From the NCBI GenBank assembly GCA_012523595.1, contig JAAYIG010000087.1:1-43899 (forward strand): a stretch of 43,899 nucleotides of DNA. Direction: 5' to 3'. Both the position numbers and the translations under genes were made by a program. The notes beneath the pieces were generated by a model that was given only the letters and a program-made list of their open reading frames with translations, had not been told where the DNA came from and searched no databases. Source of the stretch: Fibrobacter sp. (GTDB lineage: Bacteria; Fibrobacterota; Chitinivibrionia; Chitinivibrionales; Chitinispirillaceae). Positions 1-43,899 of the stretch are shown here, piece after piece. Positions within the stretch are counted from its first letter, which is position 1. Each line of letters starts with the position of its first letter.

Positions 1-103
1 GCATGTCGAATTGCATCATGCTCTACTTTAAAAAATCCACTTTATTAATAAGATATATTAACAACTACAGATTATACCATTTTGGGTGGGAAAAGAGCAA
101 TTG

Positions 104-264
104 AGTCACCTTCCTGTCAAAGCACCTCTCTTACGAATCCGTAACCTGTCATCAATTCAACTATAAAATTCTCAAAAAAATTAACTCCGAGGTAAAAGGA
201 AATTCAGGCAAGTCCATCCAAGTCACGTTTTGTCACAGCAGTTCTTTTAAGAATCCATAACCTG
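104..264. repeat. Imperfect direct repeat pair (~45 bases each)
   Basis: Copy 1 (104-148) and copy 2 (221-264) share the pattern agtcac...tgtca.agca..tct.tta.gaatcc.taacctg with scattered mismatches. On the minus strand both copies translate to a related C-terminal peptide (GYGF followed by V-R-E or L-K-E, then a stop). They could be two decayed 3' gene ends or a non-coding repeat. The similarity is seen directly; the origin is inference. Confidence 0.45.
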
Positions 265-378
265 ATAAAAGTATGAACCTCAAATTCAGGCGTAATCTCA
301 CAGCATAAAATCAGCCCTTTTTCAGCTTAATTAAACCCCCAGGTTGTATAGTTATAGTATTCGGTTTTGAGGTATAAA

Positions 379-421
379 GTGTCCACCAAAGTGTCCACTC
401 GGTGGACACCTGTCCACCAAA
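379..421. promoter_or_regulatory. Cluster of GTGTCCAC sites with 8-base inverted repeat
   Basis: GTGTCCACC lies at 379-387, GTGTCCAC at 391-398, its exact inverse GTGGACAC at 402-409 (3-base spacer), and TGTCCACC at 411-418. The perfect inverted repeat with flanking half-sites looks like either an operator or the end of a lost mobile element. The same octamer occurs once more near the right end, at 42976-42983. No gene starts close downstream that it could obviously control. Confidence 0.4.
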
Positions 422-481
422 ACAGGGGTTTTGAGGGTAATTAAGGGGTAGATTAGAAATGGATAATTTTAGCGGCCAGAA

Positions 482-528
482 ATAAAAAAGGCCTCTAAAT
501 CCTTATTATTCAAGTTTTTAGAAGCCTT
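482..528 (-). terminator. Intrinsic terminator of tRNA-Lys
   Basis: Read on the minus strand, a 12-base-pair stem (517-528 paired with 488-499, one G-T pair) is followed by a run of T (487-482). It begins 8 bases after the tRNA 3' end and fits a Rho-independent terminator for the tRNA transcript. Confidence 0.85.
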
Positions 529-536
529 AAAGTAAG

Positions 537-609
<73 letters not shown>

Positions 610-694
610 AGATTTCAAACAGATCTATAAAATAATATTTGCACCAGCCACTAAAAAAGGATTGTTCAAGTAAGATGCAGTATCGGACCTTTTG

Positions 695-2521
695 CTATAA
701 TCCCACAAAAACCCTCCCCAAAACCACCTGCGGGCTGACCAGCCGGATTATGAAAGGTCTGGAAAGGCCTCTGATGTTTATAACTGACTGATTGTGACCT
801 GTTACCGGTTTCCTGTGCAGAAGACACCCCTTGAGGTTGTAAATCTCGATATTTGAGATTTTTGTAGAGGGATCAGGAAGAATCCGCAGATATCCTCTGT
901 TAAGATGAAAAGAAAAATTTCCGCTGTTTTCAGAGATTGTACGGTGTATTTCTTTCCGGGAACTGACATCCGTTACCTGTGGTCCATCAAAAGTGTAACG
1001 GAAATAATCGAAATCCGCAAAACCTGCCGTGCCGGTGGTATTATAGGTAAATATTGCGATCCGTGATCCTTTCCAGAATCCGAATTTAAGTATGCAGTTT
1101 CCGCCGAGTCTTTGAAACGTTGTACCATCGAGACTATAGTAAAGTGCAGTAATATTGTCCAGATCTATGATTGCCTTAAGCAGGATAACACTGTCTGAAA
1201 ACACGGGTCCGGTTGTAACTTCACCGTCTATCGATGTCCTGACATAGAATGAACCGGAGCTTTTTTCCACACCTATCCAGGAGAATCTGTCATTCATTAT
1301 TGTCAAGCCGGCTATTTGCCCATCTTCCATTCCATTTATATGAAGACTGATGGTTGCTTCTCCTTTACGCCCCATGATTTTTTGTGTCATGGTGTTGGAT
1401 GCACGGTAGACATCGGATGCCATCGATGCTTTAATCCTGAGAAAACCAGGTCTTTCAGTTAAAGAAAACATCGATTCCACGGGGTTATGATTTGTCTGCC
1501 ACTGTAAACCCGGTTCCGGATCGGTAAATTCATCACTTGTCTGCGGGACAGAGATCGGATAAGTTCCATTCACATTGGGTTTTGTGTACGAAAGTACAGG
1601 CTCGCCATTTATCCCGATCTGCGGCCAGTCATCAATCCACTTGACCGGCTGAAGGTGGCAGATGCGACCGATCGCTCCTGTCGACTGAAAATGGATAAAC
1701 CAGGATTCCCCGTTTTCCAGGTCCACCAGACCACCCTGGTGTGGTCCGTTAATGCTGGTTGTCCCCTGTTGCAGTACTTTCCTTGACTCATAAGGGCCAT
1801 AAATACTTCGAGACCGGCACGCCGTCTGCCATCCATTCTCGACTCCACCCTCCGGGATAAACAGGTAATACCATCCATTTCGTTTAAAAATTTTAGTGCC
1901 CTCAGCACAGGGCCCGTCATAAACTTTCTGCCCTTCATCGAGTAACATCCTTCCATCAGGGCTCATCCTGTGAATCCAGATTCCCTGGTTGCAACCCACG
2001 AAGGCATGGCCCAGATATGCACTACCATCATCATCCCAAAAGGGGCATGGATCTTCCCATCCCTTAACAGCCTTGACTGTGTGAATTGTATCCCAAGGTC
2101 CTGCCGGATCCGCAGCACTGCTCATGAACAGACCCTCATCGGGTGTACAGAAATAAACGTAAAAACGACCGTTATAGTAACGTATCGATGGTGCCCAGGA
2201 ACCTTTTCCGTACCTGTCAAAGGTTGAGTACTCCGGGGATATATCAAGACGGCGATATATCCGGGAGATGATTTTCCAGTTGACAAGATCCTTTGAGTGG
2301 AGGACCGGGATACCCATGAAATGGAATTCAGAGCAAACCATGTAAAAGTCAGATCCAACACGGATCAGATCAGGATCGGAGTAATCGGCATTGAGAATGG
2401 GATTTTTGTAGGTTCCGTCACCCTGATCTCCCCATGAAGAGGCTATCGGTGAGGATACTGTACTGAAGAATACAGTGAAAATGACGCAGATACCTGCAAT
2501 ATGGCTTGACTGGAGAGTCAT
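695..2521 (-). CDS. Secreted GH43 glycosidase (xylosidase/arabinofuranosidase type)
   Basis: A 608-residue secreted family 43 glycoside hydrolase, expected to release xylose or arabinose from hemicellulose outside the cytoplasm. Residues 1-28 form a signal peptide. The five-bladed propeller runs from about 37 to 325. The three acidic residues of the family are visible: Asp49 in YSDPD (general base), Asp157 in WEDP (pKa modulator) and Glu207 in CAEGTK (general acid). Residues 330-515 look like the beta-sandwich domain often C-terminal in this family. The last ~75 residues (SNIEIYNLKG, ending GRVFVGL) resemble a type-9-like sorting tail. The start is supported by AAAGGA five bases upstream. It is transcribed away from the DUF488 gene and stands alone. 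The exact sugar specificity cannot be read from sequence. Confidence 0.88.
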   Translation of the reverse strand: MTLQSSHIAGICVIFTVFFSTVSSPIASSWGDQGDGTYKNPILNADYSDPDLIRVGSDFYMVCSEFHFMGIPVLHSKDLVNWKIISRIYRRLDISPEYSTFDRYGKGSWAPSIRYYNGRFYVYFCTPDEGLFMSSAADPAGPWDTIHTVKAVKGWEDPCPFWDDDGSAYLGHAFVGCNQGIWIHRMSPDGRMLLDEGQKVYDGPCAEGTKIFKRNGWYYLFIPEGGVENGWQTACRSRSIYGPYESRKVLQQGTTSINGPHQGGLVDLENGESWFIHFQSTGAIGRICHLQPVKWIDDWPQIGINGEPVLSYTKPNVNGTYPISVPQTSDEFTDPEPGLQWQTNHNPVESMFSLTERPGFLRIKASMASDVYRASNTMTQKIMGRKGEATISLHINGMEDGQIAGLTIMNDRFSWIGVEKSSGSFYVRTSIDGEVTTGPVFSDSVILLKAIIDLDNITALYYSLDGTTFQRLGGNCILKFGFWKGSRIAIFTYNTTGTAGFADFDYFRYTFDGPQVTDVSSRKEIHRTISENSGNFSFHLNRGYLRILPDPSTKISNIEIYNLKGCLLHRKPVTGHNQSVINIRGLSRPFIIRLVSPQVVLGRVFVGL

Positions 2522-2665
2522 CCGGATCCTTTACCGGTAAAAGTATAGAGTAAAAATTAAAAAATAGTATTTATGGCGCAGGCAAGGCGATTGCGTGTGA
2601 CAATAGATATACTTGAGCAGGAATTGTATTTGCTCTCAGTGGGATTAAACCCGGGGCGAACAATA

Positions 2666-3202
2666 ATGACCGAAGGTGAAAAGACCGTAAAAATCTGGAC
2701 TATCGGGCACTCAACACGTACGTTGGATGATTTTATCGATGTGCTCTGGCATTTTAAGATAGTTTTGCTGGATGATGTGCGGTCGTACCCTGGATCAAGA
2801 AAGAATCCTCAGTTCAATAAAGAGATCCTGAGTAAAAGTTTGCCGCAAAAAGGTATTGAATACAGGCATTCAAAAGATCTGGGTGGAAGGCGCAAGAGCA
2901 GGGCAGATTCAAAGAACCTGGCCTGGAGAAATCCCATGTTTCGGGGATATGCTGATTACATGGAGAGTGAGGTGTTTTTGAAGGGTATAAATGATCTGAT
3001 GGAAGCAGCTTACGAAAAGAGAACTGTGGTTATGTGTTCTGAGCTTCTGTGGTGGAGATGTCACCGGTCGATGATAGCAGATTATCTGAAAGTGAATGGA
3101 TTTGAGGTGATTCATATTTTTAACAAGAGCAAGGTTGTACGGCATCCGTTTACTTCTGTGGCGAAAGTTGTTAATGGAAAGATTTATTATGTGAAGAAGT
3201 AA
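2666..3202 (+). CDS. DUF488 family protein
   Basis: A 178-residue cytoplasmic protein of the DUF488 family, whose biochemical role is not established. Family marks are the N-terminal IWTIGHSTRT strand-turn, LLDDVRSYPGSR, the central DLGGRRK, and the C-terminal CSELLWWRCHR motif with conserved Cys, Glu and Cys-His-Arg. The open frame begins at 2573, but its first 31 residues fall before the conserved domain and look unlike it; the internal ATG at 2666 puts the family start (KIWTIGHST) near the N-terminus. No strong Shine-Dalgarno precedes either start. It is divergent from the GH43 gene, and no partner gene is evident. Confidence 0.85.
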   Translation: MTEGEKTVKIWTIGHSTRTLDDFIDVLWHFKIVLLDDVRSYPGSRKNPQFNKEILSKSLPQKGIEYRHSKDLGGRRKSRADSKNLAWRNPMFRGYADYMESEVFLKGINDLMEAAYEKRTVVMCSELLWWRCHRSMIADYLKVNGFEVIHIFNKSKVVRHPFTSVAKVVNGKIYYVKK

Positions 3203-3211
3203 TATCCCTTG

Positions 3212-3234
3212 TCATTCCTGTAAAAGCAGGAAAT
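3212..3234. repeat. Short dispersed-repeat-like hairpin
   Basis: TTCCTG (3215-3220) and CAGGAA (3227-3232) form a 6-base-pair hairpin around TAAAAG, preceded by GTCA. The layout resembles the widespread GTCATTCC...GGAAT intergenic hairpin repeats, such as Neisseria dRS3-like elements. It sits 10 bases after the DUF488 stop and might also help end that transcript, although no T run follows. Only one copy was noticed in this window. Confidence 0.4.
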
Positions 3235-3395
3235 CATATATTAAAACATAAGAAAATGGTAGGGGCCGTGCAGACTGTCTCAGAATAGGAATATGATTTT
3301 GGGCGGCTGCCGCAGACGGCACCGGGATGCTTTCTGTCCTTCCTGTTGGGCAGGCATCACCTTCCGGCTCGTCGTTCCTGAAACTACCTTGTCAA

Positions 3396-3861
3396 TTAAA
3401 GCTCGGTTTTATACCTCTTTCCAGCATCTATATCTCTAATAAACAAACCAGATATGTTTCTGCCTGCAGGATTTTTTGTACTGTACTTTCTTCCTGCAAT
3501 ATCATAAACATTGTATTCAGCATTTGGCTTGCGATAAATAACAGGTAAGCTCGTCAGGTGCCCGGCAGAAACAGAAATATCATCTGTAATAACCACCAGT
3601 GTATAACTGAATTTGCTGCTGGAATATAAAGGATGGCTAATTGTTAATTTACTCTCTCCGGTTCCGGTTTTATTGATGATTATCTCTCCTTCTGTTCCTT
3701 TTTCAACACCGATAATGTCAGGATTGCTGTTATGCAGAACAATATCGGATGATGCACCCGCAAAATTTCCAAGTTTGTCACGGATAAGGATTTTGACAAT
3801 GAGAATTTTTGTTAACAATCAGCACTGTAAGAATTGATGTAACGATTAGTGCCCTGTTCAT
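3396..3861 (-). pseudogene. Frameshifted remnant of a small secreted protein with sorting-type tail
   Basis: An ATG at 3861 opens a signal-peptide-like stretch (MNRALIVTSILTVLIV) that hits a stop after 27 codons. An overlapping frame then continues to 3396 with an Ig-like strand pattern (LIRDKLGNFAG, HNSNPDIIGVEKG, TGTGESKLTISHP) and a C-terminal segment YNVYDIAGRKYS...GLFIRD, typical of type-9-like sorting tails. Losing one A from either nearby A run (AAAAA or CAAAAT on the minus strand) would join the two parts. Even joined, the product (~155 residues) lacks any catalytic domain, so it is either an internally deleted hydrolase gene or a small secreted protein with a recent frameshift or sequencing error. 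Confidence 0.55.
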
Positions 3862-4109
3862 ACCGCTTCCCGCAGCCCAAAGTGCTGTTTACGTCTTCCA
3901 GGGTGAGTATTTTTGAGCAAAGCTATAGGCTGTCTTAATTATAAGTAATATTATGCTATTTAGACAAGCATATTATATTGAGTTGCCATTAATCATAATC
4001 AAACATCGCTCTGGTTTCAGTAATAACCTGAATTGCTGCAGGAGAATCTTTCATATGTTCCAAATCCCCGAATAACATCAACTTTCTTCCGGATGTATTT
4101 TTCCAAAGT

Positions 4110-4658
4110 ATGAGCAACAAGGAACCCCTCCCCCCATCAAGGTTTCCCGATCGTCCAATCGAACAGGCTGAAGGAAAGTGGTGGATAGCAAAGGTTAAGG
4201 CTCGCCAGGAAAAGAAGCTTGCATTCGATTTTGTCGCTGCAGGAGTCGAGTACTATCTTCCCCTCTATAAGAAAGTATACACCCGCCCGGGAGAAACCAC
4301 CCGCAAGCGTATCTTTACACTTCCCCTGTTTCCCGGATATATTGTTTTTGCTCAGGACACCCCTCAGAATATATACCGCACCGGAAGAGTGGCGCAGTTG
4401 ATCGAGGTGCGTAATCAGAGCCGGTTTATAAAAGAGATCTCGGCAATTTACTCAGCCCTGGAGGGCGGGATGGCGGTTATGCCTCTGGAGGAGGGCTTTG
4501 AGGTTGAGGAGGATGTGGAGGTAGTGTCCGGACTTTTAAGAGGCATAAAGGGAAAGATTGCGGAGATCAGAAATTCCCGTTATTTGATGCTTGAAGTGGA
4601 GGGACTTGGAAAGGCACTGGTAAAGGTAGATATGCGGAGTGTAAAGAAACTAGCCTGA
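4110..4658 (+). CDS. NusG/RfaH-family transcription antitermination paralogue
   Basis: A 182-residue NusG-like protein. Residues 22-120 form the NGN domain (KWWIAKVKARQEKK at the start, then GVEYYLPLYKK and LFPGYIVF), which binds RNA polymerase. Residues 130-182 form the KOW-bearing C-terminal domain (SGLLRGIKGKIAEIR). The essential nusG normally sits between secE and rplK; this copy has neither neighbour, so it is a specialised paralogue of the RfaH, UpxY or LoaP kind, which usually act on one long operon such as a polysaccharide cluster. No such operon follows on this strand, as argC downstream is convergent. No clear Shine-Dalgarno precedes the ATG, so the start is uncertain. Confidence 0.85.
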   Translation: MSNKEPLPPSRFPDRPIEQAEGKWWIAKVKARQEKKLAFDFVAAGVEYYLPLYKKVYTRPGETTRKRIFTLPLFPGYIVFAQDTPQNIYRTGRVAQLIEVRNQSRFIKEISAIYSALEGGMAVMPLEEGFEVEEDVEVVSGLLRGIKGKIAEIRNSRYLMLEVEGLGKALVKVDMRSVKKLA

Positions 4659-4773
4659 TTCGCACGAAAAGAAATTCCTGATTTAACCAGTGAAAGAAAT
4701 TTTCTTAATCGTATATGAAGAATCAATGCAATAGACAGTTCGGATAAAAACAAAGCCAGATAGCCTGAAATTA

Positions 4774-5721
4774 TCAACTTAAAAGGCCGGCAGTTTCCTC
4801 CAGGCCTAATGCGATATTCATGTTCTGGACAGCAGCACCTGATGCGCCTTTGCCAAGGTTGTCGAATCTGGCCATCACTACGATATGCATGTCACTGCCG
4901 AACACAAAAAGATCCAGCATGTTGGTTTCATTGCACTTAACGGGAGACAAAAACCCATTATCGAGGATCTGTTCCTGGTCTAAAGGCAACACCCTGATAA
5001 AAGGCTCTGAATCGAAATAAGAGGAAAGTACCCCATGCACATCCTCTACCGACACATTCTTCTTTAGCAGTTTTGTATTAAGAGGAATGCTTACTACCAT
5101 GCCATTATAAAAACTTCCCACAACCGGAAGGAAAAGCGGGGGATCCTGCAAAGCGGTGTATTTCTGCATCTCCGGAATATGCTTATGCCTGAGTGTAAGG
5201 GCATAGTGCATAGGTGGTCTGATTTCTTCGGCATTTTGAGGGTCCTGATACCGGGCTATCATCTTTTTCCCCCCGCCACTATACCCGGTCAGAGAATAGC
5301 AAACGGCTGGATAATCTTCACCAACTATCCCAGCAGCCCTTAACGGAACCATGGAAATAACAAAACCTGTTGCATGGCACCCCGGGTTGGAAATCCGTTT
5401 TGCTGTCCGAAGCACTTCTCTTTGCTCTCTGCTCAATTCAGGCATTCCATACACCCAATCAGGAGCAGTCCTGAAAGCAGTGCTGGCATCGATAACTTTA
5501 GTCTTCGGATTGGTTATAAGCGATGAAGATTCTCTTGCGGCCTGGTCTGGAAGACAGAAAATTACAGCATCTGCATTATTAAGAAACTCAGTTTTAGTGG
5601 CAATATCTTTTCTTTTTTCTGAGGGAATCTCAAGCAGCTCAATGTCTTTTCTGGGCCTGAGTCTTTCCAGAATTCTAAGCCCGGTTGTCCCTTCCTGACC
5701 ATCGATAAAAACTGTTGCCAT
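4774..5721 (-). CDS. argC: N-acetyl-gamma-glutamyl-phosphate reductase (ArgC, type 2)
   Basis: A 315-residue cytoplasmic enzyme that reduces N-acetyl-glutamyl-5-phosphate to the semialdehyde with NADPH, the third step of arginine synthesis. The N-terminal strand and loop MATVFIDGQEGTTGLRI is the nucleotide-binding start of the short type 2 class. The catalytic Cys lies in SNPGCHATGF. Length fits the type 2 class (about 310), shorter than type 1 (about 340). The ATG at 5721 is chosen because GGAG sits five bases upstream; the frame could extend six codons further. No other arg gene is adjacent, so it is probably a single transcription unit, convergent with the NusG paralogue. Confidence 0.95.
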   Translation of the reverse strand: MATVFIDGQEGTTGLRILERLRPRKDIELLEIPSEKRKDIATKTEFLNNADAVIFCLPDQAARESSSLITNPKTKVIDASTAFRTAPDWVYGMPELSREQREVLRTAKRISNPGCHATGFVISMVPLRAAGIVGEDYPAVCYSLTGYSGGGKKMIARYQDPQNAEEIRPPMHYALTLRHKHIPEMQKYTALQDPPLFLPVVGSFYNGMVVSIPLNTKLLKKNVSVEDVHGVLSSYFDSEPFIRVLPLDQEQILDNGFLSPVKCNETNMLDLFVFGSDMHIVVMARFDNLGKGASGAAVQNMNIALGLEETAGLLS

Positions 5722-5834
5722 AACATCTCCATCTTGCAATGATAAGCTTTAAAAATCGTATTTTCCGGCGGAAGGGTCAAATGGTTATTCTTGAATATGA
5801 CAGGATTCTTTTATTTCTCAACAAGTTGTATCTT

Positions 5835-5863
5835 TTGAAGTGACAAGGAGTTACATGTATACA
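5835..5863 (+). promoter_or_regulatory. Candidate sigma-70-type promoter of a small RNA
   Basis: TTGAAG (5835-5840) and TATACA (5858-5863) are separated by exactly 17 bases; each matches four of six consensus positions. Transcription would begin near 5870 and end at the terminator around 6010. Both flanking protein genes are on the minus strand, so no known gene needs this promoter. Confidence 0.35.
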
Positions 5864-5869
5864 GTATCG

Positions 5870-6010
5870 GGGAGAAAAAAATCCGCTTGCGTCTTTTTCC
5901 TAAACGGGTTATATTATAAGTACCTCTTATTTTTCCTACCTGCAAGGCCCTCTTGCAGTATTTTGGGTGAAGCGGAAGCGCCGGGTCTCGTACCCGGCGG
6001 TTCTTTTTTT
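5870..6010 (+). ncRNA. Candidate structured small RNA (~140 nt)
   Basis: The stretch lies between a promoter-like pair and a strong intrinsic terminator. It contains a perfect 7-base-pair hairpin (CTGCAAG 5940-5946, CTTGCAG 5952-5958) followed by the terminator stem. No open frame fits inside this transcript: the nearby 67-codon frame starts in the promoter and ends past the terminator. No known RNA family was recognised. Support is structural only. Confidence 0.3.
5979..6010 (+). terminator. Strong intrinsic terminator without an upstream gene
   Basis: CGCCGGGT (5979-5986) pairs perfectly with ACCCGGCG (5992-5999) around a 5-base loop, then GTTC and a run of seven T end at 6010. It acts on plus-strand transcripts, yet no plus-strand protein gene lies between the argC 3' side and here. 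Confidence 0.8.
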
Positions 6011-6026
6011 AAGACTGTGTACCACA

Positions 6027-6066
6027 GAACGACAATACGATAGAACGACAACGCGACAACACGAGA
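6027..6066. repeat. Low-complexity ACGACAA-type tract
   Basis: ACGACAA-like units recur four times in about 40 bases (ACGACAA, ACGACAA, GCGACAA and variants). It is a short degenerate tandem repeat in an intergenic region with no evident function. Confidence 0.5.
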
Positions 6067-6141
6067 GTAAGTACCCAGTTCACCTATGGATCTGGAACAA
6101 ACGATTCTGGATTATTCTCTAGAGGAAATCTGAGTAGGAAC

Positions 6142-6178
6142 AATCGATATCGATGCCGATGCCGATACCGATATTCGA
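6142..6178. repeat. Degenerate hexamer tract (CGATGC/CGATAC)
   Basis: CGATAT, CGATGC, CGATGC, CGATAC and CGATAT units follow one another directly. It is a short microsatellite-like tract just downstream of the M50 protease stop on the minus strand, with no evident function. Confidence 0.55.
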
Positions 6179-6201
6179 ACCGGACTCACTGAGCAAATCT
6201 A

Positions 6202-7359
6202 TTATTCGTTTCTATTATCTTTGGAAACACTTTCCTCCTCGAGGTCGAGTTTCAGAGCCAGAAAGCGCATCAGATCTCTCATGGCGACCATCCCTACCAG
6301 TCTTCCTCCATGGTCAACCACCATAAGCCTTGAGCTGCCTGTTCTGTTCATAAGAGAAAGTGCCTTCAGAGCATCTTCATCGATTGAGATAGTATTGTCA
6401 GTGGAGCATGGTTTAGCCAGTTCATCAACTGTGTGATGATTCCATTCCTCCCTGGGAATATTCCTGACATCGTTGATATTTACGCATGAAAGAGGTTTGG
6501 AATCTTTAACAACCGGGAACATCTTGTAGTGGTACTTGTAGATAAAGTCCTCGACCAGATGATCCACAGTGGTGTCGGCAGCAACTGTAACGGGCTCCTC
6601 TTTCATGAATCGTCTCACCGACTCTCCCTCCAGGGCATCCCTGACAAGCACATTCTGGTAGGACATTTTAGAGGCACTTCTGAGAAAAAGCCCGATAAGA
6701 GCCCACCAGATTCCCCCTATGAGTCCTCCGCCCAGTACAGAAAACACCCCCAGGAAAATCAGGAAGAGGCCGAAAGCGGAACCGACTCCGGAGGCCACTT
6801 TTGTTGCCCAGCGAAGATTTCCTTTCCATCTCCAGAGCACAGAGCGAAATACTCTCCCACCATCAAGAGGAAAAGCCGGAAGCAGATTAAAACCGGCTAA
6901 AATAAGGTTGATGGTTCCCAGGTAGCTTAGCACCAGACTTGGAGGCCTTGCCAGGATTCCCCGGGTGAAAGAGAGGAGTGCAAAACAGAGAGCCCCTACG
7001 CCGATACTTGCCAGGGGTCCGGCAATGGCCATCAGAAATTCCGCCCTGGGGCTCGCAGGCTCATCATCCATCTCAGCCACTCCGCCGAAAATAAAGAGGG
7101 TGATTCCTTTCATGGGGAGGCCGAAACGACGGGCCACAAGGGAGTGGCAAAGCTCGTGGAAAATTATAGACCCGAAGAGTCCAATTGCCCCCAGAACCCC
7201 TAAAACCCAGTAGGTTGATGGTGAGAGAGTGCGGTCGTAGAGGGGAAAGACCCCCTGGGCCAGGGACCAGACGATAAGCAGGGCGATGATAATCCAGCTT
7301 GTATCGATACGGACTTCAAAACCGAGAAGTTTAAATAGAGTGAATCGGGTTCCAAACAT
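6202..7359 (-). CDS. Site-2-protease-family (M50) metalloprotease with CBS pair
   Basis: A 385-residue inner-membrane zinc protease of the SpoIVFB/Rip3-like branch of family M50, which cleaves substrates within the membrane. The metal-binding HELCH motif is at 68-72 in a transmembrane helix, and the third ligand region FPLDGGR is at 164-169. About five to six membrane segments fill residues 20-228. Two CBS motifs follow (about 245-300 and 315-370), which in relatives bind adenine nucleotides and control activity. A good Shine-Dalgarno (AGGAGG) precedes the ATG. It is transcribed alone. The substrate cannot be inferred from neighbours. Confidence 0.92.
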   Translation of the reverse strand: MFGTRFTLFKLLGFEVRIDTSWIIIALLIVWSLAQGVFPLYDRTLSPSTYWVLGVLGAIGLFGSIIFHELCHSLVARRFGLPMKGITLFIFGGVAEMDDEPASPRAEFLMAIAGPLASIGVGALCFALLSFTRGILARPPSLVLSYLGTINLILAGFNLLPAFPLDGGRVFRSVLWRWKGNLRWATKVASGVGSAFGLFLIFLGVFSVLGGGLIGGIWWALIGLFLRSASKMSYQNVLVRDALEGESVRRFMKEEPVTVAADTTVDHLVEDFIYKYHYKMFPVVKDSKPLSCVNINDVRNIPREEWNHHTVDELAKPCSTDNTISIDEDALKALSLMNRTGSSRLMVVDHGGRLVGMVAMRDLMRFLALKLDLEEESVSKDNRNE

Positions 7360-7450
7360 GTGCCCTCCTTGAGCATAGAGAAAGGCATTCCGCCCTGAAG
7401 CCTGTTTACTATAATGATAGAAAGCAAAGGAGGTGCCACGGACGGGGGCA

Positions 7451-7575
7451 GGGGACGGACTATGTTTTTGCTTTTAAGGATTCTGTTCACAGATTCACCT
7501 TGTAGATAAAATTGTGATATATGGTCTTAATTCATGTGAAATCAAGGGTTTATGTTGTTGGATCGGTGATGACGG
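7451..7575 (+). repeat. Intergenic repeat, copy A
   Basis: It begins with the shared head ggggacggactatg, followed by a T/A-rich part ending cttttaag. The 31 bases at 7448-7478 are identical to 7742-7772 in copy B. Further on, cacagattcacc and a gaaatcaagggtttat-like segment also match copy B, with large internal differences, so copy A is a shorter diverged version. Confidence 0.7.
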
Positions 7576-7744
7576 GGATAGAATAGCAATTTAAGACTCA
7601 AATTGATCGATAACAGTTTCGCTCCGGAGATAACTTAAGGACACTGCCTTTTTAGGCTGTAAGGCTAATCTCTTCTAGGAAGATGAAAGCATGAATTAAG
7701 TCTTAACTCAAGCAATTTCAAGGTGTTATGTCTCTCAATGGGCA

Positions 7745-7957
7745 GGGGACGGACTATGTTTTTGCTTTTAAGCATTAGGTGCCCGGGGTCACTGTGTCAC
7801 CTCTGGGGTAACGAAAAGACTTAACCGCTTAAGTCACAGATTCACCCTTAACCACCAAAGAATACCCTAGTTGCAGGTGGACTATTTATTAGTTGATCAC
7901 GTTTCATCAGGTGCCTTATCTCAGGAAAAATCAAAGATTTATCATAATGGATGAGTT
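7745..7957 (+). repeat. Intergenic repeat, copy B
   Basis: This is the longest copy. After the shared head it continues with a GC-rich part containing gtcactgtgtcacctctgggg that aligns closely with copy C, then cacagattcaccc and aaaatcaaagatttat segments shared with copy A. Copy C starts right at its end, making a tandem layout. The head resembles terminal sequences found near IS200-like (Y1/RAYT) elements, but no transposase gene is present here. Confidence 0.7.
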
Positions 7958-8043
7958 GGGGACGGACTATGCTTTTTCTTTTAAGCACCTGGCGCCTGGG
8001 TCACTATGTCACCTCTGGGGTAAAAAAACTTAAGCGCTTTTTG
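7958..8043 (+). repeat. Intergenic repeat, copy C
   Basis: About 86 bases aligning with the first part of copy B (head, cttttaagca, then gtcactatgtcacctctgggg and a run of A). It lies some 90 bases upstream of the gene at 8132, so it may be within or next to that gene's promoter region. Confidence 0.7.
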
Positions 8044-8131
8044 CTATTTCACCCAAGGTGAATTTCCCCCCTCCCAACTGGCACATCCTTAGCTCTCTCT
8101 TAATAAAGAATCACACAAAAAGAGGTTCCCC

Positions 8132-8635
8132 ATGAGAATCATATTCTGTTTGTTCCCGGAAATCGATTACGCCAAAAAGGCTATCGAAACCCTCCTTCAG
8201 GCAGGTCTGAAAGAAGAGGAGATGAACTGCATAGTGCAGGAGGCGATGGCAAAGGAATATCTGAAAATCCAGAGTAATGAACTCTCCTATCAGAAAGGAA
8301 CCGAACAGGAAAAGCTAGGGGGACTTAAGAGGCTTTTCGGGGGTCAGCAGCCAATAAATGTCAGTGACACCGGAAGGATATATGTAGCAGGGGTAGTGGC
8401 CACTACGATGGTGGGTGCGGCAGTAGAGCAACCGGAAAAGGGTCTGGAGTCAGTTTTAAAGGAATTTGGCCTGCCTGCAGAGATTGCCCGAAAATATATT
8501 GATGGTCTCTCCGAGGGAGCTCTTCTTTTCTGGAGCAGAACCGATGAGAATAAATCCGGAGATGTTATCCTGATTATGGAGAGATTTCTCGCCTCAGATA
8601 TCACAACTGTCTCTCCGGGACCTCCAACCAGGTAA
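8132..8635 (+). CDS. Small protein resembling general-stress (YflT-type) domain
   Basis: A 167-residue soluble protein. The N-terminus (MRIIFCLFPEIDYAKKAIETLLQ, only the start quoted) fits a ferredoxin-like strand-helix repeat in which a strand is followed by a helix starting near residue 13. The segment KEFGLPAEIARKYIDGLSEG followed by a hydrophobic strand resembles general stress proteins in which a loop GIPEEEA-(R/K)-YYEEG precedes a beta strand. A mid-protein Gly/Ala-rich stretch (YVAGVVATTMVGAAV) may be a partial membrane-associating helix. The start has AGAGG eight bases upstream. It is followed seven bases later by the DUF2007 gene, so the two probably form an operon. The biochemical role is unknown. 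Confidence 0.75.
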   Translation: MRIIFCLFPEIDYAKKAIETLLQAGLKEEEMNCIVQEAMAKEYLKIQSNELSYQKGTEQEKLGGLKRLFGGQQPINVSDTGRIYVAGVVATTMVGAAVEQPEKGLESVLKEFGLPAEIARKYIDGLSEGALLFWSRTDENKSGDVILIMERFLASDITTVSPGPPTR

Positions 8636-8642
8636 AAGAAAG

Positions 8643-8879
8643 ATGATAATTATGGATCAACAGGAGCTAGTCGAACTGGGAAATTTCAAAGACCTGCGTC
8701 AGGCGGACCTGGCTCAGGAAATTCTGGAATCCAACAACATAAACAGCTTTGTTGTCGGAAACAGCAGCGATCTTCTCGATATGCGTGATGTAAAGGAAAT
8801 CCGCATAAAAGTAAACAAAAGTGAACTGGAAAAAGCCATTCTTATCCTTGACACCTTCTTTCCCGGCTCCTGGAGATAG
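8643..8879 (+). CDS. DUF2007-like small signal-transducing protein
   Basis: A 78-residue protein fitting the DUF2007 (putative prokaryotic signal-transducing) fold: a strand ELVELGNF, a helix DLRQADLAQEILESNNI, then strands SFVVGNSS and KEIRIKVNK and a final helix. The conserved pattern is a switch from helix end to a short strand with a small-residue turn. An alternative ATG lies three codons in (8652). It is probably co-transcribed with the preceding stress-type gene. Its stop codon abuts the stop of the convergent membrane protein gene with no spacer. Function is inferred only from fold resemblance. Confidence 0.8.
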   Translation: MIIMDQQELVELGNFKDLRQADLAQEILESNNINSFVVGNSSDLLDMRDVKEIRIKVNKSELEKAILILDTFFPGSWR

Positions 8880-10859
8880 TCAGTTGCAGGTTCCAGGCCA
8901 TATCCGGTTGCTCTCAAGCAGCACCTGATTCATCATTATCTTCATAAGGCTCTTCTCCAGTTTCAGCACTACCGGCCTGAGAGAATCCTGATCTATGAGA
9001 TTGCGCTTTTCTCCGGGGTCAATTGCCAGATTGTAAACTGCACGAAAATCACCCCTGAGCCTCTTGACCATCTTGAAGGGATAATCCACACTTACCAGGT
9101 AGATTCCATCATAGGGCTGTGTCAGCAGCACCGGTTCACGCTCTCCTGGATCAAGAATCGATTTTCCGGCAGAGTGATGTGCAGGGTTAAGATTGAGCAG
9201 ATCAAAAAGAGTAGGCAAAAGATCTATCTGGGAATAGGCGCGGCCTGAGAGGCGCAGCGGTTTGAGACGTCCTCTCCAGAGAAGAAGAATCGGGGTCCGG
9301 AAATTTTCCTCCCAGGCGCCTTTTTCATTTTTCATCGTGTGCTCACCCGATGGGAATCCGTGATCACCGACAATCACAACTATTGAATTCCTGAGCCACT
9401 CTCTTCTGTCAAGCTGCACGAAAAACTCCCTTAAGCAGGAATCGGACAGAAACATGGAATTGCGGAAATTGAGCGCATAATCCTCAGGACCGGCATCAGG
9501 GTAGAGGTATTTCTGATTATCAGGCATGCTGTTGAACATCATGTGGTTTGACACATTAAGAGTAGTCACAAAAAATGGTATTCTCTTTTGTTTTGAATCG
9601 GTTTTCTCCCATTCCTCATCAAGCATCCTGAACACTTTCCGGTAGAAATAATCATCCTGAAGTCCCCACCCCCAGCGGTTTTTCCTCTCTTCACTGTCAA
9701 GAATGTCTTCTGTCATAGACCACACGTTGTGGTATCCCGCCTTTTTCATGAATTCACCGGTATTATCATAGTTAAGATCATGATAAGCCTTGATAAAATA
9801 TGAGCGGTAGCCATACTCGGACAGAATCGCAGGCAGACACCTGATGTTAAGGTCAGTCATCGATGTGAACTCTTTTTTACGGAATCCGGGAAGATTTCCA
9901 GTAAGAAGGGCAAAAAATCCACGTGCTGTCTGCACTGAATTCCCGTAAAAATGCTCTGCGTAAACCCCTTGAGGTATTAAACTGTTGAAAAAAGGGGTAA
10001 TCTCGTCTCCTCTCCCGGTTCTCTTCTCTATCAAACTGCCATTACATGATTCGAGACAGACAAGAAAAATATGAGGCAGATTTTTGCATGTATTGTCTGC
10101 GATTGAAGCGGAATCCGGCATGTGTACGTAAGGGAAGGGTTTATCGAGAAGGCTTTCGGCCTGTTTGATTGCTCTCTGTTGAATCGAGTAATCTTTGTAA
10201 GAATGATACAGGGTGTAAAACTGATCCATGTTCCGGAAAGGAGCGTTTATCAGCAGAGTATAGAGTACAAGAGAGATCATACCTCTTAACAGGGGATATT
10301 TTGGCCTGAACCTGCGCCTTTTTTTTCTTTGATGTATTCTCATCAATACAAAAAGCGAGGAATAGAAGAGGAAAAGCATGTAAGAGGAGAGATTCAACCG
10401 TTCGAAAAGAAGTATCCAGGATTGTTTATAAGAGAGAAGATCGGCATTAAGATGCAGCAGTGAATAATCAAAAGGAGCATCCTCTGTTACAAAGAAGAGT
10501 GTGAGGAGAAAGTAGATAAGGCAGAGAATAGCAGTCAAAGCCTTTCCAGCACTAGAGATAGAATACAGAAGATTTTTTACTGCCTGTATCAGCAGGAGTG
10601 GAAGGAGGAGGGAAAGAAGCAGGCCAGAGGGAAAAAGATCAGGTTCAGTATTTTTAAGCAGGACAGATTTTACAATCAGGATTACCTGCATGGAGATCAG
10701 CACCCAGGTGGAGGGGTAAAGCACAAGCCCCGCAATGGTGACAGGATTTGTCAGAAGGTGTATCAGTGAGGAGAAGACTATTCCAGGAAAACTCCTTTTC
10801 TGTGAAAATGAGGCGGGAAACCTGTTAGCCATAGCATCTGGTAGGAGGGCAAAAGTCAT
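8880..10859 (-). CDS. LtaS-like membrane sulfatase/phosphoglycerol transferase
   Basis: A 659-residue inner-membrane protein. Residues 1-205 hold about five membrane helices; residues 260-640 form the periplasmic alkaline-phosphatase/sulfatase fold. The likely nucleophile is Thr311 in SVQTARGFF, the position of the catalytic Thr in lipoteichoic acid synthases. IFLVCLESC at the domain start and VVIVGDHGF near the end supply metal ligands (Glu, Asp, His). The family transfers phosphoglycerol or phosphoethanolamine groups to glycans or lipids; in a diderm, an osmoregulated glucan or envelope glycan is a plausible acceptor. It is convergent with the DUF2007 gene. Start: TCTGGA is adjacent to the ATG; an internal ATG at 10832 is an alternative. 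Confidence 0.85.
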   Translation of the reverse strand: MTFALLPDAMANRFPASFSQKRSFPGIVFSSLIHLLTNPVTIAGLVLYPSTWVLISMQVILIVKSVLLKNTEPDLFPSGLLLSLLLPLLLIQAVKNLLYSISSAGKALTAILCLIYFLLTLFFVTEDAPFDYSLLHLNADLLSYKQSWILLFERLNLSSYMLFLFYSSLFVLMRIHQRKKRRRFRPKYPLLRGMISLVLYTLLINAPFRNMDQFYTLYHSYKDYSIQQRAIKQAESLLDKPFPYVHMPDSASIADNTCKNLPHIFLVCLESCNGSLIEKRTGRGDEITPFFNSLIPQGVYAEHFYGNSVQTARGFFALLTGNLPGFRKKEFTSMTDLNIRCLPAILSEYGYRSYFIKAYHDLNYDNTGEFMKKAGYHNVWSMTEDILDSEERKNRWGWGLQDDYFYRKVFRMLDEEWEKTDSKQKRIPFFVTTLNVSNHMMFNSMPDNQKYLYPDAGPEDYALNFRNSMFLSDSCLREFFVQLDRREWLRNSIVVIVGDHGFPSGEHTMKNEKGAWEENFRTPILLLWRGRLKPLRLSGRAYSQIDLLPTLFDLLNLNPAHHSAGKSILDPGEREPVLLTQPYDGIYLVSVDYPFKMVKRLRGDFRAVYNLAIDPGEKRNLIDQDSLRPVVLKLEKSLMKIMMNQVLLESNRIWPGTCN

Positions 10860-10890
10860 TCCAGATAGACAGGGGCAGTGAAGCGCTAAA

Positions 10891-10919
10891 GCTTAAAAGC
10901 AAAAAAATAGTCCGTCCCT
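10891..10919 (-). repeat. Inverted solitary copy of the ggggacggactat repeat head
   Basis: Read on the minus strand this is agggacggactatttttttgc followed by ttttaagc, matching the head of copies A, B and C at 7.4-8.0 kb with one substitution and a longer T run. It lies between the LtaS-like gene and the terminator of the mutase gene. It shows that the element is dispersed, not just a local duplication. Confidence 0.65.
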
Positions 10920-10942
10920 CGATTTTTTACACGCATCTGCAT

Positions 10943-10978
10943 AAAAAAAAAGGACCCTCTCTTGCAAGATCGGGTCCC
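10943..10978 (-). terminator. Intrinsic terminator of the phosphohexomutase gene
   Basis: On the minus strand, GGACCC and GGGTCC form a 6-base-pair stem (10972-10977 with 10952-10957), extended inside by TCTTGCAAGA after two mismatched GA positions. A run of eight to nine T follows. It starts 23 bases after the stop codon at 11001. Confidence 0.88.
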
Positions 10979-11000
10979 AATTCACAGCCGATTCAGAAGA

Positions 11001-12755
11001 TCATTCAAACAAATTGTTGAGCGCCTCGCTGATTGCCTCGATTTTGCCCTTTACCGACTCCATTGCCCTATCAATATGCTCCCCAGGGTTAGCTCTGCAG
11101 GAGGCGTAGAATTTTATCTTGGGTTCGGTTCCGGAGGGTCGGGCAGTGACAATACTGTTATCGGTGAGAATAAACTGGATTACATTTGACGAGGGCAGGT
11201 TGATATCCCTACGTTTGCTGTTCTCATCGGGATAGAAACTGGTCCCGTCCAGGTAATCTTTCATGACAGTAACTTTCTGACCGGCAAAGGTCGAGGGGGG
11301 ATTGCTGCGGATTTTTTCCATCATGCTGTTCATCGTACGAAGCCCGGCCTCACCCTTGAATACCCTGGAGATGAGTGTTTCCTGAAAGTAACCGTACTTT
11401 TCCCAGATCCTTCTCAATTGATCCCAGAGGCTCCTTCCCTGACTCTTGTGATAAAGGGCCATCTCTGCTGTCATGGTGGCTGCCGAGACTGCATCCTTAT
11501 CCCGAACGTCTTTGTTTACCAGAAATCCGTAACTCTCCTCATCACCAAAGACGAAGTCATACTTTTCCGGCCCGGTCTCAAAATCCCGTATCTTTCCAGC
11601 GATCCATTTAAACCCGGTGAGCGTATCAAAGGAAACAGCGCCGTAGCTCTTTGCGATGAGAGACTGCAGTTCAGATGTTACAATTGATTTTATGAAAGCC
11701 GGTCTGGGGGGCATCTTTCCCAGCTCCTTACGGGAGCTGAAGATGTAGTCAGCAAGGAGAACTCCAAGCTGGTTGCCGCTGATAAGGCGGAAAACCCCAT
11801 TGTCAGGAGCAGCTATTCCAAGGCGGTCGGCATCGGGATCGGTACCCATCACCAGATCCGCACCTTCTTTTTTACCCAGATCAAGTGCCAGTTTCATCGC
11901 CGAGGCTTCTTCAGGATTTGGATATTTCACCGTGGGAAAATTTCCGTCGGGATCTTTCTGCTCAGGTACAAAAGTGACCTGTATCCCCATCTCGCTCAGC
12001 GCTCTCTCGACCGGGACAGCACCTGTTCCATTAAGCGGAGTGAAAACTACTTTGAGATCTTTCCCTTTTTCTCTGATCAATTCCGGCCTGAGGGAGCACT
12101 CCTTGACCATGCTGATAAAAGGCTCATCGGTCTCCCTGTCAATCATCACCAGAATGCCAGTTTTTATGGCTTGCTCTTTTGTTATAATGGGAATGGGGCC
12201 CGATACCGACCGCACCTCACTTATTATCCCCTTGTCATGAGGAGAAACCACCTGGGCGCCGTCGCTCCAGTAAACTTTATAACCGTTGTATTCCGGAGGA
12301 TTATGGCTGGCTGTCACCACTATTCCGGTTGATGCTCCCAGTTTTCTTACTGCAAAGGACAACTCAGGAGTAGGGCGGATGCCGGTAAAGAGATAGGTTT
12401 TGATTCCGTTGGCACATAACACAAGCGCAGCTTCCAGAGCGAATACATCGGAAAAATTTCTTGAATCGTAGGCGATAACAGCGGAGTTTTCTTTGTCTGG
12501 AAAGGCTTTCCGGATATAGTTGGCCAATCCCTGTGTGGACCTTCTGACAACCAGCGGGTTCATCCGGTTGTATCCTCCGCCAATCACTCCTCTGAGTCCA
12601 CCGGTACCGAATTCAAGATCAGTGTAGAAACGGTCGCTAAGCTCTGTAAAGTCTTGTTTTTCAATCAGTTCAGCCACTTGTGAGCTGAAAAAGGAATCCT
12701 GCTCTGATGAGATATATTCCCTTGCTTTCTGAAGCAGTGTCTCGTTATTCATCAT
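11001..12755 (-). CDS. pgcA: Phosphoglucomutase/phosphomannomutase (PgcA-type)
   Basis: A 584-residue cytoplasmic alpha-D-phosphohexomutase that interconverts hexose 1- and 6-phosphates. All four family motifs are visible: the phosphoserine loop TASHNPP (Ser150), the metal-binding loop DPDADR (306-311), the sugar-binding loop GDEESYG (404-410) and the phosphate-binding RPSGTEPK (539-546). Length and the N-terminal FGTGGLRG match the PgcA/human PGM2 branch. The start at 12755 is chosen for its good Shine-Dalgarno (GGAAGGGA); the open frame could begin 18 codons earlier. In this window it would be the natural next step after GH94 enzymes release glucose 1-phosphate, but it is not in their operon. 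A strong terminator follows. Confidence 0.94.
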   Translation of the reverse strand: MMNNETLLQKAREYISSEQDSFFSSQVAELIEKQDFTELSDRFYTDLEFGTGGLRGVIGGGYNRMNPLVVRRSTQGLANYIRKAFPDKENSAVIAYDSRNFSDVFALEAALVLCANGIKTYLFTGIRPTPELSFAVRKLGASTGIVVTASHNPPEYNGYKVYWSDGAQVVSPHDKGIISEVRSVSGPIPIITKEQAIKTGILVMIDRETDEPFISMVKECSLRPELIREKGKDLKVVFTPLNGTGAVPVERALSEMGIQVTFVPEQKDPDGNFPTVKYPNPEEASAMKLALDLGKKEGADLVMGTDPDADRLGIAAPDNGVFRLISGNQLGVLLADYIFSSRKELGKMPPRPAFIKSIVTSELQSLIAKSYGAVSFDTLTGFKWIAGKIRDFETGPEKYDFVFGDEESYGFLVNKDVRDKDAVSAATMTAEMALYHKSQGRSLWDQLRRIWEKYGYFQETLISRVFKGEAGLRTMNSMMEKIRSNPPSTFAGQKVTVMKDYLDGTSFYPDENSKRRDINLPSSNVIQFILTDNSIVTARPSGTEPKIKFYASCRANPGEHIDRAMESVKGKIEAISEALNNLFE

Positions 12756-12970
12756 TAAATCCCTTCCAGAATGATCAATTACTCTGAATTTTGAAAATGA
12801 AATGGTCAAATCAGCTTAAAATAAAATATTTCCGGCACAAGGGTAGTAAAGTTACGATGATTGAGAATAAATTATGGTGGCGCTGCTTTAAGAATACTTT
12901 TAATTAGGGAAATAAGGAATCAAAACCGATACCCCTATTATTATTTTAAGTACAGATGGAGGATAACGGA

Positions 12971-13789
12971 ATGAAAAAGACAATTGAGTTTCTACATAGC
13001 AAAAAAAACAAAACACCGATCACCATGTTGACTGCCTACGATTTCCCGTCCGCGCAGCTTGAGGATGAAGCCGGGGTAGATTGTGTGCTTGTAGGAGACA
13101 GTGTGGGCACCAATATCCTGGGTTACGAAAGTGAAAAAGAAGTGACCATGGATGACATGCTGCATCACCTCGCTGCCGTAAGACGGGGGGTTAAGGATGC
13201 CTACCTGATAGTGGATATGCCTTTCGGGTCTGCTGATGATCCCTTTACTGCGTACAGAAATGCAGAGCTACTGATCGATAAAGGTGCTGATTGTGTTAAG
13301 GTCGAAGGGTGGAGTGAGAAGAAAAATGTGATCTCCTGCCTTGCTGAAAAGGGAATCGATGTATGTGCACATATCGGTTACAATCCTCAGATCCATGGCA
13401 GTAAAGCGAAAACATTTGGCAGGGACAAAGCTCAGGCCCTTGAACTGGTAGAGAGCGCCTCAGTACTGGAAGCAGCAGGAGCAGTGCTTCTGATTGCTGA
13501 GAAGATTCCCGATGAGATTTCTGCGATCATTACATCGAAGCTCAAAATTCCAGTGATCGGAATAGGGAGTGGAGTGTCCTGTGACGGGCAGGTACTGGTT
13601 TTAAACGATATACTTGGAACAGGTCATCATGCGTTCCGCCATGCGAAAAAATACATGGATTTCAGAAATCTGGCTTTGCAAGCAATAAGAAATTACCGGG
13701 AAGAAGTAGAAAAGAGGATCTTTCCGTCAGAAGAAAACCTTACTCATCTGTCTCCAGAAGAATTAAGTGAAATAAAGAAAGTGATCTGA
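12971..13789 (+). CDS. panB: 3-methyl-2-oxobutanoate hydroxymethyltransferase
   Basis: A 272-residue cytoplasmic enzyme of pantothenate (coenzyme A) synthesis that transfers a hydroxymethyl group from methylene-tetrahydrofolate to alpha-ketoisovalerate. Seen: the N-terminal TMLTAYDFPSAQ, the Mg-binding VGDSVG, VDMPFGS, the substrate lysine region DCVKVEG, the catalytic Glu in IAEKIP, and IPVIGIGSG followed by CDGQVLV. Length fits the family (about 265-280). The ATG at 12971 is preferred because GGAGG lies eight bases upstream; the frame opens five codons earlier. No panC or panD is adjacent. It is divergent from the mutase gene. Confidence 0.96.
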   Translation: MKKTIEFLHSKKNKTPITMLTAYDFPSAQLEDEAGVDCVLVGDSVGTNILGYESEKEVTMDDMLHHLAAVRRGVKDAYLIVDMPFGSADDPFTAYRNAELLIDKGADCVKVEGWSEKKNVISCLAEKGIDVCAHIGYNPQIHGSKAKTFGRDKAQALELVESASVLEAAGAVLLIAEKIPDEISAIITSKLKIPVIGIGSGVSCDGQVLVLNDILGTGHHAFRHAKKYMDFRNLALQAIRNYREEVEKRIFPSEENLTHLSPEELSEIKKVI

Positions 13790-13814
13790 CTGTCAGGATT
13801 CCTGCAAACGCTTG

Positions 13815-14027
13815 TCAATCCACCTTATCCAGCACTTCAGTAACCAGGTGTGTGCTCTGGTCACCGGGAGTAATATACCAGAAAAGAAGTGTATTGCCCT
13901 CGATTGTAAAACACTTATCCCAGCTTCCGCACGGCCGGATATTCCCATGGCGCTCCCGTGCCCGTGAGAGAAGATTAGATCTTGCTCTCTGAATTCTTTT
14001 ATGTGGTTTCGGATTGAATAATTTCAT
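13815..14027 (-). CDS. Small conserved-looking protein, function unknown
   Basis: A 70-residue basic protein. The N-terminal half is rich in Lys and Arg (KPHKRIQRARSNLLSRARER); the second half reads like a compact beta hairpin (KCFTIEGNTLLFWYITPGDQS) followed by a short helix. Two Cys flank Gly-Ser-Trp-Asp-Lys. The start has AAGGTAAGAG just upstream. It is convergent with panB with 25 bases between stops. No family is recognised; its composition and clean start argue for a real gene, and the basic N-terminus might bind nucleic acid, which is a guess. Confidence 0.55.
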   Translation of the reverse strand: MKLFNPKPHKRIQRARSNLLSRARERHGNIRPCGSWDKCFTIEGNTLLFWYITPGDQSTHLVTEVLDKVD

Positions 14028-14285
14028 CTCTTACCTTTATGTTCTGCTTCATTATATGTATAAAGATTACGTCTGTTGATCGGAGTATATTAAACTGCGC
14101 CTTTTTATCCAGAACAGAGTTTTGCCACTATAAATGAAAACCGTACTTGTGCTTAATGCTTTTTTTTACAAAATCAATTATAAGACTTGTTTCTTGTTTT
14201 AATTGTATAATCATTCGGAGATTGTCTTTTATGGAGTATCTTTTTGAAAAATGGGATTATTAATCACTTTAATTATGGATTTGTC

Positions 14286-17200
14286 ATGATGATTTGTCAT
14301 CAACTTAAGCGTTTTTTTATGCTGTCTTTGCCGATCATCGTCTTCTTTGCCCTGCTTTCTCATGCCGGGGCTGCGAGTGTGGAAAACATCAGACTTAATC
14401 AGCTTGGTTTCTATCCGGCAGGTCCAAAAATCGCCGTCGTGGTCTCACCTGAAACCTGGTATTTTTCTATTAAAAGTCCTGATCTTCAAACCACATACTA
14501 CTCAGGGGAACTATCATCCCAGAAATACTGGACTTCATCAGGTGAAAATTTAAAGATCGCTGATTTTTCCGGTTTTACCAGAGAGGGAACATATGTGGTT
14601 TATGTTAATGGGATTGGCGCTTCCTACCCTTTCAGCATTAGAAATGATATCCATAGTGCTCTGTCAAGGGGACTTATCAGAGCTTTCTATTATCAGAGGG
14701 CATCTGCACCTTTACCTGCCAAATATGCCGGGATCTGGCAAAGGGATGGAGGTCATTTTGATGACTATGTCATTGTACACAACTCAGCAGCATCTGACCC
14801 CCGAAAAGAGGGTGCAAGGAAGGCGGGGGAGGTTTTTTCTGCTCCCAGGGGGTGGTATGATGCTGGTGATTATGGAAAGTATGTTGTTAATGCAGGAATA
14901 ACTACCTATTCTCTCCTTCTGCTCTATCAGCAGTTTTCTACCTATTTTGACACTCTTAACCTTAACATTCCCGAATCGGGCGGACTGCTTCCTGACTTGC
15001 TTGATGAGATTAAGTGGGAGATGGACTGGCTTTTAAAAATGCAGGATCCGGCAGATGGGGGAGTGTATCACAAACTTACCGGGCCAAATTTTTTAGGGGA
15101 TTTGATGCCTGCATCGGCAAGTGAAACCAGGTATTTTATCGGCAAAGGTTCAGCAGCTACATTTGATTTCGCCGCTGTTTGTGCGCTTGCTTACAGAATT
15201 TACAGAGACTTTATACCCTCCTTTGCAGATTCCTGTCTGGAGGCGGCAAAGTATGCCTTTTCCTGGGGATTGGAGCATCCTGACAGCACTTTTACAAATC
15301 CTCCCGATATAGTCACGGGTGAATATGGTGATCGGAACTGCTCAGACGAGCATTTCTGGGCAGCGGTTGAACTGTTCCTGGCTACTGGTGACTCTGCCTA
15401 TTCTCACGACAGCAAAATTTATCAAAAGAGTTACGGTTCCCCTGCATGGCCTGATGTGGGGATGCTTGGGTTTTATTCGATGGCCGTGACTGTTGATGAT
15501 TCGCTTTCAAAAAGCAGGGTTCTATCATTAGCAAATTCATTCCGCAGCAGAATCAAATCCTCCCAATATCAAACCACTGTCGGAAATGGTGATTTTTACT
15601 GGGGTAGTAATGGTGTAGTGGCAAATTACGGGATGGCTACACTGGTTGCATACCTTTTGTCAAAAGATCCCTCCTATTTGGAATCATCCATTCACTCTCT
15701 TGATTACCTTCTGGGGAGAAATGCTACAGGGTATAGTTTCGTTACAGGATTTGGTTCAAGATCAGCAAGGAATCCGCACCATCGTCCTTCAACTGCAGAT
15801 GGTATCCCTGATCCTATTCCGGGTTTTCTGGTAGGTGGACCCAATAATCAGTCAAGAAGCGGGGAGTACTGTCCGGCGAATTCCTATCCTATATTTCCCG
15901 CGAAAGCATGGCTGGATAATAATTGCAGTTTTACAACAAATGAGGTGGCTATTAACTGGAATGCTCCTGCCGCCTTCCTGGCTGGCGGACTCGAGGCAAT
16001 TTTCAACACTTCAGAATTTGATCTTAAAGACCTCTATGAAAAGAGAGTACCAGATACCATTGCCCCGCAGTCATCGCTTTTCCGGGTTTCGAGATGTGGA
16101 CCTGACGAAGCACTAATCACACTGACAACAACAGAGAGTACAGTGGTGGCAATTGAATACAGTACAGATCCCTCTTTTTCCACCACTGGTAGTATCATTA
16201 TTCCATGTGCTGACAGTACCGATGTAACCATTAATGGTCTGATTCCATCACAGGTTTATTATGTCCGGTGTACTTTTATAGATGTTAGTGGAAATTTCTC
16301 TGCAAAAATCGACTCTTTAAGTACTATACCAAGTCCACTTTACTTCTCTTCCATTTATTCACCGGAAATTTCAAAGTACAGGATCGGCGAAGACCTCCGG
16401 ATATCTTTTAGTGGTTCTGAAGGTATTACTGCCAGTCTACTCTTCAGCGAGGGAGGTAAACCGGGGGTGGATACGCTTGGTTTTAAATATGATGGAAATC
16501 TGTACAATGTACAGATCCCGGGAGAAAAAGTCACAGTTTCGGGAATTATTTATTCAATTCTTCTCATAAAGGAAAGTGATACGCTTCTTACTGCCAGGAG
16601 ATCTATAGCACCGGAATCCGTTTCTCTTACTGTACAGAGTTTTACATCTCCGAAAACTTACCGCATGGTTTCTATTCCTCTGATTTATTCCCCTGTATCT
16701 TCCTATTCAGTATTTAAAACCGCTTTGGGAGATACCTCGAAATGGCGTTATTACGGTTATGAATCGATAAGCGGAGAATACATCAGGTTTGATGAAATCA
16801 GAAGCGGAGAAGGGGGCTGGCTGTATCACACTGAAAGCCGCTCGTTTACCCATGAGGCGAATGGGATAAAACCGGATACGCTTTTTCCTGTCTCCCTTAA
16901 AAAGGGATGGAACTGTGTGGGAAATCCTTTTCCCTTTCCGGTATTCTGGGATAATTCACTTGTAAAAAAAGGAAACTTACTGATTCGGATTACTGATGTT
17001 TCGGCCTCACGATTTATGCGGCGCCAGTATTTTACGTATGAGGACAAATATCCTGACACCTGGAACAATGGTGAGTACTTTTCCAACCGTGATCTTGTGA
17101 AACATGTTTATAACGACACAGCACGTCTTTACCCATGGCAGGCCTGCTGGGTTTATGTTGAAACGGATTCTGTTACATGTTTTATAAACCCTGCTTCTGA

Positions 17201-17969
17201 AAGAGTAAAAGCTCTGGGTAAAAAGAAAAGTAAAGAAACCGAGTTCTGGACCTGTCTTTTCAAAGCTTCCACAGGAGCGTTTTCTGATATTTCTGTTTTT
17301 GGCGCATCCGAAGCCGCCTCTGATGGCTATGATACTTATGACTCCCCAAGACCGCCATCGATTCATTCACAGTTTAAAATCGGTTTTTCTCATCCTGACT
17401 GGGGAAATGACCTTTATATGTCAGATATAGTTGGTTTGAAAAAGGGATCTCATTCCTGGATGCTGAAAATAAAAAGTACGACCGGAAAGCCGGTTACCCT
17501 TTCCTGGGAGAAAGATGGGAACAACAGTGGAAGCCTGATCCTGAGAGACCCGGTAAGTGGAACCATTATAGATATGAACAGATCAGCCACTTACACCTTC
17601 TCTCTGAATAGTGGTGAAGAAGAAAGGGAACTGGAAGTAAGCTGGAATCAGAATTGTGAGTTTCCTGCAGTAAAGGAACTTAACAGCTGGTCATTTACTA
17701 CAGCAAAAACCGGAGCTGGTACAGCATTGAAAATCCAGTACACTGTTCCTTCCTCGGTAAAAGGAGATTGCCCTGTATTCATTGGAATTTACGATATCAG
17801 CGGTCGCTCTGTTTATGAGCTTGTAAATGAGCGCAGGAGGGCGGGAAAGTATACTGTAACCTGGGAGGGAACCGGCAGGATGGGATCAGAAGTTTCCAGA
17901 GGAATGTATATCGCCCGATTTAAGACTCCGTCATATTCTAAAACAAGAATTGTAAATGTTATCAGGTAA
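14286..17969 (+). CDS. Secreted GH9 cellulase, multidomain, with sorting-type C-terminus
   Basis: A 1227-residue secreted family 9 endoglucanase that cleaves beta-1,4-glucan. In order: a signal peptide (to about 30, cleaved near SHAGAA), the CelD-type Ig-like domain (SVENIRLNQLGFYP start, to about 120), and the alpha/alpha barrel (about 125-580) with catalytic Asp in YDAGD (192-195), the His-His-Arg signature in NPHHRPS (498-500) and the acid Glu553 in TNEVAINW. A fibronectin-III-like domain follows (about 590-680), then beta-rich modules including a GWNCVGNPFPFPV motif seen in type-9-exported proteins, and a FlgD-like sorting tail (IYDISGRSVYEL, SRGMYIARF). A TTG at 14244 with GGAG upstream is an alternative start. 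The next gene follows 16 bases after the stop. Confidence 0.93.
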   Translation: MMICHQLKRFFMLSLPIIVFFALLSHAGAASVENIRLNQLGFYPAGPKIAVVVSPETWYFSIKSPDLQTTYYSGELSSQKYWTSSGENLKIADFSGFTREGTYVVYVNGIGASYPFSIRNDIHSALSRGLIRAFYYQRASAPLPAKYAGIWQRDGGHFDDYVIVHNSAASDPRKEGARKAGEVFSAPRGWYDAGDYGKYVVNAGITTYSLLLLYQQFSTYFDTLNLNIPESGGLLPDLLDEIKWEMDWLLKMQDPADGGVYHKLTGPNFLGDLMPASASETRYFIGKGSAATFDFAAVCALAYRIYRDFIPSFADSCLEAAKYAFSWGLEHPDSTFTNPPDIVTGEYGDRNCSDEHFWAAVELFLATGDSAYSHDSKIYQKSYGSPAWPDVGMLGFYSMAVTVDDSLSKSRVLSLANSFRSRIKSSQYQTTVGNGDFYWGSNGVVANYGMATLVAYLLSKDPSYLESSIHSLDYLLGRNATGYSFVTGFGSRSARNPHHRPSTADGIPDPIPGFLVGGPNNQSRSGEYCPANSYPIFPAKAWLDNNCSFTTNEVAINWNAPAAFLAGGLEAIFNTSEFDLKDLYEKRVPDTIAPQSSLFRVSRCGPDEALITLTTTESTVVAIEYSTDPSFSTTGSIIIPCADSTDVTINGLIPSQVYYVRCTFIDVSGNFSAKIDSLSTIPSPLYFSSIYSPEISKYRIGEDLRISFSGSEGITASLLFSEGGKPGVDTLGFKYDGNLYNVQIPGEKVTVSGIIYSILLIKESDTLLTARRSIAPESVSLTVQSFTSPKTYRMVSIPLIYSPVSSYSVFKTALGDTSKWRYYGYESISGEYIRFDEIRSGEGGWLYHTESRSFTHEANGIKPDTLFPVSLKKGWNCVGNPFPFPVFWDNSLVKKGNLLIRITDVSASRFMRRQYFTYEDKYPDTWNNGEYFSNRDLVKHVYNDTARLYPWQACWVYVETDSVTCFINPASERVKALGKKKSKETEFWTCLFKASTGAFSDISVFGASEAASDGYDTYDSPRPPSIHSQFKIGFSHPDWGNDLYMSDIVGLKKGSHSWMLKIKSTTGKPVTLSWEKDGNNSGSLILRDPVSGTIIDMNRSATYTFSLNSGEEERELEVSWNQNCEFPAVKELNSWSFTTAKTGAGTALKIQYTVPSSVKGDCPVFIGIYDISGRSVYELVNERRRAGKYTVTWEGTGRMGSEVSRGMYIARFKTPSYSKTRIVNVIR

Positions 17970-17985
17970 TTTGAGGAGAAGTAAA

Positions 17986-18684
17986 GTGACAGGTTACAGT
18001 ATATCGAAATTTGTTGTCCAGGTGATGATCTCTGTTTTTTTTCTGACCTCAGGCATTGCTGCTCAGGAGACAGTTGATACAACTGCAGTAAAGGATTCCA
18101 TGAATTTATCAGCCGGATCATCTGAAGCCGACACAGTTATCGCTTCCGGTGAGCAGGATGCTTCCCGGGATTCATCACTTGATGGGTCAGATGCGGAAGC
18201 AGGAGCATCCCTGGAGGCAAATGATTCCCAAACCGATGCAGCCTCTGTTGAACCGGAAAATAATGATACTTCTGCTTCACAGGTAAAGGCTGAACCGGAG
18301 AAAGAGGATAATCAATCCGGGCAGCAGAGTGGATCGTATTACGGTGGTGAAGCATACAGGGCTCAGAGCATGCAGAGAAGGACTGTTACGGTTGATGTGG
18401 AGAATGCTGCTGCCAGAAAAGAACTTTCAGCCGATTCTGTGAGGACTGCTTTAACAAAGCAGGCAGCTAAAACTGACGATATGGTAAAACCTGTTCCGCA
18501 AAAAGTATATGGAAAAAAGACTTTTGAATTCTCGAAACTGAAAAGATCCGAAAAAGTCTTCCTGTTTACCGCAGCATCATCGGCTGTCGCTGGAGGTGTC
18601 ATCACAGCAATAATAGTGAATTCCCTGAGAAATGTAAAAAGCGACTGGGGAATTCCCGAACCACCTCCACCTCCGGGACATTGA
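17986..18684 (+). CDS. Acidic secreted protein with C-terminal membrane helix, unknown function
   Basis: A 232-residue protein with no recognised family. Residues 1-26 are a signal peptide (FVVQVMISVFFLTSGIAA). Residues 30-115 form a Ser/Asp/Glu/Ala-rich, probably disordered acidic linker. Residues 120-190 are more ordered (YYGGEAYRAQSMQRRTVTV). A membrane helix follows at about 198-222 (VFLFTAASSAVAGGVITAII), and the end is PEPPPPPGH. The GTG at 17986 is chosen because GAGGAG lies seven bases upstream; this also removes an overlap with the GH9 gene. The 16-base gap makes it co-transcribed with the cellulase, so a role in anchoring, export or display of that enzyme is possible but unproven. 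Confidence 0.75.
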   Translation: MTGYSISKFVVQVMISVFFLTSGIAAQETVDTTAVKDSMNLSAGSSEADTVIASGEQDASRDSSLDGSDAEAGASLEANDSQTDAASVEPENNDTSASQVKAEPEKEDNQSGQQSGSYYGGEAYRAQSMQRRTVTVDVENAAARKELSADSVRTALTKQAAKTDDMVKPVPQKVYGKKTFEFSKLKRSEKVFLFTAASSAVAGGVITAIIVNSLRNVKSDWGIPEPPPPPGH

Positions 18685-18691
18685 AATTCAA

Positions 18692-18735
18692 TAAAAAAAC
18701 CGCCCAGGAGCAATTAAACCCTCTCCTGAGCGGTT
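18692..18735 (-). terminator. Terminator between convergent GH9 and ABC operons
   Basis: AACCGCCCAGGAG (18698-18710) and CTCCTGAGCGGTT (18723-18735) pair over 13 positions with one mismatch around a 12-base loop. On the minus strand a run of seven T follows, ending the ABC operon. On the plus strand the tail is only CTTCC, so it would also act, more weakly, on the GH9 operon. Confidence 0.88.
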
Positions 18736-18762
18736 CTTCCCAACACCGATTTTTTTCTGATA

Positions 18763-19545
18763 TTACCTCTTGATCCACTCCTTGTGTATATCAGGGATAT
18801 CATCCAGGAGCTGAACAGTGTGTTCACTCTTAGGTGACAGAGTTACATCGTCCGGCGGACCCTGCTCAACTATCTTTCCTTTGTACATGATGAAAAGACG
18901 GTCACTTACATAATAGGCCAGACCTATGTCATGTGTGATAAAGACGATGGTCATCCGGAGTTCCTCCTTGAGTTTCATCAGATAATCAAGGATATTTGCT
19001 CTCACACAGGCATCCACCATACTTGTAGGTTCATCAGCAATAAGAACCTTCGGTTTGAGTATGAAAATCCTTGCCAGAAGCATACGCTGCATCTGTCCAC
19101 CTGAAAGCTCAAACGGATATTTTCCTTCGATCTCAGGTGGTTTGATATTCACAGCCAGAAGGGCCTGATCGACTCTGTCCTCCATCTCCTTGTCGGATGG
19201 CTTCTTTTCCAGAATTCCGAAAGATGCCTTCAGTTGAGAGCGGATTGTAAAGAATTGATTGAAACAACTGAAAGGATCCTGAAATACAGGCTGCACTTCC
19301 CTCCAGTGCTTCCGCTGATTCACAATCTGCTGACCATTGTAGAGGAATTCACCTGAGGCAGGATGTATAAGTCCGAGCATAATTTTGGCCAGAACACTTT
19401 TTCCGCAGCCAGAACTGCCAACAAGAGAAACTATCTCCTCATCCGCAATTGTAAAACTGACATCATCCACAGCTTTGACCATCTTTTTTCCATGGCCAAA
19501 AGTACAGGTAATGTTTTTCGCCGTAAAAATATCCTTATTCTGCAT
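18763..19545 (-). CDS. ABC importer ATPase (DppF/OppF type)
   Basis: A 260-residue nucleotide-binding subunit of the dipeptide/oligosaccharide importer class. Walker A is GSSGCGKS (43-50), the Q-loop Gln is in VFQDP (near 89), the signature is LSGGQ (147-151), Walker B is VLIADEP (167-173), and the switch His is in FITHD. Length is shorter than usual OppF (about 320) because the C-terminal oligopeptide-transporter domain and its cysteines are missing. Its start overlaps the preceding ATPase gene by 11 bases, implying coupled translation. It is last in a five-gene operon. The substrate is inferred from the locus to be cello-oligosaccharides rather than peptides. Confidence 0.92.
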   Translation of the reverse strand: MQNKDIFTAKNITCTFGHGKKMVKAVDDVSFTIADEEIVSLVGSSGCGKSVLAKIMLGLIHPASGEFLYNGQQIVNQRKHWREVQPVFQDPFSCFNQFFTIRSQLKASFGILEKKPSDKEMEDRVDQALLAVNIKPPEIEGKYPFELSGGQMQRMLLARIFILKPKVLIADEPTSMVDACVRANILDYLMKLKEELRMTIVFITHDIGLAYYVSDRLFIMYKGKIVEQGPPDDVTLSPKSEHTVQLLDDIPDIHKEWIKR

Positions 19546-20560
19546 AGTCGCACCTCACCTGTCTATCACCCACGATGCGTATTTCCTGCTTGTTGACATG
19601 ACACTCTTTCCGGGCGACAGGACAGCGCTCTGCAAAGCGGCAACCGGCAATCGGTTTAGCCAGATTCGGTGGCGCTCCTTCTATTGCGACCGGTTTTTTC
19701 TGTTTTTGACCAGGCTCAGCACTGAGCATCGCGCCCATCAGTGCCCTGGTGTAAGGATGGCGCGGATCAAAGATAATCTGCTCTGTCGTACCGACCTCAA
19801 CAAACTCACCCGCATACATGATCGCGATTCTGTCAGAAACATGACGCAGAAGGGGCAATTCGTGAGTGATAAAGATCATGCTGGAGAAGATCTCTTTATC
19901 AAGCAGGTCAAATATCATTTTGATCACTGCTTTCTGAGTGGTCACATCAAGTGCCGATGTCGGTTCATCAGCAATAACCATCTGTGGATTCAGAAGGGTT
20001 GAAATCGCGATGACAGATCTCTGACGCATTCCTGCAGTGATCTGAATCGGATAAGAATTAAGAATCGATTCATCCATCCCGATCAGGCGAAAGCGCTCCT
20101 TGAGGCGATCATAGATCTCCTTTTTATTGGAACCCATCTCATGGCTTTCGATCATGTCTGCGGCAAAGTCTTTTATTTTGCGGGTAGGATTGAGAGAGTT
20201 AAATGCACCCTGAGGGATCATGGTGATTTTTCTTCCCAGTACGTTTCTTCTGATATCACTGGGAGTACGTCCCATCAGTGATTCGCCTGCTACCCTTACA
20301 TCACCGCTGGTGGGATTGAGGGGAGGGATAAAAAGACCCATGCATCCGTTTACCAGAGTCGATTTTCCGCATCCTGATTCACCAGCCACACCCAGAATCT
20401 CACCTTTTTGCATGGAAAAAGAAACTCCGGACACAGCCGGTATCTTATCTCCAAAGCGGGTGAGATAATGCAAATGAAGATCCTCAACCTCGAAAATGGG
20501 CGTAGACTTACTTTCCTGTGCTATTTGCGATTCGCTGGTCCTGCTTTGAACATCTAACAT
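19535..20560 (-). CDS. ABC importer ATPase (DppD/OppD type)
   Basis: A 341-residue nucleotide-binding subunit. Walker A is GESGCGKST (60-68), the Q-loop is at MIPQGAFNSL (Gln117), and Walker B is MVIADEPTSALD (from 194). The C-terminal oligopeptide-transporter domain with spaced Cys residues (AGCRFAERCPVARKEC) is present, as in DppD/OppD, which may hold an iron-sulfur cluster in relatives. Odd: the ABC signature reads ITAGMRQR (174-181) instead of LSGGMRQR. The Shine-Dalgarno AGGAGA lies eight bases before the ATG. Fourth gene of the operon. Confidence 0.93.
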   Translation of the reverse strand: MLDVQSRTSESQIAQESKSTPIFEVEDLHLHYLTRFGDKIPAVSGVSFSMQKGEILGVAGESGCGKSTLVNGCMGLFIPPLNPTSGDVRVAGESLMGRTPSDIRRNVLGRKITMIPQGAFNSLNPTRKIKDFAADMIESHEMGSNKKEIYDRLKERFRLIGMDESILNSYPIQITAGMRQRSVIAISTLLNPQMVIADEPTSALDVTTQKAVIKMIFDLLDKEIFSSMIFITHELPLLRHVSDRIAIMYAGEFVEVGTTEQIIFDPRHPYTRALMGAMLSAEPGQKQKKPVAIEGAPPNLAKPIAGCRFAERCPVARKECHVNKQEIRIVGDRQVRCDYAE

Positions 20561-20572
20561 ATTACTAATCTC

Positions 20573-21409
20573 CTATTTGCGCAGGCGGGGGTTGAAGACA
20601 CCTTCCATCGATGTATTGATTACATACAAAGCGAAGGCAATAATCGTTACCAGAACCATCGCCGGTATAAAAGCCCACCACGCTCCATCAGTAAGAGCTT
20701 CATTGCGCATGGCCTGATTTAAAATGGTGCCCAGTGATACGGTGTCAAACGGACCCAGGCCGATCATGCTGATTGCTGCCTCGGAAAGAATTCCGGAAGC
20801 GGTCTGCATGATAAAAACCATGAAAACATAGGACAGAAGATAGGGAAGAATATGCATGGAGACGATTTTAAATGTTCCGGCGCCATTTACCTTTGCCAGA
20901 GAGATGTGGTCACGGCTCTTAAGGCTCGATGCCTGTGCGCGGACCGCACGAGCACTCCAGGTCCAGGTAGTCAGTCCGATAAGCAATGCTATCAGAGACA
21001 ACGAACGCCCCTCTTCCATACTGCTGCTGACAAGAATTAAAACCACAAACTGAGGAATAACAATGAAAAGGTTTGTGACCATGTTTATAATATCATCAAC
21101 CAGACCGCCTTTAAACCCGGCATAAACCCCAAGAAATGTACCTGTAATTGTAGCGATAATTCCTGCAAGAAATCCAACGTACAGAGATGACTGGAGTCCC
21201 TTGACAAGAAGAGACAGCATGTCGATGCCCATATGATCTGTGCCGAAAATACGTTCACCGGATGGTGGCATATAAGGTCCACCAACTCTGATGTTGGTAT
21301 TGATGTCGAATATCATGGGAAAAAACAACGCAATAAAGATAGTGACAAGAAATAAACCTGTGCCTATTAAGAAGGCAGGTGTTTTCAATAGATTCATCAA
21401 TAACTTCAT
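20573..21409 (-). CDS. ABC importer permease (DppC type)
   Basis: A 278-residue inner-membrane permease with about six membrane helices. The N-terminal helix (LLKTPAFLIGTGLFLVTIF) is followed by the family loop with FGTDHMGIDMLS, and the cytoplasmic coupling (EAA-like) region lies in AKVNGAGTFKIVSMHILP. The ATG at 21409 is chosen: it begins four bases after the stop of the upstream permease gene and fits the family N-terminus, whereas the longest frame would overlap that gene. Pairs with the DppB-type permease to form the channel. Confidence 0.92.
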   Translation of the reverse strand: MKLLMNLLKTPAFLIGTGLFLVTIFIALFFPMIFDINTNIRVGGPYMPPSGERIFGTDHMGIDMLSLLVKGLQSSLYVGFLAGIIATITGTFLGVYAGFKGGLVDDIINMVTNLFIVIPQFVVLILVSSSMEEGRSLSLIALLIGLTTWTWSARAVRAQASSLKSRDHISLAKVNGAGTFKIVSMHILPYLLSYVFMVFIMQTASGILSEAAISMIGLGPFDTVSLGTILNQAMRNEALTDGAWWAFIPAMVLVTIIAFALYVINTSMEGVFNPRLRK

Positions 21410-21413
21410 AATC

Positions 21414-22481
21414 TTATTTTCCCCCCAATCCTGCTTTGACACGTGGATCAAGGAAACCGATCAGAATATCCACAGTAAAATTGGCAATCAACACACAAAT
21501 CGTAATCAGCAGTGTACATCCCTGAATAAGTGGGTAGTCATTTCCCTGAATCGCTGTAAGCACAGCCATTCCTAAACCGGGGTAGGAAAAGATCATTTCA
21601 GTTATGAGTGCACCGCCAACCATCGTTCCCAGAGTCAAAGCCAGCCCGGTAAGCTGCGGCAGCATGGCATTGCGGAACATGTAGAAGAGAATCTTATTCT
21701 CTTTCATGCCCAGCCATTTTGCGTATTTTATGTAATCGGTTCCTAATTCGTAAATTGACATCGAGCGCATCCCGATTGCCTGGCCTCCAGCTGAGATCAG
21801 GAAAATGGAGAGGAACGGAAGAACGTAGTGATATGCCGCACTGGAGAAAAATTTCCAGCTGAAGCTTGGTATTATGTCTCCGGCATAGCCCCCGATTGCA
21901 GGAAAAATGGGCCAGACGATTCCGAAGAGATAAACCAGGATCATTCCAAAGGCAAAAAATGGTATCGCACTGGAAAGCAGAGCAGCAGGGAAAAGCGCTT
22001 TGTCGAAAATTCCCCTGCGATAAGCTGCCAGAGCTCCCAGAACATTACCGATTATCCATCCAAATATAATGGTAGGGATCTGAAGAGCGAGAGTCCAGGG
22101 AAGTGCATCACTGATGATTTCAGTAACCTTCTTGGGATAATTCAGAAATGAAGTCCCAAGATCTCCCCTCATGCTCATGCTGATATAGTTTATGAACTGC
22201 TTAAGTTTTGAGGTACGTACAGGTTTACCGGAAGCATCACGAATGATGCTTCCGCTTTTATCAACTTCAACAAGTCCGAATTCTTTAAGGTATGACTCTT
22301 CTTTTTCCTTTGCTGCTTCGGTATCCAAACCCGCTCCCACCTTGGCCATAATAATATCCACCGGGTTACTGGTGCCGAGCCTGGGGAGAAAGAAGTTGAT
22401 GGTTACTGCAGCAAGGAAGGTAATGAAATACCATACCGCCCTGCTTGAAATGTATTTAAGAGTTGGATATCGCTTCAGCAT
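21414..22481 (-). CDS. ABC importer permease (DppB type)
   Basis: A 355-residue inner-membrane permease. The N-terminal helix (VWYFITFLAAVTINFFLPRL) is typical of DppB. A periplasmic insert of about 60 residues (VGAGLDTEAAKEKEESYL onwards) precedes the helix bundle; similar inserts occur in sugar-importing members of this class such as those of Thermotoga. The EAA-like coupling loop is in YIKYAKWLGMKENKILF. AGGAG lies five bases before the ATG, and the gene starts nine bases after the binding-protein gene ends. Confidence 0.92.
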   Translation of the reverse strand: MLKRYPTLKYISSRAVWYFITFLAAVTINFFLPRLGTSNPVDIIMAKVGAGLDTEAAKEKEESYLKEFGLVEVDKSGSIIRDASGKPVRTSKLKQFINYISMSMRGDLGTSFLNYPKKVTEIISDALPWTLALQIPTIIFGWIIGNVLGALAAYRRGIFDKALFPAALLSSAIPFFAFGMILVYLFGIVWPIFPAIGGYAGDIIPSFSWKFFSSAAYHYVLPFLSIFLISAGGQAIGMRSMSIYELGTDYIKYAKWLGMKENKILFYMFRNAMLPQLTGLALTLGTMVGGALITEMIFSYPGLGMAVLTAIQGNDYPLIQGCTLLITICVLIANFTVDILIGFLDPRVKAGLGGK

Positions 22482-22489
22482 GAATACTC

Positions 22490-24295
22490 CTATTTCGCAG
22501 TGGGTTCAATTTCCCAGAGTGCCTTGGTCCCGACACCGAAGCAGGGAATCTGCGGGGGTGTGTAAGGATTCTGTTCATTCGGGAAATTTGTCCAGCTTTT
22601 TACACTGAATTCATAGAACTGTTCAGGTCTGTAAACCAGCGGAAGGCTTGGTTGATCCTGCATGAAAATAACATTCAGTTCCTGATATGCGGCAACTTTC
22701 TGTTCCTGTTCAGTCAGTGTAGGAATCACTCTCAGCAAGCTGTCCACTTTCGGATTATATTCCTTGGTACCAGGCTGATTGTAGCGACCCTGGTTCTCAT
22801 TCATCTTTTCTCCGGCGGGCTTCCAGTTTCTCGATGACATCACAGATTCAAAGCGAGCCCAGGGCTGAGAGGGAGTGACATTTACTGACGGGGCGTGGAG
22901 CAGAAGATCCCATTCGGCTGTCGGCATGCTGTTGAAGTAAACAGATGCATCCACAAAACCTTCCCGGACATCAATTCCGGCAGCCCTCATCCCCTTGACA
23001 GCGATCTGAACCATAGATTCCCAGTCGGTCCATCCTGCAGGTGACCTGATAAGCAGAGTAGGAATTTTCTTACCCTTGGGATCGAGCATGTAATCCAACT
23101 GCCCATCAGCCTTGAAAACCGATTTGTATCCTGCATCCACAAGGATCTTCTTTGCCGTCTCAGGGTCATATTTGCATCCGTACTTTTCTGTATCATCTTT
23201 TGAGAAATAGGGTTCCTCGGTTCCAAATGGGAGAATAAGACCGGGTTTGAGATCAAGACTGTACTGAGAAAAAGCAAGATCTTTGACATCAGCATAGTTT
23301 ATGGCATGTGCCATGGCCTTGCGGAAATTCTTGTCTGAAAGAGGAGCCTTGGTGTGGTTAACCATCAGCATAACCATCGCAGCAGGAACAAAATAGGGTT
23401 CCTTTGAGTACCAGGTACGAACACCGTTTTTCTCTTTCTGCCAGATACGGGGGATAAATGTAGAGGAGATATCAAGATTCCCCTGCTGCAGAGAGATGCT
23501 GAAATGATCATTGCTTTTATAAATCGGGTGAATGATGTACTGAGGTTTTGGGAGCTTACCATCATGAAGAACAGTTCCCCAGTAATCATCGCGCCGCTTT
23601 AAAACGATCTTCTCAGCGGAATAGCTGTCCAGCGTATATGGTCCTGAGACAACCGGGTTTTTATCCATTTTGTCTTTCTGAACTGCTGAGAGGTCTCCAA
23701 GCGAATCGAGCATCGGCTGAAGAACGTGTTTGGGTATAATGCGGACAGCCTGGAAAAAGTCCAGAACTACAAGAGGATTGTTTCTTTCCTTATTAATAGT
23801 GAAATTGATCCTCTCCGCTTTTCCACCCTCAATTTCCACATTATCCACTGTGATGTTTGAGATATGATTCCATACATAGGCGGTAGGAGCTCCTGGATAC
23901 TTCTTTCCTACTTCATAGGTGAATACTACATCTTCGGCTGTAAGAGGTTTCCCATCGCTCCAGCGAGCGCGTGAATCCAGAACCGCAGAGATCACATCCG
24001 GGGTTTTCTCATAAGAGCGTGCCAGGAGAGGTTCTATGTCACCAGTCAGAGAATTGAAATTCATCAGTGGTTCATACATCAGATTGTAGTTGCCGCCAAC
24101 AGGAAATGCAGGCCAGTCGTTAAGGGGGTTGAATGTGTTTGGATCTCCCCACTGGAACCCGGCTATATAAAGGGTCTTACTGCGGGGGAAACCGGTTTCT
24201 CCTTCATTTTTCTGGCCGGATTGGCAGGACAAAAGACCGCAGAAAACTGCGCTGGCGAGCAAAACTTTAAATGGCAGTAAGCTCTTCAGATTCAT
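22490..24295 (-). CDS. Extracytoplasmic solute-binding lipoprotein (family 5)
   Basis: A 601-residue substrate-binding lipoprotein of the SBP_bac_5 class. Residues 1-25 end in a lipobox (GLLSC), so Cys25 would be lipidated. The family core starts at KTLYIAGFQWGDPNTFNPL, with RWSDGKPLTAEDVVFTYEV and the KNFRKAMAHAINY helix typical of DppA/OppA relatives. The ATG at 24295 is chosen because GGTGGAGA precedes it and it starts the signal peptide exactly; the open frame extends 83 codons upstream without family resemblance. In cellulolytic Thermotoga and relatives, proteins of this class bind cellobiose or longer oligosaccharides; the same is inferred here from the surrounding glucanases. First gene of the operon. 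Confidence 0.93.
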   Translation of the reverse strand: MNLKSLLPFKVLLASAVFCGLLSCQSGQKNEGETGFPRSKTLYIAGFQWGDPNTFNPLNDWPAFPVGGNYNLMYEPLMNFNSLTGDIEPLLARSYEKTPDVISAVLDSRARWSDGKPLTAEDVVFTYEVGKKYPGAPTAYVWNHISNITVDNVEIEGGKAERINFTINKERNNPLVVLDFFQAVRIIPKHVLQPMLDSLGDLSAVQKDKMDKNPVVSGPYTLDSYSAEKIVLKRRDDYWGTVLHDGKLPKPQYIIHPIYKSNDHFSISLQQGNLDISSTFIPRIWQKEKNGVRTWYSKEPYFVPAAMVMLMVNHTKAPLSDKNFRKAMAHAINYADVKDLAFSQYSLDLKPGLILPFGTEEPYFSKDDTEKYGCKYDPETAKKILVDAGYKSVFKADGQLDYMLDPKGKKIPTLLIRSPAGWTDWESMVQIAVKGMRAAGIDVREGFVDASVYFNSMPTAEWDLLLHAPSVNVTPSQPWARFESVMSSRNWKPAGEKMNENQGRYNQPGTKEYNPKVDSLLRVIPTLTEQEQKVAAYQELNVIFMQDQPSLPLVYRPEQFYEFSVKSWTNFPNEQNPYTPPQIPCFGVGTKALWEIEPTAK

Positions 24296-24367
24296 TCTCC
24301 ACCCTTTCTGTTGTTTCAGGTAATAAAAGGACTTCTCGGCTGATACTTGTCGAAACTTTGTAGCATG

Positions 24368-24396
24368 AATATATTTAATCGATTGATATTTAGCAA
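24368..24396 (-). promoter_or_regulatory. Candidate promoter of the ABC importer operon
   Basis: On the minus strand TTGCTA (24391-24396) and TATATT (24368-24373) are separated by 17 bases; they match four and five of six sigma-70 consensus positions. This would leave a leader of about 65 bases before the lipoprotein start at 24295. Confidence 0.4.
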
Positions 24397-24577
24397 AACA
24401 TTTTGTTGGTGCTGAATTAACAGGACTTATATATCTGAATACTAAAAATAGGTATACTCCCGGTGTCTGGCAAGGAAGATAAAGGATGCCTGATGGAGAA
24501 AAAAATTCATGGATACAGGATATAACGTTAATTATATTAGGCAATATTAAAGAACTCTGTTTACCTGAAATTTATTT

Positions 24578-24611
24578 CCAGGAATCTGCCATAACCAGGA
24601 ATCTGCCATAA
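24578..24611. repeat. Perfect tandem 17-base repeat (2 copies)
   Basis: CCAGGAATCTGCCATAA occurs at 24578-24594 and again, identical and without spacer, at 24595-24611. The 17-base period is about 1.6 helical turns. Its position in the control region suggests iterated regulator sites, though a simple replication slip is also possible. Confidence 0.6.
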
Positions 24612-24644
24612 ATAGCATTAAAAGACTTGTGGCACTAATGAGGT

Positions 24645-24656
24645 GTGAAATTTCAC
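24645..24656. promoter_or_regulatory. 12-base palindrome, candidate operator
   Basis: GTGAAATTTCAC is a perfect palindrome. It overlaps the place where a -35 element for the TATATT at 24676-24681 would sit, a common location for a repressor site. The regulator is not encoded recognisably in the window. Confidence 0.4.
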
Positions 24657-24742
24657 CTGCATGAACTAATGTGAATATATTTTCCACTATTAAAGGGAAC
24701 AAACAATTGCACATACTACACACGACTCTCAAGGAGGGTTGG

Positions 24743-27121
24743 TTGATAAGTACCAGAAAAATTCGCAGCTTTATTCTTCTGCTCTCTGCAGCAGGATTTG
24801 TGATGTCTACCAATGCCCAGGGTTCTACAGAGCCCGATTCATCGGCATTAAAAGAGATGTTGGATTCGCTAGGATTGTCTGAAAATGATCTTGAAGCGAA
24901 GGTAAGATCTACGCTGATGTTTGGAGGTTCCATGCCGGTTTCTTTTTCCGGTGAGGGAAGAATTAAGTTCCAGTACCATCAGTTGCTCGAAAATCCCCTG
25001 TTTATGGAACAGGACCGGTCCTATGTTCAGTCTAACTGGGAAGGTAATGAGTCGTTTTTGCGTTTTGGGATGGTTGCCAGGGCAGGCCGCAATACAGTGC
25101 TGTGGTCAAAAATCGGCTTTCAGCATACACTTCCCGGAAATCATATAAATAAAAAGGAAGTTGGAGACACAATCCCGCCGACCAGGCATGATAAGACTGG
25201 TGAAGCAGCCATTATACATGAAGATATGAGTGCGGGATTAGCAATCCGCACGGTGCCGGTTTCTTTCTGGTTGAAACTGGGAGCGGTTCACTGGGTCGAG
25301 GCATCTCCTCTTACAATCTGGAAAGCACAGCCCAGAATGTTTGCGTGGGAGTATCTGCCTTACGAGATAGAGCAGCCTATCGCCCGTTACTATGAGTACA
25401 ACATTGCTAAAGGTGAGAGGATAGGGCGTGCCGCCTGGAATAAAAAGGCTTTCCAGGGGATAAATCTGGAGAGCATCAATCTTCCGGGGAATCTTTATTT
25501 CAACCTCTTATATAGTACCTATGAGCGATATGATAATTTCGAGCGTGAATATGTCGATTTTACAAATGACCTTGCATTGGCAGATGTTAACGGTCTTGTT
25601 AAGGGTAAAGGAATCGGAGACACCTACAGGCATCTTTTCCATAGCCGTCTGGCAGCGATTGAAGCTCTTGGAAGGTTGACTCCCGGGCTTAATTTCATGG
25701 CATATCTCTATGATGATGAAATATTCAAGAACAATCTCTTCCGGGGTGTGTTTGGCTACAGCGAAACTGTTGCAGGGAGAAAAGCCTTTATCAAAGAGCC
25801 CATTATTGGATCAATAGACCTGAAGGGCCCCATTACGGACAATCTCAGTATTCATGCAGATGTGGCGATGAGTTTTATCGACACGTTGTGGCGTACAGCG
25901 GATTCTGCTGGTTCAAAGGTCGTTGTGAATGAAACGCACAAATGGGGTCTTTTCAATCCTGCCTTTTACACCAGGCTGGAAAGCAAATATCTGCTTCCCA
26001 TCAATCTTGACCTGGCTGTGATCGGCAAAGATTTTTACTCACCGCTCTCTTTTGCGACACCTGTGGATGCGTTCTTTCCCTTTGGAGCAAACCTGTTTGG
26101 GCCGGGTAAATTTATCGGACGTGGAGAAGCTTCTCCCTATACTAAAAATATGGCTGGGTTTAACCTTCAGGTGGCTCCATCATTAAAAGGTTACGGGCAT
26201 TTGAAGATTACCTGGGGACAGCATTTCCAATTGGAATCTTCACGTGATCTGATCTATTTCCCGTACCGTCTGAACGGGCAGGATCTGTTCAGTCTCTTCC
26301 ATTCCTCTTATAACCGCTGGGGAAATGATCCTATAGATATTTCTCTGTTTAATGACTCCAAATATAGATATAAGAGAAGGTTGGGAGATGAATCTTTCAA
26401 GTCAAATCGTGATAGATTACCGGTTGGTTTTGAGGGTGGAGGACTGCGTTCTGACTATCTTGGGATGTACGAAGGGTTTGTGCCTTATGAAAACATCGAT
26501 CAGGCTAAAGCAAACCTCAGTTTGAGTGGAAAGAGTAATGTTTTTTATGAAGGTAACAACAAAAACAGCAACAAAGGTGATAGTGCCTATATTTATGCCC
26601 CGGCGGGTGGCGATACTGTATACAGTGCTAATGCATTTGTGCCTCAACATCAAAAGTTCACCTTTAATTTTGATATAGACTGGGCCTATGACTTTGGACC
26701 ACTGCTTGGTTACCCGCGGGAGATCTTTTTCGGCATTTACTATGCGTTAAACGGTGTCTCCACCTCATTTATGCCCCTGGCTTTTTCCGACAAGCCCAAA
26801 GATATGTTGCTTTGGGGAACCTATCTGAGGATGGAGCCGGCCATAGCAATTACTTCCAAGTTTTACATTCTTGGTTTATTAGGTTATGAAAACTGGAGAT
26901 CACAGAAAGCGTATACTGCCAATGTGGTTAATGTATCGTCCGTTGAACACAAGCCCATCGATTACAGGGATTTCGCTGTGGGGCTCGGTTTTGACTGGGA
27001 TATGCTCGCCAGAGTCGGGTTGCACGGAAGAGTAAAGTATATGCAGCATAAGGATGTTAATATTCCTGAAAACGATTACAAAACGCCAGTTATTTCAACT
27101 GAAATAAAGATGTGGTTCTGA
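24743..27121 (+). CDS. Large outer-membrane beta-barrel protein, putative oligosaccharide porin
   Basis: A 792-residue predicted outer-membrane protein. Residues 1-25 form a signal peptide (RSFILLLSAAGFVMSTNA then Q). A short helix follows (SALKEMLDSLGLSEND), then a long run of alternating amphipathic strands with many aromatic residues, ending in the strand VISTEIKMWF with a terminal Phe, the usual signal for barrel assembly. The start is TTG at 24743, chosen because AAGGAGG lies five bases upstream and the signal peptide then begins properly; the open frame opens 24 codons earlier. No TonB box or plug domain was seen. Its placement, divergent from the importer, suggests uptake of glucan fragments; this is inference. 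Confidence 0.75.
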   Translation: MISTRKIRSFILLLSAAGFVMSTNAQGSTEPDSSALKEMLDSLGLSENDLEAKVRSTLMFGGSMPVSFSGEGRIKFQYHQLLENPLFMEQDRSYVQSNWEGNESFLRFGMVARAGRNTVLWSKIGFQHTLPGNHINKKEVGDTIPPTRHDKTGEAAIIHEDMSAGLAIRTVPVSFWLKLGAVHWVEASPLTIWKAQPRMFAWEYLPYEIEQPIARYYEYNIAKGERIGRAAWNKKAFQGINLESINLPGNLYFNLLYSTYERYDNFEREYVDFTNDLALADVNGLVKGKGIGDTYRHLFHSRLAAIEALGRLTPGLNFMAYLYDDEIFKNNLFRGVFGYSETVAGRKAFIKEPIIGSIDLKGPITDNLSIHADVAMSFIDTLWRTADSAGSKVVVNETHKWGLFNPAFYTRLESKYLLPINLDLAVIGKDFYSPLSFATPVDAFFPFGANLFGPGKFIGRGEASPYTKNMAGFNLQVAPSLKGYGHLKITWGQHFQLESSRDLIYFPYRLNGQDLFSLFHSSYNRWGNDPIDISLFNDSKYRYKRRLGDESFKSNRDRLPVGFEGGGLRSDYLGMYEGFVPYENIDQAKANLSLSGKSNVFYEGNNKNSNKGDSAYIYAPAGGDTVYSANAFVPQHQKFTFNFDIDWAYDFGPLLGYPREIFFGIYYALNGVSTSFMPLAFSDKPKDMLLWGTYLRMEPAIAITSKFYILGLLGYENWRSQKAYTANVVNVSSVEHKPIDYRDFAVGLGFDWDMLARVGLHGRVKYMQHKDVNIPENDYKTPVISTEIKMWF

Positions 27122-27155
27122 CAAATAACAGTCACTGTTCATAAAAGGAGTATCA

Positions 27156-29144
27156 ATGCTCAGAAGAATCGTTGCACTAATAAGCGTGGGACTTATTTCC
27201 GGAGTCTATGCTGATCAGGGGAAACTGGATCAGATACAGAAAACCCTCGAGAGCATAATGGCTAAGGCAGGTATCTCGATTGGCGGCGAGTTCAGGTCTC
27301 AATACCTGGGAGCCAAGATCAGTGGAGACAGCTTGGATCAATCCAAGAGGACAAGAGAGACAAATGAGTTCACATCAGTGGACTTTGATATCAAAGCCCG
27401 CCCGAACGAATATATTTCCGGGCGGATCGTTTTCAGGATGCATCAGAACTGGCAAAACTTCTTCTCTGATATCTCCAACCCCATCTTTTCAAGATGGATC
27501 AGTATAGACGGAAACCCGATGGATATGTTTCGTTTCAATATTGGTGATTTCAAAGAAAAGTATTCCCCCCTGACACTTTATTCACCGGATATTGATATTC
27601 TTTACGAACCCTATATTTTTGCCAGGCAGCGGGAAGTTGCTATGGACGAACTTTTTATAGGTAATAACTATCGTATTCTTCAGGGTATAAATTTTGGATT
27701 TGATGCAGAAGTAGAGCCCCTTTTCAATGAGTTTCATCTGGGATTGATTGGTGCGCGCCTTAGAAGTGCTGAAACAGATATTCAGAATGGAAGTAAGGTC
27801 ACTGACATTTATGAACAGGTTTACAATGAAGACACTGCCATGACAAAGTACATGGTTGGAAGTAATCTGGATATGACTTTCCTTAAGGGAATTAACTTAG
27901 GTGGAACTTACCTTTTCACTTTCGATCATAAGGGAAGCCTGGCTTTTAACAAACCTTCTTACATTGCTCATTATGATACTGTTGCGAGGTTTAAACAGGA
28001 AAAACTTCATGTTATTTCTGTCCGTCCCGGTGTGGATATTGGAAAATTTATCGGCTCAGAGTCCCTGGGGCTTGGTGTAAAGGCGGAAATAGCTTTTTCT
28101 GTTGATGATTCGACGATGTTTGACTCTGTAGGTGTGGACACACTCGGAAAAGCTGTCAATGATTTCATAGACACAGTTACAACTGGTGTAGCATTGAATG
28201 CAGGTCTGGACTTCAGTTTTTCCGCCAGTGACATTTTTGGATTACGTGCAAATGTCTCTTACATGTCTAACGATGATGCTTTCAGGAATCCTCTGGCTCA
28301 GACACCTTCCTTTATCGGTCAGAGCATAATGAACAATGAGGTCACAAGAATCAGGGTGGACACCACCGGTGCAAAGGATACAGTACGTAATTACTCCACT
28401 TTCGATGCGCTATACAATACTGTATTCAAATTTACTACCAAAGATAACATTTTGTGGTCAAAGTCCCCATACATGAAAACCTCTTATTACCGCGGGATAA
28501 TGAATAAGCAGGAGCTTGACGCTTTTGTCGATGGTTACTGTGATCCCACAGTGCAGTTGGTGCTTCCTCTGGGACCTGCAACACCCAATCGCTCCGGTAT
28601 AAACGGTAATATTAAAGCTTCTCTTTTAAACAACGGGATTGAATTGAGTGGATTACTGGCATTGCTCAAAGAGAAGGAAGTATCAGTTGATATGCCAGGA
28701 TTTGAAAAGACGAAATTTACTCAAATAGGTGGCGGACTGAAAATTGACTTCAGCAAGTTCCTCACTGTCTTCAAGTATACTACCGAGATTTCCGGCAGCT
28801 ATGTTTCATCTGCTGCTGAAAATACAGGAATTGAAAACTTCGAAATCACTTCGAATCTTATCAATCTCGGTCTTAATTATCAATTCTGGAAAAGAGGCGC
28901 TCTGCTTCTTGGTATGCAGCTTATCCAGAACGAAGCAGTTCTTCTGGGGAATACAACAAAACAGGACCTGACCCACTGGTCTGCCGGTATCGAATGGAAA
29001 GTTGCCGACGGTGCATCGGTTGTAACCTCTATCGGGCAGATAATCGCCGATAATGATGACAACAGATGGCTGATCGGTACTGGCTCCGGGAGGGATGATT
29101 TCACGCAGACGCTTATGGATGTATTTTTAAGAGTAAAATTTTAA
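27156..29144 (+). CDS. Second outer-membrane beta-barrel protein
   Basis: A 662-residue predicted outer-membrane protein with the same layout as its upstream neighbour: signal peptide (1-19, LISVGLISGVYA), a short helix (KLDQIQKTLESIMAKAG), a first strand GGEFRSQYLG, then many amphipathic strands and a C-terminal aromatic end (LMDVFLRVKF). AAAGGAG lies six bases before the ATG, and only 34 bases separate it from the first barrel gene, so they are co-transcribed. Acidic periplasm- or surface-facing loops contain several Asp-Thr-Val-type repeats. No known family name is certain. The pair may be two porins, or porin plus surface receptor, for the same substrate. Confidence 0.75.
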   Translation: MLRRIVALISVGLISGVYADQGKLDQIQKTLESIMAKAGISIGGEFRSQYLGAKISGDSLDQSKRTRETNEFTSVDFDIKARPNEYISGRIVFRMHQNWQNFFSDISNPIFSRWISIDGNPMDMFRFNIGDFKEKYSPLTLYSPDIDILYEPYIFARQREVAMDELFIGNNYRILQGINFGFDAEVEPLFNEFHLGLIGARLRSAETDIQNGSKVTDIYEQVYNEDTAMTKYMVGSNLDMTFLKGINLGGTYLFTFDHKGSLAFNKPSYIAHYDTVARFKQEKLHVISVRPGVDIGKFIGSESLGLGVKAEIAFSVDDSTMFDSVGVDTLGKAVNDFIDTVTTGVALNAGLDFSFSASDIFGLRANVSYMSNDDAFRNPLAQTPSFIGQSIMNNEVTRIRVDTTGAKDTVRNYSTFDALYNTVFKFTTKDNILWSKSPYMKTSYYRGIMNKQELDAFVDGYCDPTVQLVLPLGPATPNRSGINGNIKASLLNNGIELSGLLALLKEKEVSVDMPGFEKTKFTQIGGGLKIDFSKFLTVFKYTTEISGSYVSSAAENTGIENFEITSNLINLGLNYQFWKRGALLLGMQLIQNEAVLLGNTTKQDLTHWSAGIEWKVADGASVVTSIGQIIADNDDNRWLIGTGSGRDDFTQTLMDVFLRVKF

Positions 29145-29145
29145 C

Positions 29146-29163
29146 CTTGATCATCTGATCAAG
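29146..29163. other. Perfect 8-base inverted repeat after the barrel genes
   Basis: CTTGATCA and TGATCAAG are separated by two bases, directly after the stop of the second barrel gene. No T run follows, so it is a poor intrinsic terminator; it may stabilise the mRNA end or slow polymerase before the GH51 gene. Confidence 0.4.
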
Positions 29164-29300
29164 AGATGGTCTGCTTGATTTTGAAAAGAGAAAATAGAAA
29201 TTATTGTTCTTATCTGTATAAAAATTATCTGTGTGACAACATAGATGATTCAGAAAAAGAATCTTAACAGTTTGACAATAAAGCGGGAAACGGGAAAATT

Positions 29301-32300
29301 ATGAATCGAAATCTTCGCCTTACAATTGCTGCAGTTGCATGCATGATGTTTAGCGCAAGTGCAGTATTCCCCGGCTGGCTTAAGTTCAAGCCTCTGAAAA
29401 AAGCCGAAGAAAAGAAAAGCGAGTCTTCCGTAGATCCTCGTATCATGTATCGCTTCTTCGATGAAGACTTTGTTTCCGGTGGGTATGCCTACTGGTATCC
29501 TGAAAACTCCAAGGTTTTTATTCCAGAGGAGTCGGGAAAAAACGGTGAAGTGGCAATCGAATTTGATCTGGATGAGAAGGATTATTCCGGTGGTTCTGTC
29601 TGCCTGTATAATCTTCTTTACGACTTGCGTCCGTTGTATGCTACAGGAGCGCTCCAGTTCTGGATCAAAGGGAATATGGGTGGAGAGATCGCCTGGGCTG
29701 CTCTTGTTGATGATGAAAATGCAGACGGGAAGAAAACTGTGGTCCGCTTGCCTCTTCAGAATTATGGAGGCATCTCTAAAGAATGGAAACTTATCTCCAT
29801 TCCACTTTCCGCTTTCGGAAAAAGGGGAGTGTTCTGGGACGCAAAGAAGAGGGTGGAAGTGCCTGAAAGATTTCAGTGGGATGCTGTTTGTGAATTCCGC
29901 ATTGAAATAAAGAAAAATGAAAATCCTGATTTCCGGGCCTGGGTTGATGACATCTTTATTCTCAGGGATGTATACGAACCGGTTGAGGAAAAAGAAGAGC
30001 AGTATTGGGATGAGCGGGAGGATATGATCGATTCTCCTCCGCTTGCCTCAAGACCCGAAGTAAAAGATGTACATAAGGTATTTATAGATGAAACACCCGG
30101 GGGCGGATTCGTTTATGTTTACGGAGGAAAAACCGCTTATAAGGTTATTTCGGGGGCATCAAAAGACAATAAGGGAATTCTGGCCTGTTATCTTGATAAT
30201 GGAGATTATTCCGGAGTTACTCTTGCTTTGGGTAATGGAGCAAGTATCAATGTAGAGCCTCTGAAAAAAGCAAAAGCCGCAGGTCTTGCTTTCTGGGCAA
30301 AAGGAGCCCCGGGGGTTGATAAAATCTATGTTGGTATTCTCGATGATGAATCTGATGGGGCGAAAGTGCAGACAAAAGTAGCCCTGGGGGATTTTGGCTC
30401 ATTGGATACTACATGGAAATATTTCATGATCCCTCTGCGCAGATTCCAGGATGTTGGAAAGTACTGGGATGATAATAAAAAGGCTGAAGTTGTTGGAGAT
30501 GTCAAATGGAATCAGGTAAATGAAATCAGATTTTCCAACAACAAAGCCGAAAACAAGGTACCTGAAGGGGAACCGGTAGCCTTGTATGTGGATCAGATCA
30601 CTTTTATTGAAGAAATTCCGGGCTATATTGATCCTGAAGAGTATTGGGCTAATTTCGAGTCTGATGCTAAGGATATAATACTGCATGATTTCGAGGGTTC
30701 AGAAAGTCCCAACTGGGAAACCGCTAATGGCCCCAAATCGGAAATCAGTTATAAGCTTGTGAAGAGTGAGGCTAGAAATGGCGGAGAAAATGCTCTGGCT
30801 ATTACCTTCAAGATGAATGACTGGTGTGATGCTGTATTCAACTATGAAACAAACAACAGTGCACCTGAACTCAGGGACTGGAGCAAGCACTGGGGTCTTA
30901 AATTTGAAATGTACACATCCAAACCCTATCAGGGTATCAATGTTCAGGTTAATGATGCCGGTAATGAGGTGTGGATCGCGAGTGCCGGATGCGGAAAAGG
31001 ATGGCATGAGGTGCTTGTACCTTTCAAGGCTTTCTACAAATTTCCCTACTGGCAGCCGGAAGATGCTGAGCAGAACGGGAAATTTGATATGCAGGCAATA
31101 AGAACTATCGATTTCAAACCTTCCGGTGAAGGTACATCCGGAACTTTTCTGATCGATAATGTGAGGCTGACAAATGAGAGGACTGCCTACGAAGCGCCTG
31201 TGGCCGAAAAGATAACTGTCAAGATTACCGGTGACATGGGTAAAGTTGTTACACCTGCAATAAATGACGGTATTTTCGGCATAAACGCGGCTCTGTGGGA
31301 TGGCGATCTTCTCAAGCCCCAGACGGTGGATTATGTTAAAGCTGTCAACCATGCGGTACTTCGTTACCCGGGTGGTCTGAGAGCTGATGAGGACCACTGG
31401 AAAGAGGTCCTTGCAAAGAAAGACTGGATGGTTGACACCGATGAATTCCTGGAATTCTGTAAGCAGACAAATACAACTCCCATGATTACCGTTAACTTCG
31501 GTACAGGTACTGCAGAAGAAGCTGCCGAATGGGTAAAACATGTAAATGTGACCAAAAAGGCAAATGTAAAATACTGGGAGGTAGGTAACGAGCTTTATGG
31601 AGACTGGCACGCTAACCACTGTACTGCTGAAGAGTATGGTAAGAGGGCTGCTGAATTCATAAAGAAGATGAAAGAAGTGGATCCTTCGATTCTGGTGACT
31701 GTGGTCTGGGTCCTTGAAGGTGAATGGAATAAAGTGGTATTCGAGAACACCAAAGATCTGGCTGACGGAGTGAATGTACACCATTATCCTCAGCATGCTG
31801 GTGAAGAAAATGATGCTGCGTTGCTGGCAGCCCCGCAGACTCTCAAATCAATTCTTCCTGGTGTACGGAAGCAGACGGAGGAATATGGGGTTCCGGGAAA
31901 GAAGTATGAGATCTGGCTCACAGAGTGGAACTCTGTTGATTTCAAACCAGGACCTCAGACACTGGGTATTGTAAACGCTATGTTTGTCGCGGATTACCTT
32001 GGAGAACTGGCTGTTCAGAATATAGAGCAGGCATCTTACTGGGATATCCATAACGACATTACAGAGCAGGGTGGTGACTACGGATATCTATCCAGAACCG
32101 GTGCGCCGGATGGGGACAATGTGCCGCGTCCTTCATACTTTGCTTTTAAAATGGCAAGCGAAGCTCTTCGCGGAAAGTTACTGGAGACAGAATCCGAAAA
32201 TGATAATGTGTCGACTTATCTGACCGAAAACAATGGAAAGAAAGCCCTGATGGTTATCAATAAGATGCCTAAGACGAAAGCTGTGATCGATCTGAATATA

Positions 32301-32444
32301 CCCGGTTTCAGTGGAAAAGCCACATTGAAGCAGTTGCGTTCAGATAACATGAAAAATGGTTACAGTTCAGAAACCATCGATGTCGCTGAGGGTGGTGAGA
32401 TTACCCTGCCTGCATGGTCTGTGACGACGATTACAATCCAGTAA
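29301..32444 (+). CDS. Secreted GH51 endoglucanase with three N-terminal binding modules
   Basis: A 1047-residue secreted enzyme. Residues 1-24 are a signal peptide. Three beta-sandwich modules of about 170-190 residues follow (45-230, 255-445, 457-630), the first two clearly related (a repeated pattern of LQFWIKG/LAFWAKG, then VRLPLQNYG/KVALGDFG and a Trp-Lys strand); they resemble CBM30/CBM11-type cellulose-binding modules. The catalytic domain (about 640-1047) is clan GH-A: acid/base Glu764 in WEVGNELYG and nucleophile Glu875 in IWLTEWNS. Architecture and size match Fibrobacter succinogenes endoglucanase EGF/CelF (recall, not searched); most other GH51 enzymes are arabinofuranosidases. No sorting tail is seen, unlike the GH9 protein. 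A strong terminator follows. Confidence 0.88.
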   Translation: MNRNLRLTIAAVACMMFSASAVFPGWLKFKPLKKAEEKKSESSVDPRIMYRFFDEDFVSGGYAYWYPENSKVFIPEESGKNGEVAIEFDLDEKDYSGGSVCLYNLLYDLRPLYATGALQFWIKGNMGGEIAWAALVDDENADGKKTVVRLPLQNYGGISKEWKLISIPLSAFGKRGVFWDAKKRVEVPERFQWDAVCEFRIEIKKNENPDFRAWVDDIFILRDVYEPVEEKEEQYWDEREDMIDSPPLASRPEVKDVHKVFIDETPGGGFVYVYGGKTAYKVISGASKDNKGILACYLDNGDYSGVTLALGNGASINVEPLKKAKAAGLAFWAKGAPGVDKIYVGILDDESDGAKVQTKVALGDFGSLDTTWKYFMIPLRRFQDVGKYWDDNKKAEVVGDVKWNQVNEIRFSNNKAENKVPEGEPVALYVDQITFIEEIPGYIDPEEYWANFESDAKDIILHDFEGSESPNWETANGPKSEISYKLVKSEARNGGENALAITFKMNDWCDAVFNYETNNSAPELRDWSKHWGLKFEMYTSKPYQGINVQVNDAGNEVWIASAGCGKGWHEVLVPFKAFYKFPYWQPEDAEQNGKFDMQAIRTIDFKPSGEGTSGTFLIDNVRLTNERTAYEAPVAEKITVKITGDMGKVVTPAINDGIFGINAALWDGDLLKPQTVDYVKAVNHAVLRYPGGLRADEDHWKEVLAKKDWMVDTDEFLEFCKQTNTTPMITVNFGTGTAEEAAEWVKHVNVTKKANVKYWEVGNELYGDWHANHCTAEEYGKRAAEFIKKMKEVDPSILVTVVWVLEGEWNKVVFENTKDLADGVNVHHYPQHAGEENDAALLAAPQTLKSILPGVRKQTEEYGVPGKKYEIWLTEWNSVDFKPGPQTLGIVNAMFVADYLGELAVQNIEQASYWDIHNDITEQGGDYGYLSRTGAPDGDNVPRPSYFAFKMASEALRGKLLETESENDNVSTYLTENNGKKALMVINKMPKTKAVIDLNIPGFSGKATLKQLRSDNMKNGYSSETIDVAEGGEITLPAWSVTTITIQ

Positions 32445-32464
32445 TCTTGAAAAGTATCGAAAGA

Positions 32465-32503
32465 AAAGCTTCCGGTCCTGTAGATCGGGAGCTTTTCTTT
32501 TTG
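32465..32503 (+). terminator. Intrinsic terminator after the GH51 gene
   Basis: AAAAGCTTCCG (32465-32475) pairs with CGGGAGCTTTT (32487-32497), 11 pairs with one T-G, around an 11-base loop, and is followed by CTTTTT. It separates the GH51 unit from the GH94 pair, which therefore needs its own promoter. Confidence 0.87.
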
Positions 32504-32629
32504 ACAGATAAAGAAGCGAAAGGACACTCTAACCTTTTGCAGGTGTATGGGTATAATAATTGACCTCTGGAGGAGGAAAAAGCTGTACTGGATTGGGTAC
32601 AAATTCATCGAAGCTGTAACTTCAAATTC

Positions 32630-32645
32630 ATATATATATATATAT
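32630..32645. repeat. AT dinucleotide tract upstream of GH94 genes
   Basis: Sixteen bases of alternating A and T lie 53 bases before the first GH94 start. Length variation by slippage could alter expression, or the tract may simply be a flexible promoter element. Confidence 0.6.
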
Positions 32646-32698
32646 GGCGTAACCTATTTTGTAATATTGTTCGAAAACTGGTGATTATTGGAGGATAA

Positions 32699-35134
32699 AT
32701 GAAATTCGGATTTTTTGATGACGAGAAGCGGGAGTATGTAATCACTACACCCCAGACACCTTACCCCTGGATCAATTACCTGGGAGTTTCAGATTTCTTC
32801 TCTCTTATTTCCAATACCGCCGGAGGATATTGCTTCTATAAGGATGCAAGACTGAGGAGAATACTCCGTTACAGGTACAACAATATCCCCATTGACAATG
32901 GAGGGAGATATTTTTATATCCGGGAGAACGATGATTTCTGGTCTCCGGGATGGAAACCCGTAAAGAAGGGGTTGACAGATTATCAGTGCCGTCACGGAAT
33001 GGGTTATACCATAATAAAAGGCATGAGAAACGGGTTGTCGGCAGAAGTCCTTTACATGGTGCCGGTGGATGCCAATTGTGAGATTCACAAGGTAACTCTT
33101 ACAAATACCACAAAAAAGGCAAAGAAGTTTACACTGTTTTCTTTTGTGGAATTCTGCCTCTGGAATGCTCTCGATGACATGACAAACTTCCAGCGGAATT
33201 TCAGCACAGGCGAGGTGGAAATCGATGGCTCAGTAATCTATCATAAGACGGAATACCGGGAGCGCAGGAACCATTTCGCTTTCTATACTGTAAACAGACA
33301 GATATCAGGTTTCGATACTGATCGTGAGGTTTTCCTGGGCAGGTACAATGGACTGGAAAATCCGGATGTGGTTATTGAGGGAAAGTCAAAAAACTCTGTG
33401 GCTGACGGATGGTCGCCTGTAGCATCTCACAGCATAAACATAACACTCAATCCTCAAGAGAGTGCTGAGCTGGTTTTTCTGCTCGGATATGTTGAGAACA
33501 AGGAAGATGAGAAATGGGAAGCTCCGGGCATTATCAACAAGAAAAATGCGAAGAGCTTGATGGAGAGATTTTCAACCAGTGCCGAAGTAAATAAAGCCTT
33601 TGATGATCTCAGGGTTTACTGGGATAATCTCTTATCAAGATACACATTGGAGAGCAAGGATGAAAAGCTCAATAGAATGGTCAATATCTGGAATCAGTAT
33701 CAGTGCATAATCACTTTTAATATGTCAAGAAGTGCATCGTATTTTGAATCCGGTATCGGAAGAGGAATGGGGTTCCGTGATTCCAACCAGGATATCGCCG
33801 GTTTCGTGCATCAATTACCCGACGGTGCCCGTCAGAGAATAATCGACCTTGCATCGACTCAGTTTGAGGATGGCGGTGCATATCATCAGTATCAGCCTCT
33901 TACTAAAAAAGGAAACAACGAAATAGGCGGTAACTTCAATGATGATCCGCTGTGGCTGATCTATGCGACTGCAGCTTATTTGAAGGAGACCGGGGACTGG
34001 AAGATTCTCGAGACGAAGGTTCCTTATGACAACAATCCCGAAAAAACAGGTACTCTTCTTGACCACCTCACAAAGTCTTTCTATCATGTGGTCAATAACA
34101 GGGGACCTCACGGGCTGCCGCTGATCGGGAGAGCAGACTGGAACGACTGTCTCAACCTGAACTGTTTTTCAAGCACACCGGATGAATCGTTTCAGACCTG
34201 TACAAACAAGGATGGTAAAAGGGCTGAGTCGGTATTTATAGCCGGAATGTTTACAGGGATCGGAAAAGAGTATGCTAAGATTCTAAGGCACCTGGGAAAA
34301 GAGGAAGAGGCTATACAGGCTGAAAAATATATAGCCGAGATGAAAGGTGTTGTGGAAGAGCAGGGATGGGATGGTGAGTGGTTTTTGCGGGCATACGATG
34401 ATTCCGGAAATAAAGTGGGAAGCAAAGATAACCCTGAAGGAAAGATCTTCATCGAGCCTCAAGGGTATTGTATTATGGGCGGTATCGGGCTTGAGGACGG
34501 TAAGGCTAAAAAAGCGCTGGAATCCTCACGCAAATATCTCGATACCCGTCACGGGCTGGTGCTTGTCAATCCTCCATTCTCAAGGTATTATTTAAATCTC
34601 GGAGAGATTTCATCGTACCCTCCCGGGTACAAGGAAAATGCAGGAATATTCTGTCACAACAATCCCTGGATAATAATTGCGGAAGCGATAATGGGTGAGG
34701 GTGATTATGCTTTTGACCACTACCGGAAGATTGCTCCTGCGTACAGGGAAGAGATCAGTGATGTGCACAGGATGGAGCCCTATGTGTATTCACAGATGAT
34801 AGCAGGAAAGGATGCCGGGAGGCACGGGGAAGCAAAGAATTCCTGGCTTACAGGTACAGCAGCCTGGAATTTCGTGGCTGTTTCCCAGTGGATCCTTGGG
34901 ATACGTCCGGATTACGATGGGCTTATAATTGATCCCTGTATCCCATCAGACTGGAATGGATTTACGGTTACAAGGAAGTTCCGGGGTGCAACTTACAGGA
35001 TTACCGTCAAGAATCCATCACATGTGAATAAAGGAATAAAGTCTCTTGTTGTTGATGGTGCGGCTGTGGAAGGAAATCTTGTCAAAGCTTTCACTGATGG
35101 TGGTGAACATAAAGTGGAAGCGGTGATGGGGTAA
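32699..35134 (+). CDS. Cellobiose phosphorylase (GH94)
   Basis: An 811-residue cytoplasmic enzyme (no signal peptide) that splits cellobiose with phosphate into glucose 1-phosphate and glucose. Seen: the family N-terminus [14 protein letters not shown], the beta-sandwich and linker, and an alpha/alpha barrel with catalytic Asp483 in ADWNDC. Against the Cellulomonas numbering known for the family, acceptor-site Glu649, Tyr653, Lys658 and His666 align with Glu636, Tyr640, Lys645 and His653 in [15 protein letters not shown]...H. Length is typical (about 810-820). GGAGG lies five bases before the ATG. It conserves the glucosyl bond energy, which suits life on cellulose. Followed after 70-odd bases by a paralogue. 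Confidence 0.94.
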
Positions 35135-35210
35135 GGTTTTCTGACAGGTGTTAATGCAAACAGTAATTAAACCCTAATGAATTCCATTTGTTGAGTTTGA
35201 AAGGATGGCT

Positions 35211-37619
35211 ATGCAATACGGTTACTTTGATGATTCTGCCAGGGAATATGTAATCACAAATCCCAAAACTCCGGTAAAATGGATTAACTATATCGGTACA
35301 TTGAGCTTCGGTGGATTTGTGGATCATACCGGAGGCGCTTTGATCTGCAAAGGCGATCCGTCACTGAACCGAATTGTGAAATATATCCAGCAGATGCCCT
35401 CGTCGGAATTCAAGGGTGAAACTCTGTATGTACGAGTCAAGCGTAATGGTAAATATAAGGTTTTTTCTCCGTTTTTTGTTCCTACACTGGATAAATACGA
35501 CAGGTATGAATGCCATGTGGGGATGGGATACTCAAGGATTATCTCGGTGTTCTATGGTGTAAGAACAGAGTGCACCATATTTGTTCCTGTCAATGAACAG
35601 GTCGAGATCAGGGATATAGTAATTACAAATATCTCTTCTGAACCCCAGGAGATAGATGTTATTCCGGTTATTGAATATACTCATTTCGATGCTGTGAAGC
35701 AGTTTACCAATGCTGACTGGGTTCCACAGACCATGGTTTCCAGATGCCACACAGATCAGCAGAATACCAGGGTTCTTATCCAGTATCCTTTCATGTGCAG
35801 GGATTTCAAAGTCAACTATTTCACTTCCAATTATCCGGTATCCTCCTTTGAATCCGACAGGAAGCGCTTTCTGGGTGAAAACGAGTACGGAACCTGGGCT
35901 CATCCTCTTGCACTTGACAAAGATGAACTGGGCAATTATGAGGCAAACAGGGGTGACAACATTGCAGCTCTGTTGCATCATCTTGGAGTAATCGCTCCCG
36001 GTGGAGTAAAGAGGATAATAACTCAGCTTGGACAGGAGGAGAGCCTGCAGAAAGCTACTCCGCAGATAGAGCGTTTCAGAAAGAGTGAGGAAGTAGACAA
36101 AGCTTTTAAAGAGCTGTCGGAATTCTGGAGCCGCTATCTCTCTTTCATGCATGTAAAGACACCGGATTCCTGTTTAAACAGCATGCTTAATGTTCATAAT
36201 CCAAGGCAGTGTTTCATTACCTACAACTGGTCAAGATACCTTTCCTATTACCAACTGGGCCTTGGAACGCGCGGATTGGGATTCCGGGACAGTTCGCAGG
36301 ATGTCATGGGGGTGGTCGATAGAATACCCGAAGAGGGAAAGAAGCTTATCGTGAAGCTCCTTTCGGTTCAGAAACGGGATGGTTCGGCAATGCACCAGTT
36401 CAATCCGCTCAGTATGGAGGGCTCGATGGGGGATCTTACCGAGATGCCCGACCGCCCACAGTACTATGGTGATGATCACCTGTGGATAGTGCTTGCTGTT
36501 ACAGCTTATATCAAAGAAACCGGAAACAGGGATTTTCTTTCTGAACAGATACCTTTTTATGATAAAGAAAAAGGAAAAGCCATTGAAAGCGCGACAGTTA
36601 TGGAACATCTGCGTCGTGCGCTCAGTTTCACTAAAAACAACACAGGAAAGCATGGACTGCCGCTTCTGGGATTTGCGGACTGGAACGACTGCGTAAATCT
36701 TCCCAAAGGGGCAGAGTCGATCTTTAATGCCTGCCTTTACGGTAAAGCTCTTCAGGAAATGATTGAACTGGCTGATTTTCTGGGAGAAGAGAAATTGGTC
36801 AATGAGTACAAGACCGATTATGAGATGATGAAAACCAGGTTTAATGAATCAGCGTGGGACGGAGAGTGGTTTGTCAGGTATTTTGATCATGATGGGACAC
36901 CTCTGGGTTCAAGCAAAAACGAACACGGGAAAATTTATCTTAACGGGCAGTCCTGGCCAGTAATTTCAGGGTTTGCTGCACCTGAGAAGGGGCGAATAGC
37001 GATGGATTCGGCCCGTAAAATGCTTAACACCAAAAACGGCTTGAAACTAAGCACCCCTGGTTTTAACGGATATGATCCCAGTAAGGGAGGGATCACTACT
37101 TATCCTCCGGGAGCAAAAGAAAACGGCGGGATTTTCCTGCACACTAATCCCTGGGTGATGATAGCTGAGACAATACTGGGAGATGGCGACAGGGCATTTG
37201 AGTATTACAACCAGATCAACCCTGCAAAGAAGAACGACATTATTGACGAATACGAATGTGAGCCCTATGTATACCCGCAGAATATCCTTGGCGATGAGCA
37301 TCCGCAGTTCGGGCTGGGACGTAACAGTTGGCTCTCCGGCACTGCATCGTGGGTTTATCAGGCGGCAACCAAATACATTATGGGAGTTCAACCTCAGTAC
37401 AACGGCCTGAAAATAGATCCCTGTATCCCCGGCTCCTGGGAAGAGTTTACGATTGAGAGACTGTTCAGGGGAACACGTTACAGGATCCACATTCATAACC
37501 CGAAACATGTGAAAAAAGGTGTGGCATCCGTCAAAGTTAACGGAGAACCCATCGAGGGTAATGTCATCCCGCTGTTTAAAGAGGGTGAAGAGGTCAAAGT
37601 AGAAGTGGTGATGGGGTAA
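35211..37619 (+). CDS. Second GH94 phosphorylase, acceptor uncertain (cellodextrin type likely)
   Basis: An 802-residue cytoplasmic GH94 enzyme. The second of two close ATGs (35211) is chosen: AAAGG is six bases upstream and the N-terminus MQYGYFDD..REYVIT then aligns with its neighbour. Catalytic Asp493 in ADWNDC is kept. The acceptor-site motif reads GGITTYPPGAKENGG: the Tyr (631), Lys (636) and His (644) are present, but the Glu that contacts the reducing-end hydroxyl of glucose is Gly627. The loop after the catalytic Asp is also about 11 residues shorter. An open reducing-end side fits a short (Ruminococcus-like) cellodextrin phosphorylase; the Arg/Lys pair recalled for cellobionic acid phosphorylases is absent. 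Specificity is inference. Confidence 0.9.
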   Translation: MQYGYFDDSAREYVITNPKTPVKWINYIGTLSFGGFVDHTGGALICKGDPSLNRIVKYIQQMPSSEFKGETLYVRVKRNGKYKVFSPFFVPTLDKYDRYECHVGMGYSRIISVFYGVRTECTIFVPVNEQVEIRDIVITNISSEPQEIDVIPVIEYTHFDAVKQFTNADWVPQTMVSRCHTDQQNTRVLIQYPFMCRDFKVNYFTSNYPVSSFESDRKRFLGENEYGTWAHPLALDKDELGNYEANRGDNIAALLHHLGVIAPGGVKRIITQLGQEESLQKATPQIERFRKSEEVDKAFKELSEFWSRYLSFMHVKTPDSCLNSMLNVHNPRQCFITYNWSRYLSYYQLGLGTRGLGFRDSSQDVMGVVDRIPEEGKKLIVKLLSVQKRDGSAMHQFNPLSMEGSMGDLTEMPDRPQYYGDDHLWIVLAVTAYIKETGNRDFLSEQIPFYDKEKGKAIESATVMEHLRRALSFTKNNTGKHGLPLLGFADWNDCVNLPKGAESIFNACLYGKALQEMIELADFLGEEKLVNEYKTDYEMMKTRFNESAWDGEWFVRYFDHDGTPLGSSKNEHGKIYLNGQSWPVISGFAAPEKGRIAMDSARKMLNTKNGLKLSTPGFNGYDPSKGGITTYPPGAKENGGIFLHTNPWVMIAETILGDGDRAFEYYNQINPAKKNDIIDEYECEPYVYPQNILGDEHPQFGLGRNSWLSGTASWVYQAATKYIMGVQPQYNGLKIDPCIPGSWEEFTIERLFRGTRYRIHIHNPKHVKKGVASVKVNGEPIEGNVIPLFKEGEEVKVEVVMG

Positions 37620-37627
37620 GGGACACG

Positions 37628-37664
37628 CCCTCTCTTTCAAACAGAGAGGGACGGGTTGTCTTTT
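37628..37664 (+). terminator. Hairpin after the GH94 pair, probable terminator
   Basis: CCCTCTCT (37628-37635) pairs perfectly with AGAGAGGG (37643-37650) around a 7-base loop, eight bases after the stop codon. The T run (TTTT at 37661-37664) is short and displaced, so termination may be partial. Confidence 0.5.
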
Positions 37665-37695
37665 GTCAAACCAGATCAGATATTCAGGACTGTAA

Positions 37696-39408
37696 TTAAC
37701 AGGTCGAATCTGAACTAACCGTATCGGTTTCCTTTGGGTTAGTATCTTCCGTTATTATTCCGTTTGAAGACGGAAAGGTGATTCTGAAACTGGTTCCTGT
37801 TCCGGGGGAACTCTCTATTTCTATAGATCCGTTGTGATTTTCCACTGTACTGCTGACCATAGCCAGTCCAATTCCTGTTCCTTTGGCTCCCTTTGTGGTG
37901 AAAAAAGGCTGGAGACAGTTTTCTTTTACCTCTTTGTTCATTCCTGTACCATTGTCTTTCACAATGAGAAAAACCTTTTCACCATCTTTTCCGGCGATAA
38001 TCTCAAGGTGTCCGCCTTTTGGCATTGCGTCTGCGGCATTAAGCACGAGATTGAGAATCATTTCATGAATATCGGACTTGATTCCGAATGTCTCGATGTC
38101 ATCTTCAAGAGAGAGAGAGACTTTTATTTGTGTGTTGACACCGGGTCCTTTGAGTTTCGGTTCAGCAAGCTTTACAACATCATGGATGATCTCGTTTAAA
38201 TTGATACGGGTTTTTATATCCGAGTTCCTTGCGGTATGATAAAATTCCTGCATCCTTTTCACTATTTCAGCACCGCTCATAGCCGCTTTATTGATCAGGG
38301 TTAGTTTTTCCCTGAGGTCATTATCCTCTTCAGTATCCCTGGTGTTCGAGAGCAGGATTTCTGAATAGCCGACAATCGGGACCAGTACATTATTGAAATC
38401 ATGAGCAATGCCGCTTGCTAATTGACCAAGTACATGAAGTCTCTCTCTTTTAATTGCGGAATCACGGGCTTTTCGAAGTTCCTGCAATGCAATTGACAGT
38501 TCTCTGTTTTTATTATCGAGCAGTTCAGTTCGTTTCCTGACCTGCCATTTAAGCAGAAGGCTCATGGTAAAGGTGACAACAAGCAAACCGGAGATGATTA
38601 TGAAACTCCAGAGTAAAAAGGCGGGAATGAATGTCTGGGGTTTTTCACTGAGCCAGTTTGCCAGGCTGCGATAATAGATGGAGTGAGGATCGTTCAAAAG
38701 GTCTGCGAGGTGTTTGTCAATGGTGCACAGAAGATCATTGTTCCGGCCTTTAGTTGAGGCGAAAAGGAGAGAGTTAGGGTTCAGGACAACAGGAGAAGGC
38801 ACAATAGAGTGTTCTTTTTCCTTAAGATAACCATAAAACCTGTCGACAATCACAGCATCCGCATCACCGGATTTTACTTTCTCGATGCACATTTTGTAAT
38901 CAGAAGAGAGAATCTGGTTTATTGATATGTCGAATCGTTTACTGATTTGTAAAAGCAATTCCTGCTGGATGGAGTTTTCCAGAACAGAAACAGTTTTACC
39001 GTCAAGATCCGATACCCTCTCGATTTCAAGACCTTTTTTTGTGTAAACCTGTACCCATGAGGGAAGAACTGTGATTTTGTTAAAATCAAAGAGCAAGCTT
39101 CTTGGGTCTGAATATCCCATATCGGGCATAATATCGATGCTGTCGTTCAGCAATCTCCTCAATCCATCATCCCAGTTGCCTTCGATATAGATGAGCTTCC
39201 ATCCTTCAATTTTCGCAATGTGTTCTATTATGTCGATGAAAATGCCTTGTGGCTTGTTGTCTTTTCCCATTTCCACTTTGGGTGGGTTTTTATATATCCC
39301 TACCCGGACAGTGCGGCTTTCTGCACCTTCCGGCAAAGAGAACATAAAAGGGATAAAGAGGAAAACCAACAGAAAGGTGAGGTGTTTGAAGGGACCTTTT
39401 TTTTCCAT
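37696..39408 (-). CDS. Sensor histidine kinase with periplasmic family-3 solute-binding domain
   Basis: A 570-residue inner-membrane sensor. Residues 1-31 are a signal peptide, 34-255 a family-3 solute-binding domain (VRVGIYKNPPKVE, then GIFIDIIEHIAKIEGW and DIMPDMGYS), 262-288 a membrane helix, 290-325 a coiled linker, and then the kinase core. His336 in ASGIAHDFNNVL is the phosphoacceptor, the N box is LVLNAADAMPKGG, and the ATP lid has DNGTGM and GTGIGLAM. No receiver domain and no response regulator gene are visible nearby. AGGGG lies near the ATG. It is convergent with the GH94 pair. The ligand could be an amino acid or small organic acid, judging by the domain family, not necessarily a sugar. 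Confidence 0.9.
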   Translation of the reverse strand: MEKKGPFKHLTFLLVFLFIPFMFSLPEGAESRTVRVGIYKNPPKVEMGKDNKPQGIFIDIIEHIAKIEGWKLIYIEGNWDDGLRRLLNDSIDIMPDMGYSDPRSLLFDFNKITVLPSWVQVYTKKGLEIERVSDLDGKTVSVLENSIQQELLLQISKRFDISINQILSSDYKMCIEKVKSGDADAVIVDRFYGYLKEKEHSIVPSPVVLNPNSLLFASTKGRNNDLLCTIDKHLADLLNDPHSIYYRSLANWLSEKPQTFIPAFLLWSFIIISGLLVVTFTMSLLLKWQVRKRTELLDNKNRELSIALQELRKARDSAIKRERLHVLGQLASGIAHDFNNVLVPIVGYSEILLSNTRDTEEDNDLREKLTLINKAAMSGAEIVKRMQEFYHTARNSDIKTRINLNEIIHDVVKLAEPKLKGPGVNTQIKVSLSLEDDIETFGIKSDIHEMILNLVLNAADAMPKGGHLEIIAGKDGEKVFLIVKDNGTGMNKEVKENCLQPFFTTKGAKGTGIGLAMVSSTVENHNGSIEIESSPGTGTSFRITFPSSNGIITEDTNPKETDTVSSDSTC

Positions 39409-39564
39409 GACATGACCCCTGGTGATATGAGAAATGATGATGAAGAATCGAAGCGTTTTTTGAGCTTATGGAAATATAGTACAATAATGGGAAAAATGTG
39501 GCAAGTAAATTAACGAGGGCGAATAATACAGGCGGAATTGGCAAAAAAAAGAGGGAAAATTTCA

Positions 39565-39596
39565 CTTTAAAGAATGGCGGCTGCGGGAAGCAGCCG
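39565..39596 (-). terminator. Possible terminator of the DUF3078-like gene
   Basis: On the minus strand CGGCTGC (39590-39596) and GCAGCCG (39578-39584) form a 7-base-pair GC-rich stem with a 5-base loop, 17 bases after the stop. The downstream CCATTCTTT tail is weak. Confidence 0.5.
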
Positions 39597-39613
39597 GGTT
39601 TACTGATTCCGGT

Positions 39614-40507
39614 TTATTTGCTGTTGGTATAAACGTAGGTCAAACCGGCTGAAAGAGTCTCTTTTAGACGGAAGTTTTTGTGAATGTCACGGTCATAAAA
39701 TGCAGAAGCGGACAGACTGAACAGAAGATATTTTGCCACGGTCAATGACAAAGTGTTTTCGAATTTAACATGCGGGTATCTCCAGTCATTCTCCTGATCG
39801 GTTCCTTCGAATTCATCGGCTTTGGAGCTTATTAAGGCCTCGTAGATACGTAGTGAGCCTATGTAGTTGAGCCATTTGCCCTTGTTTGCCGCTGTAAAAT
39901 CCATATTGAACTCCACGCCGCCATCATTTGTTACGTTGCGGGATCTTTTTCCGGTACCAGGATCGAGCTTGTGGCGGTCAACGAATTGACGTGCAGCAGC
40001 ACCAAGACGTGTTGACCAGTTGATAACCTCGTTCTTTAACAGAGATCTGCTCACACCGGCTGATTCTGTGATATCAGCAGGGTTGAAATATCTGGTCAGC
40101 AGACTGTCACTACCATCGACGAACTGACTGATACCGCGGACACTGACAAAAGGATCAACCCATCCTCCAAGAGTGAAACGAAGAAGTTCTTCAAGATCGA
40201 TCAGATCGCTTGATTTTTCGGGTGCTGACCACCTTTTTGTAGTTTTGTTCTGAACCTTGGTCTGACCGAACTGAAGCTTCAGGGTTGTTCTGCTGTTAAT
40301 CTGTTCGGAAAACGGCTTTTCGGCTATCCCGAGAAACTGAGCAGCCCAGTTAAAGGAACCCGCCTCTCCTCCTGACCAGCTATCACTGTAGGAATTGAAA
40401 GCAGTGGTCAGGTTAGTGTTGATATTTAATTTCCACTCCTCAGCGACCGTTACTGAGAAAAGAGTGAAAACTGCCCATAAGCTTATAATAGCTCTCTTTA
40501 AAAACAT
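39614..40507 (-). CDS. DUF3078-like outer-membrane protein
   Basis: A 297-residue protein with a signal peptide (1-22, IISLWAVFTLFSVTVA) and a barrel-like series of amphipathic strands. The N-terminal stretch TTAFNSYSDSWSGGEAGSFNWAAQF matches the DUF3078 pattern (a short strand, N-x-x-x-x-x-W-x-x-G-G-E, then a strand), common in Bacteroidota and Fibrobacterota. It ends LTYVYTNSK, not with a terminal Phe. The second of two adjacent ATGs is used because the AAGGAGG is otherwise too close. It follows the EF-hand gene by 46 bases on the same strand and is probably co-transcribed with it. Its role is unknown. Confidence 0.85.
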   Translation of the reverse strand: MFLKRAIISLWAVFTLFSVTVAEEWKLNINTNLTTAFNSYSDSWSGGEAGSFNWAAQFLGIAEKPFSEQINSRTTLKLQFGQTKVQNKTTKRWSAPEKSSDLIDLEELLRFTLGGWVDPFVSVRGISQFVDGSDSLLTRYFNPADITESAGVSRSLLKNEVINWSTRLGAAARQFVDRHKLDPGTGKRSRNVTNDGGVEFNMDFTAANKGKWLNYIGSLRIYEALISSKADEFEGTDQENDWRYPHVKFENTLSLTVAKYLLFSLSASAFYDRDIHKNFRLKETLSAGLTYVYTNSK

Positions 40508-40553
40508 CATTCCTCCTTTGGATTAGAAAATAAAAGCTTTGATTTTCATCAAT

Positions 40554-42773
40554 TCAGTTCTTCTCGCTTGCTGTTTCAGTGATTGTGGGTACCCCCTTTT
40601 TCGTTCCAATCCTGCCGCCAGACCACTCGTTTATAAAGCCCAGATGATTCAGGGCTGCATAGGCGAGATAGAGCAGAAGGACCAGTACAAGAAGATTTGG
40701 CCAGGGGGACTTTTTCTGGGCAAAAGGATCGGAAAGATCACGGTGCGATCCAGGCGGAAGTGAAGCAACAGATGTCAGGGCTGTTCCAAACGGAACATTG
40801 ATCAGAGCTTTTGCATTTACTGCCCATCCGCTTGCATCGAGGATCGGTCCCAGGTTTCGCTTACGTAGCTTTATATAAGCAAGTACAAGAGAAGGCCCTG
40901 AAATAAGCAAAAGAAGTCCTATAAAAGCGCCGATTACAGCCAGTGGACCCATCTTGATGATTCCGGCTACATACCCCATAACAGTGACGAGAAAGGTACC
41001 GATTGCTCCTGCTGCAACACCGATCGCAGCAACAATCCCGATGTCCAGTTTTTTGGGTGGCTGAGATGGTATCTTTGTTTTGTCGGCCATAGCCGTTAGC
41101 TCGGCGCTTTTTGCCATCTTATCAGATGATTGTGTTTCAGCAGCCATGGCACGTTTCGCAACCTGTGTTTCGATCATCTTGACAAACCCTTTGTAGGGGA
41201 GCCAGAATGCCTGCTTAAGGCTGATCGGGTTCTCGATTATCTTTACTACTGTCGCGTCCCAGTCATTTCCGTTCCGGTCGTAAAAAACACCGTTTCTTCC
41301 AGGCATCAGGTTTTCAGAATCACCATTGGTAAAAGCAGCCACAATGTTCATCTTTTCCGCTCCACCATGTCTGATGCATTCGCAGTACACAAGGTATGTT
41401 CCTGCCATGGCAGCCATGGTGCTGTGTTTGTTCATGTCATCGATTTTTATGCACAATCTGCAGGTACGCTGATCGAGAAAAAGAGTTCCAGCCATGAAGA
41501 TAGCGGAGCCTTTCCTGCTGTAAAGCTCCCTGAAATTGACGAAATTATTGCAGAGGGAATAAATGTCACGATGAAAACGGACAAGTTTTTCAAGGTTCGA
41601 CATGGAATCAAATACCGATCCCAGAGCTTTATCTTTTTCAATTAAGGCAAGAAGTTTTTCTTTTAGACTGCTGTCAGGGATTTCTTTTGTCTCTGCTGTT
41701 TTTCCAGAATCAAAAACATCTGTCGGTTTACGGCTCTGCCAGGAAAAAAACGGTGCAAGTTGTTCTAAAATCCGCAACCATTCGGTTTCTGTTAATTCCT
41801 CTTTTATACCCAGCAGTTTATCCACCGCCTGAGTCTTAAATGTTTTGAGGGCATCAGCCCAGGCCGGATTGATATTGTCCACAAGGGAGAGAGGTTTTTC
41901 AGGTTCAATAAGAGCAATCGGGAGCTTTGAGATATCTTCGCAATGGACAGAAAGGGAATCCCTGCTGCTGATCTGCTCAAATGGCTTTTCACCTCCATTA
42001 AGAGCGGCCTTTGCGCGTTCATCAAATACAGCTACTGCGCACCTGGCAAAATAATCCTCGATTTTATCCTTAACAGCCGCGACTGCACCAGCGGCTCCGG
42101 ATGTCTCTTCACCCAGCACAAGGATAGATTTATCATTTTCCGGTTCACTTGCCCAGGCAAGATACTTTTCGGTCAGATTGAAAAACGTTTCAACTTTATC
42201 GGCATCTACTCCAGGCTTTCCCGATCGATCATCGACTGCTCCAGTATTATCAATGATGAGGTTTATGATTTTTTTTACAGCTTCCTCTTCTGATGCGTCA
42301 ACTGTGATTATTCCATCACCATTGAAAGCATTCTTAGAGAGTTCCTGTCCAAGAGATTCAATATCCGCAACTGAAACAGGGTCAGATTCTTTTTTCCCGA
42401 GTGTGACAAGAGCGTTTTTAGCGGAGTCGTAAAGCTTGCATCCCTCTTCGGTATTTCTATTTATCTGATCGATGGTCAGGGTGCGGTTCTCCCCGATCAG
42501 ATCGTCGGGATTGTTAAGCATTGAAACGACCCAGTTTACCGCTGTTATGAGCTCTGAGGCTCTGATTCTGCGGTCTTTGTCTGCATCGATAAGAGCCAGA
42601 GTTTTGGGATCAAAATGAATGTTATCTATTGGGCAGGCCAGGGCGACCCAGAGCTTTTGATCGAGATTTCCAAGTTCCTTGAGATCCTGTCCGGATTCCA
42701 GCTTGACCTGATCAAAGCCGCCGGCCCTGAAAAATCTCCATTTATAACCGTTGTTCCTGTTTTTTTTGGGCAT
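40554..42773 (-). CDS. Large EF-hand membrane protein, function unknown
   Basis: A 739-residue protein without a signal peptide. A canonical EF-hand loop is at 63-74 (Asp63, Asp65, Asp67, Ile70, Glu74 in DADKDRRIRASE); NGDGIITVDAS near 154 looks like a second, degenerate one. Residues 80-560 are mostly helical with no family recognised beyond this; a middle part (GTLFLDQRTCRLCIKI, YLVYCECIRHGG) is beta-rich. Three hydrophobic segments follow (about 575-600, 607-635 and 698-718), so the large N-terminal part would face the cytoplasm and the protein is held in the inner membrane. It is probably co-transcribed with the DUF3078-like gene. Calcium binding is inferred from one loop only. Confidence 0.8.
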   Translation of the reverse strand: MPKKNRNNGYKWRFFRAGGFDQVKLESGQDLKELGNLDQKLWVALACPIDNIHFDPKTLALIDADKDRRIRASELITAVNWVVSMLNNPDDLIGENRTLTIDQINRNTEEGCKLYDSAKNALVTLGKKESDPVSVADIESLGQELSKNAFNGDGIITVDASEEEAVKKIINLIIDNTGAVDDRSGKPGVDADKVETFFNLTEKYLAWASEPENDKSILVLGEETSGAAGAVAAVKDKIEDYFARCAVAVFDERAKAALNGGEKPFEQISSRDSLSVHCEDISKLPIALIEPEKPLSLVDNINPAWADALKTFKTQAVDKLLGIKEELTETEWLRILEQLAPFFSWQSRKPTDVFDSGKTAETKEIPDSSLKEKLLALIEKDKALGSVFDSMSNLEKLVRFHRDIYSLCNNFVNFRELYSRKGSAIFMAGTLFLDQRTCRLCIKIDDMNKHSTMAAMAGTYLVYCECIRHGGAEKMNIVAAFTNGDSENLMPGRNGVFYDRNGNDWDATVVKIIENPISLKQAFWLPYKGFVKMIETQVAKRAMAAETQSSDKMAKSAELTAMADKTKIPSQPPKKLDIGIVAAIGVAAGAIGTFLVTVMGYVAGIIKMGPLAVIGAFIGLLLLISGPSLVLAYIKLRKRNLGPILDASGWAVNAKALINVPFGTALTSVASLPPGSHRDLSDPFAQKKSPWPNLLVLVLLLYLAYAALNHLGFINEWSGGRIGTKKGVPTITETASEKN

Positions 42774-43196
42774 ACTTTACCTCATCGAAAAAATGCTTTA
42801 GATTAAAAAAACAATGTTCTAAAGACATTGTGGCAATTCAATGAAAATTGAGTAATTGCCAGTAGAAGCACAAAAATAGTTACTCTCGAAGTAAACTGAA
42901 AGGAAATAGTGTGTATATGAGAAATGATTTCATATTATTTACAAAGTCAGAATGGAGCCGGGGATTGGTAACGCGGTGGACACTTCGGTAATACTCAATG
43001 TAAAGTCCTGAAAACTCATGTTGAAGGTGCAAGGTGGCTTTAAAACTGACACTACAGGAGTGTTCAGGATGCTGAATTAACGATTAAAAGGCGATTAATG
43101 TGCTTCACAATGGAAAAGAATCGTATGTCAGATGATTTTCTTGATGATTCAGACTCTCTTGAGTACAGGGAGATTCATGAAGTACGATGGTTGAGG
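42774..43196. other. Intergenic region upstream of the EF-hand gene
   Basis: About 420 AT-rich bases. One GTGGACAC octamer (42976-42983) matches the cluster at 379-421. A 44-codon plus-strand frame from 43110 ends inside the antisense of the kinase-like gene and is not supported. No clear promoter or RNA gene was recognised. Confidence 0.5.
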
Positions 43197-43736
43197 CTAT
43201 TTCCCGGATTTTTTAAGAGTATACTCACAGATTTTTTGTTTTAATTCAATTTCGCACTCTTGAATAGATTTTCCCGCGGTGTCAATAATTATTCTGTCCT
43301 TTCGCCAGATATGGTACTCTCTGTTTTCAATGTCCTCCCAACCGGGAAGTTTAAGGTTTGTTATCTCTGGTTTCCTGAGTTCAGCACGCTTTTTATGTTC
43401 GTCTTTGTCGGAACAGATTACCTCAATGTTCACAAAATCACTGTTGCTCGATCTTGCAACATCTTCCCATTCATCCCTTGTTAAATTGACAGGATTACAT
43501 GAGTCCGCAATAACATTAATATTAAGTTTTAAATTATCTTCAACAATCCTGTATGACAGCCTGTAGCCCTCTCCTTGAACATCGATTTTACACAAATCTC
43601 TTAACCCCTGCTCTATTGTGTCAATTCGTAAATATGCGGCTTTAAGTTTTCTTGCCAGAAACTTCGCAAGGGTAGATTTTCCTGAAGCGGGGAGCCCGGA
43701 GAATATGAAAAGAGTTGGTTTGTTGGGAGTATTCAT
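43197..43736 (-). CDS. P-loop kinase-like ATPase
   Basis: A 179-residue cytoplasmic P-loop protein. The Walker A motif GLPASGKST is at about 14-22 after the strand TLFIFS, and the layout (YLRIDTIEQGLRD after Walker A, VIADSCNPVNLTRDEWEDVA, then VICSDKDEHKKRAELR and a C-terminal RIIIDTAGKS) fits the AAA_33/zeta-toxin-like kinase group, which phosphorylates small molecules such as sugars, nucleosides or antibiotics. The ATG at 43736 is chosen because it sits just before the conserved strand; the frame opens at a TTG 13 codons earlier. Neither start has a clear Shine-Dalgarno. The substrate is unknown. Confidence 0.85.
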   Translation of the reverse strand: MNTPNKPTLFIFSGLPASGKSTLAKFLARKLKAAYLRIDTIEQGLRDLCKIDVQGEGYRLSYRIVEDNLKLNINVIADSCNPVNLTRDEWEDVARSSNSDFVNIEVICSDKDEHKKRAELRKPEITNLKLPGWEDIENREYHIWRKDRIIIDTAGKSIQECEIELKQKICEYTLKKSGK

Positions 43737-43899
43737 TTTGGTAAAACTTGAGAAAAGATGAACATTACAGATCAAGGAAGTGTTGTGGAGATTTCATAAA
43801 CTCCTGCAGCCTAACCTTAAACTATGATACGTTGAATATACACTTATGTAAGAGTAGATTCACCAATGTTTAATTCATTTTATTAAAACGATTGGATTA

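Follow-up and report, generated by a model that had tools for sequence, protein, structure and literature searches.

Two adjacent genes in the window, the 43,899-nucleotide stretch of Fibrobacter sp. DNA analyzed here, encode the predicted large outer-membrane barrels A and B, which together with a secreted CBM30 protein probably constitute a TonB-receptor-free capture-and-entry unit for cello-oligosaccharides. Throughout the phylum Fibrobacterota the A-B pair recurs as a module, the B family being present in 146 and the A family in 145 of 167 genomes.

Sequence features and relationship of proteins A and B

Protein A (24743..27121, forward strand; 792 aa) starts at a TTG codon with a ribosome-binding site, AAGGAGG, at 24731-24737, and protein B (27156..29144, forward strand; 662 aa) begins with an ATG at 27156, just 5' of which lies AAAAGGAG; both open reading frames were located where an earlier note on this DNA had placed them. 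The signal-helix-strand layout described in that note was also recovered, since both proteins carry a Sec-type signal at the N-terminus (recognized by eye), a helical stretch and then GEGRIKFQY (A, residues 70-78) or GGEFRSQY (B, residues 43-50). The helix falls at residues 34-42 and 47-58 of A and 21-37 of B in AlphaFold2 models whose low confidence makes this a weak hint.

Averaged over each family, the beta moment was larger than the alpha moment for A (0.78/0.57), for B (0.78/0.63) and for B' (0.83/0.67), the third barrel of Fibrobacter-family loci. TonB receptors used as controls showed the same direction (0.80/0.64), whereas four soluble families encoded at these loci had a beta excess that was nil or slight (0.65/0.74, 0.71/0.86, 0.78/0.77 and 0.66/0.67). 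The C-terminal residue was Phe in all 91 rows (37/37 for A, 38/38 for B and 16/16 for B'). A and B present, besides the signal, amphipathic strands and a C-terminal aromatic residue, all traits of outer-membrane beta-barrels, and weak matches to OMP_b-brl turned up among B/B' proteins (2 of 19, best 8.6e-5) and among A proteins (2 of 14, best 0.024). AlphaFold2 with alignments of five rows gave a pLDDT of 35.2 for A and 34.5 for B, so we infer the barrel fold from these sequence traits only.

Comparison of profiles by hhalign aligned A with B over 585 columns with P=1.9e-8 (Prob 95.4, or 91.2 with query and template swapped), and A with B plus B' with P=6.1e-10. The controls gave P=0.22 for A against TonB receptors, 0.14 for A against reversed B, 0.02 for the best of 30 block-shuffled versions of B and 3.1e-4 for B against local TonB receptors, the latter alignment spanning 295 columns in the C-terminal half. 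The collinear homology of A and B thus goes beyond generic barrel likeness (1.9e-8 versus 3.1e-4 or weaker), supporting the suggestion of the earlier note that they are distant paralogues, although the score of B against TonB receptors indicates that part of the signal may be generic barrel likeness.

Neither A nor B matched any Pfam family at E<=1, including the Plug domain (PF07715) and the TonB-receptor barrel, or any NCBIfam family. Sequence and profile searches of the PDB revealed no match for A and only a designed barrel (E 0.53) for B. Nor was a match obtained to established families of sugar porins (LamB, OprB, Porin_O_P and DcaP), whether by Pfam profile or by the sequence of a solved member. 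On the Pfam and hhalign results, a classification of A and B as TonB receptors was rejected. Conservation is highest at residues 177-245 in A (25271..25477, forward strand; SPLTIW..AWNKKAFQGIN) and at residues 121-180 in B (27516..27695, forward strand; SPLTLY..NYRILQGIN), and the two segments are counterparts. Both contain SPLT..QGIN and little strand signal, and could form an internal plug or constriction. The description of the pair as having no plug was therefore right for the TonB-receptor plug domain of Pfam, but may not hold for an internal plug of this kind. It is highly improbable that A and B form a TonB-dependent system in disguise, or one energized by other means, with this segment as plug: the segment is common to both proteins and, according to PMC6851124, TonB/ExbBD proteins rise on cellulose in F. 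succinogenes S85, but the segment is not N-terminal and the Pfam and hhalign results argue against such a system.

The PopA superfamily likewise includes outer-membrane proteins of Fibrobacter, and for FSU_2404 and FSU_0230 PMC12228718 reports expression in vesicles or on cellulose. As described there, PopA-type proteins are 16-stranded like the 353-aa PopA and carry other locus tags, and on this description A and B were set apart from that superfamily.

Conservation of the pair and its CBM30 neighbor

The order A>B was found in 39 of 40 loci and in 15 of 15 further loci. A CBM30-bearing gene adjoins the pair in 38/40 and 14/15 of these, giving 52 of 55 overall; contig ends account for the three misses. 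Among 60 genomes A was present in 45 and the CBM partner in 45, with only G015 and G039 discordant. Both A and B were absent from all eight genomes without a GH9 cellulase, and B was absent from 13 of 159 GH9-positive genomes. A contig scan with exact peptide patterns of A returned four loci labelled Chitinispirillaceae or Fibrobacter; by length and score, loci L061-L064 are the same sequences as L068, L067, L066 and L065, and these duplicates were excluded from the family counts.

A and B resemble the sugar porins LamB and OprB and the DcaP/OprP-type porins with their N-terminal helix in the order of signal, helix and first strand, in their sugar-gene neighborhood and in the missing TonB plug, but differ in having no detectable match in Pfam or the PDB, in being far longer (660-800 aa) and in occurring as pairs or triplets. 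The same layout in N-terminal coiled-coil porins (DcaP, OprP), together with an occurrence in most of the phylum that would fit a housekeeping role, could mean that A and B function as ordinary major porins of the outer membrane, of a general-diffusion or structural kind, whose co-regulation with cellulose genes is accidental. The fixed pairing with CBM30 and the absence of A and B from the GH9-less genomes make this improbable.

The partner encoded in the window (29301..32444, forward strand; Pfam CBM30 3.6e-17, CBM11 4.4e-16) is a secreted CBM30-CBM30-CBM11-GH51-like protein with the same domain order as Cel51A of F. succinogenes (Fisuc_3111/FSU_0382). Its CBM30 scored 63.3 bits against a gathering cut-off of 27, and those of shorter partners 48.7-84.2 bits; in the PDB this region has a weak match (1wmx, E 0.11), though the Pfam assignment is clear. 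Across loci the partner can be as small as a bare CBM30 or as large as the full domain set of the window: CBM30 is the main domain in L076 (443 aa), L083 (257 aa) and L122 (256 aa), and L080 encodes CBM30 plus CBM11 (654 aa). The N-terminal CBM30 module (29448..29966, forward strand, in the window) is kept in every locus showing the partner. Judged by domain content, CBM30 is therefore the constant part and the catalytic domain is dispensable. Full Cel51A was rejected as the constant partner, the catalytic domain and often CBM11 as well being missing at many loci. Unlike the window, the Fibrobacter family encodes a full-length Cel51A relative away from A-B, and in S85 a CBM30-only protein (Fisuc_1525/FSU_2007) occupies the Cel51A-type place beside the pair.

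By eye, 15 of 24 type-1 partners are lipoprotein-like, and the other nine and all 15 Fibrobacter-family partners have no clear lipobox; an automatic pattern also picked out the partners in the window, L065 and L066, which were rejected by eye, and missed L070, so that 15/24 is the by-eye count. Partners without a clear lipobox would need other means of surface retention, and A and B could be an outer-membrane pair that anchors or exports the CBM30 protein (Cel51A type) so that it sits on the surface, with the N-terminal CBM30 as docking domain and glycan passage not their task. The N-terminal CBM30 is the invariant link, and it is lacking in five GH51 relatives on other contigs (G000:C91, G001:C232, G002:C193, G017:C200 and G015:C220), whose alignments begin only at about residue 223-243. 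The S85 CBM30 protein and Cel51A were found to be cell-envelope proteins on all substrates tested. On the other hand, the lipoprotein-like partners require no such anchor, the two barrels, at 660-800 aa, are large for one, f8 genomes carry the full Cel51A-type gene on another contig or distant from the module, and two different classes of sugar ABC importer adjoin the pair. We therefore consider an anchoring function unlikely.

Gene neighborhoods and proposed uptake of cello-oligosaccharides

Divergent from A on the reverse strand lie a family 5 solute-binding lipoprotein (22490..24295; SBP_bac_5 1.2e-52, LLSC lipobox by eye), two BPD_transp_1 permeases (21414..22481 and 20573..21451) and two ATPases (19535..20560, with an oligo_HPY domain, and 18763..19545). 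This set (18763-24295) resembles Cbt-type importers of Thermotoga, but is divergently coupled to the outer-membrane pair, and its substrate assignment is putative. Two GH94 phosphorylases follow the partner gene on the forward strand (32699..35134, cellobiose/cellodextrin type, and 35205..37619), and the window also encodes a GH9 cellulase (14244..17969, forward strand) and a phosphoglucomutase (11001..12809, reverse strand). In type-1 loci, sugar ABC genes or a family 5 binding protein directly adjoin A in 18 of 25 cases. In L131 (f10/g39) the second importer class was found, a Pfam-confirmed set of MalK, SBP_bac_1 and permease with GH1, and three further loci are similar in order. Type-2 loci, those of the Fibrobacter family, have the order CBM30-A-B-B' with a GH18 gene after B' (and a GH20 gene in L122) and no ABC gene adjoining the module in any of 16, suggesting that the substrate may differ there. 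These neighborhoods support the link to oligosaccharides made in the earlier note, which had not connected the pair with the CBM30 glycan binder that travels with it.

In the preferred reading, two distantly related barrels without a TonB-receptor plug would act as a pair with the secreted CBM30 protein. The three proteins would capture cello-oligosaccharides at the cell surface, which would diffuse, with or without facilitation, through A-B into the periplasm and be taken over there by the binding protein and ABC importer. The GH94 phosphorylases would then feed them to glycolysis, with phosphoglucomutase taking on the glucose-1-phosphate. We infer that A, B and the CBM30 protein associate physically, and that the pair has pore activity for this substrate independently of TonB. 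As the opening element of a non-TonB conduit, the role proposed in the earlier note, the pair is a plausible candidate. TonB-receptor plug domains are encoded in 59 of 60 relatives, with seven in the window's genome, so oligosaccharides could enter by a TonB-receptor route instead. Also weighing against the preferred reading are the GH9-positive genomes that lack B, the rise of TonB/ExbBD proteins on cellulose in S85 and a study in which the S85 CBM30 protein was detected in extracellular medium only.

In SusC/SusD systems of Bacteroidota, the barrel gene is fixed beside a secreted glycan binder, often a lipoprotein, and glycoside hydrolases. The A-B genes likewise adjoin such a binder and glycoside hydrolases, but lack the TonB plug domain, comprise two paralogous barrels instead of one, have CBM30 instead of SusD as binder and are followed by an ABC importer and phosphorylases. 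Tentatively, a SusCD-like import machine may have evolved without TonB receptors, in which the CBM30 protein would cap the barrels as a cellulose-chain binder while one barrel may conduct and the other hold or gate. It might represent the ancestral way for products of cellulose breakdown to cross the outer membrane in Fibrobacterota, and its three-barrel version in Fibrobacter may serve another beta-1,4-glycan.

The F. succinogenes counterparts of A, B and B' appear to be FSU_2008-2010, which are not named in the literature searched. Section 7 of PMC6851124 describes the transport of cellodextrins in F. succinogenes, including the outer-membrane step, as unknown and says that a MalA-like protein was not identified; the paper also reports homologues of a Cbt-type cellobiose ABC importer for S85. 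Fibrobacter is a major rumen cellulose degrader, and the A-B module offers phylum-conserved candidate genes for the crossing of the outer membrane by cellodextrins, standing beside the unproven TonB proposal for their entry. If true, it would represent a glycan import design parallel to SusCD, relevant to rumen biology and biomass conversion.

Predicted barrel proteins A and B and their kinship

Two tandem genes for secreted proteins lie on the forward strand of the window: A at 24743-27121 (792 aa; its TTG start at 24743 is preceded by a good ribosome-binding site) and B at 27156-29144 (662 aa, ATG start at 27156). Both reading frames were present as the earlier note had described them for 24743-29144, each encoding a signal peptide followed by a short helix and then a first strand of the GEGRIKFQY or GGEFRSQY type. 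Searches of Pfam and NCBIfam gave no match at E<=1 for either protein. In the PDB, sequence search brought up no useful relative, and a profile search returned no match for A and, for B, solely a designed transmembrane barrel (E 0.53). The generic Pfam OMP_b-brl model was touched by 2 of 19 relatives of B and B', the additional B-like protein of some loci (best 8.6e-5), and by 2 of 14 A relatives (best 0.024). The A and B families showed strand periodicity of the outer-membrane-barrel type, differing from four soluble families of the same loci, and phenylalanine was the C-terminal residue in 91/91 rows of the three family alignments. AlphaFold2 with five-row alignments gave pLDDT of 35.2 for A and 34.5 for B, so the β-barrel fold of both is a prediction drawn from sequence. 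Aromatic residues are frequent in the A family (mean 13.9%, against 10.9-12.1% in the other families compared); such residues are often abundant in sugar-conducting proteins.

The proposal that A and B are distant relatives was supported by profile-profile comparison, which gave a collinear alignment of 585 columns (P=1.9e-8; P=6.1e-10 for A against B plus B'); A against B' alone was weak (P=3.6e-4). Controls were weaker than the A-B match: A and B against TonB receptors of the same phylum gave P=0.22 and 3.1e-4, reversed B 0.14, reversed A 0.21, and the best of 30 block shuffles 0.02. A SPLT(I/L)...QGIN pattern common to both lies where each family is most conserved (A residues 177-245, B residues 121-180). 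This stretch has little strand signal and may form an internal plug or constriction. Only as regards a TonB-receptor plug can the proteins therefore be called plugless with certainty.

Distribution, gene order and the CBM30 partner

Counting genomes singly and ignoring kinship, A was matched in 145 and B in 146 of 167 Fibrobacterota genomes (80 and 81 of the 89 of good quality); in a set of 60 relatives they occurred in 45 and 44. GH9 cellulases were found in 159 of the 167 genomes, counts again ignoring kinship. Both A and B were absent from the eight GH9-less genomes (G007, G024, G033, G035, G051, G052, G054 and G164), and B was missing also from 13 GH9-positive genomes. Named A relatives come from Chitinispirillaceae and 'Fibrobacter sp.' metagenome assemblies. 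The A-B pair is real, conserved and without counterpart in the family libraries searched.

Gene order was analyzed in 40 loci of the 60-genome set plus 15 others that are more distant, all picked non-randomly from the matches; four genomes of the former set that have A (G018, G021, G022, G023) lay outside this sample. B directly followed A in 39/40 and 15/15 loci, and a gene with CBM30 homology directly adjoined the pair in 38/40 and 14/15, the three remaining loci (L094, L104, L130) being contig ends. The window and most genomes outside the Fibrobacter family have the order A, B, CBM protein (type 1); the Fibrobacter family (f8) and two genomes of another family, f10 (G162, G163), have CBM30, A, B, B' (type 2), and G162 has both. 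A tree built from 36 B and B' rows grouped the type-2 B of f8 with that of f10 (99/99) and placed the B' proteins of these two families on separate branches.

The partner in the window (29301-32444, forward strand; 1047 aa) contains two CBM30 stretches, CBM11 (Pfam) and a GH51-like region with an NCBIfam ArfA-type match of 5.3e-21, under its cut-off; this domain order is the one published for Cel51A/Fisuc_3111 of F. succinogenes. The L080 partner (654 aa) has CBM30 and CBM11 and no catalytic match, and CBM30 is the main match in L076 (443 aa), L083 (257 aa) and L122 (256 aa), with weaker CBM11-type scores overlapping it in L076 and L122. Other contigs carry five GH51 relatives whose alignment starts only at about residue 223-243, so that the first CBM30 is missing; four occur in genomes with A-B (G000:C91, G001:C232, G002:C193, G017:C200) and one in a genome without the pair (G015:C220). 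The first of these (G000:C91:38-2479) is a second GH51-type gene of the window's own genome, located away from A-B. The constant partner of A-B is CBM30, not the enzyme. Across the 60 genomes A and the CBM partner co-occur, with G015 and G039 as the two exceptions; in G039, A lies at a contig edge.

This association would also fit the main rival reading, in which A-B serves to anchor or export the CBM30 protein; we consider it rather unlikely given the import genes described below. A lipobox was recognized by eye in 15/24 type-1 partners (that of the window partner was not clear) and in 0/15 f8 partners.

Import genes and enzymes beside the pair

In the window a complete Opp/Cbt-type importer, whose binding protein is a family 5 lipoprotein, is divergent from A; two GH94 phosphorylases lie downstream, and GH9 and phosphoglucomutase nearby. 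Such importer genes (window, L065-L070, L072, L073, L078, L079, L100-L102) or a lone binding protein (L080, L081, L087, L104) lie directly beside A in 18/25 type-1 loci. In four f10/g39 loci (L121, L130, L131, L132), A is preceded by a MalK-like ATPase and three more genes; in L131, the one scanned against Pfam, the set comprises SBP_bac_1, two permeases and MalK with OB and TOBE domains, and GH1 is present in addition. That two different importer classes adjoin one and the same predicted outer-membrane pair speaks most strongly for a role in sugar uptake. Against that role, importer genes adjoin the module in 0/16 f8 loci.

In f8 loci (L082, L083, L088 and others) a lipoprotein, identified by eye, and then GH18 (Pfam-checked in L083) follow B'. 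In L122 of G162, GH20 (15734-17686) follows the type-2 module and GH18 (2102-2992) lies some genes ahead of it, hinting at chitin-like substrates. Since f8 has no adjoining importer and these enzymes accompany the type-2 module, type 2 may serve another glycan than type 1.

Other genes of the window were also recorded. A histidine kinase whose sensor part is a family 3 solute-binding domain (37696-39408, reverse strand), just downstream of the GH94 genes, is a candidate sensor for the locus. A 242-aa protein directly after the GH9 gene (17956-18681, forward strand) and a 739-aa protein (40554-42773, reverse strand) have no Pfam match; the latter adjoins a DUF3078-like protein (39614-40510, under cut-off).

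Expected counterparts in F. succinogenes S85 and the probable role of the pair

According to published S85 studies, Fisuc_1525/FSU_2007 is a non-catalytic protein with CBM30, Fisuc_1530/FSU_2012 a cellulose-binding GH18 (both PMC3079729), Fisuc_1523/FSU_2005 a GH5 (PMC4619616) and Fisuc_1531 a GH9 (PMC4668043). Loci L083 and L085 show the same arrangement, and the stretch from CBM30 to GH18 holds exactly four genes in between (A, B, B', lipoprotein). By locus numbering, FSU_2008-2010 are thus expected to be the S85 versions of A, B and B'. A main-text search, with most subscription journals outside it, found no paper naming FSU_2008-2010 or Fisuc_1526-1528, and none of the papers listed for Fibrobacter with porin, CBM30 or cellodextrin uptake dealt with the pair, judged by title or abstract start. 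One study (PMC4619616) detected the S85 CBM30 protein in the cell envelope, with glucose as well as two celluloses as substrate, and another (PMC4668043) detected it in the extracellular medium.

The best-supported mechanism is that A-B, with the CBM30 protein, probably forms a capture-and-entry unit for cello-oligosaccharides. The non-TonB oligosaccharide conduit suggested earlier, made of predicted barrels, is plausible. TonB-receptor Plug domains occur in 59/60 genomes (7 matches in the window's genome), which leaves room for an uptake route besides A-B. As a kind of system the unit would work like SusCD; it is not a member of it, the defining TonB-receptor plug having been looked for in A and B and not found.
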